DNA of 64,000 bases from assembly GCA_016786585.1 (NCBI GenBank), contig JAEUUI010000028.1:248001-312000 (forward strand), given 5' to 3'. Below, in pieces: positions 1 through 64,000 of this stretch (position 1 is the first letter of the stretch; every line of letters begins with the position of its first letter). The DNA comes from Cyclobacteriaceae bacterium. Its GTDB lineage: Bacteria > Bacteroidota > Bacteroidia > Cytophagales > Cyclobacteriaceae. The notes beneath the pieces were generated by a model. It was given only the letters and a program-made list of their open reading frames with translations. It searched no databases and was not told the DNA's origin. The position numbers were made by a program, and so were the translations under genes.

Positions 1-127
1 GTAATCTGAAGAACTCGTCAAGTTTGCCTGTGTCAGGATCGCTGACTTTGTCACTTGATTTTATGATCGCATACGGAAAGTAATATTGAGTAAGATAATA
101 CGTCAAAAGTAATTTATTGGTGCATAC
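1..127 (-). other. Open frame running off the left edge, possible gene fragment
   Basis: On the minus strand a frame without stops runs from just after a TAG at 128-130 to the window edge, giving about 42 codons ending in SSDKVSDPDTGKLDEFFRL. The composition is protein-like (tyrosine-rich, then charged), but no ATG and no convincing alternative start is visible. It could be the 5' part of a real gene with an unusual start, or the remnant of a broken gene. I do not recognise a family. Confidence 0.25.
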
Positions 128-180
128 CTATTCAGCAGCACTTTTAAGAATCCGGTCAGATGCCGAAATGCTTGTTTAAG

Positions 181-840
181 CTACTTTTTAATAACAATTG
201 ATTTTCTTAGTCTTCTTATGGATTCTTTGAACGCTTTACTGACAGCATAGCTGCCAGAAAGAATGTTAATTGAATAGTGTTGAGTTTTTCCGTTTGCTTT
301 CACCGGATTTGCCGACACGCGAGTCGTACAGTGCCATACGACAAATTTTCTTTCCAGATCAATCAATTTCATGCTAATAACTGCCTGTCGTCTTTGGTAA
401 TCTGGGTTGCTAAGCTCGTTGTCATTGTTTTCGTTGAGTTTTTCTAGTCGGGTGAGCAAAACAAAATTGACATCCAATTTTGCTTGCAGCGTGTTGAAGG
501 TTGTAGTGTCAAATGAATCGTAACGGGGCAATTGAATACCGGCTAGTTGGGATTTATACGCTACATCCCAGTAATTCGGGGTTGTTAAGCCGGAACATTC
601 AAGTGTGATTTCATGGGTAGCCCAATCCATTAGCGTAACGCTTTCATTTTCGGATAATTCCGCCATCGGAGTAATCAGCAAGGTGCTATTAGTACTAACT
701 ATCACGCTTTCTGGACTGGCGGAAACTTTTGTATTCGTAGGAGAACACGATGTCAGAATTGCAATCACAGTTACTATACCACACGTTACCGGAACTGCTT
801 GGAGACACACCCTTAACCGCATATGCCTTATGCTTTTCAT
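181..840 (-). CDS. Putative lipoprotein of unknown function
   Basis: The predicted protein has a signal segment ending in a lipobox-like LTSC at about residue 32, so it is probably an outer-membrane-facing lipoprotein. The start at 840 is chosen over an in-frame codon at 861 because its ATG overlaps the TGA of the small membrane gene upstream (ATGA), a usual sign of translational coupling. The remaining 185 residues include a stretch (FVLLTRLEKLNE, then VISMKLIDLERKFVVWHCTT) resembling secreted proteins that assemble a beta-sheet around an N-terminal hydrophobic strand, but no named family is recognised. Function is unknown. Confidence 0.7.
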   Translation of the reverse strand: MKSIRHMRLRVCLQAVPVTCGIVTVIAILTSCSPTNTKVSASPESVIVSTNSTLLITPMAELSENESVTLMDWATHEITLECSGLTTPNYWDVAYKSQLAGIQLPRYDSFDTTTFNTLQAKLDVNFVLLTRLEKLNENNDNELSNPDYQRRQAVISMKLIDLERKFVVWHCTTRVSANPVKANGKTQHYSINILSGSYAVSKAFKESIRRLRKSIVIKK

Positions 841-1007
841 TTTGCGTAAAAAAAGAGGCACAGAATGAACGCCAAGGGACGTGTTAGAATCGCCATGATG
901 TACAGCAGTATTTTTGTCTCTTTGCTGAAATTAGATCGGTAGGTTAACAATATCGTTGCCAGGATTAGGATAAGTGAAATGACGCCAGCAATGTGAAGTT
1001 CGTTCAT
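837..1007 (-). CDS. Small two-helix membrane protein, PLDc_N-like
   Basis: This 56-residue frame starts with ATG at 1007 and ends in TGA overlapping the start of the lipoprotein gene at 840. It has two hydrophobic helices (about residues 6-22 and 33-52) joined by a short polar loop. The layout (helix, polar NFSKETK loop, second helix with a central proline, aromatic-basic end) resembles the phospholipase D/nuclease N-terminal membrane domain (PLDc_N), often found alone as small Bacteroidota membrane proteins. Family assignment is by pattern only. It is probably co-transcribed with the downstream lipoprotein. Confidence 0.6.
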   Translation of the reverse strand: MNELHIAGVISLILILATILLTYRSNFSKETKILLYIMAILTRPLAFILCLFFYAK

Positions 1008-1027
1008 AGCTTTGCATTTATGGAATT

Positions 1028-1417
1028 TTACCGATCGTACAACGGTCTATCGTCATCAATCAAATACATCCTTATATGTGTGGAATCTCCACGTTCCAAT
1101 TTAACATTGGCTAAAACCCATTTTTTTCCAACAAATCCACCTTGAAGTCTGTATCGGCCGGGCAACACCTGGAAGAAAAACTTACCGGAATCAGTTTCGT
1201 GGATTACTCCGTTGATGCTAAGGAATGCCGGGATTATTATTGATTTTGTTTCAACTTCCAGTATCTCTCCTGTGATAATCGTATCAGTTTGTTTTTTGGC
1301 CTTGTGTCTTTCAGCGATAAAACTCCCGCCGACTGCAGATTTGTCAAGCAATTGTTTCTGGATGCACGATGCGAATAGGGAGGAGATCAATAATGTTACA
1401 ACAACGCGTGTAAACAT
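1028..1417 (-). CDS. Small lipoprotein with a carboxypeptidase-regulatory-like fold
   Basis: A 129-residue protein begins with a short signal peptide and an FASC lipobox at about residue 17, indicating a lipoprotein. The C-terminal half contains GKFFFQVLPGRYRLQGG followed by short beta strands, the pattern of a carboxypeptidase-regulatory or PEGA-like beta sandwich in which a peptide strand leads into an LPPGxY turn. No enzymatic motif is seen. It lies 20 bp upstream of the small membrane gene at 1007 and in the same direction, so it may belong to the same transcript. Confidence 0.65.
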   Translation of the reverse strand: MFTRVVVTLLISSLFASCIQKQLLDKSAVGGSFIAERHKAKKQTDTIITGEILEVETKSIIIPAFLSINGVIHETDSGKFFFQVLPGRYRLQGGFVGKKWVLANVKLERGDSTHIRMYLIDDDRPLYDR

Positions 1418-1508
1418 GGCTTAGTTGTTTAATTTCAAAGGAAATAATTTTCAGCTAGTGCGGATTGTCTCAACGTAGCCTGCTGTGCGTGCAATAATGA
1501 GAATAATA

Positions 1509-3044
1509 TTAACAATTTGCATTAGTTCCTTTTTGACTTTTCGGTACTCCTTGCAGGGTTGAACCTGTTTGTTCAACGGTTATTACATCCACAATACGCT
1601 TTCGGTCGGTGGCATTCGGAACCGCACTTTTAAACCAGCTTGATTCGATCGGAGTGCCTGAAGCATCGTATTGACCTGTGTGCGTAAGGCCACCCCAAGC
1701 CAAATCCTCATAGAACTGTTTGGATAAATCGTAGCCTTTACTCTTTCCAAAGTCCTCTAAAGCTAAAGCAATTTGGCTGATAAAGTTTCGCACGAATTCA
1801 GCATGTTGAACACTGTTAAGATTTCCATTAAAGGAATTTTTTTTAAAGTCATCGACTAACTGTGGAAATGATATTGTTGCGGATGAAGGATCAACTTTGA
1901 AGTACACTGTCAAATACGCATGTATCGCTTCGTGCAAAATGGTTCTAGCCACTGCTAAGTCTGTACTTTTTTTGAATTTACGCCCATCAAAGGTAGTTGT
2001 TATAGTACCCGTTGTTCTATCGTAAAGTGAACTGGTGAAAGCGTTCTGGTCTGCCGGCAACTGTCCATCCTTCAACTTCCAATTAAACCCAGGCGTGTCG
2101 CCTGAGAACTTTTGAATAATCTGCCCCAATGAACCGTTAGTAATATCCTTGAGCGCGGCAACAACAGGCTGCATGCATTTATTAAGCTCGGTATCGTCAA
2201 TTTTTGAGTTCTCCCATTTGTCAATGAGGAAGTTTGCTTTCGAAGTTGTTGCAGCTTCATCTTCGATGATAACAACCGGGCTTCTGTAGTTGCTCGGCTG
2301 TTTAGTCGGAACGATATTCGGGCCTTCAGGGTCCGCTTGAGTTCCGCTTGGGTTTGTTCCACCGGCTGTAGTAGGGATGTAGGTTCCCCATCCGTTGTCC
2401 TCCGGGCGGGGCATCGGGCCAGCATTGTCTCCGCACCAGCCATAAACTGCTTCGCTTGCGCATACAGTGGTCATGGTCTCAGGTATAGGAAGACCTGTGG
2501 CAGTGCTTACTTTGTATTCCTGCCAGCAAAAACTTTGGTATCCAACCACGCATTGAGATATGAATTTTGTCCTCCCGTTACTTTCTCCCGATCCGGTGCT
2601 CACGTCACTGGCGGGAACATGATGCGTTCCAATGAGGTCTCCATCTAAGTTATAGCGGTCAATGATTCCTGAGAACCCATCGTCTGAAAGTTGTTCTTCA
2701 TTAATACGGTATCGGAGAATAAAGCCGTAGAAACTATCCCCAATCTTTGAAACAACGAGATTATCAAAGTAAGCGTCAGAGGTATCCGGCAGACTTACTG
2801 AATAGTTAGTGATGTCCTTATAGACATCGAAATATTTATAAATTTCAGTGAGCTCGATCTGATCTTGTAGTCGGCCGGAGTTTGATTTTGAAAGTATACT
2901 TTCAAATAATTGTTTGGCCTGTGTATCTTGTTCAAGAGTTGTAATGATAACGCCTTTTGTTTGATAATGATGTTGAATCGATTGATCTTCTTCGCACGAG
3001 GCCCACAGTAAAAATGTGAGTAGAAATAATGAAGTTCTTTTCAT
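1509..3044 (-). CDS. Lipoprotein with an HEAIH zinc-protease-like motif
   Basis: The 511-residue protein starts with a signal peptide and lipobox (WASC, Cys 17), so it should be anchored in the envelope. Residues 371-375 read HEAIH inside a hydrophobic helix (ARTILHEAIHAYL), the zincin motif of metallopeptidases. The region before it is rich in Gly, Asp and Pro and contains several Cys (about 165-200), suggesting a disulfide-stabilised segment. A third zinc ligand cannot be assigned by eye, so protease activity is an inference. Bacteroidota encode many lipoproteins of this architecture, mostly without known substrates. Confidence 0.7.
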   Translation of the reverse strand: MKRTSLFLLTFLLWASCEEDQSIQHHYQTKGVIITTLEQDTQAKQLFESILSKSNSGRLQDQIELTEIYKYFDVYKDITNYSVSLPDTSDAYFDNLVVSKIGDSFYGFILRYRINEEQLSDDGFSGIIDRYNLDGDLIGTHHVPASDVSTGSGESNGRTKFISQCVVGYQSFCWQEYKVSTATGLPIPETMTTVCASEAVYGWCGDNAGPMPRPEDNGWGTYIPTTAGGTNPSGTQADPEGPNIVPTKQPSNYRSPVVIIEDEAATTSKANFLIDKWENSKIDDTELNKCMQPVVAALKDITNGSLGQIIQKFSGDTPGFNWKLKDGQLPADQNAFTSSLYDRTTGTITTTFDGRKFKKSTDLAVARTILHEAIHAYLTVYFKVDPSSATISFPQLVDDFKKNSFNGNLNSVQHAEFVRNFISQIALALEDFGKSKGYDLSKQFYEDLAWGGLTHTGQYDASGTPIESSWFKSAVPNATDRKRIVDVITVEQTGSTLQGVPKSQKGTNANC

Positions 3045-3241
3045 TGGTAGGTAGTTGATCGTACCAATCTAACCGAAATCACTTCTAACCATCAGACTTC
3101 TAATAGAAATATCTTAGATGATTTATTTTCAATAATCTGGTTTTATCTGTTTTACTGGTCTTTTAAATGCACTGTGCTGAGCAAGCGATCATCAATCACG
3201 ATTATCATGTGTACTGCCTAAAGGAGAGTCAGGCAGAAATT

Positions 3242-3302
3242 AAAAAAAATGGAGTAGCCGCCGAGTTGTACGTACTAACTCGTATCGTGAGCGGCTTACA
3301 AA
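3242..3302 (-). terminator. Possible terminator of the ccoS operon
   Basis: Read on the minus strand just beyond the ccoS stop, nested inverted repeats (GCCGC...GCGGC at 3291-3295/3257-3261 and CGAGTT...AACTCG at 3277-3282/3262-3267) are followed by a run of eight T opposite 3242-3249. About seven bases separate stem and T run, which is longer than ideal. A second small hairpin (CTGCCT/AGGCAG) lies at 3214-3236. Confidence 0.4.
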
Positions 3303-3322
3303 AGGGTTGGAGGAAAGAAGTA

Positions 3323-3514
3323 TTATTTTTTCGGCTCTTGCTTAGCTGAGGTTTCTTTGTCAACTCCACGCTTTACCTCGCTGTCGAACAGCATGCGAAC
3401 CGAAGGCGTGTACGTATCGTCATACTGGCCGCTCTTCATGCTCCACAGGAACACACCCAAAAAGATAACCGCAATCGTTAAGCTGATCGAAATTAATAAT
3501 GCAATGATCGACAT
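3323..3514 (-). CDS. ccoS: cbb3-type cytochrome oxidase assembly protein CcoS
   Basis: This 63-residue single-helix membrane protein has the CcoS pattern: a hydrophobic N-terminus, then FLWSMKSGQYDD and a short charged tail containing RMLFD. CcoS is needed for insertion of heme b and copper into the CcoN subunit of cbb3 oxidase. The gene follows the acetyl-CoA hydrolase gene after 9 bp and is the last of four genes sharing a promoter with tandem FNR-like boxes. The structural oxidase genes ccoNOP are not in the window. Confidence 0.9.
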   Translation of the reverse strand: MSIIALLISISLTIAVIFLGVFLWSMKSGQYDDTYTPSVRMLFDSEVKRGVDKETSAKQEPKK

Positions 3515-3523
3515 ACCGTATGC

Positions 3524-4828
3524 TTAATAAATGGTGCGTTCAAATTCGTAGGAATGAAAACGTTCAAACGCAGCACGTTCAAGCGCTTCACGATGGTTCG
3601 GATGCGCAATTTCAATCAACGCCTTGGCGCGCTGCTTCATATTCTGGCCATACAAATACGCAATGCCGTATTCGGTAACAATGTAGTGTGCATGGGCACG
3701 GGTAGTCACCACACCGGCACCGGGCTTCAGCATGGCCGAAATGCGCGATACGTTTTTAGCGGTGGTAGATGGCAATGCAATGATCGGCTTACCGCCTTCG
3801 GATAATGAAGCTCCGCGCACAAAGTCCATCTGCCCGCCAACACCAGAGAAGTGATACGTACCGATGGAGTCGGAACACACCTGGCCGGTAATGTCTACTT
3901 CAATCGCGCTATTGATTGCAGTTACTTTCGGGTTCTGCCGGATCACGGCTGTGTCGTTCGTATAGTCAATCCCCAGCATAGCGATACTCGGATTGTCGTC
4001 TACAAAGTCATACAGCTTGCGACTGCCAAGCATAAATGATGATACAATCTTTCCGCGATGCTTACGTTTAAATTTGTTATTGATCACTCCGCTTTCTACC
4101 AGCGGAATGATGCCGTCTGAAAACATCTCGGTGTGCATGCCCAGATCTTTATGGTTGCCAAGACTGGCGAGTACGGCATCTGGGATCGAACCGATACCGG
4201 TTTGAATGGTTGCTCCGTCTTCCACCAGCGAGGCACAATATTCACCGATGCGCATGGAAATTTCCGACAGCGTTCCGTTGGCCGCAACTTCCGGAAGTTC
4301 CTGCTCGAAATACACGGCTGCATGAAATGCGCTGATGTGCACCATGCTGTCGCCATGCGTACGAGGCATGCGCGGGTTAACCTGGGCAATCACATGTTTG
4401 GCAACCTTGATGGCTGTTGCAACAACGTCTACGGATACACCCAGTGAGCAATATCCATGTCTATCCGGAGGTGACACCTGGATCAAGGCCACATCCAGCG
4501 GCAATACATTCCTCTTAAACAGGTTGGGGATTTCGCTCAGGAAAACGGGGATGTAATCTCCGCGGCCATCGTTAACCATGTCGCGCACGTTGGCCGACAC
4601 AAATAGACTGTTAAGCTTGAAACTCGACTTATATTTCGGATCATTGAAGGGCGCTTCGCCCTGCTGACTGATGCTTACAATTTCAACATCGTATAGTTCA
4701 TCGGCACGTTCCACCAGCTTGCGCAGCAGGTGATGAGGTGTTGCCGCGCCACCATGAACGAACACGCGGTCGCGTGACTTCACGAACTTCAGGGCAGTTT
4801 CTCCGGTAACATATTTTGTGATATTCAT
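3524..4828 (-). CDS. Acetyl-CoA hydrolase/transferase family protein
   Basis: The 434-residue protein matches the family that includes acetyl-CoA hydrolase, succinyl-CoA:acetate CoA-transferase and 4-hydroxybutyrate CoA-transferase. Signature segments are QVSPPDRHGYCSLG (about 120), GIGSIPDAVL (about 215) and HTEMFSDGI, whose Glu 234 corresponds to the catalytic glutamate that forms the acyl-CoA thioester. The exact acyl substrate cannot be read from the sequence. Its position between ccoI (27 bp upstream) and ccoS (9 bp downstream) is unusual and puts acyl-CoA/carboxylate exchange under the same promoter as copper-oxidase maturation. Confidence 0.88.
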   Translation of the reverse strand: MNITKYVTGETALKFVKSRDRVFVHGGAATPHHLLRKLVERADELYDVEIVSISQQGEAPFNDPKYKSSFKLNSLFVSANVRDMVNDGRGDYIPVFLSEIPNLFKRNVLPLDVALIQVSPPDRHGYCSLGVSVDVVATAIKVAKHVIAQVNPRMPRTHGDSMVHISAFHAAVYFEQELPEVAANGTLSEISMRIGEYCASLVEDGATIQTGIGSIPDAVLASLGNHKDLGMHTEMFSDGIIPLVESGVINNKFKRKHRGKIVSSFMLGSRKLYDFVDDNPSIAMLGIDYTNDTAVIRQNPKVTAINSAIEVDITGQVCSDSIGTYHFSGVGGQMDFVRGASLSEGGKPIIALPSTTAKNVSRISAMLKPGAGVVTTRAHAHYIVTEYGIAYLYGQNMKQRAKALIEIAHPNHREALERAAFERFHSYEFERTIY

Positions 4829-4855
4829 AAAAGGGGGTTTTAGAATATTATACTA

Positions 4856-7252
4856 TCAGGTAATGTTTTTGAATTTACGTTTGGCAACCAGCTTCACAGC
4901 CAGTGTTGAGAAGGATACCACACTGATACTGCTGATCGGCATCAGGATGGCTGCTACAAGGGGAGTCAGGTGTCCGCTGACGGCAAAACTTAATGCAATG
5001 GCATTATAAAAGAACGAGATGGCAAAGCCTGATTTCAAAATCGTTGCCGAGGCACGTGTAAGCTCCAGCATCTTGTCGAGTTTGCTGATCTCACTTCCGT
5101 GAAGGATGCCATCGCACGCAGGTGTAAACACTCCGGTATCATCCGTTACAGCAATGCCAACGTCAGCCTGTTTCAACGCACCCGCATCATTCAAACCATC
5201 GCCCACCATCATGACGGTATTGCCTTTTGCCTGAAGCTCGTGGATGTAGGCAAGCTTGTCGTGCGGACTCTGGTTAAACAGCAGTGTAGTCGATTCATTG
5301 AATATGTGCGACATCGGCTGTTTTTCCGTTTCATGGTCGCCCGAGAGCAATGCTTTGCATTTATTACCGAGGCGCTGAATCATGGCTGAAATGTTTCTGC
5401 GCACCATGGTCCGGATCATGAAGTAACCTTTTATTTCATCATCGATCGATACAAATACATACGATGCTGACTGATCAAGCTTTTCATGGAAACCGGTGAA
5501 TGCTGCGGATCCGATTTTATACACCTTGCCTTGCAGGTGTGCCTGAATTCCCTTACCGGGAAGTTCCCGGAAATCATCAACCGGTACGCTGGCAGCTTTG
5601 CGGATATAGTCATGAACGAATCTGCTGAGCGGATGTGTGGAGAAACCGGTAAGCAATTTTATTTTTGCAAGTTCGGCTTCATCAAGTTCACCGATCAGGT
5701 CTACGTCCGGATCCTGGCCGTGTGTAACCGTGCCGGTTTTATCGAATACCACGGCATCAATCGTTCCCATACGTTCCACCACATCGGCATTCTTTAAATA
5801 AAGTTGTCTTTTACCGAGCTCGCGCAACACGCTTCCCATTGTGAAAGGTGCAGCCAGCGCCAGTGCACACGGACAGGCAACCATCAGCACCGAAGTTATT
5901 ACCAGCCACATCGATGCAGGCTCAGTCACATACCAGTACACTGCTGTTACGGCTGCAATGCCAAGCACAACCCAGGTAAAATTCCGGGCCGCCCGGTCGA
6001 TTATTTTCTTGTATTTGCTTTCGTTTACTTTCTTGAATGCATCGCTGTTCCATAAACTGGTCAGCTGACTTTGTGAAGTACTTTTCTCAACTCCGAGGCT
6101 TACGGCAGTACCGATCAGTCTTCCGCCTGCAAAAACCTTGTCACCGCTCTTAGCTTTTACCGGCTTCGCTTCGCCGGTAACAAAGCTGTAGTCGATGTAA
6201 GCGGAGCCATCCAGCAGTATACTGTCGGTGGGAACAAGTTCAAGATTCCGGATACGGATGGTATCACCTTTAACCAGATGATAAATCACTACCGGTTTCC
6301 ATTCACCATCGGAGTCAAGGCGATGAACAGCCAGCGGAAAATAGGAGGTGTAGTCGCGATCGAACGCGAGACTTTCGTATGTTTTGCTTTGGAACCAGCG
6401 GCCAATTAAGAGGAAGAAAACAAGACCGGTGAATGAATCGAGATAACCCGGGCCTGTTGCAGTGGCGATGTCATATGCACTCCGGAAAAATAACGCGAGC
6501 AGTCCGGCAGCAATGGGTACATCAATGTTGATTTGCTTCTGCTGGAAACTGCGAACAGCTGCGCGGAGGTAATCGATGCCGCTGTAGAATAAAACCGGTA
6601 CGGATAACGCAACGTTGAGCCACGCAAAAATGCGGGTAAGTGTGTGATCGGCCTGGTCGATCCCCAAATATTCCGGGAACGAAAAGAGCATCACGTTGCC
6701 AAACGCAAAACCGGCAATGGCAAGCTTGAGTACGAGCGATCGATCCGTGCGGGGCTTTACTTTTTTTTCCTGTTCGAGGGTGATGCGCGGGGCATATCCC
6801 ACGGATGCTAACAATCCGGCTACGGTACCTAGGGAGATAACGGCTGGGTTGAAGTCAACGTGGACAGTCTTCTTTGCGAAATTTACTTTCGAATCGACCA
6901 CACCGCGATTCAGTTTGGAAAGATTTTCCAGCAGCCAGATACACGATACGCAGTGAACAGAAGGAATAAAGAAATCCGCGGAAGCGAACGAAGGGGAGTT
7001 GAAGGTTAAAACCTTCGCAGAAATTTCGGGCTCATCAAGATACCCATACGAGGTATCGGTGATGGCAGGAGTTTTGGTTCCCGGAGTTGAATTAAGATCA
7101 TAATACTCGCACAGGTTGTTGCTGTCCAGGATTTCATACACCGTTTCGCACCCCTTGCAGCAAAACGGCTTATCGTCACGCCAGTGAATTTCTTCACAGG
7201 CAGCACCGCAATGAAAACACGTGGTTTCAGCAACAACGTCTGTACGAGTCAT
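4856..7252 (-). CDS. ccoI: Copper-translocating P1B-type ATPase CcoI/FixI
   Basis: This 798-residue heavy-metal P-type ATPase exports Cu(I) for assembly of the cbb3 oxidase copper site. It begins with a Cys-rich metal-binding module (CFHCG and CCKGC, residues 12-35), followed by an HMA-like domain with a CVSC pair, then membrane helices. The permeation motif CPC is at residues 460-462, the phosphorylation motif DKTGT starts at D504, and HPLS and GDGLND motifs follow. The CFHCG/CCKGC N-terminus is typical of the CcoI/FixI branch rather than CopA. It sits 10 bp after a universal stress gene and upstream of the CoA-transferase and ccoS. Confidence 0.92.
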   Translation of the reverse strand: MTRTDVVAETTCFHCGAACEEIHWRDDKPFCCKGCETVYEILDSNNLCEYYDLNSTPGTKTPAITDTSYGYLDEPEISAKVLTFNSPSFASADFFIPSVHCVSCIWLLENLSKLNRGVVDSKVNFAKKTVHVDFNPAVISLGTVAGLLASVGYAPRITLEQEKKVKPRTDRSLVLKLAIAGFAFGNVMLFSFPEYLGIDQADHTLTRIFAWLNVALSVPVLFYSGIDYLRAAVRSFQQKQINIDVPIAAGLLALFFRSAYDIATATGPGYLDSFTGLVFFLLIGRWFQSKTYESLAFDRDYTSYFPLAVHRLDSDGEWKPVVIYHLVKGDTIRIRNLELVPTDSILLDGSAYIDYSFVTGEAKPVKAKSGDKVFAGGRLIGTAVSLGVEKSTSQSQLTSLWNSDAFKKVNESKYKKIIDRAARNFTWVVLGIAAVTAVYWYVTEPASMWLVITSVLMVACPCALALAAPFTMGSVLRELGKRQLYLKNADVVERMGTIDAVVFDKTGTVTHGQDPDVDLIGELDEAELAKIKLLTGFSTHPLSRFVHDYIRKAASVPVDDFRELPGKGIQAHLQGKVYKIGSAAFTGFHEKLDQSASYVFVSIDDEIKGYFMIRTMVRRNISAMIQRLGNKCKALLSGDHETEKQPMSHIFNESTTLLFNQSPHDKLAYIHELQAKGNTVMMVGDGLNDAGALKQADVGIAVTDDTGVFTPACDGILHGSEISKLDKMLELTRASATILKSGFAISFFYNAIALSFAVSGHLTPLVAAILMPISSISVVSFSTLAVKLVAKRKFKNIT

Positions 7253-7262
7253 TTTCTTTTGG

Positions 7263-8117
7263 TTACGCTGTTACAGGTTCATTCTTCATCACGTACGACC
7301 ACACCAGTTTATCGGTATGATTTACCAGCGATTCGGTCAGGCTGCCATAAAACATATGGGCGATGCCTTTGCGACCGTGGGTACCCATCGCGATCAGGCT
7401 GGCGTCCATGGACTTGGTAAAATCCACAATGCCTTCTTCAGCGCTCAGGTGATTGTACGTGTTGATTGTATAGTTTTTGAACTGGAAGCGTTTTACAAAC
7501 TGCTCTAGTCGCTTGTTGGTTTCAGTATCCGTAGTAAAGTTCAGCGGAGTGTTTACCCATAAGATGTGCAGATGTGCTCCGAAGAAATGCTGGAGTTCTT
7601 TCACCTTCATGACCAGATCTTCCTGGAGTTCCGTTTCGAGTGTATTCGGAAATACGATATTCTTGATCGGGCCTTTGAACGTGTCTTTCACTACCAGTAC
7701 AGGTACTGTTGAATGACGGACAATTTTTTCAGCGTTCGAGCCGATGAAAAGCTCCCGTACACCACTGGCTCCGTGCGAGCCCATGATAAGGGTATCGATC
7801 TGATGGTCGTGGGAGTAACGCACAATCATGTCGGAAACTTTTCCGAACAGTACTTCAGTAACAACCTTAACCCGGTCTTTGTTATAAGTCTTCTCAACAA
7901 TGTCAAATTCTTTATCAGCTTTTTCCTTCAATTCTTCCATCAAATCCTGTTCGAAAGACAACACAGGCATGAGAACGGAATCGTGTAACACCGGCAATTC
8001 AACAACGTGCAGCAGGTGCACGGAGCTGTTGGGTGACTTGGCGGCAATATCCAGCGCAAACTGAAAAGCGTTTAGCGCTTGTTGCGAGAAATCGCAGGGG
8101 ACCAATAGCTTTTTCAT
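7263..8117 (-). CDS. Universal stress protein, tandem UspA domains
   Basis: Two UspA domains are fused in 284 residues. Both keep the ATP-binding G-2X-G-9X-G-S pattern: MGSHGASGVRELFIGS in the first and MGTHGRKGIAHMFYGS in the second. The start at 8117 (MKKLLVPCDFS) is preferred to the longer open frame because the domain begins there and the upstream region contains promoter elements. It is the first gene of the Usp-ccoI-CoA transferase-ccoS operon. A -7 element TATTTTTG lies at 8143-8136 and tandem FNR-like boxes lie beyond it, so induction under low oxygen or by a CRP-family signal is expected. Confidence 0.9.
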   Translation of the reverse strand: MKKLLVPCDFSQQALNAFQFALDIAAKSPNSSVHLLHVVELPVLHDSVLMPVLSFEQDLMEELKEKADKEFDIVEKTYNKDRVKVVTEVLFGKVSDMIVRYSHDHQIDTLIMGSHGASGVRELFIGSNAEKIVRHSTVPVLVVKDTFKGPIKNIVFPNTLETELQEDLVMKVKELQHFFGAHLHILWVNTPLNFTTDTETNKRLEQFVKRFQFKNYTINTYNHLSAEEGIVDFTKSMDASLIAMGTHGRKGIAHMFYGSLTESLVNHTDKLVWSYVMKNEPVTA

Positions 8118-8135
8118 AACGTTTGATTTAGTGAT

Positions 8136-8254
8136 CAAAAATAGCCCTACTGCGGGTCGCAGAACTTGATGACTATCACAGGCGGAACTGATTTTTATCA
8201 TCCGGGCATTGTGACCCGGGTCATGGGTTGCGGGGCGGGGTGCTGGTAGCTTTC
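8136..8254. promoter_or_regulatory. Divergent promoter with three FNR/CRP-like boxes
   Basis: Three 12-bp palindromes stand in line: TGATGACTATCA (8167-8178), TGATTTTTATCA (8189-8200) and TGACCCGGGTCA (8212-8223). Centres are 22 and 23 bp apart. A minus-strand -7 element TATTTTTG (8143-8136) begins 29.5 nt from the first centre, and a plus-strand TAGCTTTC (8247-8254) begins 29.5 nt from the third. The middle box is therefore the distal site of both promoters. With a start point about 12-13 nt past the beginning of the -7 box, the proximal boxes lie near -42, the class II activator position of FNR and CRP. The boxes are seen; the regulator is inferred. Confidence 0.75.
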
Positions 8255-8386
8255 GTAAAATTTGAAGTATGAAAACTATTGGCCGCACCCCGAAATTCAG
8301 CCAGAAACTGATTGCAACACGTTCAGCAACCTGCGAATCTCCGGGCACGGCATAATGCCCTTTATCCCCTTAAACCCCCTTACGTT

Positions 8387-9613
8387 ATGCAACTCAATCG
8401 AAAATTCGCTTACCTGACCATACCTGCGATCTACCTGATTGCCGGGTTGGTGTGGATCACGCTGAGTGATGCCACGTTATTCAGCATCAGTTCGTTGCCC
8501 GGCTGGGCTAACAGTCATTTTCAGCAACTGGCCATCTACAAAGGGTATTTGTATGTTATTGTGACCTCGGTGTTGCTGGCTCTTCTTATTAAACGGTCTT
8601 TTGGATCCATCGTAAGCGTGAAGAATGATTTCATGCGACTCTTTGCAGAGAACCCGAACCCGATGTGGATCTACGATTCAAAAACACTGAAATTTCTGCT
8701 TGTTAATGATGCCGCTTGCAAGGCATACGGCTATACGCGTGAAGAATTCTGTAACCTAAACCTGTTTGCAATTCGCCCGGTAGAAGAGTACGACAGGCTC
8801 AGGGATACTGTATTCATGCACCGGGAGGGACTGTACACCACGGAAAAATGGCTGCACAAAGGGAAGGATGGAGTGCCATTTTACGTAAATATTTTTGCCA
8901 ACGACACACGCTACGCGAACAAGCCTTGCCGCATGATAACGGCTATAAATGTCAACAAAGAACATCTTGCTGAAATTGAACGCAATAGCCTGAAGCAGGC
9001 ACTCGACAGTTCAGCCCTGGTTAGTGTTACCGATTTAAAAGGCAGTATCCTTCATGCTAACGGGAAATTCTGTGAGGTATCAGGTTATTCGGAAGCTGAG
9101 CTCATTGGAAAGAACCACGACATCGTTAACTCGGGTTATCACTCGTCTGAATTCTGGAGGGAAATGTGGCGGACGGTTGCCAAAGGAAAAACGTGGCGTG
9201 GCGATATCCGTAACAAACGCAAAGATGGTTCTTACTACTGGGTGGATACGTTCATTAATCCCGTTTATAACTCAGAAGGTAAAATTCATAAGTTTATGTC
9301 CGTGCGGTACCTGATTACCGAGCGCAAGCAACTTGAAAGCGAGCAGAATATTTTATTGAAAGACCTGTCGCATTATGCCTTTCAAACGTCACATGAACTG
9401 CGTGGTCCGGTAGCCCGCCTGTTGGGATTGACATCCCTGTTCAGTGAATACCCGGAGAAACAATTTGTTGTCGATAAGATTCGGGATACCACCGTGGAAA
9501 TTGATTCGGTGATCCTGAAGATGAATGAAGCACTCGACCGGAATGCGTATCCCATGCTGAAGAAATACGAAGAGCGTTCGGGTTGTTTACGGGCTTCCAA
9601 AAGGGCCAGCTGA
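8387..9613 (+). CDS. Membrane PAS-PAS sensor with histidine-kinase DHp but no ATPase domain
   Basis: The 408-residue protein has two N-terminal membrane helices (about 8-28 and 50-72), two PAS domains (about 80-200 and 205-320; the second contains NGKFCEVSGYSEAELIGKNH) and a C-terminal dimerisation helix with SHELRGPVARLLG, whose His 336 sits where kinases are phosphorylated. The frame then stops about 70 residues later, without N, G1 or G2 boxes of a HATPase domain. The start at 8387 is chosen because the membrane segment begins there. It is transcribed divergently from the usp-cco operon behind its own FNR-like box. It may be a phosphoacceptor or a dimeric redox sensor needing a partner kinase. 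Confidence 0.8.
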   Translation: MQLNRKFAYLTIPAIYLIAGLVWITLSDATLFSISSLPGWANSHFQQLAIYKGYLYVIVTSVLLALLIKRSFGSIVSVKNDFMRLFAENPNPMWIYDSKTLKFLLVNDAACKAYGYTREEFCNLNLFAIRPVEEYDRLRDTVFMHREGLYTTEKWLHKGKDGVPFYVNIFANDTRYANKPCRMITAINVNKEHLAEIERNSLKQALDSSALVSVTDLKGSILHANGKFCEVSGYSEAELIGKNHDIVNSGYHSSEFWREMWRTVAKGKTWRGDIRNKRKDGSYYWVDTFINPVYNSEGKIHKFMSVRYLITERKQLESEQNILLKDLSHYAFQTSHELRGPVARLLGLTSLFSEYPEKQFVVDKIRDTTVEIDSVILKMNEALDRNAYPMLKKYEERSGCLRASKRAS

Positions 9614-9622
9614 TGAGGCGCG

Positions 9623-9656
9623 TTATGAAAATCAGCCTGCACAATGATCTTTATCA
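9623..9656 (+). promoter_or_regulatory. Tandem FNR-like boxes before the 9704 operon
   Basis: An exact palindrome TGATCTTTATCA occupies 9645-9656, and a one-mismatch copy TTATGAAAATCA occupies 9623-9634, with centres 22 bp apart as in the other promoters of this island. No good TAnnTTTG element is found at the expected distance (9680-9687 reads GATATTCA), so the promoter itself is less certain than the boxes. The likely target is the four-gene run starting at 9704. Confidence 0.6.
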
Positions 9657-9703
9657 GGCTGGCTGCATGCACCGCGTACGATATTCAGCATAAAATTTTT
9701 GCT

Positions 9704-10795
9704 ATGCGTATCCTGCTCATTATTATCATTTTTGTTCACGGAGTGTTACACATGCCGGGTTTTATAAAAGCATTTGGTATGGCTGAGTTACCCCAGTTGC
9801 CACACCCGATTTCGCGCATTCACGGAATCTTCTGGGCGGTTGCTTCCATATTGTTCATCGCTGCAGCCATGCTCTTCCTGAATTATAACAAGTGGTGGTG
9901 GCTTGTGTCGGTAATCGCATTGATAATCTCTCAATACCTCATCATCAGCGACTGGGAGGATGCCGGTTTGGGGACAGCCTTGAATATTGTTATCCTGCTG
10001 ATTACCATTGTCGGGTACGGTGTCTGGAGTTTCAGCAACACTTATCATAGTGAAGTAGAAAATCTGCGGAAGCAAAACCTGAAACAACAGGCTGTCATGC
10101 TTGAACAGTCGGACCTTGCGCATCTTCCTGAACCGGTGCAATTGTACATTCGCAATTCCGGTGCGCTCGGGCAACCGCGCGTACAAAACTTTCGCGTTGA
10201 CCTGGCCGGTGCGATCCGCAGCAGGAATGGCGATTGGATGCCCTTCACGTCCACGCAGTACAATTTTGTTGATCGCTCCGCACGATTTTTCTTTATGAAT
10301 GCTGTCAAGAGCAATCTCCCGGTAGCCGGGTTTCATTGCCTGAAGAACGGCAAGGCGTTCATGGACATTCGGTTGTTGTCGCTCTTTCGTGTACAGTATG
10401 CAGAAGGTTCGGTAATGAATAAAGCCGACACCGTTACTTTTTTCAATGACATGTGCTGCCTGGCACCGGCTACATTAATTGATCCGCGCATTAGCTGGCT
10501 GGATGCAGGCAACGGCCATGTAACTGCAATATTTAAAAATGATGACGTTGCGATTTCGGCCAGCCTGTTATTTAATGACCGCCATGAACTGGTGAACTTT
10601 ATATCGGAAGACCGCCCTGCGTTGCAAAACGATGGCCAATTTGAGCAAATACCATGGTCAACACCGCTTAGCCAGTATGACGACCGGCTCGGCTATCATT
10701 TGCCCCGGCATGCCGATGCTGTTTACGGGTATCCCGATGAAAGTTTTATGTATGGCCGATTCGAGATCACGAAAGTAAGTTACAACGTAGCATGA
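9704..10795 (+). CDS. DUF6544-like protein with N-terminal membrane helices
   Basis: The 363-residue protein starts with four hydrophobic helices (to about residue 110), including a first segment with HGVLHMPGF. A soluble domain follows, with LPEPVQLYIRNSG and a beta-rich region resembling the DUF6544/DUF6920 family of uncharacterised bacterial proteins. The start at 9704 (MRILLI) is chosen because the frame upstream overlaps the regulatory palindrome. Its TGA overlaps the ATG of the next gene (ATGA), so they are translated together. No catalytic motif is evident. Confidence 0.72.
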   Translation: MRILLIIIIFVHGVLHMPGFIKAFGMAELPQLPHPISRIHGIFWAVASILFIAAAMLFLNYNKWWWLVSVIALIISQYLIISDWEDAGLGTALNIVILLITIVGYGVWSFSNTYHSEVENLRKQNLKQQAVMLEQSDLAHLPEPVQLYIRNSGALGQPRVQNFRVDLAGAIRSRNGDWMPFTSTQYNFVDRSARFFFMNAVKSNLPVAGFHCLKNGKAFMDIRLLSLFRVQYAEGSVMNKADTVTFFNDMCCLAPATLIDPRISWLDAGNGHVTAIFKNDDVAISASLLFNDRHELVNFISEDRPALQNDGQFEQIPWSTPLSQYDDRLGYHLPRHADAVYGYPDESFMYGRFEITKVSYNVA

Positions 10796-11214
10796 GAACG
10801 CTTACCACAAACTCGCCTGAACTCCGCAGCTTTTTGAAATATGTTGCGCTATTTCTGCTTGCGCTTAATGGCATTGGCGCCTTTATCGGGAGTATCCCCA
10901 TGATGCTCGATCCCAGCGGCACAACCAGCAATATTCAGTTGAGATACCTGGAATATACTCCGTTCGCTGATTTTCTGATTCCGGGTATTGTTCTTTTTGT
11001 GTGTAACGGACTGTTGAGTGTGTTCGTATTTATTGCGCTGGCGTTTAACTGGCGGTTTCATGGCTGGCTGGTGTTTTTGCAAGGCATGGTGCTGACGATC
11101 TGGATTATTGTTCAGGTAATCATGTTGCGTGACTTTAATTTTCTGCAAGTAGCGTTCGGTCTGATTGGTATTGCGCTGATGATTCTGGGTCATTACCTTT
11201 CACGCTTTCGATAA
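10792..11214 (+). CDS. Four-helix membrane protein of unknown function
   Basis: This 140-residue protein has four predicted transmembrane helices (about 17-37, 60-82, 85-105 and 115-135) and no recognised motif. Its start codon overlaps the stop of the DUF6544-like gene and only 4 bp separate it from the beta-CASP nuclease gene, so it belongs to the same operon. The overlap suggests that it works with the DUF6544-like membrane protein. Confidence 0.7.
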   Translation: MRTLTTNSPELRSFLKYVALFLLALNGIGAFIGSIPMMLDPSGTTSNIQLRYLEYTPFADFLIPGIVLFVCNGLLSVFVFIALAFNWRFHGWLVFLQGMVLTIWIIVQVIMLRDFNFLQVAFGLIGIALMILGHYLSRFR

Positions 11215-11218
11215 GCCT

Positions 11219-12616
11219 ATGAATGTCAGCGTAAAATTTTTGGGTGCAGCGCGTTCCGTTACCGGATCACGATACCTGGTTACGGTGGGTAACTTCCGGA
11301 TGTTGTTTGACTGTGGTCTCTTCCAGGGATTGAAAGAACTGAGGCTGCGTAACTGGGATGAGTTTCCTGTTGATCCGTCAACCATTGACGCCGTGGTAAT
11401 CAGTCATGCGCACATCGACCACTCTGGTTATCTGCCGCGACTGGTGAAAGAAGGTTTTGCGGGTAAAATCTATTGCACTCCGCCAACCGCTGAATTGATG
11501 AAAATTATGCTGCTTGATTCTGCCAAGCTGCAGGAGGAAGAGGCTGCCTTTGCGAGAAGGAAAGGATATTCACGGCATGCCGATCCGCAACCGCTGTACA
11601 CGAGTGCAGATGCTGACCAGGTATTTCCGCTTATTCATACAGTAGCGTATGAAGAACGGGTGCCGATTCATGCTTCGGTTTCTATTTGTTATCATGATGC
11701 CGGTCATTTATTGGGATCTGCCATTACGGAAGTTTTCATCAAAGCCGATTCGCAAACCAAAAAAATTGTTTTCTCGGGTGACCTAGGTCGCCAGAATGAT
11801 GCGCTGTTGCATCCGCCAAAGCGGATCCGCGATGCCGATGTTTTATTTATCGAATCAACGTACGGAACAAAAGACAATCCTGCGCTTGATCCGCTGGCCG
11901 ACCTGGAACGAATTGTAAAAGCCACGCGCCAGCGAAACGGTGTTTTACTGATACCGGCCTTTGCCGTGGGGCGAACACAAGTGCTGCTTTATTATCTGCA
12001 TCTTTTGATGGAAGCCGACCGGATTCCGGATATACCGGTTTATATAGACAGCCCGATGGCGATTTCTACCACGTACTTGTATTACCGGTTCCCGGAATAT
12101 CACAAAGTCGATTTTAGCAATTCGTTGTTTGCGCGGCAGCTTGAAACCAACATGCTCGTGTTTGTGAAAAACGAACTGCATTCGAAAAGTTTAAACGAGA
12201 TAAAAAGCAATGCGATTATCATTTCGTCAAGCGGAATGATGAGCGGAGGCCGGATTCTTCATCACATGTATCACAGACTTCGCAATGAACAGGACACCCT
12301 GTTGGTGTCAGGCTATCAGGCCGAAGGAACCCGCGGTCGCGACCTGGTCGACAAAAAGCTAACGATCCGGATTTTTGGAGAAGAGGTTCCTGTGAAGTGT
12401 CATGTTGAAAATATGACTTCACTTTCCGGTCACGCCGACCGCGGTGAGTTGTTCGAATGGATGAAAGCCTTCGAAACCAAACCCAAGCTGGTGTTCACCG
12501 TTCATGGCGAAGCTCCTGGTGTTGATCAATATGCACAGGCGATCCGGGATCGGTTCGGCTGGAATGTGGCCGTGCCGGAATACCTGGAATCCTTTTCATT
12601 GTTTGACGGAATTTAG
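11219..12616 (+). CDS. Metallo-beta-lactamase/beta-CASP RNA-processing nuclease
   Basis: The 465-residue protein has the full beta-CASP nuclease layout. The metallo-beta-lactamase motif HAHIDHSG is near residue 63, DAGHLLGSA supplies a further ligand, and motif A (IPAFAVGRTQ), motif B (SSSGMMSGGR) and the C-terminal RMMBL region (SLSGHADRGEL, TVHGEAPG) follow. Relatives are zinc-dependent ribonucleases of the CPSF73/YSH1 type. It lies 4 bp after a membrane gene and 2 bp before the AI-2E transporter gene. In other bacteria such nucleases often sit in stress gene clusters, and this context agrees. Confidence 0.9.
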   Translation: MNVSVKFLGAARSVTGSRYLVTVGNFRMLFDCGLFQGLKELRLRNWDEFPVDPSTIDAVVISHAHIDHSGYLPRLVKEGFAGKIYCTPPTAELMKIMLLDSAKLQEEEAAFARRKGYSRHADPQPLYTSADADQVFPLIHTVAYEERVPIHASVSICYHDAGHLLGSAITEVFIKADSQTKKIVFSGDLGRQNDALLHPPKRIRDADVLFIESTYGTKDNPALDPLADLERIVKATRQRNGVLLIPAFAVGRTQVLLYYLHLLMEADRIPDIPVYIDSPMAISTTYLYYRFPEYHKVDFSNSLFARQLETNMLVFVKNELHSKSLNEIKSNAIIISSSGMMSGGRILHHMYHRLRNEQDTLLVSGYQAEGTRGRDLVDKKLTIRIFGEEVPVKCHVENMTSLSGHADRGELFEWMKAFETKPKLVFTVHGEAPGVDQYAQAIRDRFGWNVAVPEYLESFSLFDGI

Positions 12617-12618
12617 CG

Positions 12619-13737
12619 ATGAGAACTCAAACACGATCTGTAATCCGACACGTTCCTGCACCGGCAAAGAACATGTTCATTCAGGGGCTCCAGATTGCTG
12701 TGTATGGTTCGCTGATCCTGTACTTCGGCCGTACGTTATTTGTTCCATTAAGTTTTGCATTGCTCATCAGCTTTGTATTGTACCCGGTATGCCACTGGCT
12801 TGAGCGAAAGGGTTTCGGTAGAATGACGGCAATCGTGGTGTCGATCACCGGGTTGATGCTTGCTGCCTTGCTGATCGTATTTCTTTTGATCAATCAGTTT
12901 TTTGGATTTGTGGAGGAATGGCCATTGATCAGCGACAAGCTTGCAGTGGCCATTAACGAGTTCAGGCTCTTCCTTGAAAACAGCTGGGGCTTCTCCATGG
13001 CTGCACAGAACCGCGTTCTCGCCTCAATCACGGAGCAGTCGGGCAGTGCCATTGTCCAGGTGCTCCGGCATTTATTCAGCGCTTCTGCTTTTTCTCTCGT
13101 GATGCTGATTCTTGTTCCGGTCTACGCTGTCTTGATTCTCTACTATCGCAAAACCTGGATGCTGGTGCTGACGAGAATTTTTTCATCAGAAAAAAAAGAA
13201 AAGCTGCATGAAATGATTGCGCTCACAATTCAATCGTATTACAGCTTTATTAAGGGCATGGCGATTGTGTATTTAATTGTCGGAGTTTTGAACAGCGTGG
13301 GGTTGTTGCTGCTCGGGGTTCCGCATGCTATACTTTTCGGATTTATCGTGGCAGTGTTAACATTCATTCCGTATGTTGGGATCATCATCGGTTCGTTGTT
13401 GCCAATTGCCATGGCATGGATCACATTCGATTCGGTCTGGTATCCGGTAGGCGTAGTGGCGATTTTTACATTTGTGCAATACCTGGAAGCAAATATCATT
13501 TTCCCGCTTGCGGTAAGCCGTAAACTCAATGTGAATACACTCATTATGCTGCTGGCCATTTTTGCAGGTGGAATTTTATGGGGGATGGCTGGAATGATTT
13601 TGTTTGTACCGTTTGTCGGGATAGCACGATTGATTGCCGGCCACAACCCGCGTTGGAAAACCTTGGCGCTGATTCTTGGCGCGAAAGAAGACTGGAAGTT
13701 TCCGCATTCTTTTGATGAAGATCAGACACCGGTCTGA
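12619..13737 (+). CDS. AI-2E/PerM family membrane transporter
   Basis: A 372-residue integral membrane protein with about eight helices and the AI-2E transporter family pattern: an N-terminal helix pair with FALLISFVLYPV, a large periplasmic segment, then GVPHAILFGFIVAVLTFIPYVG and a C-terminal helix pair. Members have been linked to autoinducer export or Na+/H+ exchange, and the substrate here is unknown. Its last codons contain a TGAT-N4-ATCA palindrome (13713-13724) that appears to serve the next promoter, so coding and regulatory information overlap. Confidence 0.87.
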   Translation: MRTQTRSVIRHVPAPAKNMFIQGLQIAVYGSLILYFGRTLFVPLSFALLISFVLYPVCHWLERKGFGRMTAIVVSITGLMLAALLIVFLLINQFFGFVEEWPLISDKLAVAINEFRLFLENSWGFSMAAQNRVLASITEQSGSAIVQVLRHLFSASAFSLVMLILVPVYAVLILYYRKTWMLVLTRIFSSEKKEKLHEMIALTIQSYYSFIKGMAIVYLIVGVLNSVGLLLLGVPHAILFGFIVAVLTFIPYVGIIIGSLLPIAMAWITFDSVWYPVGVVAIFTFVQYLEANIIFPLAVSRKLNVNTLIMLLAIFAGGILWGMAGMILFVPFVGIARLIAGHNPRWKTLALILGAKEDWKFPHSFDEDQTPV

Positions 13738-13777
13738 CCATAATCATGCCCTTTACTGAATGCGTGAAGTAGTTTTC
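13713..13777 (+). promoter_or_regulatory. Tandem FNR-like boxes and -7 element before 13798
   Basis: TGATGAAGATCA (13713-13724, inside the end of the transporter gene) and TGACCATAATCA (13735-13746, covering its stop codon) have centres 22 bp apart. TAGTTTTC, a seven-of-eight fit if the two free positions are ignored, begins at 13770, 29.5 nt after the proximal centre. This is the same arrangement as the promoters at 8143 and 16921. Confidence 0.7.
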
Positions 13778-13797
13778 GGTGAACAAAAATCACGCTT

Positions 13798-14202
13798 ATG
13801 AAAACGCCTGTGACTAAAACCGACCACCTGCTCGAAGCAAACCTCGAATGGTTGCACAGCCAAACCGTTGAATGGCTTCGCGAAGTGGATTTTTGGAAAG
13901 ATGAAGCAACGTTCTTTTACAACCTGCTTCGCAGAAAGGAAGTGACTAACGCATTTCCGGCACGCGAACTTGCTGAACTTGAAACGGAACTGATCTGCAT
14001 CGCAGGTCAGGATATTACTGCATTAAAAACAAAACTGCAGCAGCATGAAGAGCAGTTAAAATCACTGCTCTCGCAACCACACTGTGATCAGGAGTTCGAA
14101 TACCGGCAACGCCATCGTGAAATTATGGTTGATGTAGTTACATTGGAAAACCGGATACGCGATTATAAAAAATCGGTATTCCATTATGTGAAGCAGCCAT
14201 GA
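13798..14202 (+). CDS. Coiled-coil protein of unknown function
   Basis: This 134-residue protein is highly charged and helical, with two coiled-coil stretches (about 60-95 and 100-125) and no membrane segment. The N-terminal part has an aromatic-rich motif (LREVDFWKDEATFFYNLL). I do not recognise a named family. It is the first gene behind tandem FNR-like boxes, and its stop overlaps the start of the following membrane gene (ATGA), so the pair is probably co-translated. The context places it in the island's stress response. Confidence 0.72.
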   Translation: MKTPVTKTDHLLEANLEWLHSQTVEWLREVDFWKDEATFFYNLLRRKEVTNAFPARELAELETELICIAGQDITALKTKLQQHEEQLKSLLSQPHCDQEFEYRQRHREIMVDVVTLENRIRDYKKSVFHYVKQP

Positions 14203-14384
14203 TCCGGAATCTCGACCATGCCGATTCGGTAGTTAAGATTACGCTGGCCATATCCGTACTGCTTTGTTATGCGTTTGGCATTATTGCCGGGCCCTTTGCT
14301 CACGCACTGGGTTTTCTTTCGGTTATTGTGATTGTAATTTTTGTTGTGCGATATGTTCGTGTAAACAAAAAACGTAAGCCGTAA
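14199..14384 (+). CDS. DUF2892-like small membrane protein
   Basis: A 61-residue protein with two hydrophobic helices and an N-terminal NLDHADSVVKITLAISV segment resembling DUF2892 proteins (the inner-membrane part of YgaP-like proteins), which begin with a short polar turn and a helix pair. The start overlaps the previous stop. The basic C-terminus (NKKRKP) suggests a cytoplasmic tail by the positive-inside rule. No function can be read. Confidence 0.65.
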   Translation: MIRNLDHADSVVKITLAISVLLCYAFGIIAGPFAHALGFLSVIVIVIFVVRYVRVNKKRKP

Positions 14385-14399
14385 TGATCTTCCCTTACT

Positions 14400-14486
14400 C
14401 TATTCTCCCAATACCTTGATGGTGAGTGCCACCAAAATGAGAATCAGGATGATGATGAACAGCACGTGGTTTTTATATTTTTTCAT
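14400..14486 (-). CDS. 28-residue single-helix membrane peptide
   Basis: Six bases after the DUF892 gene, an ATG at 14486 opens a 28-codon frame: a basic start (MKKYKNH), an almost pure Leu/Ile/Val helix and a short LGE tail, ending in TAG. This is the form of a bona fide small membrane peptide, and the position at the end of the GreA-like/DUF4136/DUF892 operon supports translation. No homology can be assigned. Confidence 0.5.
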   Translation of the reverse strand: MKKYKNHVLFIIILILILVALTIKVLGE

Positions 14487-14492
14487 ACGTAA

Positions 14493-14996
14493 TCAGACGT
14501 CCGCTGTCTTGCGATATTTGTTAAACCGGTAGATAAAGAGCGTGGAAAGAGCCTTGGTTGCTTCGGTTTCCTGCTCAAGAATTTGTTGAATAAGATCAAC
14601 CACGGTGTCAAGCTCCAGCTCGACCGCCAGCATGTATGCCATCCGGTAGTTTGAAATCTTAACGGCCTGGATATTCTGAATGCCTCCAATGATCAAAACA
14701 TCCTTCAGGTAATGGTTGTGTACGGATGCGGTTAACCTTACGGTATCGTTGATCAGTTGTGTCATGGTATCGCGATGGCCGGACACGGGTTCCTGCATCA
14801 GGTAGTTAAAAATGCGTTCAAGTTTAAGCAGGTTATTTTCGCATCCGCAAACCTGTTCCTCCAGTTGAACCGCCAGCGTTGGTGAGGTCAGCTTGTCGGC
14901 CAGTACCCGGAAATGATCGCGCATTAACTGTTCGGAATGAAACAGATTGCTGAGCGTATAGGCCAGTGCATCGGAAACGGAGTGAATTGTTTTCAT
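14493..14996 (-). CDS. DUF892/YciF-like ferritin-fold stress protein
   Basis: The 167-residue all-helical protein resembles DUF892 (YciE/YciF) proteins, four-helix bundles induced by stress. The start at 14996 (MKTIHSVSDALAYTLSNLFHSE) is used because the DUF892 pattern of an early helix leading into LxxLxxxE begins there; the longer frame overlaps the upstream gene. Acidic and His residues are spaced as in ferritin-like folds, but metal ligands cannot be assigned. It lies 4 bp downstream of the DUF4136 lipoprotein. Confidence 0.72.
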   Translation of the reverse strand: MKTIHSVSDALAYTLSNLFHSEQLMRDHFRVLADKLTSPTLAVQLEEQVCGCENNLLKLERIFNYLMQEPVSGHRDTMTQLINDTVRLTASVHNHYLKDVLIIGGIQNIQAVKISNYRMAYMLAVELELDTVVDLIQQILEQETEATKALSTLFIYRFNKYRKTADV

Positions 14997-15000
14997 AACT

Positions 15001-15537
15001 TCAAATCTTTTTGCGATTCGGGAATTCAACGAACATTTCTTTAACGGCCTGATTAACCAACCTGTTGATTTGCTCAGGCGATGTAATGCCGTCAACATCC
15101 GATACCGCCCAACTGCGCCAGATCAGCTGGTTGATCCGGGTATCGGTGAGATCAAGTACTAAGGTTCCCTGTTTGTAGGTATAAACATTTTGTTGTTTAC
15201 GCGTGTAGTATGGACTGTACGCATAGCCGAAGGGTTCGGTAGCAATCATCGTTTTGTCTTCCACGATAATGTGGTATTGCAAAAGCAGATCGGGTTTTTC
15301 GTTGGTGAGCTGATAGCCACGTTTGGAGAGTTGCCGCATCACAGCCTCTTTAATACGCTTGTCGTTAAGGGCGGTATAGTAATCGGCATTACGGAACACA
15401 GTTGAATCGGCCAATGCCCAGTTAAACGTTGAATACTTCCATAAATCATAATCAGGATCGAGGTCGGTTTGCACCTGAAGTGACGGGCTGCATCCGCCCA
15501 GTATGAAAATCATCAGTAAAATTATAGTTACTCGCAT
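15001..15537 (-). CDS. DUF4136 domain lipoprotein
   Basis: This 178-residue protein has a signal peptide with lipobox GGC (Cys 16) and the DUF4136 pattern: DxDPxYDLWKYSTFNW near the start, a central DLLLQYHI strand, then GTLVLDLTDTRINQLIWRSWA. DUF4136 lipoproteins are widespread in Bacteroidota and Proteobacteria envelopes without a known function. It is separated by 2 bp from the GreA-like gene and 4 bp from the DUF892 gene. Confidence 0.85.
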   Translation of the reverse strand: MRVTIILLMIFILGGCSPSLQVQTDLDPDYDLWKYSTFNWALADSTVFRNADYYTALNDKRIKEAVMRQLSKRGYQLTNEKPDLLLQYHIIVEDKTMIATEPFGYAYSPYYTRKQQNVYTYKQGTLVLDLTDTRINQLIWRSWAVSDVDGITSPEQINRLVNQAVKEMFVEFPNRKKI

Positions 15538-15539
15538 CG

Positions 15540-16013
15540 TTAAAATATTTCACTGATTGCGTAACGATTCCGGCCAAATTCAAATTCGTCTCCGGCCTGC
15601 TTTCCTTTCATCGCCAGGAAAAGCTGGCTATGGGTAGAAAGTCCGGTAAACACTTCACCGTCAACATTCACCTGACCCGCACTTACTGAGATGAAAAATT
15701 TTCCGCGATTGGTCACCACTACTGCACCGGCTTCGGGTGTGGAATGCGAAACTTCATACAGTGTTTTCAGGTAGTTCAGTACGTTCATATCCGATATGGC
15801 GAATGAAAGTGATTCGTTAATCGCGTTGATCTCATCGGCTTGCTGCGAGCTTTGCGACATTTCGGTGCTGTCGTATTCTTCTTCGTTTCCCAGGCCTTCC
15901 CGGGTGAGAATAGCTTTAATGCGATTACTGAAATCGTCTAACTGATGCTGTTGCTTTTTGATGCATTCTTCCAGAATCCGATGCCGGAGGATGCTGTAGT
16001 TTTTTGCTTTCAT
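15540..16013 (-). CDS. GreA/GreB C-terminal-domain-like protein
   Basis: The 157-residue protein has an N-terminal helical part (residues 1-80) and a C-terminal beta domain with AVVVTNRGKFFISVSAG and GDEFEFGRNRYAISEI. This resembles Bacteroidota GreA/GreB-like proteins, often mislabelled as 3-oxoacyl-ACP synthase. The Gre coiled-coil tip acids that stimulate RNA cleavage are not evident, so a classical Gre role is uncertain. A CAACTTTG -7 element ends 4 nt before the ATG, predicting a leaderless or nearly leaderless mRNA. It heads a four-gene operon behind the box at 16072-16083. Confidence 0.7.
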   Translation of the reverse strand: MKAKNYSILRHRILEECIKKQQHQLDDFSNRIKAILTREGLGNEEEYDSTEMSQSSQQADEINAINESLSFAISDMNVLNYLKTLYEVSHSTPEAGAVVVTNRGKFFISVSAGQVNVDGEVFTGLSTHSQLFLAMKGKQAGDEFEFGRNRYAISEIF

Positions 16014-16017
16014 AAAA

Positions 16018-16083
16018 CAAAGTTGGTTAACCCTATCGGCTGATAATCAGAACAATGCTCAACCCGTGAAGTGATTTTTATCA
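16018..16083 (-). promoter_or_regulatory. FNR-like box and -7 element before the GreA-like operon
   Basis: TGATTTTTATCA at 16072-16083 is identical to the central box at 8189-8200. The -7-like CAACTTTG (16025-16018) starts 52.5 nt from its centre, which matches the distal-box spacing seen elsewhere in the island. The proximal position has no clear box, but CTGATAATCAG at 16040-16050 is a shorter palindrome between them. Confidence 0.6.
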
Positions 16084-16091
16084 TACCGGTT

Positions 16092-16898
16092 CTAATGATT
16101 CAATGGGAAAATGTAAAGCGGACATTTGCTTACCGTGGCCAGGTGTTTGATCGCGCTCCGGTGAAAGATTCGCTTTATCCAGCTGTCATGCGTAACACAA
16201 AGGGCCAGTAAATCAGGCTGATTGTGCTGCAGGTAATGATCAATCGCATCCGGAACCTGTCGCGCGTGAACCGTGTGGAACCGGAACTTCCTTTTTCCGG
16301 AAGTATTGAATTTCATTTGAAGATGTTTTAATTCTTCTTCGGCTTCCGCGCTAACCGATTCTTCCATTACCTGTAAGATTGTAAGCTCACTTTGGTATTT
16401 GCTGATCAGCCATTGTAACGGCTGCAAGGGAAGCATGAGTTTGCGCCAGTAGTCGAACGCAAACGTTACTTTCTGAAAGCCCTGGTATGACGTACCATCC
16501 GGAACTAAAAGCACGGGCAGTGTGCTGGCCCGGATGATGGGGTATGCGTGCCCGCCTGAAAGAAGTGCCAAAAGATCGTCCGGGCCACTTGTACCCATCA
16601 CTAACATATCGTATTCGGCTTCACATTCTTTTATGGCATAGCCCAGTTGCTGGTACGATATCCGGATATTGGAGTCGCAGGATATTTTGAACGTGCGGCT
16701 GACCTGTAAGCTTTGCAGTTCCAGTTCATCGCGAATCAGGGTAAGCGAAGGTTTGAGATTTACATCCAGCACATCGAAGATGGAACCAATGTGGAGCAGC
16801 GTTAATGTACTCCCGGTAACCTGCGCAAACTTTGCAGCGAAGGCGATTGCGTTATCGGCTGCAGGGGAAAAATCTGTCGGGCAGAGAATGCGTTTCAT
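16092..16898 (-). CDS. Divergent tandem universal stress protein
   Basis: Two UspA domains in 268 residues, starting at MKRILCPTDFS (16898) after the promoter elements. Unlike the other two Usp proteins here, the ATP-binding loops are degenerate: MGTSGPDDLLALLSGG in the first domain lacks the second glycine position, and CVTHDSWIKRIFHRS in the second lacks the glycines altogether. It is therefore probably a non-nucleotide-binding member acting by protein contacts. Its promoter carries tandem FNR-like boxes shared with the YtxH gene on the other strand. Confidence 0.87.
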   Translation of the reverse strand: MKRILCPTDFSPAADNAIAFAAKFAQVTGSTLTLLHIGSIFDVLDVNLKPSLTLIRDELELQSLQVSRTFKISCDSNIRISYQQLGYAIKECEAEYDMLVMGTSGPDDLLALLSGGHAYPIIRASTLPVLLVPDGTSYQGFQKVTFAFDYWRKLMLPLQPLQWLISKYQSELTILQVMEESVSAEAEEELKHLQMKFNTSGKRKFRFHTVHARQVPDAIDHYLQHNQPDLLALCVTHDSWIKRIFHRSAIKHLATVSKCPLYIFPLNH

Positions 16899-16913
16899 GG
16901 GTACGGGCTTTAT

Positions 16914-17009
16914 CAAAGTTGTTCCGGATGCTTTTTAAAACGCGTGATGATAATCAGCGCATCGGCTGATAGTTATCATGCAGCTGCCACGGACTGTTAA
17001 ATATTTTAG
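16914..17009. promoter_or_regulatory. Divergent promoter with tandem FNR-like boxes (usp / YtxH)
   Basis: TGATGATAATCA (16945-16956) and TGATAGTTATCA (16967-16978) have centres 22 bp apart. On the minus strand CAACTTTG (16921-16914) begins 29.5 nt from the first centre. On the plus strand TATTTTAG (17002-17009) begins 29.5 nt from the second. Each box is therefore proximal for one gene and distal (51.5 nt) for the other. This mirror symmetry is hard to explain unless both boxes are used. Confidence 0.75.
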
Positions 17010-17030
17010 CTGCCGGTAAAAACCGTGATT

Positions 17031-17288
17031 ATGAAAACGAGCAGAGCACTTTTAGGCGTTGTGGCCGGTTTGGCCGCAGGTGCAGCGTTAGGAATTTTGT
17101 TTGCCCCGGATAAAGGTGAAAAAACCCAGCGCAAAATCAGGCGCAAGGCAGAAGACTTGCTGGACGAAATGGAAGATGGTTTTGAAGACCGGTTCGGGCG
17201 TTTCCGCAACAGTACACGAAAAGTAAAACCATGTGAATGCGAATCGTGTTCGTGTGAACGCAAAGCCGGGCAGGTAACCGGGTCTTAG
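17031..17288 (+). CDS. YtxH domain protein with Cys-rich tail
   Basis: The 85-residue protein begins with a Gly/Ala-rich helix (LLGVVAGLAAGAALGILFAPDKG) typical of YtxH stress proteins, followed by a basic amphipathic helix. The C-terminus is unusual, with CECESCSC near residues 67-74, which could bind metal or form disulfides. The ATG at 17031 is preferred over the GTG two codons upstream. It is expressed divergently from the Usp gene through shared FNR-like boxes. Confidence 0.8.
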   Translation: MKTSRALLGVVAGLAAGAALGILFAPDKGEKTQRKIRRKAEDLLDEMEDGFEDRFGRFRNSTRKVKPCECESCSCERKAGQVTGS

Positions 17289-17325
17289 CAGAGGAGTAGG
17301 TTCATTGGCATTACGTTTGAGTTGA

Positions 17326-17337
17326 TGACCGTGGTCA
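17326..17337. promoter_or_regulatory. TGAC-N4-GTCA palindrome before DUF202 gene
   Basis: TGACCGTGGTCA is a perfect palindrome of the same half-site type as the FNR-like boxes, but its centre is only 18 nt from the DUF202 start codon at 17350. A protein bound there would block rather than activate transcription from a promoter upstream. It may be fortuitous. Confidence 0.35.
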
Positions 17338-17349
17338 AAAACAGACTTT

Positions 17350-17673
17350 ATGAAAACAGATTTAATTCTTCGTGAACATCTGGCCATTGAGCGTACCCGG
17401 CTGGCTAATGAAACCACACTGCTCGCGTACATCCGCACCGGGCTTTATTTTCTGGTGGCAGGTTCAACACTGGGGCAGATCGTCAACACAATTTTTTGGT
17501 CGATCGCAGGTACACCTCTGATTATTATCGGACTACTCATCATGATGACAGGCTTCTATCGCTTTACGCGGATAAAAAAGTCGATCGAATTAAGCAGAAA
17601 AAATATCGGGCAATCGAGCACAGAGTTTATCAATCTTGCGCGCGGTACGATGAACGACCTGGCCCCGGATTAA
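17350..17673 (+). CDS. DUF202 (YidH-like) membrane protein
   Basis: The 107-residue protein has the DUF202 signature: an amphipathic start with LAIERTRLANETTLLAYIRTGL, then two membrane helices (about 35-55 and 60-80) and a basic exit. DUF202 proteins are small inner-membrane proteins of unknown role. The gene follows the YtxH gene after about 60 bp and is closed by a strong intrinsic terminator at 17725-17747. Confidence 0.85.
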   Translation: MKTDLILREHLAIERTRLANETTLLAYIRTGLYFLVAGSTLGQIVNTIFWSIAGTPLIIIGLLIMMTGFYRFTRIKKSIELSRKNIGQSSTEFINLARGTMNDLAPD

Positions 17674-17724
17674 TTCAGGTTAGTTAAAAAATGCAGTGCC
17701 GGGGTGCAGACTGCAATTTTAAAG

Positions 17725-17747
17725 GCGGAGGTGACTCCGCTTTTTTT
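17725..17747 (+). terminator. Intrinsic terminator after DUF202 gene
   Basis: A six-base-pair stem GCGGAG/CTCCGC (17725-17730 and 17735-17740) with a GTGA loop is followed directly by seven T residues (17741-17747). This is a textbook intrinsic terminator for the YtxH-DUF202 transcript. Confidence 0.85.
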
Positions 17748-17752
17748 ATGAC

Positions 17753-17818
17753 TGATAAAAATCACTGTATCGCATGATGAAACCCTGATCACTCCGGGCG
17801 ATGATCGCGCTAAGTTTG
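17753..17818 (+). promoter_or_regulatory. FNR-like box, half box and -7 element before usp
   Basis: TGATAAAAATCA (17753-17764) is an exact palindrome. A second site 22 bp further (17775-17786) keeps only the left half TGAT. A perfect -7 element TAAGTTTG lies at 17811-17818 and begins 52.5 nt from the exact box and 30.5 nt from the half box, close to the distal and proximal spacing of the other promoters. Confidence 0.65.
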
Positions 17819-17851
17819 ATTCAATATTTACAAACAGATAATTGATTGCCT

Positions 17852-18703
17852 ATGAAAACGATTCTTGTTCCGACCGACTTTTCCAAGCATGCGCAGTGGG
17901 CTCTTCAAATGGCAGTTAAGATTGCCAGGAAGGCCAAGAGTAAAATTCTATTGTTGCACATCGTTGAACATCCTATCGCAGATTCGTTTAATGTAGAGGG
18001 TCAGATTGCAGTCGATCAGGGGTGGGAAGACAAGTTATTTACCCTTAAGCTGATCGAACAGGGCAGAATCAAACTTTTGGAAGCAGCCGATGCATTGACC
18101 GCTGAAGGTGTTGACGTTCGTGTGGCGCTGCGGATGGGTAATCCGTTTCATGGAATCAGAACTGAGATTCTTGAGCAGGAGGCTGAACTTGTGTTGATGG
18201 GTGCATCCGGTCATTCAACATTCGATGAACTCGCCCGCGGATCGAATTCCGATAAAGTGGTTCGGTATGCCAAGTGCCCGGTACTCACGGTTCATGAAGA
18301 GCCCGGTGATCAGCCCTTCAAAGATATTGTTTATGCTACCTCGCTGGCAGATCGAGAAAAGGATTTCGGTCATGTAGTAAAACGGCTGCAGGAAATTTTC
18401 GGATCGAACGTACACCTCGTACGGATCAATACCCCGATGAATTTTCAACCCGATCACATGGTAAAGTCTGCAATGATTCAGTTTGCCAAAAAACTAATGC
18501 TTCAGAACTATACCCTGAACATGGTGAGCGATTGGGATGAGGAGAATGGTATCATTCATTTTGCCTCAACGATTTCAGCCAACCTGATTTGCATGGCCAC
18601 GCATGGCTATCGCGGACTTTCGCATATTTTTATCGGCAGCATTGCCGAAGATGTGGTTAAGCATACTACGAAACCTGTGCTAACGTACGTGATGAGGAAC
18701 TAA
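17852..18703 (+). CDS. Universal stress protein, tandem UspA domains
   Basis: This 283-residue tandem Usp protein has intact ATP-binding loops in both halves (MGASGHSTFDELARGS and MATHGYRGLSHIFIGS). The start at 17852 (MKTILVPTDFS) is the domain start; the TTG two codons earlier is less likely. Sequence and length are close to the Usp protein encoded at 7263-8117, so the two may be paralogues from the same expansion. It stands alone behind its own FNR-like box and -7 element. Confidence 0.9.
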   Translation: MKTILVPTDFSKHAQWALQMAVKIARKAKSKILLLHIVEHPIADSFNVEGQIAVDQGWEDKLFTLKLIEQGRIKLLEAADALTAEGVDVRVALRMGNPFHGIRTEILEQEAELVLMGASGHSTFDELARGSNSDKVVRYAKCPVLTVHEEPGDQPFKDIVYATSLADREKDFGHVVKRLQEIFGSNVHLVRINTPMNFQPDHMVKSAMIQFAKKLMLQNYTLNMVSDWDEENGIIHFASTISANLICMATHGYRGLSHIFIGSIAEDVVKHTTKPVLTYVMRN

Positions 18704-18762
18704 CGGTTCCTTTGGATCCCTCAGCATGACGATTAAAATTAAGTTTGGTGCGTTGGAACCAG

Positions 18763-19215
18763 TTATTTAACACGATCAAACACCCAATGATTGTGATAGT
18801 TTGTTTTGGCACTGGTGAATGTCTCATCCGCGATAAACTCATCCTCATTTGCTCCGAATGAGTAATTCACAATGTTTGAAAAGCCTTTGTTCCAGATTGA
18901 AGCGCGGAGATGTTCTTCAATCCATTCAAGTTTGCCGTTAAACAGCAGTTTCACGTTGTGTCGTTCGCCATCGGCTGTCATTTTAAACTTCAGCCTGCGT
19001 TTCTTTTCGCCCATATAACGATACCGGGTGAGCGAAAACTTATCGCCCTGTTGCTCGATAAAAAAAATCGTCTTTGTAATCCGGGCGGAATTGCCTGACG
19101 TGAGTTTGCTCTTTTCGAGGTTGAGAATCCAGGTGCCTGAGTAATCAGGCTTTTGTGTAAAGGCAACTGTGGTGGTGAGTACAAAAAGTACCATCAGGAG
19201 ACGGGATTTGGTCAT
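18763..19215 (-). CDS. Secreted protein with lipocalin-like start motif
   Basis: A 150-residue protein with a Sec signal peptide (cleavage after VAFT) followed by the motif DYSGTWILNLEKSK, common at the first strand of secreted lipocalin-like beta barrels in Bacteroidota. The rest is beta-strand rich, with no cysteines and no catalytic motif. It is likely periplasmic, and a ligand cannot be predicted. Confidence 0.65.
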   Translation of the reverse strand: MTKSRLLMVLFVLTTTVAFTQKPDYSGTWILNLEKSKLTSGNSARITKTIFFIEQQGDKFSLTRYRYMGEKKRRLKFKMTADGERHNVKLLFNGKLEWIEEHLRASIWNKGFSNIVNYSFGANEDEFIADETFTSAKTNYHNHWVFDRVK

Positions 19216-19327
19216 GCGAAAACTCTTTAGGTTGTGGGTTTTCGTGGTGATGATTGACGGGAAGTTTTTTTCCTAAGATGAGGTGGAAATTTTTATAAAT
19301 ACAGATGTACCACTTTTTTGGAGTACG

Positions 19328-20038
19328 CTACCCAGTCATATGCATATACTTCTCAAGCAACTGCCTGGAGACCGGATTGCCATGTCCGAGAAAGAATCTA
19401 TTGGCCGGGAAAGACAGGATGTACGCAAGGCTCTTCTTTACTGTTTCCAAATTATCGTGGAAAGGCGGATGTTTCATCCGGTTGTTGAATGCAATTCCGC
19501 CCAGCAAGATGCCGGAGGATGCCAGATCCATAATAATTGCATCACCGTTATCAAGAATTACCGACAGCGAACCGGGAGTATGGCCGGGTGTATGGATAAC
19601 GTTACCGTTTATTCCATAGTGAGACAGGTTGAAAACCTCATCGCCGTGAACAATAATATCAGGCAAACACGCACCCACCTTGCCTTTGGTAAGCTGCGGT
19701 TTCAGTACGATGTCCCAGAATTTACTGGTGGCGTTTAGCGTTTCAGTCATACCAATACCTGTTTCGAGCGCCTCCTTATCCAACTCGTGCACCAATACCG
19801 GAACACGAAGGATTTTTTTTAGGGCCCGAACGCTTCCGAAATGATCAACGTGTCCGTGCGAAATGATGATCAAACTGATGTCTTCCGGGTTGATGTTGTG
19901 ATCACGGAGTTGTTTAAGGATTTTGGCTTCACTTCCGGGAATCCCCGTGTCAACAAGAATGTGATTTTTTTCACCCTGAATAAGAAAGCAATTAATCATG
20001 CCTAATGGGGCAATGGCGAGTTGAATGACTTTTTGCAT
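19328..20038 (-). CDS. Metallo-beta-lactamase fold hydrolase
   Basis: The 236-residue protein carries the zinc motif HGHVDHFG (about residues 61-68), a later HTPGHTPGS and LGHGNP near the C-terminus, as in glyoxalase II-like and other MBL-fold hydrolases. No signal peptide is present, so it acts in the cytoplasm. The substrate is not predictable. A -7 element TACTTTTG lies at 20071-20064, about 25 nt before the start codon. Confidence 0.87.
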   Translation of the reverse strand: MQKVIQLAIAPLGMINCFLIQGEKNHILVDTGIPGSEAKILKQLRDHNINPEDISLIIISHGHVDHFGSVRALKKILRVPVLVHELDKEALETGIGMTETLNATSKFWDIVLKPQLTKGKVGACLPDIIVHGDEVFNLSHYGINGNVIHTPGHTPGSLSVILDNGDAIIMDLASSGILLGGIAFNNRMKHPPFHDNLETVKKSLAYILSFPANRFFLGHGNPVSRQLLEKYMHMTG

Positions 20039-20103
20039 CGATAAAATAAAGTTGAATCAATGGCAAAAGTATTCCACCTTGTTTTCCTTCCACTTGATAA
20101 ATG

Positions 20104-20679
20104 TTAGGAAATAATCTTTTTCCGGATACGGCTCAACGATTCGGGCTTGATCCCGATGTAGGATGCAAGGTACTGTACAGGAACATGCTGAATGAAATCC
20201 GGATTTTCGCTCAGAAGTTTCAGGTATCGCTTATCGGCAGAGAGGGTGAGCAAGTCGGAAGTTCGTTGTTGCGCAGTTGTGATAACCTTTTCATAGATAT
20301 ACTTACAGAACGGACTCCAGAGCGTGCATTTCTCTGTGAGCAGCTGGTAGTCGGCCTTTGTCAGCCACAACACTTCGCAGGTTGAAATGCACTGTACGAG
20401 CTCAGTGGAAACGACCCTGGCATTGAAACTTTGAAAAGCGGTTACAAGGTTATCTTTACCGGCAATATGTGTTGTGATTTCGGTGCCTTCTTCGAACCGA
20501 ACAACCCGGATGTAACCGTTCAACACAAAGTACAGCTTTTCTGCAATTTTGCCTGCGGGCTCCAGGATGGTGTTTTTCGGGTAAGCAGAATACTTAAAAC
20601 AATCTGCGAGTAATTTGGCGTCCGCATCGGTAACGGTAAACCGATTTGAAAGATAATCAAGAAGGGGCTGAGTGGTCAT
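20104..20679 (-). CDS. Crp/Fnr family transcriptional regulator
   Basis: The 191-residue protein has an N-terminal cyclic-nucleotide-binding-like beta roll (residues 20-115) and a C-terminal helix-turn-helix with KPESLSRIRKK. The E-S-x-S-R spacing of the recognition helix matches the residues by which FNR and CRP read TGA half-sites. It lacks the N-terminal cysteine cluster of FNR, so oxygen sensing by an iron-sulfur cluster is not expected. It could be the regulator of the TGAT-N4-ATCA boxes in this window, but Bacteroidota genomes hold many paralogues and the link is only a hypothesis. Confidence 0.88.
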   Translation of the reverse strand: MTTQPLLDYLSNRFTVTDADAKLLADCFKYSAYPKNTILEPAGKIAEKLYFVLNGYIRVVRFEEGTEITTHIAGKDNLVTAFQSFNARVVSTELVQCISTCEVLWLTKADYQLLTEKCTLWSPFCKYIYEKVITTAQQRTSDLLTLSADKRYLKLLSENPDFIQHVPVQYLASYIGIKPESLSRIRKKIIS

Positions 20680-20763
20680 TTTTCGTTGCCAAACTGGCGT
20701 GATAGCAGAAAATTAGTTCTTAATCGCTAATTACTGAAATGATATTTTTTACCCTTTATCTAA

Positions 20764-20771
20764 TAAATTTC
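20764..20771 (+). promoter_or_regulatory. Possible -7 element for the CHAT gene
   Basis: TAAATTTC fits TAnnTTTG except for the last base. It is followed by an AAGGAGG sequence (20772-20778) ten bases before a TTG at 20788, which opens the reading frame 36 codons before the signal peptide. Confidence 0.4.
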
Positions 20772-20895
20772 AAGGAGGCGGAGAATTTTGAACAGTGCGG
20801 ACGACTCCTCCGTGCCACCACGTATGGTAAAATCCGGGATGCCGGGAATGGGAGGCGTCCAAAAAAAGCAGCAACTTTCTGACAAATCGCAATCT

Positions 20896-23800
20896 ATGTC
20901 TGTCCGGTTCTGTGTCTTGTCTTTAACCGTGCTCTTTGTGGTACTGGTTCACCCTGCTGCCGCGCAAAACATTCCTAAAAATCCCAATAAAACAGAAGCG
21001 GGATTGCGTCAGGGTAAATGGACGCTAATCTTTGATAACGACTGGAAAGAAATCAGTACTTCCGCGAATGCAACTTATTACCGTGTTATTGAATACCAGC
21101 AAGGCAAGCCTACCGGAACCACGCGCGACTACTTTGCAGATGGCCGTCTGCAATGGGAAGGGCAACTGCTAAGCGAAAATCCTGACGTCAATACTGGCAT
21201 TTGTACTTGGTATAATGATGATGGCACAAAGCAACGCGAGTCGAATTACGTAAATGGTAAGCGCGAAGGAAAAGAAGTTTTATACTATCAGGGAAAGAAA
21301 TATGCTGAGGGAACGTATACCAATGAACAAAAAAACCTCGATTGGATTTATTACGGTACCGACTTTGGAAGTTTGTCTGCTACGGCTACACAATTCTATC
21401 AATTAAAAGATTATGCCAAGGCAGAACCTGCATTTAAGAAAGCACTGGCAGTAGCCACCGCTGAATTTGGGAAATCGTCCGTTCAGTATCGGGATACGCG
21501 CTGGTGGATGTATTTTTTATATAGTGACCAGAAGAATGTCCGCGAAGCGGTAGCTGCCATCCGGGATGCTGCGCGGGCAAGCGCGGTACTTCGTGATGAA
21601 TTTGAAATTCGCGTGATTGAAGATGCAGAACGGTTTGCTGATAAACTGAAAAACGATAAGCAATACGGTGAGGCCCTTGCACTCTTCAGGCTGGCTTCAC
21701 GCGTACGCGAACAACGAAATTGGCTGTCGGACGCTTCATACTATAAAGATCTGAAGGGCACACTCGATGTTCTGTACTGGCAGGGTAAGAGAGATTCATT
21801 GCACTATTACTTTGAGAAAATTGCGTCTGTGCTCCCCGGTGAACGTCAGCTGGGGACGCATTTGTACGATTGGGCATCATACTCGGTTGGTCAGAAACAG
21901 CCTGCCTATTTCAGTAAAATTGAAAAAGCATGCGAAGACTATCTGCGTGACCGCGAACAAAAAAATCTGAAAGATGCCGGCTATGCCGAAGGCTTACTGG
22001 CCTATGGAAAAATTCAGCAGGCAAAAAACCAATATGAACGGGCACTTAAAAGTTTTGCGGATGCGCGCACTGCGTTGAACCCGGAAGAGAGCCAGAAGCT
22101 TTATTATAAGTCGCTGCAGCTTTCGGCAGGAGCCTACAACGAATCGAAACGATATGATGCAAATGCGCGCAATGTATTCGAAACACTCGGGCAGTTGAGC
22201 GACCGGTTCGCAGAATACCTCGGTACCGAATACATCGATGCACTGGCAGAGATTGTCCGGTATGCCAAAGCAACTGCAAACTATCCGCTGGCAGAACAAA
22301 CGCTTGTCAAACTGTTGCCGGCAACTGAGAAACAGTACGGAAAAGCAAGTGCGGAATACAAGGTAATCGCGGTTACGCTTTCGGAAGTTTATAACGCACA
22401 GGGCAAAACGGATCTGGCGAAAGCCACGGCACAAAACCTTACGGCAAGCGATCAGGAGCAATTAGCCAATTTCATGGGTGTGGGAAGTTCCAACAATGAT
22501 CCTGCATTGTTACAAGAGGCACTGGCGCAGGGGCGGTTTGCGGAAGCTGTCACAATTTTCGAACGAAGCTACAGCGTAATGAAAACCTATTATGAAACCA
22601 AACAGGATTATGAGGGCCTTGTGCTAATCAGCAGCGGAGTTGCGCTATGCTACCAACAGACCGGTGAACTGTACAAAGCAGGACAGTTGTTACTGGAAAC
22701 AAAGAAGATCGCAGATGCACACCTCGACAAGACATCCGAAAACTACATGAACATGCTGCTCACGCTGGGCGATTATTACTCGGCAACCGGGCAGTTTAAG
22801 GAAGCGGACGATGCCTTTTACTCGGGCATGGAAATTCTGAATAAGTCGAGAACCTATAGCAACGCAAAGAAAAACGATGAACTTTATTACCGCCTGGCAG
22901 CGCGCATGGCTGGATTGTATGCACGGTGGGAATACTTCCGGGATTCGGAAAAGTTGTATTACGATGTGCTGGCCTATCGCGAAAAGACTACCGGAAAAAA
23001 CAGTTTGGAGTATCACTTTACAGCAACGGAACTTGCTGACCTGTACCAGCGGATGCGCATGTTTGTACGGGCAGCCGATTTGTATGAGGAGGCGATGCCG
23101 GTGATTCGGAAAGAGATGGGCGAGCAATCGTTTGTGTACATTGATGCGTCAAGAAACCTGGCCAACATTTATCTGCTTCAGGGAAACTATCGGGCATCTG
23201 AAAATGCATACCTGACGGCCAAGAATTTTTATCAATCCGCGATGGGGACTAAAAGTGATCGGTATCGGGGTGCGCTGGCCGACCTTGGGTTGTTATACAC
23301 GTACTCCGGCCAATGGGCCAAAGCCGCTCCGATTTATCACGATCAGGTGGCACTGAACCTTGAGCAGGTTCGAAACCTGTTTCCGCTATTAAGTGAAAAA
23401 GAGAAATCAGATTTTTATTCAATCGCGCGCTCGCAGTTTAACACCTATAATGTGTTTGCGATGCACCAACTGAAAGAGGTTCCTGCGGAAGCAGGAGAGA
23501 TGTACAACTTGCAACTGGTGTCGAAGTCGTTATTGTTTAAGGCTACCGACCGCGTACGAACGAGTGTTTTGAACAGCAATGATGAGAGTTTAAAAACACG
23601 TTACAGTGAGTGGAAAACTGCACGCGAACAACTTTCCAAAGTTTATCAGCTTAGCGCTGAACAAAAGAAAACGGCTGGCATTGATGAAGAGAAATTGGAG
23701 ATAACGGTGAATGAACTCGAACGGGAGTTAACGGTTAAGTCGGAATTGTTTGCCAAACTGATTAGCGATAATCCGGACTGGAAGAAAATCCTGGCTGCGC

Positions 23801-25266
23801 TCAAACCGGGTGAAGCTGCTGTTGAGATGGTGCGGATTGTAGAGGCATTACCGGAATTTACATTTGATTACATCGGAAAAGGTATTACCATCGATACGCT
23901 TGATGCGGAGGGTTACGCACGCGTGAATAACCTGGAAGTAAAATGTTCGGGTTTGAAAGCGGGTCTTCGCGTGGGGGAAACAATCCTGAGTATAAATAAT
24001 CAAACTACGAAAGGAAAGTCAATGGATGATATTATTGACTTACTTCAATCCAGCCCTGTTACACTGATTGTTCGTAAGAAGAACAGCAAAGCAACCTATA
24101 CCGTTGCGATTGCAAGTGATTCTGTTTTTTATCGCAGCTATCCGAAAAAAGTTCGGTATGTGGCGCTTGTGGTGAAGCCCGAATTGCAGGCCCCTGCTTT
24201 TGTTGTGTTGCCGAACGGTGATGCCATGGAAACAAAGTATGCTAAGTTTTATCGGAATGCGATCACGCATCAGGTGGAAGATGTGTATTCGTACCCGATT
24301 TTCTGGGCCCCGATAAAAGATGCTGTCGGAAATTCCCGTAAAATTTATTTCTCCCCGGACGGGGTTTATAATACGATCAATCCCAATACGCTTTACGACC
24401 CGGATACGAAGCATTATGTGCTGGACGATACCGAACTGGTGCTGGTAAGCAATACAGCTGATGTATTGAGGCCATCCATCTCATCAGCATCCAAAAAAGC
24501 GATATTGATCGGATTCCCGGATTACAATAAAGCGGGATCATCTGCTGTAAAGCAACTTTCGGAATTCACAGTATTGAAGAAGGACTCTGCACAGCGCTTT
24601 ATGAATGGCAATACCGTAACGGAGCTTCCGGGCACGCGTGTGGAAGTTAACGCGATTGAAACATTGCTCAAACCAAAGATGGATGTGCTGAAGTTCATGG
24701 CCGGAGAAGCATCGGAAGAGCGGGTTAAAGCAATGGATGCGCCACGCCTGCTGCACATTGCCACGCATGGATTTTTTCTTGATGATATCTCAGCAAGTGA
24801 TGAAGATCAACGGGGTGTGACGGGTGTTTCCAATGCTGCGTTGGCAAAGAATCCGTTGTTGCGATCGGGATTGTTATTGGCCGGTGCGGGAAAAACGATA
24901 TCGGAAGGGCGTCAAAGCAATCAGGAAGAAGATGGCGTACTGACTGCGTTCGAAGCACTCAACCTCAACCTTAATCAAACCGAAATGGTCGTCTTATCCG
25001 CGTGCGAAACAGGATTAGGGCAGGTGCAAACCGGGGAAGGTGTTTACGGTTTGCAGCGCGCATTCCGGGCAGCAGGCGCACAGTCGGTGTTGATGAGTTT
25101 GTGGAAAGTTGATGACCAAGCCACACAACAGTTGATGACCGGGTTTTATGGCGAGTGGCTCACCACGGGTAAAAAGCAAACCGCATTCCGGAAGGCGCAG
25201 TTAGCGTTGCGCCAAAAATTCTCTCATCCGTATTATTGGGGTGCGTTCGTGATGATGGGAGAGTAG
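20896..25266 (+). CDS. Giant secreted TPR-PDZ-CHAT protease-like protein
   Basis: The 1456-residue protein starts with a signal peptide (cleavage near AAAQN) and MORN-like repeats (to about 180). A long array of tetratricopeptide repeats (about 180-900) follows, then a region with a PDZ-like segment (about 993-1073; GLRVGETILSINNQ) and a C-terminal CHAT caspase-like domain. The CHAT catalytic pair is intact: His 1291 in IATHGFF and Cys 1370 in SACETGLG. The start at 20896 is chosen because the signal peptide begins there, although a TTG at 20788 has a much better Shine-Dalgarno sequence. TPR-CHAT proteins are abundant in Bacteroidota, and some CHAT proteases act in defence or cell-death pathways. 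Confidence 0.88.
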   Translation: MSVRFCVLSLTVLFVVLVHPAAAQNIPKNPNKTEAGLRQGKWTLIFDNDWKEISTSANATYYRVIEYQQGKPTGTTRDYFADGRLQWEGQLLSENPDVNTGICTWYNDDGTKQRESNYVNGKREGKEVLYYQGKKYAEGTYTNEQKNLDWIYYGTDFGSLSATATQFYQLKDYAKAEPAFKKALAVATAEFGKSSVQYRDTRWWMYFLYSDQKNVREAVAAIRDAARASAVLRDEFEIRVIEDAERFADKLKNDKQYGEALALFRLASRVREQRNWLSDASYYKDLKGTLDVLYWQGKRDSLHYYFEKIASVLPGERQLGTHLYDWASYSVGQKQPAYFSKIEKACEDYLRDREQKNLKDAGYAEGLLAYGKIQQAKNQYERALKSFADARTALNPEESQKLYYKSLQLSAGAYNESKRYDANARNVFETLGQLSDRFAEYLGTEYIDALAEIVRYAKATANYPLAEQTLVKLLPATEKQYGKASAEYKVIAVTLSEVYNAQGKTDLAKATAQNLTASDQEQLANFMGVGSSNNDPALLQEALAQGRFAEAVTIFERSYSVMKTYYETKQDYEGLVLISSGVALCYQQTGELYKAGQLLLETKKIADAHLDKTSENYMNMLLTLGDYYSATGQFKEADDAFYSGMEILNKSRTYSNAKKNDELYYRLAARMAGLYARWEYFRDSEKLYYDVLAYREKTTGKNSLEYHFTATELADLYQRMRMFVRAADLYEEAMPVIRKEMGEQSFVYIDASRNLANIYLLQGNYRASENAYLTAKNFYQSAMGTKSDRYRGALADLGLLYTYSGQWAKAAPIYHDQVALNLEQVRNLFPLLSEKEKSDFYSIARSQFNTYNVFAMHQLKEVPAEAGEMYNLQLVSKSLLFKATDRVRTSVLNSNDESLKTRYSEWKTAREQLSKVYQLSAEQKKTAGIDEEKLEITVNELERELTVKSELFAKLISDNPDWKKILAALKPGEAAVEMVRIVEALPEFTFDYIGKGITIDTLDAEGYARVNNLEVKCSGLKAGLRVGETILSINNQTTKGKSMDDIIDLLQSSPVTLIVRKKNSKATYTVAIASDSVFYRSYPKKVRYVALVVKPELQAPAFVVLPNGDAMETKYAKFYRNAITHQVEDVYSYPIFWAPIKDAVGNSRKIYFSPDGVYNTINPNTLYDPDTKHYVLDDTELVLVSNTADVLRPSISSASKKAILIGFPDYNKAGSSAVKQLSEFTVLKKDSAQRFMNGNTVTELPGTRVEVNAIETLLKPKMDVLKFMAGEASEERVKAMDAPRLLHIATHGFFLDDISASDEDQRGVTGVSNAALAKNPLLRSGLLLAGAGKTISEGRQSNQEEDGVLTAFEALNLNLNQTEMVVLSACETGLGQVQTGEGVYGLQRAFRAAGAQSVLMSLWKVDDQATQQLMTGFYGEWLTTGKKQTAFRKAQLALRQKFSHPYYWGAFVMMGE

Positions 25267-25317
25267 CCAATCATTGTAATTTGATTGATACAACTAACTG
25301 GTTAACCTGATATAAAT

Positions 25318-25341
25318 GATGCCCACCTACCGGTGGGCATC
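25318..25341. terminator. Bidirectional hairpin between convergent genes
   Basis: A perfect ten-base-pair stem GATGCCCACC/GGTGGGCATC (25318-25327 and 25332-25341) with a TACC loop lies between the CHAT gene and the convergent cupin gene. It has no long T run in either direction, but its place and stability fit a shared terminator. Confidence 0.6.
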
Positions 25342-25375
25342 TTCGTGTTACAAAGTTTGTGACCGTATAAAAGTT

Positions 25376-25930
25376 TTAAAACTGAAGCGGAGGACCTACC
25401 ACCTTCATTTCATGGTCGCTGAAAAGTTTAGCTCCTTCTTCCGGTGTTGGCGGTCCGGTAAAGGTGGAGAGTTTCCTAAAGTAATCTTCCATTTTTCCGG
25501 AAGGCTGAAACATAAAGAGCATTTTACCTTTATCGGTTGTTTGGGCAAAGCAATGCGGCACTTTCCGGGGTAGGAAGATCATGTCGCCTGTGGCAAGATG
25601 ATAGATGTCTTCACCTACCTTAAAGATATACTCACCTTCCAGGATGAAAAATATTTCATCTTGCTTTTCATGTAGGTGAAGAGGCGGACCTCCCTTTACA
25701 TGGCCCGTGTACTCGAACACGGTTAGTTTACCTGAGGTGTCTTTTGCTGAAACTTTAATGTCGTTCGGGCTTGTCCCCCCAAAAAGCAGCGTTGATTCGT
25801 TAAACCTGCTTTTAGCAGCCTTCACTACAAAACCTTTTTCGGTTCGGGTGTCCTGTGCAGAAAGTTGTTGACTTAAGGCAAGAGCCGGAATTGCAGCAAC
25901 GGTTGTTGCGATAAATTTTCTCCTTTGCAT
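25376..25930 (-). CDS. Exported cupin-domain protein
   Basis: The 184-residue protein starts with RRKFIATTVAAIPALA, a twin-arginine or Sec signal peptide, followed by a single cupin barrel. Metal-ligand motifs are visible: PPLHLHEKQDEIFFILEGE (motif 1, two His and Glu) and PHCFAQ (motif 2 His). The C-terminal part with FTGPPTPEEGAKLFSDHEM is typical of small cupins in which the barrel covers most of the protein. An export signal on a metal-binding cupin suggests a periplasmic dioxygenase or sugar-binding role. Confidence 0.82.
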   Translation of the reverse strand: MQRRKFIATTVAAIPALALSQQLSAQDTRTEKGFVVKAAKSRFNESTLLFGGTSPNDIKVSAKDTSGKLTVFEYTGHVKGGPPLHLHEKQDEIFFILEGEYIFKVGEDIYHLATGDMIFLPRKVPHCFAQTTDKGKMLFMFQPSGKMEDYFRKLSTFTGPPTPEEGAKLFSDHEMKVVGPPLQF

Positions 25931-26002
25931 AAATCGGGGTGTTTAGTTTTATGCAAAGAAAAACCGCATGTGCTTTGTGCTGGTGGTAAAAATGCGACAA
26001 AA

Positions 26003-26836
26003 TCAGTATGTATCGGCTTCTCCGAATAACCGTTCCGGTGCTGTTGAATCAATTTCATGAAACTGGTTAGGCGAAAGGCCGGTGAGATCGCGATAGTCGC
26101 GCGCCAGGTGCTGATAATCATAGTATCCGCAGTGAATGGAAATCGACAGCCAATCGAGGTCTGGATATTTGTTTTTCATCCGGAATGCGTTTTCGAATCG
26201 CATCACTTTTAAAAAGTACTTGGGCGAAACACCCATACGCTCACGAAAATGTCGCTCGGCATTTCGTGTTGAAAGGCATGCGGTTTTGGCAAGTGAGTCG
26301 ACCGTTGGGATCAGATTAATTGTAAACAGGTTTGACGTAACAGTATCCAACGCATGCGTGCTGCGCGAATTGCGCCTGATTTCTGACAGCAGAAATTTCT
26401 CCACTACAGTAATCATCTGTGGATAAGTCGCGCAATCGTTGATCCGATCATTCACCGAATTGATCTCTTTCGATAAAATAGTTTCCGCATCGATGTATTG
26501 GTTGGTCAGGTAATGCGAGGGTACACCGGTTAACCGGTACAATGCTCCGGGTTTAAACACCACCTGAATCAGCAGGAAGTTATTGCCAACGTACCGGTTA
26601 CTTACTTCTGTTTGTTGTCCGAATAATACAGTTGCCAGATTACCGGTTTTTGTACCACTGTTTTTGTAGCTAACCGTTTCCCGGTCGCGCGCATAAAAAC
26701 TGAGGCAATGTTCAGGTCGGGGCGGATAGGCTTTTGCAGGGAGCGCGGCATCCTGCCGGATGTGGTATTGTACTAGCCGGATGGTGCGAATGTATTCGGA
26801 TAATGTTACGCTCGGTTTATATTCCTGAAGTACCAC
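26003..26836 (-). CDS. AraC family transcriptional regulator
   Basis: The 277-residue protein has an N-terminal effector region (residues 1-160, DUF6597-like) and a C-terminal AraC DNA-binding domain of two helix-turn-helix motifs (STRNAERHFRERMGVSPKYFLK, shown here in part, and YYDYQHLARDYRDLTGLSP). The start codon is GTG at 26836. It is followed downstream by the cupin gene and preceded by DUF2306 and epimerase-like genes on the same strand, which are candidate targets. Confidence 0.87.
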   Translation of the reverse strand: MVLQEYKPSVTLSEYIRTIRLVQYHIRQDAALPAKAYPPRPEHCLSFYARDRETVSYKNSGTKTGNLATVLFGQQTEVSNRYVGNNFLLIQVVFKPGALYRLTGVPSHYLTNQYIDAETILSKEINSVNDRINDCATYPQMITVVEKFLLSEIRRNSRSTHALDTVTSNLFTINLIPTVDSLAKTACLSTRNAERHFRERMGVSPKYFLKVMRFENAFRMKNKYPDLDWLSISIHCGYYDYQHLARDYRDLTGLSPNQFHEIDSTAPERLFGEADTY

Positions 26837-26886
26837 GGCAGTATTAATTAATTTTTATGCTATGCTTAACGTAGTAACCATTCAGT

Positions 26887-27510
26887 TTATTTGAGCGCAT
26901 TGGTCTGAATATTCAGATTCCCGACAATAATCCATGCAACCACCAGGTTCGGTACCCAGCACAGCCAGGCAACAATCGGGTAAGCCGTATAGAAGTCGTT
27001 GAAGATAAATGTCAGCAGCGGCAGCCAGATCCGCAGCGTTACTGCAGCGAAGGTGGCTGCGTAACTGTAAACCATGAAAACCTGATGTTGCCCGATATCT
27101 TTTTGTTTAATCGCGACAAAAGCTTTTAGTGTGGAGGTAAACCAAACAATACCCAGACAGATAAAACCAGCGGCTGAAATGAGGCCGCCGGTTGCAAACC
27201 ATCCGATATAAATTCCGGCGAGGCTGCTGGTTATGACTGATATGAAATATATAAAACCAATCTGCCGGTGCAGTTTACTATTTCTGTTTCTGAAGTTTGG
27301 CAGAAACTGCGACCATCCGATTAGCAAGGCAACACCACCTAAAATGATATGTGTATAGAAGCCTATGTTCCATGAAGTATCCAGCAAGAGACTTTCGGGT
27401 TTTGAACTTAAGAGTCCGAACTTTGGGTCGATAAGAAAGTAAATGGAGGGATACAGGCCAATCAGAATTGCAAGAATGATCAGCAGGGTTTGAAAAATGC
27501 GTTGTTTCAT
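26887..27510 (-). CDS. DUF2306 membrane protein
   Basis: A 207-residue protein with seven predicted membrane helices, an early HIILGGVALLIGWSQF segment and KLHRQIGFIYF. These His-containing helices are typical of DUF2306, related to cytochrome b561-like folds, so heme or quinone binding is possible but not shown. It is 29 bp downstream of the epimerase-like gene. Confidence 0.8.
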   Translation of the reverse strand: MKQRIFQTLLIILAILIGLYPSIYFLIDPKFGLLSSKPESLLLDTSWNIGFYTHIILGGVALLIGWSQFLPNFRNRNSKLHRQIGFIYFISVITSSLAGIYIGWFATGGLISAAGFICLGIVWFTSTLKAFVAIKQKDIGQHQVFMVYSYAATFAAVTLRIWLPLLTFIFNDFYTAYPIVAWLCWVPNLVVAWIIVGNLNIQTNALK

Positions 27511-27539
27511 GAGACCGGTTGTAGAGGCCTGCCGTAGGA

Positions 27540-28478
27540 TCAGCCGTTACGGGTTAGTTGTTCGAGTGTTAATTTTACCGCTTGCGCATTTGTTGTTGGC
27601 GTGAAATGAAAGCGGGTATTGAATTTTGTACTGTCGAAATAATAATCGCGATCGTACTGGTAGTTCATTTCAGCCACTTCCTTCAGCACGGGGATGAAAA
27701 GCCCCATACTTTTTACCAGCCAGTTCGGTAAGACAAAACAACTATTCTTTTTGCCCATTGCTTCAGCAAAGAGCTTCACCCACTGCTCTCCGGTTATCTT
27801 TTCGGTAGTGCATGGCAAATTCCAAACCTGGTTATAGGCATCCGCTGTGTTTCCTAACATTGCCATTCCTTTGGCGAGGTCCGGAACATACCCAATGCTG
27901 TGTATCCGTTTGGCATCGCAAAACCACTGAGCTTTTTTATCTTTTAAAAGATTGTTATAAATCATGACAATCGGGATGCTTTGGTCGCGGGCGGTACCAC
28001 CCATGAAATCGGGCGCACGCGCGATAATAGCCTCTAACTTTTTATTCTTGATGCTGTCCAGGATAAGCCTGTCGACCTCTGCGCGGATTTCACCTTTTTT
28101 GCTTGTCGGGCTGATGGGTGAATTTTCGGTAATATGATTCACATTATTGCCGCCAATAGCATACACGTTATCGAAGAATACCAGTTTGGAGTTGTATTGT
28201 AAGCAGGCATCAATCACATTTTGAATAAAGGGAATCCAAAGCTGCTTCCACATTTTTACCGAATAGGGAAAGCCGATTGTTACATACGTTATTCCTGAAC
28301 CCTCAATCGCCTTGAATACGTCTGCCCGGTTGGTAAGGTCAGCTGCAAGTACGGTATCGGTCGGATTAATTTTTTTGGGATTCCGGTTTACCAGCAGAAT
28401 ATCGGGTGTATAGTCTTTCAGGTATTTAGCCAGGTCAATACCGATGGAACCACCGGCTCCAAGAATAGTTTGTTTCAT
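27540..28478 (-). CDS. NAD-dependent epimerase/dehydratase family protein
   Basis: The 312-residue protein begins with a Rossmann motif GAGGSIGIDLAKYL and has FFDNVYAIGG in place of the usual YxxxK active-site region, placing it in the atypical SDR/NmrA-like group of the epimerase family. It has no signal peptide. The substrate is unknown. It probably shares an operon with the DUF2306 gene. Confidence 0.8.
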   Translation of the reverse strand: MKQTILGAGGSIGIDLAKYLKDYTPDILLVNRNPKKINPTDTVLAADLTNRADVFKAIEGSGITYVTIGFPYSVKMWKQLWIPFIQNVIDACLQYNSKLVFFDNVYAIGGNNVNHITENSPISPTSKKGEIRAEVDRLILDSIKNKKLEAIIARAPDFMGGTARDQSIPIVMIYNNLLKDKKAQWFCDAKRIHSIGYVPDLAKGMAMLGNTADAYNQVWNLPCTTEKITGEQWVKLFAEAMGKKNSCFVLPNWLVKSMGLFIPVLKEVAEMNYQYDRDYYFDSTKFNTRFHFTPTTNAQAVKLTLEQLTRNG

Positions 28479-28671
28479 AGCCTGACGAAATGTGTTCGGA
28501 AGTGAAGCTACGGAATAAAAAATAATGACGGCTTAAATTTTCGAAAACATCGCAAAAAAGTTACTTTTTATGGGAGAGTGATGCGCTACCTGTAGGTGCG
28601 GCCATGCTTGCGATCGCGATCACATCTGCACATTAATGCGACCGATGGCAAAAGAAAGATCGAAAAACAGA

Positions 28672-29115
28672 TTAATGCTTAACCTCCAGGCCGTATTTTA
28701 CTGCATCCTTTAATACATCGGTATCGATGTCGTCAAGCTTTTTGAATTTGATACAGTAACCGGTTACCGTTGCCTTGCCTAATTTCTTTCCGTAGGTACG
28801 GGCCAGGTATGTTTTATCGGGCAGGCCCATCACATAAACCGAGATGCCTGTTGTGTTGGCACTCATTCCCACCCGGTAGAATTCACGTGTCGATCCATCG
28901 GCATATTTCATGGTATAGAACCCGTATCCAATGTTCGGATTGGTTACCACTTTTCCCTCGCTGTTTTTCCCGTCCGTAAACCACAGTTTACACTTCGGAG
29001 CCACGCTGAGGGTTAGTTTGTGAAGTGCCTGAAGGTCGTTGCGTTTCTGTTCCGGTTGACTATTTATATACACGTCAATTTGCTGTTCGGTTTTATCAGG
29101 TTTTGATGAGGCCAT
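28672..29115 (-). CDS. DUF1801 (YdhG-like) protein
   Basis: This 147-residue cytoplasmic protein has a charged helical start and a central GYGFYTMKYADGSTREFYRVG stretch (residues about 75-95) resembling the DUF1801 fold found in YdhG/YdeI. The start at 29115 (MASSKP) replaces a TTG eight codons upstream. The family is thought to help in metal or redox handling in some bacteria, but this is not established. Confidence 0.65.
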   Translation of the reverse strand: MASSKPDKTEQQIDVYINSQPEQKRNDLQALHKLTLSVAPKCKLWFTDGKNSEGKVVTNPNIGYGFYTMKYADGSTREFYRVGMSANTTGISVYVMGLPDKTYLARTYGKKLGKATVTGYCIKFKKLDDIDTDVLKDAVKYGLEVKH

Positions 29116-29166
29116 GGGAGAGGTGCTTTGTTGATACAAGATAATAATTGCAGGCGTTGTGCGTGG

Positions 29167-29577
29167 CTAATTTTTGCGCAGCGGAAGCAATAAGCGTAGC
29201 GTTGTGTTGCGCAGCCAAAGTCCGCCCCATACAAATATTCCGAAGTACACCGTAAACAGGGTATGCGTGAACAGTGGGTTATCCAACCGGATATGCGTGG
29301 CAACCGCACCACCGAAATAACCGGTTAACAGGATAGCGCCTAAAACAGACGTCCGTGGAAATGCATACAGCAACGTTGAGAGCAGTCCCAGGGCTCCAAT
29401 GATTGGCAGATGATGTGCGGAGAAACCTAATGCAACAGTTCCTTCCACTACCTCGGGTGGTTTAACAAATTTCATAATGCTGTCGAGCAGCATAAACAGG
29501 ATGACAATGCCGCTCATGACATACGAAGTCCAGCGGGCAGATTTTGAAACGGTTTTTTCCATCGGTATAAGTTTCAT
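29167..29577 (-). CDS. DoxX-like membrane protein
   Basis: A 136-residue four-helix membrane protein with SGIVILFMLLDSIMKFVKPPEV and LGFSAHHLPIIGALGLL, the DoxX-like pattern of a glycine/serine-rich first helix. DoxX relatives take part in quinone-linked oxidation or redox homeostasis. The start at 29577 gives a positively charged N-terminus, as expected for the first helix; the upstream part of the frame is polar. A second DoxX-like gene lies at 51821-52219. Confidence 0.8.
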   Translation of the reverse strand: MKLIPMEKTVSKSARWTSYVMSGIVILFMLLDSIMKFVKPPEVVEGTVALGFSAHHLPIIGALGLLSTLLYAFPRTSVLGAILLTGYFGGAVATHIRLDNPLFTHTLFTVYFGIFVWGGLWLRNTTLRLLLPLRKN

Positions 29578-29786
29578 GTGTTTTTCATTTTTGATAAGAC
29601 AAACATAGCGGCCGGCTTCGTCACACGCGATGTGTAAATCCGACAATCTGCGGGTTGATTACGACAATCTCTTTCGAAATTCAGCAGCTGTTGCTTTTCT
29701 GTGCTAAGCGCTGAAGCCGATCGGCTTACATTGCCTTCAGGATTGCTCTAAAGCGATTGATATTAATATTGGGTATTGAGGTAATT

Positions 29787-30905
29787 TTATTCAGGCTGTT
29801 CGCTGAATAGGTCGTCAAGTTCTAACCGGGTTAGCAACATCCGCTTGTCTCCGATTTTTTTTGCTTTGATAAAATAACCCGATCGGGTAAAAATCAACTT
29901 GTCAAAATCCGTTTCTGTCGTTGAAACAAGTTGGCCATCTTGCGTAAGTTTAACGAGAAAGGTTTTTCTCACCGGATCATTCGGGTATCCAAGTTGTTCC
30001 TGAACAATTACTTCGTCATCCGACACATAGAGAATTTGGTTAAGGTATTCGTTTGCAGGAGTACCGAATTTTTTTGTCCATAAGGTGTCGCCATCTGAAT
30101 TCGTTCGAATCATGAAACAGTTTGTATTAAAAGATTGGTTTACTTCACAGGTTCTGCCGGCAATTAAGAAGCCTCCTGTGCCGCATGACCGAACATCATA
30201 GCCTACATCACTAAGCGGAACGGGATTGAAATTATTTTTTGTCCACTGAACCACTCCATTTCTGTCGTATTTACGGAGAAATGCCTGGTAATCGCTTCCC
30301 GCGCCAGTCACTACAAATCCCTTGTCATTCGTTCCGGCAATGTATGAACTGACTGAACTATCCTCCTGATCAGTATGCTCCCACACAGTAGTCAGGTCGG
30401 CACGAAGCCTGACTATTTTGCTTCCAAACAGGAGAAATCCATGATCATTTGTTTGCGCAACGCTGTTCAGCGAGAATGCATTGATTTGAACTCGGTTAAT
30501 TTCATCTCCGAATGGATTCAGGGTGATGATCAGAACGGTAGTCGAATACACACTTAGTACAGAACTGCTTCGCAGGGAAGTCCCCTCGTGCCATACGGAT
30601 ATAAATAAAATCATGTTACCGTGTTGGTCGTAACAAGCCTTTATTAAGTTACCCGAGCCCCGTGAGAAATTGCTTTTCACCCAGGCGGTTCCAAAGTTCT
30701 TGTTAAGCTTGTAAATGGTTAATCCGCCAAAATCCTGATTTCCGGCCACTACTAAGCTGTTTCCAACCTCCTCCATATAAGAAATAGTGTTCAGTTTGAG
30801 CTCCCGGGGAAGACCCTTTCCGAATGTGGAATCTTCATCGTTGCAGCCTGTCAGCGATGTGGTGGCGGCCAAAATCAGGACAATGAAATATGAGAATCCT
30901 TTCAT
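29787..30905 (-). CDS. Beta-propeller-like lipoprotein
   Basis: The 372-residue protein has a lipobox (LTGC, Cys 21) and repeated segments of the form GFVVTGAGS...FLRKYDRNGVVQWTK, the delta-60/PQQ-like repeat pattern of beta propellers in which each blade ends in a W-x-K turn. Five to six repeats can be seen between about residues 50 and 350. It is probably an outer-membrane-associated binding or scaffold protein. Confidence 0.72.
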   Translation of the reverse strand: MKGFSYFIVLILAATTSLTGCNDEDSTFGKGLPRELKLNTISYMEEVGNSLVVAGNQDFGGLTIYKLNKNFGTAWVKSNFSRGSGNLIKACYDQHGNMILFISVWHEGTSLRSSSVLSVYSTTVLIITLNPFGDEINRVQINAFSLNSVAQTNDHGFLLFGSKIVRLRADLTTVWEHTDQEDSSVSSYIAGTNDKGFVVTGAGSDYQAFLRKYDRNGVVQWTKNNFNPVPLSDVGYDVRSCGTGGFLIAGRTCEVNQSFNTNCFMIRTNSDGDTLWTKKFGTPANEYLNQILYVSDDEVIVQEQLGYPNDPVRKTFLVKLTQDGQLVSTTETDFDKLIFTRSGYFIKAKKIGDKRMLLTRLELDDLFSEQPE

Positions 30906-31134
30906 AGTGAATCTTGAAATCTAATTTATGAAACAAAGTTGAATTAGTAATTATCGGATTGTAAACCGCTAATCCCAAAAATTGCAATGATCGCGTATCG
31001 GTTGTGGCCAAGTCTTGCATATTTCGGCGTTACCGGACCGATCATGTTCTGATCGTCAGGATGGACGATGAATGCCGACAGGGTTTTCTAGTTTGACTTT
31101 GTCCCGGCAGTAGTGCTGACGACCACCAGGAGTA

Positions 31135-31305
31135 ATGCGGCCCTTGCGCTTTGCGGAATTGAAAGAAAATCCGGAGTACGCGGCACTTCTGCGCGCCAGA
31201 ATTTCAAATCAAATGGGTCTTTTAAGAATCCACTATCGGCCTACAGAGGATGCACTGCGAAAGCTACTGGATCAACTTGATCGGGAGATTATCCGCCTGA
31301 AATAG
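31135..31305 (+). CDS. 56-residue helical protein of unknown function
   Basis: In the gap of about 450 bp between 30906 and 31354, a frame opens with ATG at 31135, three bases after an AGGAG ribosome-binding sequence (31128-31132), and runs 56 codons to TAG. The product is charged and helical (LRFAELKENPEYAALLRARI, then a second amphipathic helix). It is the only plus-strand gene among minus-strand neighbours. No family is recognised. The rest of the gap holds no further gene. Confidence 0.5.
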   Translation: MRPLRFAELKENPEYAALLRARISNQMGLLRIHYRPTEDALRKLLDQLDREIIRLK

Positions 31306-31354
31306 CGTAAGAGGTCTATTCCGTTCTTCATTCCGTTCGCTATGCATGTGTGCA

Positions 31355-31759
31355 TCAGCGTACCGTGGCACTGTCCAATGAATCACCTGATATGGCTTGA
31401 TTCTCAGAATCTGTAAGTCCAATGAATTCCATAACCCGAAAGATGATAAAGATTACCACTCCCGTGGAAGAGGAAATGATAGTCAATATAAAAATAAGCC
31501 ACGCTAGCCTGTTTTTTTTAGGGCAATCTGCTAATACAATTAAGGCTAAGCCCATGTTGACGACAATTGATGCGAGAAGAATGATCATTTGACCTTGCAT
31601 CCGGCTGTATGTCCCCAACGAGTCGGTATCGAGTATTGCATAGAAATATTCGATAAGAAAATTTATTCCAATGCGGCTTATAAATGTGAATACGACTAGG
31701 ACGATAACGTACTTGGTTATCAGTTTTTTCAGTATTAGGTTGGTTAGAAGTTGATTCAT
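31355..31759 (-). CDS. Membrane protein of unknown function
   Basis: A 134-residue protein with three or four hydrophobic helices (about 15-40, 55-80 and 85-110) and a polar C-terminus. There are no recognised motifs. It is AT-rich with many Ile residues, like other accessory genes nearby. Confidence 0.55.
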   Translation of the reverse strand: MNQLLTNLILKKLITKYVIVLVVFTFISRIGINFLIEYFYAILDTDSLGTYSRMQGQMIILLASIVVNMGLALIVLADCPKKNRLAWLIFILTIISSSTGVVIFIIFRVMEFIGLTDSENQAISGDSLDSATVR

Positions 31760-31902
31760 GGAAGTTGTTAATTAGTTATTTGCGTCCGTATTATTTTTTC
31801 TGATTGATCGATACATTAAATAGAATGCCGCTGGCGAAGCAATGCTGAACAAAGGTTGATGATAATAAAGAGAGGTCTTTTAATAAAAGATTTGTTTATC
31901 CA

Positions 31903-32424
31903 TCAGGGCCGGATATCAATTTCCGTCCCGACTTTTACTGCGCTGTACAGCTCATCAATTTCTTCGTTCGTAACCGCCATGCAGCCTAACGTCCAATCGA
32001 ACCACCGGTGAAACTTTCCAATCAAACCCGTATGGTTTCGTAGTCCGTGAATCTTAATCTCGCCGCCGGGTGATTTGTTATGCTGCCTCGCATAGGCTAC
32101 GTCTTCTTCATTCGGATAGGAGACACCCAGGTTTTTATGATAGCCGCTGTTTGGATTCTTGTCGTTGATAAAATAGAGGCCTTCGGGTGTCTTCTTATCA
32201 CCTTCAAATTCTTTATCGCCCATGGGTTGTCCGCCCAGAGAAATTTTATACGTCTTAACGAGTCGCCCGTTCGCATACGCCAGAAGTTGTCTTTTCGATT
32301 TATAAACAACCAGTTTGTCGATTTGGATTTCAGCCGGCAGTTTCTGTTCCGGATAAAAGTAGTAAAGGACTAATGGCGTTAACAGGATGACGAAGATGCT
32401 CGCGAAGATTTTTCTTTTTCTCAT
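31903..32424 (-). CDS. L,D-transpeptidase (YkuD family)
   Basis: The 173-residue protein starts with a membrane anchor or signal helix and has the YkuD catalytic pattern: IKIHGL followed by LGCMAV, with catalytic Cys 148. L,D-transpeptidases form 3-3 crosslinks in peptidoglycan or attach proteins to it. The ATG at 32424 is preferred over the GTG three codons earlier. It lies 30 bp after the HEFAH membrane gene, in the same direction. Confidence 0.87.
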   Translation of the reverse strand: MRKRKIFASIFVILLTPLVLYYFYPEQKLPAEIQIDKLVVYKSKRQLLAYANGRLVKTYKISLGGQPMGDKEFEGDKKTPEGLYFINDKNPNSGYHKNLGVSYPNEEDVAYARQHNKSPGGEIKIHGLRNHTGLIGKFHRWFDWTLGCMAVTNEEIDELYSAVKVGTEIDIRP

Positions 32425-32454
32425 CGGGGTCACAAGCTATGCTTTCGTTCGCCT

Positions 32455-32979
32455 TTATCCGAAAATCAACGAAGGTATTCCGATGCCGATAGCTACTCCA
32501 TAGATTAAATCAGCCCAAACAATCCGTAAAACATTAAAGACATAGATCAAGCCCACTAATGGGAAAGATAAAATAGCCAGTATATTCTTATTCTTTACTT
32601 GTTGTTTGGCTTGTTGAAAAACGTTGTCGGCATCCTGGTTTGATGGTATTGCGTGCATTCCGATTGAGACACCCAGCCAAATGAGGAAATATGATAGCGG
32701 ATGATCTAAATCAAAAAACTTAACCGGCATATACGCCGGCAGACAAATCAGCAGACACAATAGTGTGTTAACGACAAAAGGCCCCATCGATACCAGGAAT
32801 GTTGTTGTAAAGTTATCTGTGTTTTCATGAACAACATATCCTGCCGGATTTCCGAATCGAAAATAGCAGGCGTCAAACACAGCTATTTTCCTGACTTTGC
32901 AAAAGAACATGTGTGCGAATTCGTGTACGATAACCCCCGGAAAGGTTAAAACAGAAATGATTTCTCCTGGTATGAACAT
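32455..32979 (-). CDS. Membrane zinc-metalloprotease-like protein (HEFAH)
   Basis: A 174-residue membrane protein with HEFAH at residues 19-23 in the first helix, three to four further hydrophobic segments and a later NQDAD, which may supply a third ligand. This resembles compact M50/DUF3267-like membrane proteases. It is adjacent (10 bp) to a zinc-ribbon/TPR membrane protein, a gene pair seen in other Bacteroidota, and may work with it. Confidence 0.7.
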   Translation of the reverse strand: MFIPGEIISVLTFPGVIVHEFAHMFFCKVRKIAVFDACYFRFGNPAGYVVHENTDNFTTTFLVSMGPFVVNTLLCLLICLPAYMPVKFFDLDHPLSYFLIWLGVSIGMHAIPSNQDADNVFQQAKQQVKNKNILAILSFPLVGLIYVFNVLRIVWADLIYGVAIGIGIPSLIFG

Positions 32980-32989
32980 ACGCTTAATT

Positions 32990-33898
32990 TTACTTGGACC
33001 AGCCGTTTGGAAATTGTTTTAAAAATTCTTCATGCTTTAGAATTGTGCGGCTATAGAGCCGGTGATCAATTCTGTTATAGTATTGTTTCAGTTCCTCATT
33101 CAGGCTGTCAATTTGTTTTGCTTTCTCAAGATACAACACTGAAAATTGTTTGTCTTCTTCTTTACCCCGTTCTGCATAGAGACATGCGTATGCTGATGCA
33201 ACGGATGCTTGTGACATAGCCAGCGTTGTATCAAGCGCAAGATTTTCCAAAGATGCTGCCAAAAAACCATCGTAGTCTTTCGCGTCAAACGTGGCACCGA
33301 TTTTAGCCTGGATAATCAGGTTATCAATATTATAGTCAGCGGGAACTCTATCCTTGCATCGTTCAAATTCAACAAGGGCATCCGCACCTCGGTCTTTTGT
33401 CAGGTATTCAATACCCCGGTAATAAGAGGCCAATATGCTCAGATCCTCGACTTCGGGTACTTTTTCACTTGCGGATTGCATTAACGCGGCTGCGTTTGTG
33501 TAGTCGCCATTTTGAAGATATACACCCGATTCCTTGATTTCTGTATAAGCACTGTAAAACTTCCAGTTCCAAACAAACGATACTAAAACAATTACGATAA
33601 TTGCTATGAAGAAACTCTTAACCCAAAGTGGAAATGTTTTGTTTTTGATCTTGATCTCACAATCCTTACAGATTGGGTAAGCTGATATCTTATTGAGTTC
33701 CTGGTCTCCAAAATCTTTGCTGCAGGAAGAGCAAACGGTGGGATCAATTTCTCTTTCAATTTTTTTGTTTTTCAGATGACTTTCGTCTGTGAAATTTTTT
33801 TCAAAGCAATTTTCGCAATAAACCTGGTTGTCGACTTTAATGGTGTCATTGAGCGGAATAGTTCTTTTCTCACAACTGCTGCAGTCTGCTGTTCTCAT
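32990..33898 (-). CDS. Zinc-ribbon, membrane and TPR-like protein
   Basis: The 302-residue protein has two treble-clef-like Cys pairs at the N-terminus (CSSC/CENC around residues 6-36 and CSSC/CKDC around 57-83), one transmembrane helix (about 93-112) and a helical C-terminal domain resembling TPR. The zinc-ribbon pairs are of the LIM or rubredoxin spacing (C-x2-C). It appears to be a membrane-anchored adapter. It is adjacent to the HEFAH protease-like gene. Confidence 0.72.
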   Translation of the reverse strand: MRTADCSSCEKRTIPLNDTIKVDNQVYCENCFEKNFTDESHLKNKKIEREIDPTVCSSCSKDFGDQELNKISAYPICKDCEIKIKNKTFPLWVKSFFIAIIVIVLVSFVWNWKFYSAYTEIKESGVYLQNGDYTNAAALMQSASEKVPEVEDLSILASYYRGIEYLTKDRGADALVEFERCKDRVPADYNIDNLIIQAKIGATFDAKDYDGFLAASLENLALDTTLAMSQASVASAYACLYAERGKEEDKQFSVLYLEKAKQIDSLNEELKQYYNRIDHRLYSRTILKHEEFLKQFPNGWSK

Positions 33899-34035
33899 TC
33901 GTTAAGGGGGTGTTAACTTTTTGTTGTGATTAAAAATAGTAAAAAAACTGTTTGCGGGAATTCCTGATACCAGAAATGACAGGGTTGCAGAGGTTAGACT
34001 TGCAAGCAATAGATGCACTTCATCCCGCAAAATTG

Positions 34036-34746
34036 TTAAATCTTTCGTCCGTCTCTGACGTTGATTGCGGATCCCTCCGCCAGAAAAACTGATTTGGGAA
34101 CTTCGCGATCGAGAAAGGAGAAGGCCTCACCGTAAAGATCACCAAAGTTAACGTCTATGAAATATTCTTTTGCCGGATACACTTCCCATCGCGGGTGCTC
34201 TACTCCGTATTCAGAGGTTATCGTGTCGCTGATTTTAGTATACCCCCAATAGTGCTCGGTAATAAACTCTTCTTCACTTCCGGGTTGAATGGGGACTGAA
34301 GTCTTTTCTGTAACAACCTTGAATGAGTTCCAGTTTTTCTTTTTCCATTGATACTCCACGGCTAAACTATCGTGGGATGCAGCCCATGAATGCCGCATCG
34401 GCATGGTTTCGTAGTTTTCGTTGTAGACTGTATTCGCCACAAATGCTAAGGCAGGTTTGGGTACAATCTCTTTGATAAACACGACCCCGCGTTTCCATTC
34501 TCCCTGATCGTTGTAACGCACGTAAAACCTCAGGTTTACTTCCTCGAAGTTCACATGGAAGGGAATCTTGAATCCTTTAACCTGCGTGTTCTGAAACATG
34601 AACCCGATCAGGCTTACGTAACATACGTTATTCCAAAAATCAATCTCTGTTTTATGGGGTAGCCAGGGGCGAAGCAAATTACTGTCGATGGCGTAGTTGG
34701 CCATCGCTAACTTTCTCCATTCGGCCTGTAAGAATATTTTGCGCAT
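34036..34746 (-). CDS. DUF2071 (YqjF-like) protein
   Basis: The 236-residue protein matches DUF2071 in outline: an early ANYAIDSNLLRPWLP, SLIGFMFQNTQVKG and NFEEVNLRFYVRY. The family has an acetoacetate decarboxylase-like beta fold, but the catalytic lysine cannot be placed with confidence. A second DUF2071 member is encoded at 51072-51821. Confidence 0.8.
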   Translation of the reverse strand: MRKIFLQAEWRKLAMANYAIDSNLLRPWLPHKTEIDFWNNVCYVSLIGFMFQNTQVKGFKIPFHVNFEEVNLRFYVRYNDQGEWKRGVVFIKEIVPKPALAFVANTVYNENYETMPMRHSWAASHDSLAVEYQWKKKNWNSFKVVTEKTSVPIQPGSEEEFITEHYWGYTKISDTITSEYGVEHPRWEVYPAKEYFIDVNFGDLYGEAFSFLDREVPKSVFLAEGSAINVRDGRKI

Positions 34747-34772
34747 GGGTGTTGAACCGGTTTCGGGTCGGG

Positions 34773-34970
34773 TTATTTCTTTTTTGATTTCTTTAATATC
34801 ATGTAAATCAGAGCTAACGGAATTAAGGTAAAGAAGCCCCAGGTGTTAGCCAGTACGCTATAGATGACTATGCCTCCTAAGAATCCGATAAAAACGGCAT
34901 CGATTACCGGGGATGATTTGCTTTCTTTTTCTCCTGACGGTTTTTGACCGGGTGTTTCCGATGAACTCAT
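34773..34970 (-). CDS. Small two-helix membrane protein
   Basis: This 65-residue protein has a polar Ser/Lys-rich start and two helices (about 23-40 and 42-60), ending in KKSKKK. The start at 34970 is chosen as the first ATG downstream of a long in-frame extension. It is next to the DUF2071 gene (26 bp) and likely co-transcribed. No function is known. Confidence 0.5.
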   Translation of the reverse strand: MSSSETPGQKPSGEKESKSSPVIDAVFIGFLGGIVIYSVLANTWGFFTLIPLALIYMILKKSKKK

Positions 34971-35168
34971 AGTAAGTTTTGTTGGTTTGGCGCCCGCGGG
35001 CAATCTGCTTGTGTTTCGCTTGCTGGTTAATTAAAAACACCTGCGGAGGTCAATTGTTTGGTTAACGGGGTATTGTTTACAGAACTCCTGTTGTGCAAGA
35101 TAATCGTTGGTGCGATGGCGTCCATGCAGAAGCCAATCTGCTGTTAAATTCTTTACGGGAAGTCTGTC

Positions 35169-35519
35169 TTATGGATTTTTGGGGCGGATTTGTTCGGCCA
35201 GCTTCTTTGGGGCGACTTCGCAATAGGCGGTTGTCAAGGCATCGGCAAATAAATCCTTTCTCACTTTTTGCAGTTCAACCAACGTCCAGCCTTGCTTGCC
35301 CCATTTGTTGTCGACCGGGTAAATGATCTTCCCGTTATCGGCGGATGTAAAAACATGTTGCTCAATCTCGGGCAGCTTCAGGCTGGCCAGCTTGTTTTTG
35401 GGGTCGTAGGTTGCAAAGATCTTTTTCTTTACCCGGAAGGAAGTCTTTTCGAAGTGCGGTTCTTCGGTTGCTTCGGGAAAGGAGAGCGCAAGTTTTCTGA
35501 ATGATTGGAGTGATACCAT
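35169..35519 (-). CDS. MmcQ/YjbR family protein
   Basis: A 116-residue protein with the MmcQ/YjbR fold pattern: an early SFRKLALSFPEATEEPHFEKTSFRV (shown only in outline), KKKIFATYD, and WTLVELQKV followed by DALTTAY. The family has a DNA-binding-like CyaY fold without a known target. The start at 35519 (MVSLQSF) is preferred over codons 11 upstream. Confidence 0.85.
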   Translation of the reverse strand: MVSLQSFRKLALSFPEATEEPHFEKTSFRVKKKIFATYDPKNKLASLKLPEIEQHVFTSADNGKIIYPVDNKWGKQGWTLVELQKVRKDLFADALTTAYCEVAPKKLAEQIRPKNP

Positions 35520-35604
35520 CGTGAAGGATAGCGTTACAGGATATACCGGCAAGATAATCCTTCAGGCTATGGCGTCCTATGCAATCATCCCTGACTTGAT
35601 GAGC

Positions 35605-35961
35605 TTAATCGTTCTTTTTTGCCAGTGTATCGATGAAGTCTCTGACTTGATTGAGTTTGTCGACCGGCAGGCCTTTTAGTTTGCCAACGATATTTCCCTT
35701 CTTTTTGCCGCGGATTAGTTTCTGCAGGGAATGATCTTTATAAATCCCGGTCTTGTTGTCATTCTCCCACGTGAAGAGGTCGTCAAGGGTGCAGTTCAAC
35801 AGCAGGCATATTATTTCGAGGTGCTTAAAGCTGATGCTGTCGACCTTGTTGTTTAACAGCCGGCTCGTGGTGTGGGCGGTGAGGCCGTTCTTTTTTAAAA
35901 ACTGACTGGGGTTTTCAATGCCCTTGTCCTCGAATATTCTGATGAGGTCTAGTTTTAGCAT
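35605..35961 (-). CDS. XRE-family helix-turn-helix regulator
   Basis: The 118-residue protein has an N-terminal helix-turn-helix (HTTSRLLNNKVDSISFKHLE) and a Cro/C1-type domain with CTLDDLFTWE, then a Lys-rich C-terminal segment. It is a small DNA-binding regulator. Its start codon lies only 14 bases from a ten-unit 21-bp repeat array (35976-36185), which may include its operators. Confidence 0.85.
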   Translation of the reverse strand: MLKLDLIRIFEDKGIENPSQFLKKNGLTAHTTSRLLNNKVDSISFKHLEIICLLLNCTLDDLFTWENDNKTGIYKDHSLQKLIRGKKKGNIVGKLKGLPVDKLNQVRDFIDTLAKKND

Positions 35962-35975
35962 AAAACGTTGTTAAT

Positions 35976-36185
35976 ATTGGCAATACCTAACGAATTATCA
36001 GCAATCAGGTTGCAAACATCTGCATCGCTTAAGAAAATATCGGTAAGAACCAGTAAACAATCAGCAATGAACTGATGAAATTTTGCAACGACATTGAAAA
36101 TATCTGCAAAAGAATGATCAAAATCTGCAACGATGTTTTAATTATTTGCAACGCTCTTGTCAAATATCGCAATGGAGTAGGGGAT
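35976..36185. repeat. Ten-unit 21-bp tandem repeat array
   Basis: Ten consecutive units of exactly 21 bp can be aligned by eye from 35976. Each begins with a variant of ATCTGCAA or ATTTGCAA; the last three begin at 36123, 36144 and 36165. The period is two helical turns. On the plus strand the last six units form an open frame encoding seven-residue repeats (ISNELMK, FCNDIEN, ICKRMIK, ICNDVLI, ICNALVK), but units 1, 3 and 4 contain in-frame stops. It lies directly upstream of the XRE regulator. The remainder of the gap to 36339 holds nothing recognisable. Confidence 0.7.
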
Positions 36186-36339
36186 ATTAAGTTCGGGGGA
36201 AGCGTTTTTTGGGAGAATTGTCGGTGTTTAACTATTGGGAGTGAGGGCAATCGGGGTAGCAAAATCAAGTATCAGTTGTGGGGCCACGATTTCCAGCTCT
36301 TGTTGTTGGGCCGCCATTTGCCTTATTGGTACTCCTAAT

Positions 36340-36804
36340 TTATCTTTTTAAGAGTTCAAATTTTTCTGATTTTTTAAATCGGTCCTTTGTGTGGAATTCT
36401 CCAATCAGGTCTTCTAAGACAATTACTGTGTCAGATACTTCCCGAACCACGTAACGGGTGAAACTCGGCTTACCGTTTTGTTTGATTTCTTTTCCATCAG
36501 GACCACTGGCTATCAACCCAGGTTGCATTTCCGTTTGAATTGACAGTGTGTCGTTTTGTATTCGCCAGTCTTTCACCAGCAATGACATATAAGGCGCCAT
36601 TCCTACTTTGTCATTGATGTTCATTACTGGTCCAAAGATACCAGTTCGGTCTTCATGAAGTTCCATATACATGCCCCTTACCGGTCCATTATTTACGGAT
36701 TTCATCCAACTTCCAACAAGGTTTTTTTCATTCTCTTGAAGTGGTGATGTGCTTGTGGTACAAGCTATCAGAATAAGTACATAAAATATAGAGACGCGTT
36801 TCAT
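36340..36804 (-). CDS. Lipoprotein of unknown function
   Basis: A 154-residue protein with a signal peptide and lipobox at Cys 15 (LIAC), followed by beta-strand-rich sequence that resembles lipocalin-like lipoproteins (ENEKNLVGSWMKSV at the first strand). It has no catalytic motif. It is the last gene before the accessory block. Confidence 0.65.
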   Translation of the reverse strand: MKRVSIFYVLILIACTTSTSPLQENEKNLVGSWMKSVNNGPVRGMYMELHEDRTGIFGPVMNINDKVGMAPYMSLLVKDWRIQNDTLSIQTEMQPGLIASGPDGKEIKQNGKPSFTRYVVREVSDTVIVLEDLIGEFHTKDRFKKSEKFELLKR

Positions 36805-36819
36805 AAGATGTCACATAAT

Positions 36820-36872
36820 ATTGTGTTTATGCGGTGGTGACTTTTCTAAGAGTGTTACTGTCTACCACATCA
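36820..36872. repeat. attC-like imperfect inverted repeat
   Basis: The sequence around TGTTTATGCGGTGGTGAC pairs imperfectly with GTCTACCACATCAAAACA across a short spacer. Its left arm begins ATAATATTGTGTTTATG, which is related to the left arms of the elements at 37710, 39601 and 42128. The position is between two short minus-strand genes. Assignment to an integron-type site is tentative. Confidence 0.35.
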
Positions 36873-36950
36873 AAACATGTTTTTAAAAAAAAACTAAAAA
36901 TTAAAAATTTAGATGAACCCAGCCATTGATTATGCACAGTGTTGGTGTAG

Positions 36951-37673
36951 TTACTTGTCTGCTTTTAGTAAAAAGCATTTTGACAAGTCAAGTCCAATAA
37001 TGTCCTCGTGCCAATTTGCGTAGGGAAAACTTTTAGCCGTATAAATTTCTAAATATTGTCCTAGTTCCTTAAGCCTTTCTTCTTCAATCGTGTCGTATTT
37101 GCCATCATTTGGAATTCCGTCTTCGTCAAGGTCGTTATTGTCAAATGCCTGCCAATAGCCTCGGTCTAAGATTTTAGTCAGCCCGTCAATTGTTTTACTA
37201 TCGGGAAGTATCTCCAAAAATTTCTTTGTGTTATGCCGTTGAGAAATAATTTCATTCTTTGACAGTCGGTCAGTTTCGAAATATTGTGGCATACTATTGT
37301 ATCCATCCAATGATTCTCCATTGCGCTCCAGGTTATAAAGCAATACATCATCATCGTGTAGATGGAATGATAATGCGTACGTACTCAATTTGGCACTCAA
37401 TTCGTTAACTAGCTCATATAAGTAAAAAGGCTCTTCGAGGTTTACGTTTAATTCAACAATTGTTGTCCATTGGTTATATCTCTCAGTTATCAGGTAAAAC
37501 ACTCCAGAATTTGAGTAGATATTAGATTCTAATACCTTCTGAAAGCTTTCGGACGTTAATTCAATCTTTTTGAAAATCGATAATCTTCTTTTCAGTAACA
37601 ATGCTTTTAACACGTCAACTATGTCGGATTGGTCTTTCTTATAGACGTTTAGCGAAGTTGAAAATAGTCCCAT
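36951..37673 (-). CDS. Hypothetical cytoplasmic protein, cassette-like gene
   Basis: A 240-residue soluble protein with no recognised domain. It is acidic, with a DNNDLDEDGIPNDGKYD stretch (about residues 176-192) and a C-terminal LLKADK. Located in the accessory block of small minus-strand genes, it may be an immunity or cassette protein. Base composition is more AT-rich than the flanking core genes. Confidence 0.6.
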   Translation of the reverse strand: MGLFSTSLNVYKKDQSDIVDVLKALLLKRRLSIFKKIELTSESFQKVLESNIYSNSGVFYLITERYNQWTTIVELNVNLEEPFYLYELVNELSAKLSTYALSFHLHDDDVLLYNLERNGESLDGYNSMPQYFETDRLSKNEIISQRHNTKKFLEILPDSKTIDGLTKILDRGYWQAFDNNDLDEDGIPNDGKYDTIEEERLKELGQYLEIYTAKSFPYANWHEDIIGLDLSKCFLLKADK

Positions 37674-37709
37674 TTGTTAATTGTCTGAATTTGTTTTTTA
37701 ATGGATCAT

Positions 37710-37735
37710 AATGTTTGGTATGTGGCGGTGTGTGA
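37710..37735. repeat. attC-like half element
   Basis: The sequence ATAATGTTTGGTATGTGGCG is related to the left arms at 36820, 39601 and 42128. A good partner arm was not found, so it may be a degraded copy. Confidence 0.25.
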
Positions 37736-37783
37736 TTCCGCTATTGAGTAAGTACTTTGTTGGTAGCTGTAGGGCGTCAACCG

Positions 37784-38173
37784 TCAACGTGTTTGTTCTT
37801 TTATTTCTTTTGGTCTTATGTTATAAAAAAGACTCCCAATTATTAGTCCGATGGAATAAAAGATTGATGCTTTAAATATCAATGTCCCTTTAATTAGTGA
37901 GAATGTTACAACTACTCCGAGGATTCCAAGTGCAACCAAAATTGCCTTGATTGTCAAATTTGATTTGTCGCTCTTAACTATTGCATTGTATGCTAATGCA
38001 TACACTATAAATGTCGGAATTGAGAAGATTAATCCAAATGATATAAATAAGAAATATACTTCGACTGCGTCATTCATCAATTTTGAATTTTCTAAGCTGT
38101 CATAGATAGTCATTATTGTCGGCCCAATGATTAACGATGTCAGCCAATGTTTAATTGGGTATACTAATTTCAC
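37784..38173 (-). CDS. Membrane protein, cassette-like gene
   Basis: A 129-residue protein with four predicted membrane helices and no recognised family. It is Ile/Lys-rich and AT-rich like its neighbours. It lies between two inverted-repeat-like intergenic spacers in the accessory block. Confidence 0.55.
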   Translation of the reverse strand: MKLVYPIKHWLTSLIIGPTIMTIYDSLENSKLMNDAVEVYFLFISFGLIFSIPTFIVYALAYNAIVKSDKSNLTIKAILVALGILGVVVTFSLIKGTLIFKASIFYSIGLIIGSLFYNIRPKEIKEQTR

Positions 38174-38236
38174 TTGTTTTTTCTGTTGTTAGTCCAAACT
38201 GCCCAGCCCCGTTGCTGCCTCGCGTATAAAACGGCA

Positions 38237-38266
38237 AGCCAAATTAATGATTAATCATTGGACTCT
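38237..38266. repeat. Copy of a dispersed 30-bp element
   Basis: The 30 bases at 38237-38266 match 39631-39660 at 23 positions, sharing CCAAATTAAT and ACTCT. Both copies lie in the same relative position, in spacers between minus-strand genes, and each is the central part of an inverted-repeat-like spacer. This supports a common cassette-boundary origin. Confidence 0.55.
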
Positions 38267-38294
38267 GTATGCGTGAGACTTTATTGTGCGCTCA

Positions 38295-38696
38295 TTAGAA
38301 TATTGCTAGTTGTCCGCCGGGTATTGTAATAAAATTTCTTTGGCCAATATGAAGATTCCAGCTTTCGTAATATGCACTCTGAACAAAAATGTCTAAGCGA
38401 AGACTGTTTTCAAAGGTTATTTGTATGTCATATAGCCCATCCTTGATTTCAAAATCTACTATTTTTTTGCTTATAACTTTATCTTTTAAAATATTCATTC
38501 CCTCATCGTGGGTACTCTGTCCCTCAAATTCTGTATTGCCAACGATAATGGTTTCATTGTGTGCAACTAGCCTCCATGGGCACTCCAAAAAAAGGGTTGC
38601 GTTATTGTCAAAATAGAATGTCGGAAGAACACCTTCGATGTTAATAATTCTCGTTCCTCTTAACTTTTCTAGTTCTTTCTTGTCTTCCTCGTTCAT
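38295..38696 (-). CDS. DUF6188-like protein
   Basis: A 133-residue protein ending in ESWNLHIGQRNFITIPGGQLAIF (positions 110-133 approximately), the pattern of DUF6188 proteins (W-x-L ... PGG-x-L). The family often occurs as an immunity or cassette gene. It lies within the accessory block. Confidence 0.65.
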   Translation of the reverse strand: MNEEDKKELEKLRGTRIINIEGVLPTFYFDNNATLFLECPWRLVAHNETIIVGNTEFEGQSTHDEGMNILKDKVISKKIVDFEIKDGLYDIQITFENSLRLDIFVQSAYYESWNLHIGQRNFITIPGGQLAIF

Positions 38697-38797
38697 ATTT
38701 CAAATGCCAATGACTTATGGCTTTTGTTGTGCCAGTTTAAATTCACTCGTTATTGATTCAGTTAGTAGCCACTAGCCGCGGCTGTGGCTGTCCAGCC

Positions 38798-38905
38798 TTA
38801 ATTTTCCACTTCAAGATAAATTGGTTGTTCGTAGCGTGGGTTTTTAATTTTTGTCGGTTTGTAGTTATCTTCAGTCTTACCACATGACGTCAAAATAAAT
38901 TGCAT
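38798..38905 (-). CDS. Possible small lipoprotein, perhaps degraded
   Basis: On the minus strand directly after the stop of the next gene upstream, an open frame reads KKRLTLILLMQFILTSCGKTED and ends at 38798. It contains a lipobox-like LTSC, then a short polar tail ending in LEVEN. The only ATG is at 38905, within the hydrophobic segment, so the natural start has either been lost or uses a rare codon. It may be a lipoprotein remnant. Confidence 0.35.
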   Translation of the reverse strand: MQFILTSCGKTEDNYKPTKIKNPRYEQPIYLEVEN

Positions 38906-38950
38906 CAATAAGATAAGTGTCAGCCTTTTTTTTAATTCTTGTTGTTTGTG

Positions 38951-39574
38951 TCAATTTACTTTATAAATCATTTCATAGTCGTGAGCAGTTACGAACATTG
39001 GAATATTATCCCAGTCACCTCGATTTGTCTTGTATGATGCTTTAAATAACTCTTGAAGTCTTAAAATTACTAAGAGTTCACATACAGCATATGCTTTTTC
39101 AATATTCGGTTCTTCAAATCTGTTGTTTTTGTGGACATCTTCAAAAACTTTTTGAATGTCTTCAAATCCCGTAATTGTCAAATGATTTGCTGACGAGTCA
39201 TAAAAGTCTGATAACCACTCCCAATTTGTCAAACTGTAATTCTCAAATGAAAACAGGTCTATAAACCAACGGTTATAGTTGATTGTAAAACCATTCATCT
39301 CACAATAGTAAGCGGCAGGCTTAATTTCATTGCCTGAGCTGAATAGATTTTTTACAAAACCTTGTTTTTTCTTCAAAACGTGTCTTGTCGACTTGTCAAA
39401 CTCTTTTATGTGTTTTGCTAAGTCAGAAGTCAAATGCAATAAATTCTTGGCAAGAATTTTATGAAAGTCAGTTGTCGGAATATTTTTCAGTTCTTGTTCA
39501 GCCATGGCAATTGCTTCGTCAAGTTTTTGCCTTTCGAGAAGTTCAGATAATTTGTCTGCTAATTCAAAGTTCAT
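38951..39574 (-). CDS. Hypothetical protein, cassette-like gene
   Basis: A 207-residue soluble protein with helical N-terminal segments (LSELLERQKLDEAIAMAEQE) and an aromatic-rich middle. No family is recognised. It belongs to the accessory block and ends where the lipoprotein-like remnant begins. Confidence 0.6.
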   Translation of the reverse strand: MNFELADKLSELLERQKLDEAIAMAEQELKNIPTTDFHKILAKNLLHLTSDLAKHIKEFDKSTRHVLKKKQGFVKNLFSSGNEIKPAAYYCEMNGFTINYNRWFIDLFSFENYSLTNWEWLSDFYDSSANHLTITGFEDIQKVFEDVHKNNRFEEPNIEKAYAVCELLVILRLQELFKASYKTNRGDWDNIPMFVTAHDYEMIYKVN

Positions 39575-39597
39575 CGGTTACAGTCGTTTTTAAGGTT

Positions 39598-39690
39598 GCC
39601 TATAACGTTTAGCTGTAAGGTGTGCTGCCGAACCAAATTAATAATTTATCACCAAACTCTGCCGGCATGATTTACATGCATTGTTATGGA
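39598..39690. repeat. attC-like imperfect hairpin with dispersed element
   Basis: CCTATAACGTTTAGCTGTAA at the left pairs imperfectly with TTTACATGCATTGTTATGG at the right, and inner arms TGCCG (39626-39630) and CGGCA (39663-39667) also pair. Between them lies the AATTAATAATT core shared with 38237-38266. Unpaired bases and terminal AAC/GTT triplets recall integron attC sites, although canonical R-box sequences are not present. Confidence 0.45.
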
Positions 39691-39698
39691 GTTATTCT

Positions 39699-40361
39699 TT
39701 AGTCCAATCCCCTACAGGGGCCATAATAAAAATAAAAAGGAATAACGTTTTTCAAGGTGTCATTTTCTTCTCTGATGATGGTTAACAATTCCTTTTGGTT
39801 GTCCATGAAAATACGATCACCAAATCGTGTTGGTCTGTCGGAATGATACTCAAGAAGCAGCGTGTCGCCAATTTGTTTATATGTCCCGACAAAATAGTCA
39901 GTAAATAGCAGACCTCTCCAGCGAATTTCAAATCTGTTTCCTTCTCTGAGTTTAAATGTCGCGTTGTTTAGTGACCCCTCGTGGCAAGCTCTGAAAAGTA
40001 CCTTTCCATAAATTTTGTCCTCGATATCGAAAGAGGACTTAGTGAAAAAGATAAAGGAAAATACCCCAGCGATTAGAATTACCGGAACCAAATGATTCGA
40101 TTTGAATGTCTTCCTATTTTTTACCAGTCCGATTATTTCTCTGATCAGTTTAATCATCAGCCATAGAAATCCCGCTACGATTGCCAGGCCGATCAAAAAT
40201 ATCCAACGTCCGCCTGGGTATCTGATCCAGATTGGATGCGTATAAATCAAGATCAACAGCATCACGGAGACAAGTCCGATTGAAACAAGCTTTTTTGTCA
40301 CAGGCCCGGTTTTGTTTTTTTTTACTTCTTCATTGGTAGCCTTACTCTGCTTTCCTGGCAA
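39699..40361 (-). CDS. Membrane protein with C-terminal beta domain
   Basis: A 220-residue protein with a basic start, three membrane helices (about 28-110) and a beta-rich C-terminal domain with conserved aromatics. No family is recognised. It is in the accessory block, 7 bp downstream of the VOC gene in the same direction. Confidence 0.55.
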   Translation of the reverse strand: MPGKQSKATNEEVKKNKTGPVTKKLVSIGLVSVMLLILIYTHPIWIRYPGGRWIFLIGLAIVAGFLWLMIKLIREIIGLVKNRKTFKSNHLVPVILIAGVFSFIFFTKSSFDIEDKIYGKVLFRACHEGSLNNATFKLREGNRFEIRWRGLLFTDYFVGTYKQIGDTLLLEYHSDRPTRFGDRIFMDNQKELLTIIREENDTLKNVIPFYFYYGPCRGLD

Positions 40362-40368
40362 CTACTGA

Positions 40369-40761
40369 TTAACTTAGTCTTTGTTCTATTTGAAAGACAT
40401 TTCCTTCCGGGTCTTCTCCATCAACAAACAACGAGTTAATACCATCAAATTTTTTGATGTCTCCGATTACCACACCCTTGTCAACAAGTCGCTGCCGAAA
40501 GCCTTCTAAATTGTTAGCCAGGTAGAAAACTAATTTTATGTTACTCTCGACCCTGAATTCTTTTCCATCTTCCGGTTCATATCCTTGTCCGATTTTATGA
40601 ATCGCAAGTTCTATTTGTCCCGCGTTTAAAACTATCCACTGATCCTTTATCTCCTCTACTACAGAGAAATTAAAATTGTCAACATAGAATGACTTTAACT
40701 TGTCCACCAGATGTCCGAAGATGATAATTCGGCCTAAAGAAATTTCCCTTTGTTGTGCCAT
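40369..40761 (-). CDS. VOC family glyoxalase-like protein
   Basis: A 130-residue protein with the paired beta-alpha-beta-beta-beta pattern of vicinal oxygen chelate proteins: KLKSFYVDNFNFSVVEE, NLEGFRQRLVDKGV and FVDGEDPEGNVFQIEQ. It may be a resistance or detoxification protein. Metal ligands are partly conserved (the final Glu of FQIEQ). Accessory block, minus strand. Confidence 0.8.
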   Translation of the reverse strand: MAQQREISLGRIIIFGHLVDKLKSFYVDNFNFSVVEEIKDQWIVLNAGQIELAIHKIGQGYEPEDGKEFRVESNIKLVFYLANNLEGFRQRLVDKGVVIGDIKKFDGINSLFVDGEDPEGNVFQIEQRLS

Positions 40762-40847
40762 ATATTATTTGCTCTTGTTGTCAAAAAAAGACCTGCGGTA
40801 TAAATCGTTTGTTTACTAATTGAGAATAAACAAATCGAAACAAACTG

Positions 40848-40862
40848 TCTCCCGAAGGGAGA
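40848..40862. terminator. Small GC hairpin in accessory block
   Basis: TCTCCC/GGGAGA with a GAA loop lies between the VOC gene and the next minus-strand gene. An adjoining inverted repeat (TTTGTTTA/TAAACAAA) surrounds 40808-40835. It may be a terminator or part of a cassette boundary. Confidence 0.35.
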
Positions 40863-40893
40863 TGGATTGTAGACTTTGTTTTGGCCAGTTACA

Positions 40894-41313
40894 TCAGTCC
40901 TTTCTAATTTCAATTAATTCGTTCTCCTTTCTGACAAAGACAAGGTTGTCTGTCATGATTTCACGATATGTCCACTCGCTGAATTTTTTATGGTTTTCAA
41001 TAAATGCCGCGGTGGCAACTCTGTCTGTTGTAAAGTGAATAGTGTCGTTCTTAATTCTCCAAGTACCTTGAGAAAGTCCTTCATTAACTTCTCCATTTAG
41101 TTTGAATTGGTAGACATTGTCTCTGAATAGAACAATGTAAGTTGTTGAATTATAACAATTCCTTACAAATGTCTCTGATATCAAGCTGTCTCGCTGCCAG
41201 GGTTCGGCCTTCTCAAGTGAGAAGTTTACTTCATTACAATTTCTAAAAATTGCACTTTGTGCCGAACAGTTAATGAGTGCAAAAAATGTCAGAATTAGTG
41301 GTCCGTATCTCAT
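40894..41313 (-). CDS. Secreted protein of unknown function
   Basis: A 139-residue protein with a signal peptide (start chosen at 41313, MRYGPLILTFFALINCSAQ) and a beta-rich body containing GTWRIKNDTIHFTTD, as in lipocalin-like domains. No catalytic motif is seen. Accessory block. Confidence 0.55.
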   Translation of the reverse strand: MRYGPLILTFFALINCSAQSAIFRNCNEVNFSLEKAEPWQRDSLISETFVRNCYNSTTYIVLFRDNVYQFKLNGEVNEGLSQGTWRIKNDTIHFTTDRVATAAFIENHKKFSEWTYREIMTDNLVFVRKENELIEIRKD

Positions 41314-41401
41314 TTTATGTAATGGGCCATAAACGCCTGTGATGTTAAAAATAGTAAACGTCATACCGATTACACACTGGCGTAAATATTGTTGGTAGCC
41401 G

Positions 41402-41953
41402 TTAGTATTTCGCCTCGTAAATCAGTCCCAATGCCCCAATTCTTTTTTCAGTTCGGTAAGTGTCTCCCGCATTGAGTTTATTGTACTCAGGCTCATCGAC
41501 TTCGATCTCGACCTTTCTTCCTAGGTTCGAGTCGTCTATCTCAAAGTAATATCTACCTCTGTATCTATCTTTGTCAACTATTTGTCCGGTAATTATGCTT
41601 GCCTGCTGTTCTCCAGCGGTACGATTGTAAATACTCAGGAGTCCCTGTGTAACAGCAAAGAAATAAAGGCCCATTCCAGGTATCCAAACCAAAAACTTAA
41701 GTCCAGTTTTAATCTTCGTCCAAAGTTCAGGATCGGATCCTTCATAGATCAACCAAAAGTCATCAGTCAATAAAACCCAATAAGCCGACATAAATATTGA
41801 CAATATGACTATCGGGATCATCAAATGTCCTAGAATTATATCTGCCAGTCCGAACTCATTGGAGGTTGAGAATGCATCAACGATTGTAATAATCAATAAA
41901 ACGATCAGGACGATAACGACCGGTCTCTTTGTCTTGTCAATTCTGTCTTGCAT
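41402..41953 (-). CDS. Membrane protein with C-terminal soluble domain
   Basis: A 183-residue protein with three membrane helices (about 12-30, 43-65 and 85-110) and a C-terminal soluble part with GRYYFEIDDSNLGRKVEIEVDE. The start at 41953 removes a polar extension of 14 codons. No family is recognised. Accessory block, minus strand. Confidence 0.55.
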   Translation of the reverse strand: MQDRIDKTKRPVVIVLIVLLIITIVDAFSTSNEFGLADIILGHLMIPIVILSIFMSAYWVLLTDDFWLIYEGSDPELWTKIKTGLKFLVWIPGMGLYFFAVTQGLLSIYNRTAGEQQASIITGQIVDKDRYRGRYYFEIDDSNLGRKVEIEVDEPEYNKLNAGDTYRTEKRIGALGLIYEAKY

Positions 41954-42089
41954 GATGATACTATTTGGCTGCGAACGTTTGCTTATTGGCCGCAATGTGA
42001 CCTATATCCTGTTATAGTCTATATGCAAGATAACTTCCTCACCCCGCTCTTCCAACGCCATCACTCCAAGCCATTTTCCCGTCAATTAT

Positions 42090-42119
42090 TTATCTTTCAC
42101 CCATGAACCGCATCGACCG
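42090..42119 (+). repeat. Left copy of a 30-bp direct repeat
   Basis: These 30 bases are identical to 42990-43019, exactly 900 bp away. The right copy contains the -7 element, start codon and first six codons of the WYL regulator; in the left copy the frame after these codons is lost. See the right copy and the finding. Confidence 0.8.
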
Positions 42120-42127
42120 GCTTGCGC

Positions 42128-42187
42128 ACAACGTTTGTGTTTATGGAGTGTGGGAAGCTGCCATCCCGCCATTGCGCAAACATTGTA
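42128..42187. repeat. attC-like imperfect hairpin
   Basis: The left arm ACAACGTTTGTGTTTATGG pairs with the right arm CCATTGCGCAAACATTGT with a few mismatches, and inner TGGGA/TCCC also pair. It is the best attC-like element in the block and lies just inside the left direct repeat. Confidence 0.5.
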
Positions 42188-42190
42188 TTA

Positions 42191-42214
42191 TGTTCTGGCT
42201 TTAGGGCCAGAACA
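42191..42214 (-). terminator. Hairpin after the 42221 gene
   Basis: A nine-base-pair stem TGTTCTGGC/GCCAGAACA (42191-42199 and 42206-42214) with a six-base loop lies 6 bp beyond the stop of the minus-strand gene. No strong T run follows, so it is a weak intrinsic terminator at best. Confidence 0.45.
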
Positions 42215-42220
42215 TGTTTA

Positions 42221-42733
42221 CTAACTAAGATGTATCGTGTCGCCCTCTCTTCCTCCGTAGAAATTACTGCCCACCTGAGTAATGAGGTATTTTGACTGCC
42301 CTGACCATGGGTCTATACCCATAACCTGGTTGCTCACGTGAATTTTTTGTGCACCAACATTGATAATTGCCTGACATATGGCAGAGACATCATTTCCTCC
42401 CCAGCCGCAGCTATAAATTGCAAACGATACCTTTGGTTGTTTCGGACCCGGGGTTAATTGAGGCTGCCGAATTAACGGACGGTAATTATCCGGTGTCATA
42501 GAGACTCCCTGGCGCTCTACACTTGCAACGGCCCAAAGTTGATTGTTCCAAACAAAAGTCATCCCAAAGAACTTCGGCTGACCGAAATTGGGATCTCCAA
42601 AGAGGTCGTTTGATGGAGTAAAGTCCCGGGTGCCCTGGTTTGCAAGATTTTGCACAATTGATGTTACATCAATTCCTTTCCAATTTGAAGCATATATTGC
42701 TTTTTGGACTGTTACCTGATCTGACATGTTCAT
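42221..42733 (-). CDS. Protein of two tandem about 70-residue repeats
   Basis: The 170-residue protein contains an internal duplication: KAIYASNWKGIDVTSIVQNL and FAIYSCGWGGNDVSAICQAI begin the two halves, each continuing with a S-N-x-G-D-P-x-x-G-Q-x-K segment. The repeat resembles bacterial and fungal domains with a DVT...G...SN...GDP pattern, possibly lectin- or DNAJC11-like. There is no signal peptide. The gene lies alone between the 30-bp direct repeats with an attC-like element, so it appears to be the cargo of an inserted segment. Confidence 0.65.
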   Translation of the reverse strand: MNMSDQVTVQKAIYASNWKGIDVTSIVQNLANQGTRDFTPSNDLFGDPNFGQPKFFGMTFVWNNQLWAVASVERQGVSMTPDNYRPLIRQPQLTPGPKQPKVSFAIYSCGWGGNDVSAICQAIINVGAQKIHVSNQVMGIDPWSGQSKYLITQVGSNFYGGREGDTIHLS

Positions 42734-42905
42734 ATTTTATTAGTTTGTGTTTCCCTGTGATTTGGCTTTTCGGTGTCCCTTCGTTTTTATAGTGTTCTTT
42801 GATCTGCACTTTTAGAAACCGTGCATAACACATCCTGCTGCACATAGCGCTTTTAAATAAATCATTGCTTAAACGTGCAAAGAATTTCACCGATACCCGT
42901 CTGTT

Positions 42906-42933
42906 AAACGATTACAGCCGATTATAATCGTTT
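42906..42933. repeat. Inverted repeat upstream of the WYL regulator
   Basis: AAACGATTA (42906-42914) and TAATCGTTT (42925-42933) form a nine-base inverted repeat separated by 10 bp. It lies between two divergent genes and may be an operator or a cassette end. Confidence 0.45.
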
Positions 42934-42965
42934 GCTACTAGATACATTGGAAGCGCAACCTGGCG

Positions 42966-42998
42966 TTTGGACAAAAAATCTTTTAAATCTTATCTTTC
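42966..42998 (+). promoter_or_regulatory. Promoter of the WYL regulator, probably leaderless
   Basis: TTTG (42966-42969) is separated by 21 bp from TATCTTTC (42991-42998), which fits the Bacteroidota -33/-7 promoter except for the last base. Only four bases separate this element from the ATG at 43003, so transcription should begin at or next to the start codon. The -7 element is part of the duplicated 30 bp. Confidence 0.6.
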
Positions 42999-43019
42999 AC
43001 CCATGAACCGCATCGACCG
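42990..43019 (+). repeat. Right copy of the 30-bp direct repeat
   Basis: Identical to 42090-42119. This copy joins an intact WYL regulator gene and holds its -7 element and the first codons. The geometry suggests that an approximately 900-bp segment was inserted at the 5' end of the gene and duplicated its target, leaving the gene functional. Confidence 0.8.
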
Positions 43020-43959
43020 CCTCACTGCCATGCTTGTACACCTTCAGTCGAAGAAGGTGGTGAAGGCTGAAGAAATGTCCGAACGGTTTGAAATCAGTTT
43101 GCGCACGGTATACCGCGATGTGAAGGCGCTCATGGAAGCCGGTGTGCCTATCGGTTCTGAAGCGGGAAAAGGCTATTTCATTGTGGATGGCTACCACTTG
43201 CCACCGGTCATGTTTACGCAAGACGAAGCCAGTTCTATGCTGCTGGCCGGGAAGTTTGTGGAGAAAATGGGCGACAAGTCGATGAAGGCTGCGTTCGAAT
43301 CGGCCATGTTTAAAATTAAGGCCGTGCTGAGCGATCCTGAAAAAGATCACCTTGAACAACTGCACTCGTATGTTGAAGTGTCGGTCGCAACCCGGCCGGT
43401 GCAGCATGATTTTCCGGATCACTTCATTACGGAAATCCAGCGGGCAGCGGTGAAGAAGCAGGTGCTTGAAATCGAGTACAGCAGCAACCAGGAGGAACAC
43501 ACGAAACGCGAAGTCGAACCGATAGGCTTGTTTTACTACAGTGCTGCGTGGCACCTGATCGGGTGGTGCAGGTTACGCAATGGCTATCGCGACTTCCGGG
43601 CCGACCGGATTAAGAATCTCATCGCCACGGGCAAAACGTTTGAGGGCCGTAACCTAATGTCGCTGCAGGAATATTTTAAAACGGTGTTTCATAGTCACCA
43701 CGGCATGCAGAAGGTTGTAGCAACGTTCAACAAAGAATCTCTTTATGGCCGGCCGCTCTACGGGAGCATTGGTCAAACGGACCTGGGTGATAAAATCCGT
43801 GCGGAGTTTATGATCGAAAACCTCGACCACATGGTAAGCTGGCTGGTGATGTTCGGCACTGGTGTAACGGTTGAAGAACCAGAAGCGCTGCGCGTGCGCA
43901 TGACCGATTTTGCTGAAATGCTGGCTTCGCATCACGGTACGCTGAACGTGATACGCTAG
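43003..43959 (+). CDS. YafY-type WYL transcriptional regulator
   Basis: The 318-residue protein has an N-terminal DeoR-like helix-turn-helix (EMSERFEISLRTVYRDVKAL) and a WYL domain (GLFYYSAAWHLIGWCRLRNGYRDF), followed by a C-terminal WCX extension. It is a ligand-responsive repressor or activator. The start at 43003 is chosen because the longer frame begins in the inserted segment. Two CTGACATARGGCTGTCAG palindromes lie directly downstream, before the next gene, and are candidate binding sites. Confidence 0.88.
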   Translation: MNRIDRLTAMLVHLQSKKVVKAEEMSERFEISLRTVYRDVKALMEAGVPIGSEAGKGYFIVDGYHLPPVMFTQDEASSMLLAGKFVEKMGDKSMKAAFESAMFKIKAVLSDPEKDHLEQLHSYVEVSVATRPVQHDFPDHFITEIQRAAVKKQVLEIEYSSNQEEHTKREVEPIGLFYYSAAWHLIGWCRLRNGYRDFRADRIKNLIATGKTFEGRNLMSLQEYFKTVFHSHHGMQKVVATFNKESLYGRPLYGSIGQTDLGDKIRAEFMIENLDHMVSWLVMFGTGVTVEEPEALRVRMTDFAEMLASHHGTLNVIR

Positions 43960-43962
43960 CTG

Positions 43963-44032
43963 CTGACATAAGGCTGTCAGTTCCTTCAAAAAAAAATAAA
44001 AATCCTGTTTTGTGCTGACATAGGGCTGTCAG
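43963..44032. promoter_or_regulatory. Two 18-bp palindromic operators
   Basis: CTGACATAAGGCTGTCAG (43963-43980) and CTGACATAGGGCTGTCAG (44015-44032) differ by one base, and their centres are 52 bp apart, about five helical turns. They lie between the WYL regulator gene and the GyrI-like gene. TGACA...TGTCA palindromes of this type are plausible WYL/DeoR-like operators, and looping between the two is possible. Confidence 0.7.
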
Positions 44033-44040
44033 CTGCCGTG

Positions 44041-44065
44041 CGTTGATTAGCATAAAAAATCAACG
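44041..44065 (+). promoter_or_regulatory. 5' leader hairpin before GyrI-like gene
   Basis: CGTTGATT (44041-44048) and AATCAACG (44058-44065) form a perfect eight-base-pair hairpin with a loop of nine bases, ending two bases before the ATG at 44068. It would occlude the initiation region if transcribed. Confidence 0.4.
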
Positions 44066-44067
44066 TT

Positions 44068-44538
44068 ATGACCACAGCTGTATCTCAACCCATCGCCAGA
44101 CGCATCAAACCGATCAGTTTCCTTTTTTTCCGGACGGAAACTACGGTAAATGAACTTGCTTCCTTTTTTGATATTGCGCCCCAATTGTATGCGGAAGCTG
44201 CTAAGAACAATCTTCCGGTTACGGGCCCGATCCACTGGCACTATGCCGGCTTCACGGATGTTCAGAAGCCCTTCACACTCGAAATTTCATTGCCTGTCGG
44301 GGAGATCATGCGCGGGTATGACGGGCCGTTTCATTTTAAACGCACGGATGATTTTAGCTGCCTCTCACTTGTACACGAAGGGAACTGGTACGAAATGCCC
44401 CGCAGCTACGAGGCTCTTCTGAGCTATGCAAAGGAAAACGGACTGACGCCTTCCGGCAACAACCGGGAGATTTATGTGAATGTCGATTTCAGGAACCCGG
44501 ACGCGAACGTTACGGAAATTCAACTCGGTGTATTTTAA
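44068..44538 (+). CDS. GyrI-like small-molecule-binding protein
   Basis: A 156-residue protein with the AraC effector-binding/GyrI-like fold: an early ISFLFFRTETTVNEL, a paired beta-alpha layout and a late EIYVNVDF. Such proteins bind small hydrophobic molecules or act as hydrolases. It lies directly behind the two palindromes and is the likely target of the WYL regulator. Confidence 0.75.
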   Translation: MTTAVSQPIARRIKPISFLFFRTETTVNELASFFDIAPQLYAEAAKNNLPVTGPIHWHYAGFTDVQKPFTLEISLPVGEIMRGYDGPFHFKRTDDFSCLSLVHEGNWYEMPRSYEALLSYAKENGLTPSGNNREIYVNVDFRNPDANVTEIQLGVF

Positions 44539-44548
44539 CTCTTCACGG

Positions 44549-45013
44549 ATGAAGAAAGTTATACTCATTGCAGGCATACTCGTGGCTGTACTTGCTTTAT
44601 TGATGTCGCGCCATGCTTCTGCCCAAACAGCACATACGATGAAACTGAATGCCGGAATTATCACCCCGAAACTGCAGGAGACGAAAGCCTTTTATACGAT
44701 CAAGCTTGGTTTCACCGTGGTTTTCGAGAATGAGTTTTACCTGTTGTTGCAGACTCCGGGCGGAAACGATCAAATCAGCTTTTTGCTTCCCAACCATTCC
44801 ACGCAACAGCGTGTCTTTCAATTGCCATTTGGCGGAAGCGGGGTGTACCTGACGATTGAAGTGGACGATGTGGATGCCGAGTATCAACGAATTCAGTCGC
44901 TCGGTGTGCCGATTGAAATCGCGATACGCAATGAAGACTGGGGCGACCGGCACTTTGCGATTAAGGACCCGAATGGAATTGGCATTGATATCGTTACCTA
45001 TACAAAACCCTGA
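44549..45013 (+). CDS. Exported VOC/glyoxalase-like protein
   Basis: A 154-residue protein with an N-terminal signal segment (MKKVILIAGILVAVLALL) and a VOC domain (KLNAGIITPKLQETKAFYTIKLGF, shown only in outline; NGIGIDIVTY at the end). An exported VOC protein is uncommon. An alternative start at 44641 would give a cytoplasmic form. It follows the GyrI-like gene by 10 bp. Confidence 0.7.
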   Translation: MKKVILIAGILVAVLALLMSRHASAQTAHTMKLNAGIITPKLQETKAFYTIKLGFTVVFENEFYLLLQTPGGNDQISFLLPNHSTQQRVFQLPFGGSGVYLTIEVDDVDAEYQRIQSLGVPIEIAIRNEDWGDRHFAIKDPNGIGIDIVTYTKP

Positions 45014-45016
45014 TTT

Positions 45017-45232
45017 ATGGAAGTACTGGTGTTTAAAACTTCGGTAGAAACTCCGCAGCACATAAAATCGCTCAAGCCGCTGCTGGATTCTGCTGCCGGC
45101 AAGGGGCGCTGGAATTTTGCGCTGGATGATTGCGACCGCATTCTGCGGATTGTTTCGAACGGTATGAATGCTGTTACGGCTATCAACCTGTTGAATGAAC
45201 ATGGTTATGAATGTGCTGAACTGGAAGATTAA
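45017..45232 (+). CDS. Small ferredoxin-fold-like protein
   Basis: This 71-residue protein begins with MEVLVFKTSVETPQHIKSL and has a beta-alpha-beta pattern resembling small HMA-like domains, but the CxxC metal motif is absent. It lies 3 bp after the VOC gene and is probably translated with it. The function is unknown. Confidence 0.65.
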   Translation: MEVLVFKTSVETPQHIKSLKPLLDSAAGKGRWNFALDDCDRILRIVSNGMNAVTAINLLNEHGYECAELED

Positions 45233-45240
45233 TCCAAAAC

Positions 45241-45759
45241 ATGAGAAAGATAATACTGTGTGTGGCGGTTAGCCTGGATGGAATGATTGAAGGCCCGAAT
45301 GGCGAGTACGACTGGTGTTTTACCGATCAGGATTATGGCATGTCTGGATTTATGAAACGTGTCGATGCGATTTTTTATGGCCGCAAAAGCTATGAGATGA
45401 TGCTGAAAGCGGAACAGGAGGGAAACGCAAACCCGTTTGCAAACATTAAGGCTTATGTTTTTTCAACTTTAAGGGATACTTCGTATCCGGGAACGGAAAT
45501 GATTCGCACGGTTGATGCCGTGCACGAAATAAAAAACCAGCCGGGTAAGGATATCTGGTTGTGGGGTGGAGCCTCGCTTACCACGTCACTGCTGAATGCG
45601 GGGCTGGTCGATGAAATGCTGCTGGCTGTTCACCCGATTGTACTGGGGCAGGGGAAATTATTGTTCAACCAAATCGATGGCCGAAAACATTTTGCGCTGA
45701 AATCAAGCCAGGCATATTCATCGGGGCTGGTGATGCTTTCGTATGAAGCCAAAAAATGA
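45241..45759 (+). CDS. Dihydrofolate-reductase-like (RibD C-terminal) protein
   Basis: A 172-residue protein with the DHFR/RibD-C pattern: KIILCVAVSLDGMIEGPNGE, YGRKSYEMM and WLWGGASLTTSLLNAG. It is an NADPH-binding reductase of unknown substrate, as is common for small stand-alone members. It lies 8 bp after the small ferredoxin-fold gene. Confidence 0.82.
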   Translation: MRKIILCVAVSLDGMIEGPNGEYDWCFTDQDYGMSGFMKRVDAIFYGRKSYEMMLKAEQEGNANPFANIKAYVFSTLRDTSYPGTEMIRTVDAVHEIKNQPGKDIWLWGGASLTTSLLNAGLVDEMLLAVHPIVLGQGKLLFNQIDGRKHFALKSSQAYSSGLVMLSYEAKK

Positions 45760-45762
45760 TCG

Positions 45763-45770
45763 TATTTTTG
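45763..45770 (+). promoter_or_regulatory. -7 element four bases before a GTG start
   Basis: TATTTTTG (45763-45770) is a perfect TAnnTTTG element. Only CCGC separates it from the GTG at 45775, so the mRNA is expected to be leaderless. Confidence 0.55.
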
Positions 45771-45774
45771 CCGC

Positions 45775-46359
45775 GTGGATTTACGCGATAAGGTCAGGGC
45801 AACGGAAGAAGTGTTTGAAAAGCTTGATGCCGAGATAGCATCGTTTCAATCGTGGTCGGGCCTGCATTGCAAATTCGGGTGTGGCAAGTGCTGCTTCAAG
45901 GCCGATATAGAAGCTACCATTCTTGAGTTTCTGCCGTTCGCGCATCACCTCTACGAAAACAACCTTGCATTTGAATGGCTCGATAAAATCAAATCAGGCA
46001 ATTCTTCTATTTGCTATATCCTGAATCCCACGCAGGCAGGGGCGGGGCTTTGCACGGAGTATCGCCATCGCGGATTGATCTGCAGGCTGTTCGGCTACTC
46101 GGCCCGCACAAATAAATATGCGGAGAAAGAACTCGTGACTTGCCAGATTATCAAGTCGGAGCAAACTGCGAATTACCAGGTGGCTGCTGAAAAGGTTTCA
46201 GCCGGTACAGGTGAAATCCCGATGATGAACCAGTATTACATGCAGTTACACGGGATTGATATGGATCTCACCCGCGATTTCTATCCGATCAATGAGGCTG
46301 TCAAGCGCGCTATCGAAACGGTACTGGCGTGGTATGCGTACCGGGAGCAGCCTGATTAA
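45775..46359 (+). CDS. YkgJ-type cysteine-cluster protein
   Basis: A 194-residue protein with CKFGCGKCC (about residues 32-40) and later Cys residues (C91, C101 and near 120), the pattern of YkgJ-family proteins that bind zinc or an iron-sulfur cluster. The GTG start at 45775 is immediately behind a -7 element. It overlaps the convergent small gene by 4 bp. Confidence 0.8.
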   Translation: MDLRDKVRATEEVFEKLDAEIASFQSWSGLHCKFGCGKCCFKADIEATILEFLPFAHHLYENNLAFEWLDKIKSGNSSICYILNPTQAGAGLCTEYRHRGLICRLFGYSARTNKYAEKELVTCQIIKSEQTANYQVAAEKVSAGTGEIPMMNQYYMQLHGIDMDLTRDFYPINEAVKRAIETVLAWYAYREQPD

Positions 46360-46616
46360 TGTAAGAGATTGTTAACGAAAAAGGTGGTTTGCTCGATGGC
46401 CACTTTAATCGCGGGCGCGGCTACGTGTTTGGCAGGCTTTATCAAAACCTCAGCTGATGTAATTCCAAAGGGCTTAAACCAAAGCGTTATCATGATGATT
46501 ACCGCGACCAGTATGCCGATCAGGAGTGTTAGTTCTTTGTAGGTAAACTTCCATTTCATGATGCCGGGCTCTTTACGAATGCTGTGCCAGTCCTGAAAAA
46601 AGCTTTTTTGAATCAT
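46356..46616 (-). CDS. Single-helix membrane protein
   Basis: An 86-residue protein (or 67 residues from the internal ATG at 46559) with one membrane helix (LTLLIGILVAVIIMITLW). No motif is recognised. The start is uncertain because neither ATG has a ribosome-binding sequence. It is convergent with, and overlaps by 4 bp, the YkgJ-like gene. Confidence 0.5.
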   Translation of the reverse strand: MIQKSFFQDWHSIRKEPGIMKWKFTYKELTLLIGILVAVIIMITLWFKPFGITSAEVLIKPAKHVAAPAIKVAIEQTTFFVNNLLH

Positions 46617-46640
46617 TTTTGAAGGTTATCTGCCTTGTAT

Positions 46641-46679
46641 TGTACGGTTCTGGACAATTCTTCTGAACTTTTCCGTACA
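46641..46679. repeat. Inverted repeat in a divergent promoter region
   Basis: TGTACGG (46641-46647) and CCGTACA (46673-46679), with inner TTC/GAA pairs, form an imperfect palindrome of 39 bp between two divergent genes. It may be an operator. Confidence 0.35.
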
Positions 46680-46751
46680 GTTATTACTTAACAATGTGTT
46701 AAAGGTTACTGTTGCCACGTTCGGAAGAATTAACGGTCATTCTTTTTGGTA

Positions 46752-46759
46752 TAAATTTG
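46752..46759 (+). promoter_or_regulatory. -7 element for the thioredoxin-like gene
   Basis: TAAATTTG at 46752-46759 is a perfect TAnnTTTG element, 28 bp before the ATG at 46788. No convincing -33 element is visible. Confidence 0.5.
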
Positions 46760-46787
46760 TACACGGCCTTAGCGCTGAATTACGCAT

Positions 46788-47393
46788 ATGAATAGAATTT
46801 ACTTTTTTACTGTCGCTATACTCTTTTATTTGGCTTCTTGTAAAAAACCACCTGTAAAGGAGACAGAAAGTTCATCCCAAGCTCAGGCATCTACACCTGA
46901 AATTAAACAAGCCGAGCCAGTACAAGTAGCAGCCCAGGAAGTGCGGTGGCTTACGTTTGAACAAGCGGTTGAAAAATCTAGAACCGAAAAGCGCAAAATC
47001 TTTGTGGATGTGTATACCGACTGGTGCGGCTGGTGCAAAGTGATGGACAAAAACACATTTAGTGAACCGAAGGTCGCGCAAATCCTGAACGAGAAATTTT
47101 ATGCGGTGAAATTCAATGCCGAGCAGCATGAAGATGTTGTGCTCAATGGGCATACGTATAAATTCGTTACCGTTGAGAATCGCGGGTATCACGAACTGGC
47201 GGCCGCACTTCTTAACAATCAATTAAGCTACCCGACCGTAGTTTTCCTGGATGATAATTTCAATATGATTCAGCCTTTACCGGGATACCGGAAGCCGGAA
47301 GAATTCCATCCGATCATTCAGTTTATTGGGGAAGATCATTACAAAACCACCAAATGGGCTGATTGGCAGTCGAGCTATAAATCTCCGTATTAA
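46788..47393 (+). CDS. Thioredoxin-like lipoprotein
   Basis: The 201-residue protein has a lipobox (LASC, Cys 18), a Pro/Glu/Gln-rich linker and a thioredoxin-fold domain with CGWC (residues 80-83) and YPTVVFLDD, where the cis-Pro lies. It resembles thioredoxin_7/DUF255-type proteins that act as periplasmic reductases or isomerases. It is closed by a strong terminator at 47421-47451. Confidence 0.88.
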   Translation: MNRIYFFTVAILFYLASCKKPPVKETESSSQAQASTPEIKQAEPVQVAAQEVRWLTFEQAVEKSRTEKRKIFVDVYTDWCGWCKVMDKNTFSEPKVAQILNEKFYAVKFNAEQHEDVVLNGHTYKFVTVENRGYHELAAALLNNQLSYPTVVFLDDNFNMIQPLPGYRKPEEFHPIIQFIGEDHYKTTKWADWQSSYKSPY

Positions 47394-47420
47394 CGTTTTT
47401 ACCTGACCTATACTTAAATA

Positions 47421-47451
47421 AAAAAGCCGTCCCGATGGGGCGGCTTTTTTT
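47421..47451 (+). terminator. Strong intrinsic terminator
   Basis: An eight-base-pair stem GCCGTCCC/GGGGCGGC (47426-47433 and 47437-47444) with a GAT loop is flanked by an A run on the left and a T run on the right (to 47451), so it can act in both directions. Confidence 0.85.
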
Positions 47452-47474
47452 ATATACTGGAAACACTAAAGGAT

Positions 47475-47603
47475 TAGTGCTTCTTTTCTTCGTCTTTCGT
47501 TTTCAGGTAGTCGGTATACCCCATGGCGGCAGCAAAGCCTACCAGAACGGCAACAATTGCGATGAACAGGTTACCTCCGTCTGCAAGAAATTGATGAAAC
47601 ATG
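47475..47603 (-). CDS. 42-residue membrane protein
   Basis: On the minus strand an ATG at 47603 opens a 42-codon frame with one helix (GGNLFIAIVAVLVGFAAAMG) and a charged tail (YTDYLKTKDEEKKH), ending in TAA at 47475. The amphipathic layout, a single clean helix and a position between a terminator and a gene support it as real. It resembles small respiratory-complex accessory peptides but has no identifiable motif. Confidence 0.6.
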
Positions 47604-47672
47604 ATATCAGGGTTTTAACGGTGTCAAAATTAATGGTTTGATCGGAATTCCGAACAGATTTTCAGGCAAAAA

Positions 47673-48830
47673 TCACTGTGTTCTGTTTAAAAATTTCCTT
47701 CTGCGGCCCATATAGTAGAAGTTGATGACAGCCAGCACGATAATGACAATCAGCACCAGGAGCGTGATAAATAGCCGGGTATTGTTGAGTTCCAGTGTCT
47801 TGATTTCGGCTTCCTTTTTAAGCATTTCAAACTCTTTTTCTTTCTCCTGCAGGTTCAGCGCCATCTCCATTTGTGCGATGTTCCGGCTGCTCTCTTCCCC
47901 GAACACCTTTTCGCGGGCTGAGTCGTACTTGAGAAGTGTTTTGTAAGCTGTCTTCACATCGCCCAGGCGGAATTGATTTTCGGCCTTGTTACGGAGAATG
48001 TCCGGAACAAACCGGTATGCCTGAAGGTCCTGGGCGAGCGAATACGCTTCTGTTAAATACTGCATCGCCGGCTTGGGCTGATTTGCTTTTGTATACGCAA
48101 TACCGATGTTGGTAATGGTTCCCAGCATACCCAGTCGGCTGTTTTGTTTCTCTTCAATCCCGAGTGCCTTTTGGTAGTACTCGATCGCGCGCTGGTAGTT
48201 GCCTTGCCGGAAGAACACGTTGCCGAGGTTGTTCATCGGATCCGCAAAGGGCTGGCCTGATTTTTCGCTGAGCTGATATGCTTTCTCAAAATACTCGGAG
48301 GCTTTTTCATACAACTGTAGATCGATGTGCAGGTTGCCGAGGTTGTTCAGTGAGCCCACCAACCGCGTTTCATCTTTTAGTTCAACCAGCTGGTTATATG
48401 ATTCTTCGAGGTATTTCATCGCCTGGCCATAATCGCCTTTGATCGAGTAAATCGTGGCGATATTGTTCTTCGTGGTCGCAATGCCTTCTTTGTTTTCAAG
48501 GGTTTCGTAAATTTTCAGTGAACGGATATAATACTCAAGGGCCTTATCGAATGCGCCCTGATTTTTATACGCTACACCCAGGTTGTTATACGATGCTGCT
48601 ACACCTTTCTGGTCGTTGATTTCGGTAGCCAGGTTCAATGCTTCGCGTGTGTATCCAATGCCCTTCACGGGATTTGACGACACCGTGGCGCGAAACAACT
48701 CGTTTAATACTTTTACCTTTCGTTCATTCCGGGCTGTGTCAAGCGCTTTCAGCAGGCTGTCGGTTTGCGCGACTGCGGGGCTGAGCATGACAAACGCTAA
48801 GAGGAGGGAACACAAAATTCGACTGATCAT
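47673..48830 (-). CDS. TPR protein with a C-terminal membrane helix, no output domain
   Basis: The 385-residue protein has a signal peptide (start chosen at 48830), about seven TPR repeats (from residue 60 to 290) with typical GDYGQAMKYLEES and GNYQRAIEYYQKA units, a coiled coil (KEFEMLKKEAEIKTLEL) and a transmembrane helix near 355-375. In Bacteroidota the same layout usually continues into a histidine kinase, LytTR or HTH domain, but here the chain ends about ten residues after the helix (RRRKFLNRTQ). Confidence 0.82.
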   Translation of the reverse strand: MISRILCSLLLAFVMLSPAVAQTDSLLKALDTARNERKVKVLNELFRATVSSNPVKGIGYTREALNLATEINDQKGVAASYNNLGVAYKNQGAFDKALEYYIRSLKIYETLENKEGIATTKNNIATIYSIKGDYGQAMKYLEESYNQLVELKDETRLVGSLNNLGNLHIDLQLYEKASEYFEKAYQLSEKSGQPFADPMNNLGNVFFRQGNYQRAIEYYQKALGIEEKQNSRLGMLGTITNIGIAYTKANQPKPAMQYLTEAYSLAQDLQAYRFVPDILRNKAENQFRLGDVKTAYKTLLKYDSAREKVFGEESSRNIAQMEMALNLQEKEKEFEMLKKEAEIKTLELNNTRLFITLLVLIVIIVLAVINFYYMGRRRKFLNRTQ

Positions 48831-48970
48831 AAATTCCTTCTGGGTTTCGGACATTAAAGATAGCCTAAAATCTCACTCCGGAAGGGGAGGGTTTTGCGAA
48901 ATCGACCGCTGGCATAAATTCGGTTCGGATTGCGCCCGTAAACCGACAAATTTCTGAAAACTCCGAACTC

Positions 48971-49465
48971 ATGAAAAAATCCCTGATCACGATCATTCTT
49001 GCGCTGAGCTTAACAACATTGCTGCAGGCACAAACTCCTGATGAAAAACAGGTGACCGATGTTGTGAACAATCTCTTCAAGGCTATGCAAACAAACGACA
49101 CCGTATTGTTCAAGTCGGTGTTTGCCGATCAGGTTACGATGGCTACAGTCGCGAAGAATCGCGAAGGGAAACTGGTTCTTGAACGTGAGACCGGTATTCG
49201 TGACTTTTTGAAAGCGATTGCCAAGCCCAACCCGCGAGGCGCATTCAATGAAGAAATCTGGAGCATAAAAGTTCAGCTCGATGGCGACTTTGCGCAGCTG
49301 TGGTGCGACTATGCATTCTATCTCGGTAATACGTTTAGTCATTGCGGGGTCGATGCATTTCACCTTGTCCGCACAGCGGACGGCTGGAAGATATTCCACC
49401 TGGCCGATACCCGGAGGCGTGAAGGGTGCAAGGTTCCTCAGGAAATTCAGGATAAGCATAAATAG
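48971..49465 (+). CDS. Secreted NTF2-like protein
   Basis: A 164-residue protein with a signal peptide and an NTF2/SnoaL-like domain: TDVVNNLFKAMQTNDTVLFKSVFADQ (outline), WSIKVQLDGDFAQLWCDYAFY and GWKIFHLADTRR. It may bind a small molecule in the periplasm. It is 2 bp upstream of the histidine phosphatase gene, so the two form an operon. Confidence 0.78.
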   Translation: MKKSLITIILALSLTTLLQAQTPDEKQVTDVVNNLFKAMQTNDTVLFKSVFADQVTMATVAKNREGKLVLERETGIRDFLKAIAKPNPRGAFNEEIWSIKVQLDGDFAQLWCDYAFYLGNTFSHCGVDAFHLVRTADGWKIFHLADTRRREGCKVPQEIQDKHK

Positions 49466-49467
49466 GC

Positions 49468-49962
49468 ATGAAGAAATTAATATTGGTATACGCGCTGCTA
49501 ATCATAGCGCAGATTTGTTATGCGCAAACCATTACCACGTTCATCCTCGTTCGGCATGCTGAAAAGGCTGCTGAAGGTGGCAGCGACCCTGAGTTGAAAC
49601 CGGAAGGCGTGAAGCGTGCTGAATCGTTAACGGCATTGTTTGAAAAGACAGACGTTACGGCTGTGTACTCAACGGATTTTAAACGCACTAGAAATACGGT
49701 TGCTCCGCTTGCGGCCGCGAAAGGCCTGACGTTGAACACATATTCATCCATGAAAACGGCTGATCTCGAAAAACTGGTGGCGGCTCACGCAGGCGGGACG
49801 ATGGTCATTTCGGGTCATTCTAATACCATCCCTGATATCGCGAATGCTTTGGTGGGTGAGAAAAAGTTCGCACAATTCGCTGACAAGGATTACGGAAACA
49901 TTTTAATCATTTCAGTCACTGCGGTAGGGAAGGATGCGAAGGTTGTTTGGCTAAGGTATTAG
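49468..49962 (+). CDS. Secreted histidine phosphatase family protein
   Basis: The 164-residue protein has a signal peptide and the histidine phosphatase (SixA-like) motifs LVRHAEK and VISGHSNTIPD, with a catalytic RHA triad at the first motif. It is likely a periplasmic phosphatase. It overlaps the convergent membrane gene by 4 bp. Confidence 0.85.
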   Translation: MKKLILVYALLIIAQICYAQTITTFILVRHAEKAAEGGSDPELKPEGVKRAESLTALFEKTDVTAVYSTDFKRTRNTVAPLAAAKGLTLNTYSSMKTADLEKLVAAHAGGTMVISGHSNTIPDIANALVGEKKFAQFADKDYGNILIISVTAVGKDAKVVWLRY

Positions 49963-50363
49963 TAGGCAATCTTGAGGTAGATGAAGAGAAACGTTACCGT
50001 CAGGTAGATCCAAAACAACGAGAAGATAACATGGATCGCGGTTTCAAATTTTTTGCCCCACCACAATTTTGTGGAATAGATGAATAGCTGAAAGATCAGC
50101 CGGGTACCCCAGAAAATAAACAAGCCGAGACTAACAACTTGCCCAAACGGTGTGTTCACGATTTCCGGTGCATAGAAAACACACAGTAGTCCCATCAGAA
50201 AAACAATCAATCCGATAAAGAACGTGTGAACATACATCATTTGTGTATTAATCAGGCTCACGGGTTGAAACTCCACTTTCCAGTTAAAATACCTTGGAAA
50301 TATTATGTGGACACCAGCCAACACGAAGAATAAATATCCGATGATATTAAGATGCAGTTCCAT
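49959..50363 (-). CDS. Four-helix membrane protein
   Basis: A 134-residue protein with four membrane helices and an early FVLAGVHIIFPRYFNWK motif. No family is known. Its start overlaps the stop of the methyltransferase gene by 17 bp, marking the end of the DoxX operon. Confidence 0.65.
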   Translation of the reverse strand: MELHLNIIGYLFFVLAGVHIIFPRYFNWKVEFQPVSLINTQMMYVHTFFIGLIVFLMGLLCVFYAPEIVNTPFGQVVSLGLFIFWGTRLIFQLFIYSTKLWWGKKFETAIHVIFSLFWIYLTVTFLFIYLKIAY

Positions 50364-51099
50364 GACGTTGCAGGATAAAAACGGTTATGAAAGGGGTAAT
50401 ATTAAATTCAGAAGTAACAGCTAAGCCGGAATCACGAAAGTTTTGAAGCCACGTGTTTTTTGCGAAGAAATGAAAGAAGCCAATGTTAAACGCAAGAAAG
50501 TTGTTTACATCGCGCAAATGTTCCGTCACTATAATCTTCCCATGAGCGGAGAGCGCATTTGAAAGCGTCTTCAAAAAGGCTACGCGTTCATGATCGTTCC
50601 GAACTTCATGAATCGCCAAGGTTAGTAGTATCAGGTCAGTTGTGTTTGCCTGAAGCGGCACATTATCGGTAGAAATTTTAATTGTACCTGGAAACTGCGG
50701 GTAAGCACGCCTCGCACGCTCGATGGACACTTCTGTGTGCTTTTTCGGATCGTAAAAATCGAAAACTCTTAACTCCGCTTCCGGATAGATTTGTTTTAAC
50801 AGATAACTTGTTTCGTCAAACCCGGCATGGATGTTCACGATCTTCGATTCGCCTGGCTTTTTCTCCAGCCAATCAAATGTGTAGAGATTGGAAAAATCAT
50901 AGATGTAGGCAGATGCGCATAGCGAGACAACTGTGCTTACTAGAATCAGTCCGCCAATCAGCTTAAAAACTATTGCGTAAGAATCTGAAAGGAATGTGGA
51001 TGAAGTGAACAAGAATGCAATTGCCAGCGCTGCCAGGAGATAATAGTGCCAGTTAAACCGAACGATGTTCGCTACGCCTGAGAAGCTTGTTCTTTCCAT
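50347..51099 (-). CDS. Membrane-anchored class I methyltransferase
   Basis: The 250-residue protein has two N-terminal membrane helices (about 18-60) fused to a class I methyltransferase core: VNIHAGFDETSYLL as motif I, VFDFYDP near the acidic motif II and IKIST...LILLTLAIHEVRN. Motif I lacks the usual GxGxG, so SAM binding is degenerate or altered. It is part of the overlapping 52219-49959 operon. Confidence 0.72.
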   Translation of the reverse strand: MERTSFSGVANIVRFNWHYYLLAALAIAFLFTSSTFLSDSYAIVFKLIGGLILVSTVVSLCASAYIYDFSNLYTFDWLEKKPGESKIVNIHAGFDETSYLLKQIYPEAELRVFDFYDPKKHTEVSIERARRAYPQFPGTIKISTDNVPLQANTTDLILLTLAIHEVRNDHERVAFLKTLSNALSAHGKIIVTEHLRDVNNFLAFNIGFFHFFAKNTWLQNFRDSGLAVTSEFNITPFITVFILQRHGTAS

Positions 51100-51821
51100 G
51101 TTTCAATGCGCCCCTTTTTCCAATAATAAGGAATGTTTTCGACCACAAAAGCATTTGCCAGCACGGCTTCGGGAAATCTCTTTTCGATAAAATCGATGTG
51201 GGATTTTGTAACCGATACAGGTTTTGGCTCCCAATGTTGTCTTACACCTTCGATGATCAATACTTCCTGCGTCTTATCGTTGTAGGTAAACGTAAATGGT
51301 AACGGGCCGGCATAGCGCCTGGCTTCCTTCCAGTCGAGAAAGGGTGAATTTTTCGGCAGGTCTACACTTGGTTCATTTTTTAATGTAACGATCTCTATTC
51401 CTGACTGACGTGAATGAAAGCTCAGCGTATCTGCTGTGATTTTCTCAATAATATCTGTGGTGGTGTAATTGTAATGTGTAAATATGTTTCCGAAAAAAGA
51501 CATGCGCGGTTTATTGGTTTCGGATTTTATGATGTAAAGTCCGCGTAACCGTTTGCCTGCGTTGGTTTTATATCGCACAAAGATTCTGAAGCCAGCGAGA
51601 ATAAAATCATTTCCAATAAATTCGGGGAAGCCTTTTGGTCGCAGGTTTTTGGTTGTAACAAGCGCAACTGCGACAAACCCCCATTTATCATTCAGCGTGT
51701 CCAATTCAAGGCAGGGTGGGATCAACGGCTGTAACATTTCCTTTGGTACCGAAAACGTTAAGACGAGCGAGTGTTCAAAGAAAGTTTCTACTGCGAAAGG
51801 ATGGTTTTTAAGGGAAACCAT
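51072..51821 (-). CDS. DUF2071 protein
   Basis: A 249-residue protein with the DUF2071 outline: VSLKNHPFAVETFFEHSLVLTF, LDTLNDKWGFVAVALVTTKNLRPKGFPEF (outline) and RIFVRYKTNAGKRLRGLY. It overlaps the methyltransferase gene (28 bp) and is translationally coupled (TAATG) to the DoxX-like gene. The gene set suggests a common redox or lipid-linked pathway. Confidence 0.8.
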   Translation of the reverse strand: MVSLKNHPFAVETFFEHSLVLTFSVPKEMLQPLIPPCLELDTLNDKWGFVAVALVTTKNLRPKGFPEFIGNDFILAGFRIFVRYKTNAGKRLRGLYIIKSETNKPRMSFFGNIFTHYNYTTTDIIEKITADTLSFHSRQSGIEIVTLKNEPSVDLPKNSPFLDWKEARRYAGPLPFTFTYNDKTQEVLIIEGVRQHWEPKPVSVTKSHIDFIEKRFPEAVLANAFVVENIPYYWKKGRIETWKEQASQA

Positions 51822-52219
51822 TACTGGGGTTTTTGACCGGGTTGTGTAAGTATAAATTCATACACTACCAATACTCCCGTAAACGCAAGCGCTACCAACA
51901 AGTTTGCCTTTCCGAATAATAATAAATCAGGTGCCACGAAAAATTCTATCAGGTTCATGGTAAGCACAATAAGTATCTGAGCTATGCTGCATAACCGTGA
52001 TTTTATTCCGGATAGAATCCAGATGAACATCAGAATTTCCAGCACGCCAATTGTTTTTGTGAGTATTGGGGCGTACTCAGTGCCAAGAATCCGGCCGACA
52101 ATCAACTCATGCCGGGGAACAAAATTGAGAACTTTACAGAAAAGTCCGTTAACGAGCCAAACGAGCGAAATAAGAATTTTCAGAACAGTTCGGATGATCG
52201 CACGACTGTTCTTTTGCAC
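51821..52219 (-). CDS. DoxX-like membrane protein
   Basis: A 132-residue four-helix membrane protein with SLVWLVNGLFCKVLNFVPRHELIVGRILG, shown only in part, the DoxX-like pattern with an early Asn/Lys-containing helix. The stop overlaps the DUF2071 start by one base. Downstream order is DoxX, DUF2071, methyltransferase, membrane protein. Confidence 0.8.
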   Translation of the reverse strand: MQKNSRAIIRTVLKILISLVWLVNGLFCKVLNFVPRHELIVGRILGTEYAPILTKTIGVLEILMFIWILSGIKSRLCSIAQILIVLTMNLIEFFVAPDLLLFGKANLLVALAFTGVLVVYEFILTQPGQKPQ

Positions 52220-52221
52220 GC

Positions 52222-52929
52222 TTACGCCAGGTTATGAAACACGTTCTGAACATCATCGTCACCTTCCAGTGTTTCGATTAGTTTGAGAACTTCATCCTGC
52301 TGATCTTCAGGAAGCTCTTTTGTTGTCGTTGGGACGTACTGTAGTTCAGAGCTTTTTGCTTCGAGTCCTTTTGATTCCAGGAACTTCGCCATCTGGCCAA
52401 AGTCAACAAACTTCGTGTATACGATTGTCTCTTCTTCGTCACGCTGGATGTCTTCCGCACCGGCATCGATCAGGTCGAGTTCCAGTTCATCGAGATTTAA
52501 CTTGGCGGGGTCAAACTTGAAAACTCCGCGGTGCTCAAACATAAACGATACTGATCCTGAGTTACCCATGCTGCCACCACCTTTCGAAAAATGCAATCTT
52601 ACATTGGCTACCGTGCGGGTTGGGTTGTCGGTTGCAGCGACTACCAGTACCGGTACACCGTGTGGTGCGTAGCCTTCGTACACAACTTCCTGGTAATCTT
52701 TTTCTTCTTTTGAGGAGGCGCGCTTGATCGCATTTTCAACGCGGTCTTTTGGCATGTTCACACCTTTTGCGTTTTGAATCGCCATGCGAAGCTTCGGGTT
52801 GTTGTCGGGATTCGGACCACCCTGCTTTACAGCAATGGCAATATCTTTCCCGATGCGCGTGAAGGCTTTCGCCATCTTGTCGAACCGCGCGAACATCTTA
52901 TGCTTCCGTTTTTCAAAAATGCGTCCCAT
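52222..52929 (-). CDS. yebC: YebC/PmpR family regulator
   Basis: The 235-residue protein has the YebC signature: FARFDKMAKAFTRIGKDIAIAVKQGGPNPD..NPKLRMAI in the N-terminal domain, and domain 2 and 3 motifs such as GYAPHGVPVLV and DEEETIVYTK. YebC-type proteins bind DNA or ribosomes and some relieve stalling at proline motifs. It ends 2 bp from the DoxX-like gene. Confidence 0.92.
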   Translation of the reverse strand: MGRIFEKRKHKMFARFDKMAKAFTRIGKDIAIAVKQGGPNPDNNPKLRMAIQNAKGVNMPKDRVENAIKRASSKEEKDYQEVVYEGYAPHGVPVLVVAATDNPTRTVANVRLHFSKGGGSMGNSGSVSFMFEHRGVFKFDPAKLNLDELELDLIDAGAEDIQRDEEETIVYTKFVDFGQMAKFLESKGLEAKSSELQYVPTTTKELPEDQQDEVLKLIETLEGDDDVQNVFHNLA

Positions 52930-52987
52930 GAGCTATCCAATGATTATCGGATGCAAAAATAAGCGGATTCGCGAAACGGTAAACAGT

Positions 52988-54055
52988 TTACGGTTTGCTT
53001 TTTAACGCCTTTTCAAGGCTTTTCGCACGGTTGATTTTATGGGTTTCGGTTCGAATGAATTGGCCGGTATGAAGTATTTCCTTCGGCACCTCGTAAACCG
53101 GAAGGGTGTTTTTGAGTTTGATGGCAATATCCGTTGGTACGGTTCCTTCAATAATTAACACAAGCCGGGTGCCCAACCGCTCATCCGGTACTCCGGCAAC
53201 GAAGAAAGGTTGTGCCAGCAGCGGTTCGATTTTCTTTTCGATTGATTCGGGAATCAGCTTAATTCCGCCACTGTTGATTACGTTATCGAAGCGACCCAGA
53301 ATTTTGAAATGACGACCGTCAATTAATTGAACAATATCGTTGGTTATCACCGGTTCACTGAATTCAGGCAGGGTAATGACCAAACAATCGCGTTCATCGG
53401 TGGTAATCGTAATGCCCGGTAAAACTTCGAATGAAGTCTGTGCATCGGTACCGTTTAGTCTTTGTAACGCAATGTGCGAAACGGTTTCTGTCATGCCGTA
53501 CGTTGCGTATACATCGCACGAAAGTGTTTTTATTTTTTCCAGCAGGGAAGGAGAAACGGCTGCTCCGCCAATGATAATCGATCTAAACCGGTTCAGCTTC
53601 GCGAGTGAAGTTTTGTTTTTGAAAATCCCATCCAGCTGAAGTGGAACAAATGCACCGAAATCCGGTTGCATGGGTAAATCCTTTAATGGATCAGACGAAG
53701 GTTCAGTTGCCACGATGTTCATGCTTGCTTCAAGCGCCCGTACCAGCATCATTTTTCCGGCAATGTATTTTGTATCCAGACAAACCAATGCGGTGTTTTT
53801 ATCGGTCAGGCTAAGTTTGTTAATTGTCCGGGTCGCGCTGTCAAGCAACTGTTGGCGGGTAAGCGTAATTTCTTTTGGTGTTCCGGTAGAGCCGCTGGTT
53901 TTAAGTGTGACGTGTTGTTCACCGTTAAGCCAGCTTCGGATAAATGAAAAAGTATTTGATTCAAATTCTGAATAACTCGAAAAAGCACCATTCAGAATTG
54001 CATCAAATTCAATCTGACGATTATTGATCCATATACCGGTCGGTGAATTGGGCAT
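52988..54055 (-). CDS. menE: o-Succinylbenzoate-CoA ligase MenE
   Basis: The 355-residue protein is an ANL-superfamily AMP-forming ligase with P-loop TSGSTGTPKEI, YGMTETVSHIA and hinge GRFDNVINSGGIKLI, and the C-terminal lysine in HKINRAKSLEK. With the menF, menD and menB genes upstream it is assigned as MenE, which activates o-succinylbenzoate in menaquinone synthesis. It is shorter than typical MenE (about 450 residues), as in other Bacteroidota. The start overlaps the zeta-like gene by one base (TAATG). Confidence 0.87.
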   Translation of the reverse strand: MPNSPTGIWINNRQIEFDAILNGAFSSYSEFESNTFSFIRSWLNGEQHVTLKTSGSTGTPKEITLTRQQLLDSATRTINKLSLTDKNTALVCLDTKYIAGKMMLVRALEASMNIVATEPSSDPLKDLPMQPDFGAFVPLQLDGIFKNKTSLAKLNRFRSIIIGGAAVSPSLLEKIKTLSCDVYATYGMTETVSHIALQRLNGTDAQTSFEVLPGITITTDERDCLVITLPEFSEPVITNDIVQLIDGRHFKILGRFDNVINSGGIKLIPESIEKKIEPLLAQPFFVAGVPDERLGTRLVLIIEGTVPTDIAIKLKNTLPVYEVPKEILHTGQFIRTETHKINRAKSLEKALKSKP

Positions 54056-54645
54056 TACCTGTTCAATCGTTTAGTGATAAACAACGCTTGTGAGACCCAA
54101 TCAGGACTATTTTGTTCTTCAAATATGATTTTTCCAGCGTGGATTTCTGCCATAATTGTTGCAGTATCTTCAGAAGTGTCGATCAGATACACGTGCTGGA
54201 ATTTATGAAGATTGCTTTTTAAGTAGCTCAAACCGGTTTTATAGCGATGCTCTATTATCGGCACCGCAATATCATGTCCTCCCTCGGCAACGCGTTTCTT
54301 TACACGGTTGATGTTAACGGAAACATCGGTTGTGTATAAAAAATAGATAGCTACCTCATACCCTTTCTTCATGATGGCGTAAGTCCAATCGTAATCACTC
54401 TGCATCGCGAGATTACTTTCTATCATGAAGTCGCTCATGTCGCTCAGATGATTGCTAATTTGGAGGCGTGCTTCTTCATCGGCACGCTGGAAGTTTTCTG
54501 CGGAATAAGATCCAAACGACCGTGCGATCAAGTCAACATTTACAAAGGGTAATTGCTTATCAATAAAATCTTCCGAAACGGCTGTCTCGTAGAATGTTGT
54601 CTTCCCGGTTCCGTTAGGGCCGGCAAGGATATGAAGTGTTGGCAT
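54055..54645 (-). CDS. Zeta-toxin-like P-loop kinase
   Basis: A 196-residue protein with Walker A GPNGTGKTT (residues 9-17) and a zeta-toxin layout: NVDLIARSFGSYSAENFQRADEEAR, then ESNLAMQSDY and YEVAIYFLYTT. Zeta toxins phosphorylate UDP-GlcNAc, but in many genomes these are housekeeping-like orphans. It directly follows a 58-residue gene and is coupled to menE. Confidence 0.8.
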   Translation of the reverse strand: MPTLHILAGPNGTGKTTFYETAVSEDFIDKQLPFVNVDLIARSFGSYSAENFQRADEEARLQISNHLSDMSDFMIESNLAMQSDYDWTYAIMKKGYEVAIYFLYTTDVSVNINRVKKRVAEGGHDIAVPIIEHRYKTGLSYLKSNLHKFQHVYLIDTSEDTATIMAEIHAGKIIFEEQNSPDWVSQALFITKRLNR

Positions 54646-54822
54646 TTACACCTGAGTGGGTAATTTGCTTTTTATCCGGGATTGATCAGCAGGATTCTCT
54701 TCGATCAAATCGCCATTTTCAATATAAAAAATGGTACTTCCTGCTGTTTTAGCTTTCGACCGAACGTGAGCACGATAGGCCAGGGACAATTTCTTAAAAT
54801 TTATCTTTACCGGTTCACGCAT
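54646..54822 (-). CDS. Small partner protein of zeta-like kinase
   Basis: A 58-residue basic protein (start ATG at 54822) with a KINFKKLSLAYRAHVRSKAKTAG stretch (outline) and an acidic C-terminus (GDLIEENPADQSR). Its TAA is directly followed by the kinase ATG, so the two are translated together, like antitoxin-toxin pairs. The role is an inference. Confidence 0.6.
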   Translation of the reverse strand: MREPVKINFKKLSLAYRAHVRSKAKTAGSTIFYIENGDLIEENPADQSRIKSKLPTQV

Positions 54823-54890
54823 ATGCAAGTATAACGAAAATTACCCGAAACTTGTTCGGTACTCAATCAATATCGAGCTACGTGAATAGC

Positions 54891-55379
54891 TCATGGTTTT
54901 TTCTTTTTCTTTCGTACGACAAGCTCCGGGTACCCATAGGTAGTGTCAACTTCCCGGCTAAACTCAAGATCCGAAAGATCGGCTATCACCAGCTCAATAG
55001 TTGTGTAAACCAGATTCTCGTCAAGCAAATGCCCGCCTGTTGTTGCACCGGTGCTATCGGCTACCGACAAGTGTAAATGCAAGGCAGTATCAGAAAATGT
55101 TCCTGTTAATGACAATACTTCGAAATGACCCGTGGCTTTGGATCCGTTCGGTTGATTGGCAAACCGAAGATTATACTGTTCAAGACTTCCTACACAGGTT
55201 ACAATTGCACCCGCCTTGATCGCGTTAGTCTTGGCAAACTCATCGATCGAACGTTTCAGATCGGCATGAGGCTTTAACCGCAACACGTACAAATTCTGTT
55301 GTTGTGAATTAACCTGTGCCGATCCGATCATACAAATAAGATTAGCGATAATTAAAAGTATGAGGCTGCGAACAGTCAT
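54891..55379 (-). CDS. Secreted PPC/DUF296-domain protein
   Basis: A 162-residue protein with a signal peptide (cleavage near SAQ) followed by a PPC/DUF296 domain: LKPHADLKRSIDEFAKTNAI, GAIVTCVGSLEQYNLRFAN and TTGGHLLDENLVYTTIELV. PPC proteins are usually cytoplasmic DNA-binding or metal-binding trimers, so a signal peptide is unusual. It lies in the men operon. Confidence 0.75.
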   Translation of the reverse strand: MTVRSLILLIIANLICMIGSAQVNSQQQNLYVLRLKPHADLKRSIDEFAKTNAIKAGAIVTCVGSLEQYNLRFANQPNGSKATGHFEVLSLTGTFSDTALHLHLSVADSTGATTGGHLLDENLVYTTIELVIADLSDLEFSREVDTTYGYPELVVRKKKKKP

Positions 55380-55390
55380 ACGCTAATTGA

Positions 55391-56215
55391 TTACGGAAAC
55401 TTCGGATACTTCGACCAGTCCGGATCGCGTTTTTCAAGGAACGCATTCTTGCCTTCTTTCGCTTCGTCACTCAGGTAATAAAGAAGCGTTGCATTTCCTG
55501 CAAGTTCCTGGATACCTGCCTGGCCGTCAAGCTCGGCATTAAACGATGCCTTCAGCATGCGTAACGCCAGCGGACTCTTCGCAATAATTTTTTTACACCA
55601 CTCAACAGTAGTTTCTTCCAGCTTGTCGAGCGGAACAACTTTGTTTACGAGACCCATCTCCAGTGCTTCCTTTGCATCGTACTGATCGCACAGGTACCAG
55701 ATCTCACGCGCTTTCTTCTGGCCAACAATGCGGGCGAGGTATGACGCACCAAAGCCGCCATCAAAGCTTCCTACTTTAGGACCGGTCTGACCGAAGCGTG
55801 CGTTCTCCGCTGCAATAGTAAGGTCGCAGACTACGTGTAACACATGTCCGCCACCGATGGCCCATCCTGCAACAGCTGCGATGACAGGTTTAGGGATGGA
55901 ACGAATTAGCTTTTGTAAATCCAACACGTTAAGTCGTGGTACGGTATCTTTTCCAACATAGCCGCCATGGCCGCGTACACTCTGGTCACCACCGCTACAA
56001 AACGCTTTTCCGCCTTCACCGGTAAAGATGATTACGCGAATGTCAGCATCTTCGCGACAGTAATACATCGCATCAATCATTTCGTGTACAGTCAACGGAG
56101 TAAATGCATTGTGCACCTGCGGCCGGTTGATGCTGATGCGGGCAATACCATCGTATTTATGGAATAAAATCTCTTTGTATTCTTTAATCTGTTGCCAGGG
56201 ATATTTATAACTCAT
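55391..56215 (-). CDS. menB: 1,4-Dihydroxy-2-naphthoyl-CoA synthase MenB
   Basis: The 274-residue crotonase-fold enzyme has the MenB motifs [12 protein letters not shown] and [16 protein letters not shown]. The Gly in [10 protein letters not shown] corresponds to the bicarbonate-dependent type, in which bicarbonate replaces an Asp carboxylate. It cyclises o-succinylbenzoyl-CoA in menaquinone biosynthesis. It overlaps menD by 11 bp. Confidence 0.93.
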
Positions 56216-57932
56216 AGCTCTTCTTTATTTTCTGTTTAAGATTATCAAAAATAGTTTTGTTCAGGTCAAGGGCAGTTTCCAGCTCCAGAATTTTTGTGGC
56301 GCCATCAAACTCGAAGAAATCTTTCAGCGTGTTTTTGATTTTCCGCTTGTTGTCAAGTTTGAGATGATCGAATTCAAACTCTTCGCAAAGCTTTTTCGCG
56401 TTCAGCTTTTGGCGGGTAACAAAGTACTCGTCAGTTTCCTGCAACGAACCAGGTCCGTCAATCATCTTAAAAATGATACCCCCATGATTGTTCAGCAAGA
56501 TGATCCGGAGGTTCGGCAGGTTGTAGTTATGCCAGAATGCATTGCGGTCGTAAAAGAATGCCAGGTCACCCGTGATTAAGAAATTCGGAAGCTCGTTGCT
56601 CAGGCTGTGCCCGACAGCAGTACTCGTACAGCCGTCAATACCGCTGGTGCCACGATTGGCGAACACGTTAATGTTTTTCTTGGGATCGTTCAGGCCCACC
56701 AGGTTCGCGTACCGTACGCTCATGCTGTTCGCCAAGTGGAGGTTGCAAAGGGGGGGTAATTGTCGCAATACTTCGTGAACAAGCTCCAGTTCGCCAAACG
56801 CTTCTTTCGAAAAGAAGTCTTTCAATGCTCGCTCGGCACGATGCTCTTCCGCTTCCCAGAGTTTCTGAAAGTTGCTTTGCTTTTGCTTCTCAAAAACTTT
56901 CGATTTTTCTGTTACCTGGATCGAATCAAAGAATGACGAAGGGTTAGCGTGAATGACTTTTGTAATACTTTGAAACGGATCGGCCACAACGCCTGCCGGC
57001 TGAATATGCCAGTGTGCTTTCGGAGCGTATTTTCTAAGGAAGAGCTTAAGACTTTTCGAGATCACCGATTTGCCAAAGGTGATCAGCAAATCCGGGCGAA
57101 GGCTTTTCTTCACATCGTCAGGCGCATGCGGCAGAAACACATCGGCATGCCGTACAACGCCCTCCAGTGAATTGAGATTAGAGATGATATCACCTACTAC
57201 CGCAGCGGGCTGCGACTGCATGAAACTTCCCAGCGATGCAATCAAGTTGTTATCATAGTCGTGCTGGCCCGCAACAACCAGTATCTTACTGTATTTTGTC
57301 CATTCGCGCTTTAGCTGATCAGCCTGATCGCCAGCGAGCGTAAAGGAGTTTTGAATTCCTTCTACAATCCGCGCATCTTTCGTATACGTGATTTTCTCTT
57401 TCGCATCCGGATAGAATGGTTCGCGAAACGGAGCATTGATGTGTACAGGTCCTTTTGGTTCCTGCATGGCCAGGTTGATTGCTTCGTTCACAATCCGGTT
57501 AACTGCCCACTGGTCATCGGTATGATCGTACGTCTGCGGAAGCTGATACGATTGCTTAACGTGTTTTCCGAAGATATTCTGCTGATGAATGGTTTGACCA
57601 TCATGCTGCGCGATCCATTCAGCGGGACGATCTGCCGTAAAGATGATCAAGGGAGTTTGTGCGAAGAATGCTTCCGCAACAGCGGGAGAGAAGTTATAAG
57701 CGGCAGTCCCGGATGTGCATACCATCGCTGCAGGATTTCCGCTTTGCTGCGCAATGCCCAGCGCTACAAAGCCGGCACTGCGCTCATCACTGAACGTGCG
57801 CGTTTTTATTTTATCGTGCCGGGAGAATGCAAGCGTTAACGGGGCACAACGTGAACCCGGACACAGCACCACCTGGTTTACTTTTTTGCGAGCGCAGATT
57901 TCAGCGATATCGTAAATGGGTTGAAGGCTCAC
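56205..57932 (-). CDS. menD: 2-Succinyl-5-enolpyruvyl-6-hydroxy-3-cyclohexene-1-carboxylate synthase MenD
   Basis: The 575-residue thiamine-diphosphate enzyme has the MenD signature: [33 protein letters not shown], then [15 protein letters not shown] and [13 protein letters not shown]. It condenses isochorismate with 2-oxoglutarate. It overlaps menF by 4 bp (ATGA) and menB by 11 bp. Confidence 0.93.
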
Positions 57933-59131
57933 GCGCGGATAACTTTCAAAAGAGTGTTGAGCTTGATTTCGGTTTCATCCCATTCGCTTTCCGGAATTGA
58001 GTCGGCTGTAACTCCGGCACCGGCATACAGAATCGCGTGCGTATCAGCAAGCTGCATGCAGCGAAGGTTCACAAACAAACAGATGTTGTTATTAATATTT
58101 ACCGGCCCGAGATAGCCGGCATAAAATTCACGGTCGTAACCTTCGTTCGCTTTGAGGAATGCCAGTGACTCTTCAAGCGGCATCCCGCACACAGCGGAAG
58201 TAGGATGGATGAGTTGAAGCATAACCGAACCCAGTTGCGGGAAGTTAGTCTCCTTCATGTCTACCGCGTAGGTTGTCTTCAGGTGCATGACATTACCGGC
58301 AATAATTGTTTTCGGTCCCTGCTCATCGTATTCCCGAAGACGGATCTTTTTAAAATTGCTGATGATGTATCGCGACACGAGCGCCTGCTCTTCAATTTCT
58401 TTTTGCGTCCACGCCACGTTGCGGATGTCTGTGCCCGGCTCAAACGGTTTTGTTCCTGCCAGCGCGACTGTTTTAAATATCCGGTTGTTCTCGACCTGGA
58501 TCAACAACTCCGGTGTTGCACCCATCCATGTTCCGACTTTCGGAATGCTTACGAATGTGATCAATGCATTCGGATAGGTGTCGCAAAGTTTTTGAAACGT
58601 TTCGATCGGATCGAACGACTCAGGAAGTTCTACACGTCTGGCGCGTGACGGAACAATTTTTTCAAAGGCACCTTCTTCAATCTGTGCAATACCTTTCTTG
58701 ACGAGTTGTTGGTAGCTCTCCTTGTCGGATGATTGCGTAGATGTTTCTTTAACGAAAAAAGATTTTGTCGGACGCATCCCTGCTTTGGAAACAGCTTCGT
58801 TAAACCATTCGCGCGAAGCAATTGATTCTTCGACCGCGGGCTCGTCAAGCATGCCGTTAGAAAATGAGAACAGCATGTCGGCTGGCAGGTAGTACCGGCT
58901 CTTCGTCTTATCAAACGGAGCAAAGATGAATCCGGGCGCCAGATCTTCAATGATGGCTTTTGGTTCGAGCGTTTTTGCAGCGTACGAAACAACCAGATTT
59001 TTTACCGGTGCATTGGGTAAACGCCACAGCGCAAACGAGTAGTTGTTTTCAGCGGCATGGTGCAACAGGATGTCGAACGATTCTGTTTCGCCCGGCTTAT
59101 GTTTCTCCAGTATGCTGACAACTTTTTCCAT
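57929..59131 (-). CDS. menF: Isochorismate synthase MenF
   Basis: The 400-residue chorismate-binding enzyme has the motifs HPTSAVCGMPLEESL and EGYDREFYAGYLGPV near the C-terminus, diagnostic of isochorismate synthase. It converts chorismate to isochorismate, the first committed step of menaquinone biosynthesis. It is separated by 1 bp from the hotdog thioesterase gene. Confidence 0.9.
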   Translation of the reverse strand: MEKVVSILEKHKPGETESFDILLHHAAENNYSFALWRLPNAPVKNLVVSYAAKTLEPKAIIEDLAPGFIFAPFDKTKSRYYLPADMLFSFSNGMLDEPAVEESIASREWFNEAVSKAGMRPTKSFFVKETSTQSSDKESYQQLVKKGIAQIEEGAFEKIVPSRARRVELPESFDPIETFQKLCDTYPNALITFVSIPKVGTWMGATPELLIQVENNRIFKTVALAGTKPFEPGTDIRNVAWTQKEIEEQALVSRYIISNFKKIRLREYDEQGPKTIIAGNVMHLKTTYAVDMKETNFPQLGSVMLQLIHPTSAVCGMPLEESLAFLKANEGYDREFYAGYLGPVNINNNICLFVNLRCMQLADTHAILYAGAGVTADSIPESEWDETEIKLNTLLKVIRA

Positions 59132-59132
59132 T

Positions 59133-59558
59133 CTACTTCTTATCGATCACGGCCATGGTTATGCGACTAACACATACCAGCTCGTTTTGTTCATTGGTGA
59201 TTTTAATTTCCCACACCTGCGTTTTTTTGCCCACATGCACCGGTCGTGTTATTCCGGTAACAAACCCTTCGCGCACGCTTTTTATATGATTGGCATTGAT
59301 CTCCAGGCCCACGCAGTATTGCTTGCTCATATCCACGCAGCAGGTGGCGGCAACACTGCCGAGGGTTTCTGCCAGTACAACCGAAGCGCCTCCGTGCAAC
59401 AGACCAAGAGGCTGGTGCGTGCGCTGGTCGACCGGCATGCGTGCTTCGATAAAATCTTCCCCGATTCGGGTAAACTCGATTCCCAGGTGCGTAACCATGG
59501 TGTTTACCGACATCTTGTTGAGTGTTTCGGTAGTTACGTTCGGATTGAATAACGCCAT
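59133..59558 (-). CDS. Hotdog-fold thioesterase, candidate DHNA-CoA hydrolase
   Basis: A 141-residue hotdog thioesterase of the PaaI/DUF4442 type: PLGLLHGGASVVLAETLGSVAA with HGGAS, typical of the fold, and an acidic helix near NANHIKSVREG. As the first gene of the men operon it is a strong candidate for MenI, the DHNA-CoA thioesterase that links MenB and MenA. No other thioesterase is seen in the window. Confidence 0.72.
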   Translation of the reverse strand: MALFNPNVTTETLNKMSVNTMVTHLGIEFTRIGEDFIEARMPVDQRTHQPLGLLHGGASVVLAETLGSVAATCCVDMSKQYCVGLEINANHIKSVREGFVTGITRPVHVGKKTQVWEIKITNEQNELVCVSRITMAVIDKK

Positions 59559-59603
59559 GATTGTTAGCGGGTTACAAAAACGTGGTATTCACGTTTATTT
59601 CCC

Positions 59604-59611
59604 TATTTTTG
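59604..59611 (+). promoter_or_regulatory. -7 element for the phosphatase at 59632
   Basis: TATTTTTG is a perfect TAnnTTTG element. A TTG start codon lies 20 bp later. No -33 element was recognised. Confidence 0.5.
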
Positions 59612-59631
59612 CGCGCCAAATTAGCTGAAAA

Positions 59632-60264
59632 TTGAACACCAAAAAAGTTTACATCGTTCGCCACGGCCAGACCGATTTTAATGCGCGGGGCATTGTGCAG
59701 GGCAGCGGTGTCGACAGCAGTTTGAACGAGAAAGGACAGGCACAAGCACGGGCGTTTTACGAAGCTTACAAGCACATTAGGTTTGATAAAATCTATACCT
59801 CAGCGTTGAAACGTACACGCGAGTCGGTAATTCACTTTATTGAACAGGGTATTCCGGTGGAAGCCTTGTCGGGGTTGAATGAAATCAGCTGGGGTAAAAA
59901 GGAAGGGCAGCCAATTACACCAGAGGAAGACCGCTACTATCATCACATGCTCAGCGAATGGCAGCGGGGTGATACGTCATTACGAATCGAAGGCGGTGAA
60001 AGCCCCGATGAGGTAGTGAAACGTATGAAGCCTGCGGTTGATCACATTCTGTCGCACACCGAAGAAAAGAATATTCTCATTTGCATGCACGGTCGTGCCA
60101 TCCGCATTCTGCTATGCCACCTGTTGAACTATCCGCTGAAAAGCATGGATATGTTCGAGCATCAGAACTGTTGCCTGTATGTGCTGAACTACACAGGCTC
60201 AATGTTTTCGGTAGACGTGTATAACAACACCGACCACCTGAAAGCGGCCATCGATAATAATTAA
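59632..60264 (+). CDS. Histidine phosphatase family protein
   Basis: A 210-residue cytoplasmic phosphatase with the catalytic motif YIVRHGQTDFNARG (residues 7-20), a phosphate-binding TSALKRTRES and LICMHGRAIRIL. It could be a phosphoglycerate mutase-like or broad-specificity phosphatase. The start is TTG at 59632, since no ATG lies upstream of the RHG motif. It diverges from the men operon. Confidence 0.88.
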   Translation: MNTKKVYIVRHGQTDFNARGIVQGSGVDSSLNEKGQAQARAFYEAYKHIRFDKIYTSALKRTRESVIHFIEQGIPVEALSGLNEISWGKKEGQPITPEEDRYYHHMLSEWQRGDTSLRIEGGESPDEVVKRMKPAVDHILSHTEEKNILICMHGRAIRILLCHLLNYPLKSMDMFEHQNCCLYVLNYTGSMFSVDVYNNTDHLKAAIDNN

Positions 60265-60299
60265 TTTGTTGATCGGTAATATTGGTGATAATAATAATT

Positions 60300-60327
60300 G
60301 TAGAGACGCAAAATTTTGCGTCTCTAC
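60300..60327. repeat. Perfect 28-bp palindrome
   Basis: A perfect palindrome with arms GTAGAGACGCAAAA and its complement, centred at 60313/60314. Short palindromic elements with the GTAGAGACGCAAAA arm are, from general knowledge, dispersed repeats in many genomes (including cyanobacteria and Bacteroidota). It may also act as a transcription terminator for the phosphatase gene, as a T-rich stretch follows. Confidence 0.75.
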
Positions 60328-60452
60328 GTTTTAAAAACATTTTTTGAACGCGTTAAAAAAACGCATTTGTGGAGGTGAAAAAAATGTCACGTCTACGTTT
60401 TTATAATGCAATCTCTATGGCATGTTTTCGGGTGTAGTCTTGACGTGCAATA

Positions 60453-60465
60453 CGGCAAATTGCCG
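60453..60465. repeat. Small palindrome, possible relic of the 28-bp element
   Basis: CGGCAAATTGCCG lies 126 bp after the 28-bp palindrome, preceded by GACGTGCAATA. The combination resembles a degraded copy of the same repeat family, but the match is weak. Confidence 0.3.
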
Positions 60466-60481
60466 AACGATCATCCATGAA

Positions 60482-61966
60482 TCATTTCTTCAGTCTCGCC
60501 AAGCCCGATTTAGCTTTACTGTCGATGCTGTTTTTGTATTCGTGCTTTTTGTAGGTAATGGCTTTCGAAAAATACTTTTTCGCTTCCGCGGAATTGTTTT
60601 CATCCATAAAAATGTAGCCAAGTTGCAGGCAGGCATTCGGGGCGAAGTACCAGGGTTCTTCACCGGCTTCTGTTATGGTCTGTAAGTAATTCTGCTTTGC
60701 GTCAGTCAGCGCATTCTTTTTGTGAAACAACCGTGCTTTGCGATACACAAATTCAGTCTTCTCTTTTTTGGATGGGATGTCGGAATCCGTTACCGATGTA
60801 ATGATGGCTTCGGCCTGAGTGTAATACCCGCCATCGGTTGCGTACCGGATTTTTGAAAGTTTGATGTTTGGATCGGTTTTTTCCGCCAGACTTCGTGCAG
60901 CGTATCGGTCGGCTTCGGTCGATTCATTTCCGGCAGTGGTTGCCTTGGTGAAGTACTTCCGCGCATCTTTTGATTTTCCCTGAAGCCAGTAACAAATCCC
61001 GATTTTGTAGTGAGCATCTTTTACATAATTCGATCCCGTGTAGTGCGACAGAAACTTCTGGTAATGTTCAATCGAGAGTTTGTATTCTCCTTTGTGCAGA
61101 TAAACTTCTCCGGTTTGGTAATCCGCGTAAGCGATGAGAAGACCGTTTTGATTTTCATGCAGTGTTTTAAAGTAGCCAAGTGCCTTTTCGCTTTCCGAAT
61201 TCTTGATCGCGACACAGCCCCCGAGGAAGAGTAAAAGCCTTTGATCCGGATATTGGGTAATGAGCTGAGCCAGGCCGCCAGCAGCCGGAGCAGTTTGTTG
61301 TAAAATAAATCCTTGCGTAAGATGATAAATGAGTGCCGTCTCAAAACTTAAGTCACTCCCCGCATCTTTCAGCGACTCGAGTTCCCGAAGCCCTTTTTCA
61401 ACAGAACCTTCCATCCCGAACATGCTGATGATCCACTGATATTTTTCGGGGATCGAACCGAGCATAACCTCAAGCACTCCGGAAGTTTTTTTGACTGGAA
61501 CGAAGTCGGGGAACTTCTCTTTGCATTTCTGCACCTGCAAATACGCTTGCCGGATGTTCCACGCAGCATCGACTTCATGACCGAATTTTAAATACGTGAA
61601 TGCCCATTGTAACCGTAATTCAGCCAATGCAAACAATGCGTCAGCAGTTATGGGATCAATATCTTCCAGTTTATCAATGCGGTCGCTCCAGCGGTCTTCG
61701 TATTTCTCGAAACTCACTTCATTTTCGGTGATCAGTAATTCGAGTATGTCAGCCAGGGAGGCAACATAAATCTGCTGCGGAGTTTCAGCTTTTGGAATGC
61801 CTGCACGCGCTTCCGCCAATTCAAGGTTAAGTGCCTGTTGATAGGACTTGAATGTCGGTCCGTCTGTGATCCAGTTCTTCTGAGCAACACAAACTGCAAC
61901 GCATAAAAAAAGACAGATCGTTAAACCTGTCTTTTTTTCTGTTCGTATCGTGAATGATTTATTCAA
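60482..61966 (-). CDS. Secreted TPR protein
   Basis: A 494-residue protein with a signal peptide (MNKSFTIRTEKKTGLTICLFLC in outline, cleavage near VAQ) and TPR-like helical repeats between about 110 and 480, including FAYRKA-like and GKYKLSIEHYQK units. The start is TTG at 61966, which overlaps the stop of the upstream gene (TTGAATAA) and puts the signal peptide at the N-terminus; longer ATG starts would place it internally. It is probably an outer-membrane-associated scaffold. Confidence 0.75.
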   Translation of the reverse strand: MNKSFTIRTEKKTGLTICLFLCVAVCVAQKNWITDGPTFKSYQQALNLELAEARAGIPKAETPQQIYVASLADILELLITENEVSFEKYEDRWSDRIDKLEDIDPITADALFALAELRLQWAFTYLKFGHEVDAAWNIRQAYLQVQKCKEKFPDFVPVKKTSGVLEVMLGSIPEKYQWIISMFGMEGSVEKGLRELESLKDAGSDLSFETALIYHLTQGFILQQTAPAAGGLAQLITQYPDQRLLLFLGGCVAIKNSESEKALGYFKTLHENQNGLLIAYADYQTGEVYLHKGEYKLSIEHYQKFLSHYTGSNYVKDAHYKIGICYWLQGKSKDARKYFTKATTAGNESTEADRYAARSLAEKTDPNIKLSKIRYATDGGYYTQAEAIITSVTDSDIPSKKEKTEFVYRKARLFHKKNALTDAKQNYLQTITEAGEEPWYFAPNACLQLGYIFMDENNSAEAKKYFSKAITYKKHEYKNSIDSKAKSGLARLKK

Positions 61967-62768
61967 CGGTCTTTCTTCTGCGGGTAGTAGGGGCAGGAGC
62001 TGCGCCAGCCTTTTTAGGCTTATCGCTTTCATCCAGCGACTCCATGTCCACATCCGCTAAGATACGGCCTGAATGTTCATCAATTACAATTTTCTTTTTC
62101 TCGCGAATCTCAGCGATTTTCTGAGGCGGGATTACGATGTTACAGCCTTCCGCTGCACCACGCACTACACGTACCACGGCCAAACCGTTTGATAAGCTGC
62201 CACGCAGTCTGTCGTAATGTTTCAGGATTGCTTTGTCTTCGATTTTCTTAACTGCCTTTTCGCGTTCGGCCAGAAGCTTTCTTTCTTCTTCCTCGCTTTC
62301 ACCGAGAATTTCGCTAAGCTCTTTTTTCTTCAGTTCGAGGTGAGCTTTACGTTCTTCGATAAGCGCTTCGGTTTTTTCGATCTCTGCTTTCTTAGCAGCG
62401 GTCAGATCCTTGCCTTCTTTTACTTTCTTCTCGCAGATCTGGATCTCAAGTTCCTGAAGTTCAACTTCCTTGGTAATCGCATCGAACTCGCGGTTGTTGC
62501 GTACGTTCTTTTGCTGTTCTGCGTATTTCTTGATCAGCTTCTCGGCTTCTTTCGCAGCCTCTTTGCTTTTCTTGATGTTATCCTCGATGTCCTTTAGCTC
62601 AGTCTGGTGGCGCTGCAGGCGGGTGTTATAACCGACCATTTCATCTTCCAGGTCCTGGACCTCATCGGGAAGGTCGCCACGTAATTTTTTTAGTTCGTCT
62701 AGTTTAGTGTCGATGCTCTGTAGTTTTACAAGGGCTTCGAGTTTCTGTGCTACGGTTTGATTTTCCAT
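61959..62768 (-). CDS. Coiled-coil protein related to C4-type zinc-ribbon family
   Basis: A 269-residue protein with a long coiled coil (residues 1-185) and a C-terminal region with GCNIVIPPQKIAEIREKKKI and HSGRILAD, matching the C4-type zinc-ribbon (CdsZ) family except that only one of the four Cys ligands remains. It therefore probably does not bind zinc through this ribbon. A basic/Ala-Pro-rich tail (APAPTTRRRK) follows. It is 6 bp from the Nif3-like gene. Confidence 0.8.
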   Translation of the reverse strand: MENQTVAQKLEALVKLQSIDTKLDELKKLRGDLPDEVQDLEDEMVGYNTRLQRHQTELKDIEDNIKKSKEAAKEAEKLIKKYAEQQKNVRNNREFDAITKEVELQELEIQICEKKVKEGKDLTAAKKAEIEKTEALIEERKAHLELKKKELSEILGESEEEERKLLAEREKAVKKIEDKAILKHYDRLRGSLSNGLAVVRVVRGAAEGCNIVIPPQKIAEIREKKKIVIDEHSGRILADVDMESLDESDKPKKAGAAPAPTTRRRKTVE

Positions 62769-62774
62769 TAATTC

Positions 62775-63869
62775 TTAAAAGTATCGTACAGGATTCGTAT
62801 CAGTCGCAGAAAAATTGACCGCAAAAGTAGGAAATTTTTTGTTCAAAATCTCGCCTAAAAGCTCTTTCGTGAAAATCTCGCTTTCGTAGTGTCCGATGTC
62901 AGAAATGGTGATTTTGCCCTCGGCATCGAAGAATTCGTGGTATTTGAAGTCGGCCGTCACAAAGAAATCGGCCCCGGACCGGATGGCCTGCGGGAGTAAA
63001 AAGCTTCCCGAACCGCCACAAACTGCCACTTTTTTCACTTTTCGATCTAACAGGCGAGTATGCCTGATCGCAGTCAAATTCATGCTGTTTTTTAAACGCT
63101 TCAGAAATTCGATTGGTTCCAATGGCTGTTCAAGTTCCCCGATCATGCCCGAACCGACCTCCTGATTTACGTTCGCCAGGTGCGTCAGGTAGTAGGCAAC
63201 CTCTTCGTAGGGATGAGCCGATTTTAAGGCAGCGATGACCTGTGCCTCCTGATGGGTTGGGAAGATCACTTCCACACGATCCTCGTTTACATGTTCCTGT
63301 TTGTTAACCTCACCAATGTGCGGGTTGGCATTACCCACCGGCATGAACGTGCCCGTACCTTCCGTTTGAAAGCTGCAATTTTTGTACTCACCAATTTGCC
63401 CCGCCCCAGCTGTGTAAAGAGCCTGCAATACTTTTTCCGTGTCAGCTTTAGGGATGAAGGTTACCAGCTTGGTAAGTGTATCGGTTTTGGGAGCTAATAT
63501 TTTCAGGTTCTTCAAACCAATCTTCTCTGCAATCTTACGGTTCACTCCGGTGTGTACATTATCCAGGTTGGTATGAATGGCGTAGATGGCAATGTGATTA
63601 CGAATCGCTTTCAGAATGGTACGTTCAACATAATTACTTCCGGTAATCTTTTTTAATCCTTTAAAGATGATCGGGTGATGGGCGATGATCAGGTTACACT
63701 TTTTTTTGATCGCTTCATCGACAACTTCTTCGATACAATCGAGCGTTATTAAAACCCCTGTCACTTCCTGGTCGGGTTCGCCTGTTAACAATCCTGAGTT
63801 ATCGTACGATTCCTGGTAGGAGCGGGGCGCAATGGTTTCTAGGTACCCGGTAATATCTTTTACTTTCAT
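62775..63869 (-). CDS. Nif3-like dinuclear metal centre protein
   Basis: A 364-residue Nif3/YbgI-type protein: NLIIAHHPIIFKGLKKI with paired His, HTNLDNVHTGVN and ISDIGHYESE supply the metal-centre ligands. The long form has an inserted PII-like domain in the middle (about residues 125-235). The start at 63869 (MKVKDI) replaces an upstream codon that lies in an AT-rich leader. It probably binds a dinuclear metal site with a GTP-cyclohydrolase-like fold; function is unclear. Confidence 0.87.
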   Translation of the reverse strand: MKVKDITGYLETIAPRSYQESYDNSGLLTGEPDQEVTGVLITLDCIEEVVDEAIKKKCNLIIAHHPIIFKGLKKITGSNYVERTILKAIRNHIAIYAIHTNLDNVHTGVNRKIAEKIGLKNLKILAPKTDTLTKLVTFIPKADTEKVLQALYTAGAGQIGEYKNCSFQTEGTGTFMPVGNANPHIGEVNKQEHVNEDRVEVIFPTHQEAQVIAALKSAHPYEEVAYYLTHLANVNQEVGSGMIGELEQPLEPIEFLKRLKNSMNLTAIRHTRLLDRKVKKVAVCGGSGSFLLPQAIRSGADFFVTADFKYHEFFDAEGKITISDIGHYESEIFTKELLGEILNKKFPTFAVNFSATDTNPVRYF

Positions 63870-63895
63870 CGTGAATAGCAGATGCAGCCGTTTCG

Positions 63896-63903
63896 TATTT
63901 TTA
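63896..63903 (+). promoter_or_regulatory. Candidate -7 element for lpxK
   Basis: TATTTTTA fits TAnnTTTG except for the last base and lies 29 bp before the plus-strand start at 63933, in the divergent spacer with the Nif3-like gene. Confidence 0.35.
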
Positions 63904-63932
63904 CACGCGGTAGGCAAAACTACACTTTATTA

Positions 63933-64000
63933 ATGTCTGTTCTGAGGTTTTTACTCTTTCCGTTTGCTGCGTTGTACGATGTAATCACCGCTGTACGTAA
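63933..64000 (+). CDS. lpxK: Tetraacyldisaccharide 4'-kinase LpxK, N-terminal fragment
   Basis: The first 22 codons read MSVLRFLLFPFAALYDVITAVR, shown here only in part as LLFPFAALYDVITAVR, which matches the conserved LpxK start (LLFPFSLLYGLVTALRN). The gene runs off the right edge. LpxK phosphorylates the lipid A disaccharide, an essential step of lipopolysaccharide biosynthesis. It is divergent from the Nif3-like gene. Confidence 0.72.
   Translation, partial: MSVLRFLLFPFAALYDVITAVR

Follow-up and report, generated by a model that had tools for sequence, protein, structure and literature searches.

FNR and ANR are Fe–S oxygen sensors with low-oxygen respiratory targets. The rhizobial FixL–FixJ–FixK cascade links a heme-PAS kinase and a receiver to an output of the CRP/FNR type, close to cbb3 oxidase genes; FixJ carries an HTH domain and activates fixK, which is a gene apart. 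The excerpt of PMC4999443 gives TTGANCNNGATCAANG as the consensus of the rhizobial box and describes FnrN and FixK as recognizing very similar sites, and the relevant section of PMC5957442 gives −41.5, −61.5, and −93.5 as Crp positions. TAnnTTTG, the −7 element of Bacteroidota, occupies positions −12 through −5 in a flavobacterium (excerpt of PMC9723704). Searches of an open-access library for oxygen regulation in Bacteroidota found little.

Here, we analyzed a 64,000-nt stretch of a Cyclobacteriaceae genome ("the window"), together with the rest of that genome and related bacteria. The promoters found resemble class II CRP/FNR promoters of Escherichia coli in that the predicted activator site is centered at −41.5 and covers part of the upstream promoter element; they differ in the frequent presence of another box at −63.5, with a fixed spacing of 22 bp, and in that the core element is TAnnTTTG. 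The box shares the TGA-N6-TCA core and the low-oxygen respiratory targets of FNR/ANR but, judged from the flanks in 80 loci, lacks the flanking T of the rhizobial consensus. We estimate a chance of about two in three that a Crp/Fnr activator, most likely a receiver–CRP fusion phosphorylated by a FixL-like kinase, drives a regulon for low-oxygen respiration and stress.

The initial annotation had listed eight exact TGAT-N4-ATCA palindromes (8167, 8189, 9645, 13713, 16072, 16945, 16967, and 17753) and three TGAC variants (8212, 13735, and 17326), and all were found at these positions. Its 22 to 23 bp between paired centers was measured as 22, 23, 22, and 22 bp, and five −7 elements, at 8143(−), 8247(+), 13770(+), 16921(−), and 17002(+), indeed start 29.5 nt from the proximal center. 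Of the eleven boxes, 9645 and 17326 do not fit this geometry, and 16072 and 17753 fit it only as single distal boxes.

The divergent promoter at 8.1 to 8.3 kb carries three boxes. For the minus-strand promoter, the −7 element TATTTTTG (8136..8143, 6/6, predicted +1 about 8131) is preceded by the exact proximal box TGATGACTATCA (8167..8178, −41.5) and the exact box TGATTTTTATCA (8189..8200), which is distal for both directions, at −63.5 for the minus and −64.5 for the plus strand. The plus-strand promoter has a TGAC-type proximal box TGACCCGGGTCA (8212..8223, −41.5) and the −7 element TAGCTTTC (8247..8254, 5/6, predicted +1 about 8259), and lies 5′ of a PAS-domain protein (8387..9613, plus strand; Pfam PAS families, membrane segments judged by eye) for which the Pfam search gave no kinase domain match. 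The minus-strand gene row starts with a double universal stress protein (Usp; 7263..8117; PF00582 in two stretches), followed by a copper P-type ATPase (4856..7252; E1-E2_ATPase, ATPase-cat_bd), named ccoI because ccoS adjoins, an acetyl-CoA hydrolase/transferase family protein (3524..4828; Pfam), and ccoS for cbb3 oxidase maturation (3323..3514; Pfam FixS).

Further downstream, the exact box TGATCTTTATCA (9645..9656), about 48 nt before a DUF6544 ORF, lies outside the promoter geometry; the plus strand, read by eye, has no TAnnTTTG at the proximal or the distal spacing. The exact distal box TGATGAAGATCA (13713..13724, −63.5), at the end of an AI-2E transporter ORF, and the TGAC-type proximal box TGACCATAATCA (13735..13746, −41.5) precede the −7 element TAGTTTTC (13770..13777, plus strand, 5/6) and a 134-aa protein with no family above cut-off (13798..14202, plus strand). 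In G016 (L098), a homologue of this protein lies next to two boxes in tandem. On the minus strand, the exact box TGATAAAAATCA (minus reading; 16072..16083), distal and with a degenerate proximal partner, lies 52.5 nt from the −7 element CAACTTTG (16018..16025, 5/6), whose predicted +1 coincides with the ATG at 16013; the row 14493..16013 comprises a 157-aa ORF without Pfam family (15540-16013), DUF4136 (15001-15537), and DUF892 (14493-14996; both Pfam).

The second divergent promoter, at 16.9 to 17.0 kb, has two exact boxes, TGATGATAATCA (16945..16956) and TGATAGTTATCA (16967..16978), the first being proximal for the minus and distal for the plus promoter and the second the reverse. The minus-strand −7 element, again CAACTTTG (16914..16921, 5/6), serves a Usp gene (16092..16898; PF00582), and the plus-strand one, TATTTTAG (17002..17009, 5/6), a YtxH-like protein (17031..17288; Pfam) and a DUF202 protein (17350..17673; Pfam), with the TGAC variant TGACCGTGGTCA (17326..17337), only 24 nt away from the start codon of DUF202, outside the geometry. 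Finally, the exact box TGATAAAAATCA in plus reading (17753..17764), distal with the degenerate proximal partner TGATGAAACCCT, lies 52.5 nt from the −7 element TAAGTTTG (17811..17818, plus strand, 6/6) of a double Usp gene (17852..18703, plus strand; PF00582 in two stretches). Only two of the seven −7 elements in the window match at 6/6. This arrangement places DUF892, DUF4136, DUF202, YtxH, several Usp genes, and the 13798 gene behind such promoters.

The whole window contains 12 exact TGATNNNNATCA sites, compared with a mean of 1.5 and a maximum of 5 in 100 dinucleotide shuffles. Genome-wide there are 244 in 4.186 Mb, which corresponds to 0.56 expected per 9.6 kb, against eight in the 9.6-kb segment (Poisson P(≥8) = 1.4e-7). 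The sites are unevenly spread: on contig C16, two 10-kb bins, at 250 and 260 kb, hold 4 and 5, and every other bin holds two or fewer; of six tandem pairs in the genome (TGAY/RTCA, gap 8–13), four fall within this segment. A reversed-pattern control (14 versus 244) was set aside, as reversing the motif creates a TAG, a triplet taken to be depleted, and the expectation was derived from shuffles and offset profiles instead. Of the other matches in the window, 4933 is within the ccoI ORF and 11695 within the beta-CASP ORF. That the palindromes cluster by chance, or through an effect of coding sequence, might be suggested by the 244 genome-wide copies, some of them intragenic, but the peaks in offset and spacing refute this reading, and we give it practically no weight.

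The offset peaks come from 80 loci that encode the receiver–CRP fusion in related bacteria and contain 683 distinct oriented boxes; since the loci include close relatives, the promoters are not all independent. TAnnTTTG occurs at 29.5 nt in 97 cases and at 51.5 nt in 108, compared with a mean of 6.2 and a maximum of 21 at other offsets, and eight control palindromes or spacers gave no offset peak (counts of 0–4 at 29.5, 51.5, and 52.5). The 108 boxes chosen only by a −7 element at 51.5 have a second box 22 bp downstream, with TGA at 86/68/87% and TCA at 93/88/86%. In 60 genera of the family, strict pairs are spaced by exactly 22 bp in 33 of 43 cases (binomial 7e-25 at p = 0.1), and 42 family pairs show a −7 element at 29.5 in 27 of 84 orientations, with any other offset reaching at most 4. 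From the −7 offsets of 29.5 and 51.5 it follows that the box centers lie near −41.5 and −63.5, the former being, relative to a predicted +1, the position of a class II CRP/FNR-type promoter. The annotated placement of the proximal box near −42 agrees with five window promoters and 97 of the 683 boxes. In the 13 closest loci, the count of 5 at 29.5 does not exceed the background maximum of 6, and only 51.5 (16) and 52.5 (7) do.

Boxes and geometry are also kept at the orthologous Usp–ccoI promoter in five other genera. When the six genera are aligned, 16 of the 20 invariant columns belong to the two boxes and the −7 element, which matches at 6/6 in four of the five relatives and at 4/6 in the fifth. 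Among promoters with an exact proximal box in the 80 loci, the distal box is present at only about 60–70% per base, so the double box is frequent rather than universal. The distal box is not the stronger one in general, as this is true on C16 (9 versus 6) but not in the 80 loci.

We propose that two dimers would bind side by side, 22 bp or two helical turns apart, the distal one centered at −63.5 on the consensus TGAYAAAARTCA and the proximal one at −41.5 on TGAYNNNNRTCAT. The proximal dimer would replace the −33 element and contact RNA polymerase in class II fashion, and the distal dimer would support it, with some promoters retaining only one good box; at both divergent promoters, the boxes would serve both directions. 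This provides a testable promoter grammar for low-oxygen respiration, TGAYAAAARTCA-N10-TGAYNNNNRTCAT-N22-TAnnTTTG.

On C16 and in the near relative L237, promoters of this type stand before ccoNO, YceI, and Usp genes, and the genome has homologues of FixO, FixP, FixG, FixH, and FixS (Pfam). The boxes and −7 element at ccoNO are conserved, and a FixK-like CRP regulator may bind there. ccoNO is present in 29 and Usp in 43 of the 80 loci; feoAB has a single box in front of it and the nos operon a 23-bp pair. These promoters probably turn on genes for high-affinity respiration and for stress at low oxygen. One could instead regard the boxes as repressor sites, or as belonging to a regulon for a signal other than oxygen, nitric oxide or redox, given the pair at the nos operon, a row that ends with its own Crp-type gene, C6:53924. 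However, centers at −41.5 and −63.5 relative to the −7 element are activator positions where, as in the promoters of the 80 loci, a conserved TTG is absent at −33, and cbb3 oxidase genes are frequent neighbors; we consider this reading very unlikely.

The activator is likely the product of C16:199078, located 48 kb before the window, which combines Response_reg, cNMP_binding, and HTH_Crp_2 in one protein, beside a kinase with PAS, HisKA, and HATPase_c domains; a kinase match was found in all 80 loci. Searched against the PDB, the kinase PAS domain gave 14 matches, all to FixL, DosP-type heme PAS domains, or one multi-sensor kinase, with FixL scoring best (1.3e-16). A histidine and the arginine of GxGR align with FixL; we take these to be FixL's heme-pocket residues, the histidine being heme-ligating. 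With this putative heme ligand and its kinase domains, the protein is, by alignment, of the FixL type. In ORFs directly upstream of the fusion, the aligned histidine is kept in 61 of 79 and absent from 18, and the arginine is kept in only 29 of 79. Of the 28 fusion loci in the family, 10 have a box upstream of the kinase, including the six most alike, this genome's among them, and none was found in the range tested in the other 18.

When oxygen falls, the FixL-like PAS histidine kinase would phosphorylate the adjacent fusion, which would then most likely bind the boxes. As in rhizobia, a heme-PAS-like kinase and a receiver go together with an output of the CRP/FNR type in the neighborhood of cbb3 oxidase genes; here, however, receiver and CRP domains form a single protein, and the step by which FixJ activates fixK is therefore missing, so that the cascade would be shortened to two proteins.

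In a survey of 60 genera, in which up to about 34 candidates per genome were scored, at least 28 have a full-length fusion among the matches listed. Boxes of the same geometry also occur in genera without a full-length fusion among those matches, which counts against the fusion as reader. The orphan Crp/Fnr protein C16:220691 could be the chief binder, with the fusion acting on other sites or only tuning. Its ORF is preceded by two TGATTTTTATCA boxes, at 44 and 100 nt, and its recognition helix is similar to that of the fusion (TAKETLVRLLKEF versus TASESVIRVLSDF), so that it may be the binder. It is homologous to cysteine-rich regulators of the FNR type found in related genera, Fnr is its highest-scoring NCBIfam family, though far below cut-off, and homologues with CxxC and further cysteines adjoin 22-bp pairs in several genera (duplicate loci L185 and L230 were left out of this reading). 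The protein itself lacks CxxC, however, and in G015, G024, G033, and G044, which keep boxes (exact pairs in G015, G033, and G044, one pair with a mismatch in G024), the best C16:220691-like matches listed are receiver–CRP fusions only. We consider a chief role for the orphan unlikely. The weak cNMP protein at 20104-20679 in the window fell below the Pfam cut-off and was set aside as a candidate regulator.

The CxxC of Fe–S FNR was seen in none of 15 of the genome's 16 cNMP-domain proteins, the sixteenth, L040, being left out. On these 15 proteins, the genome differs from FNR/ANR systems and from related genera that do have such a protein, an Fe–S FNR was rejected, and the "FNR" of the annotation denotes a class of box and promoter, not a demonstrated Fe–S oxygen sensor. 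Geometry, density, and conservation support the annotated Crp/Fnr-type tandem-box regulon; of the outcomes named as refuting it, neither an equal density across the genome nor a loss of the boxes in relatives was seen. By hand count, CxxC-bearing homologues occur in 31 of 60 genera. Also by hand count, the fusion is found in 19 of 28 genera without a cysteine-rich FNR versus 9 of 31 that have one (Fisher p = 0.004, relatedness ignored), where "without" was partly judged from weak or fusion-only matches and G014, whose gene is truncated at a contig end, was left out; we regard this co-occurrence as only supportive. Some of the 28 (G003, G005, G016, G056, and G059) have cysteine-bearing CRP proteins with another helix. 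Tentatively, and at somewhat less than even odds, a class-wide Bacteroidia double-box promoter may have kept its DNA code while the sensor was exchanged, the reader being a cysteine-rich FNR-like protein in many genera and a FixL-like kinase with the receiver–CRP fusion in others, this one included. This would be a case of one promoter set read by two kinds of oxygen sensor, with the sensor and regulators named for test.

It is also possible, if doubtful, that several Crp/Fnr paralogues use the boxes in common, either competing for them or taking over from one another in the manner of rhizobial FnrN and FixK, a reading that overlaps with that of the kinase and fusion rather than excluding it. 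Recognition helices of the E..IR or E..VR type are common to C16:199078, C16:220691, and C6:53924, but the box centers differ by group, being TGACTTTAGTCA and TGACTACGGTCA around the paralogues on C6 and C7. One paralogue, L006 (C7:433657, helix SREVISRLLKKL), was rejected as main regulator, its neighbors being an outer-membrane-efflux/ACR_tran row with no cco gene seen in that stretch; it is a possible binder of the C7 boxes.

All eight exact TGAT-N4-ATCA palindromes and all three TGAC variants (together referred to as boxes) listed by the initial annotation, which proposed an FNR/CRP-type regulon at window 8136-17818, are present in the sequence, as are the 22-23 bp spacings of paired boxes and five distances of 29.5 nt between a box centre and the start of a -7 element (TAnnTTTG). 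One of these five -7 elements is perfect and four carry one mismatch. The five promoters fit the proposed geometry, but the boxes at 9645 and 17326 fall outside it. At two more promoters, 16072(-) and 17753(+), the distal box is good and lies 52.5 nt from a -7 element, while the proximal one is degenerate. At two divergent promoters in the window, the boxes would serve both directions. Boxes are not equally dense across the genome (4,186,351 bases in 30 contigs, with the window at C16:248001-312000). The 244 exact sites found genome-wide correspond to an expected 0.56 in 9.6 kb, whereas the 9.6-kb segment has eight (P = 1.4e-7); its two 10-kb bins are the richest along contig C16, and it contains four of the six tandem pairs (gap 8-13) in the whole genome.

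Three features adjoin these promoters. A 28-codon ATG ORF (window 8269-8355), possibly a leader peptide or a chance occurrence, begins about 10 nt past the predicted transcript start of the PAS protein and stops short of the PAS gene. For the DUF4136/DUF892 row, transcription is predicted to begin on the A of the ATG (window 16013), so that this message may be leaderless or its start codon may lie further in. A 134-aa protein of no known family (window 13798-14202) lies behind a tandem-box promoter, and its homologue in genome G016 likewise adjoins a tandem pair.

The geometry linking boxes and -7 elements is a rule and not a local accident. Exact combinations of box and TAnnTTTG with gaps of 9 to 37 occur nine times in the genome (reversed control, once), and five of the nine have gap 23. 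When one mismatch is tolerated, 24 places match the gap-23 pattern (control, 3) and 19 match the gap-45 (distal) pattern (control, 6), nine of these 19 on C16. Among 60 family genomes from 60 genera, 27 contain a strict pair with a gap of 6-15, and the gap is exactly 10, or 22 bp centre to centre, in 33 of 43 pairs. In 42 distinct pairs (loci L074-L113, with no contribution from the genome studied here), 27 of the 84 orientations have TAnnTTTG with at least 5/6 matches at a distance of 29.5 nt, and no other offset exceeds four. A survey of 198 phylum genomes, with 12 spacings allowed, showed the 22-bp preference within the class (22/40 strict pairs) but not outside it (1/19).

The same offsets emerged from 80 loci, mostly Bacteroidota, fetched through alignment of a receiver-CRP fusion (RR-CRP; C16:199078). 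Their 683 distinct oriented boxes have a -7 element at 29.5 nt in 97 cases and at 51.5 nt in 108, with 13 at 30.5, 22 at 52.5, and a mean of 6.2 (maximum 21) at the remaining offsets; eight control palindromes/altered spacers gave 0-4 at 29.5, 51.5, and 52.5. When the loci were divided into four groups, the count at 51.5 nt rose above the background maximum in every group and that at 29.5 nt in three; for the 13 closest loci, the count at 29.5 (5) was not above the background maximum (6). Boxes picked solely by a -7 element at 51.5 nt revealed an unselected second box 22 bp downstream, whereas in boxes picked at 29.5 nt the distal box reaches only about 60-70% per base, and hence the proximal box stands by itself in some promoters. 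The consensus is TGAYAAAARTCA-N10-TGAYNNNNRTCAT-N22-TAnnTTTG. Since TAnnTTTG lies at -12 to -5 in a mapped flavobacterial promoter set (PMC9723704), the box centres are predicted at -41.5 and -63.5.

Conservation in related genomes extends to individual promoters. In the five genera whose Usp is closest (G015, G024, G033, G044, and G017), the Usp-ccoI-ccoS promoter can be aligned without gaps from the boxes to the -7 element, and 12 of the 20 invariant columns fall in the two boxes, four in the -7 element, and three in the start codon; the -7 element of G044 is weak (4/6), and the proximal box of G024 has one mismatch. A near relative, a Cyclobacteriaceae MAG (L237; RR-CRP identity 98%), keeps the Usp/HK, YceI, and ccoNO promoters. 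Of two stretches around pairs from the same genus, a strict scan found nothing in L318, and in L317 a promoter precedes a YceI gene.

The genome encodes seven HTH_Crp_2 and sixteen cNMP_binding matches. At C16:199078, Response_reg, cNMP_binding, and HTH_Crp_2 form a single protein, adjoined by a PAS kinase. Against the PDB, the kinase PAS domain gives 14 matches, each to FixL, to a DosP-type heme PAS chain, or to one multi-sensor kinase; its His and GxGR Arg align with heme-pocket residues of FixL. All 80 RR-CRP loci have a kinase match, 43 have Usp, and 29 have ccoNO; among 79 directly upstream ORFs, the His is present in 61 (other residue, 14; gap, 4) and the Arg is kept in 29. Of 28 family loci, 10 have a box upstream of the kinase. 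In G016 (C6:176000-181000; L098/L230), kinase-, receiver-, and CRP-like stretches appear to be separate but adjoin in the same order as in the fusion; the CRP-like stretch lacks cysteines.

The observed DNA grammar and its conservation, the adjoining genes, and the domain make-up can be joined by predicted steps of signalling, phosphoryl transfer, binding, distal-dimer support, and polymerase recruitment. Low oxygen would free the PAS kinase from inhibition, and phosphoryl transfer would allow the fused CRP dimer to bind DNA; the proximal dimer, supported by the distal one, would then recruit RNA polymerase, substituting for a -33 element. A second candidate, the CRP/FNR protein at C16:220691, counts against a single regulator: two boxes precede its own gene, and in 31 of 60 genera (hand count) homologues of it have CxxC along with more cysteines and a recognition helix that is nearly identical. 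No CxxC was found in C16:220691 itself, and this difference from its homologues makes it conceivable, at somewhat under even odds, that the promoters predate the sensor now in use.

On C16, promoters of this type precede YceI, a small Usp, another Usp, and ccoNO; behind ccoNO lie genes of the FixP, FixG, and FixH types and one for a DsbD_2-type membrane protein. Elsewhere in the genome, feoA-feoB has a single box at 29.5 nt before it, and the nos operon is preceded by a 23-bp pair whose -7 element is weak (4/6). In relatives, ccoNO, ccoI/ccoS, Usp, DUF4136, and beta-CASP genes adjoin tandem pairs; several other tandem pairs have none of the query genes adjoining. Class II CRP/FNR promoters, FixLJ-FixK, and FNR are already known; the open-access literature searched yielded no report of a double-box rule for Bacteroidota or of a kinase/RR-CRP pair regulating cbb3 genes in this phylum. 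PMC9723704 reports induction of the cbb3 oxidase under oxygen limitation in Flavobacterium psychrophilum, which fits the response expected here.

Two further loci contain Crp-type genes. The nos row (L025; C6:46487-54571), comprising nos_propeller, NosL, NosD, and ABC transporter parts behind the 23-bp tandem pair, closes with a Crp-type gene, itself preceded by a TGACTTTAGTCA box of its own. At C7:425000-435000 (L023), three boxes with a -7 element at 29.5 nt, two of them with TGAC centres, lie around a further Crp-type gene, whose helix is SREVISRLLKKL, and a row of efflux genes (OEP, ACR_tran), possibly representing a second, separate class II regulon.
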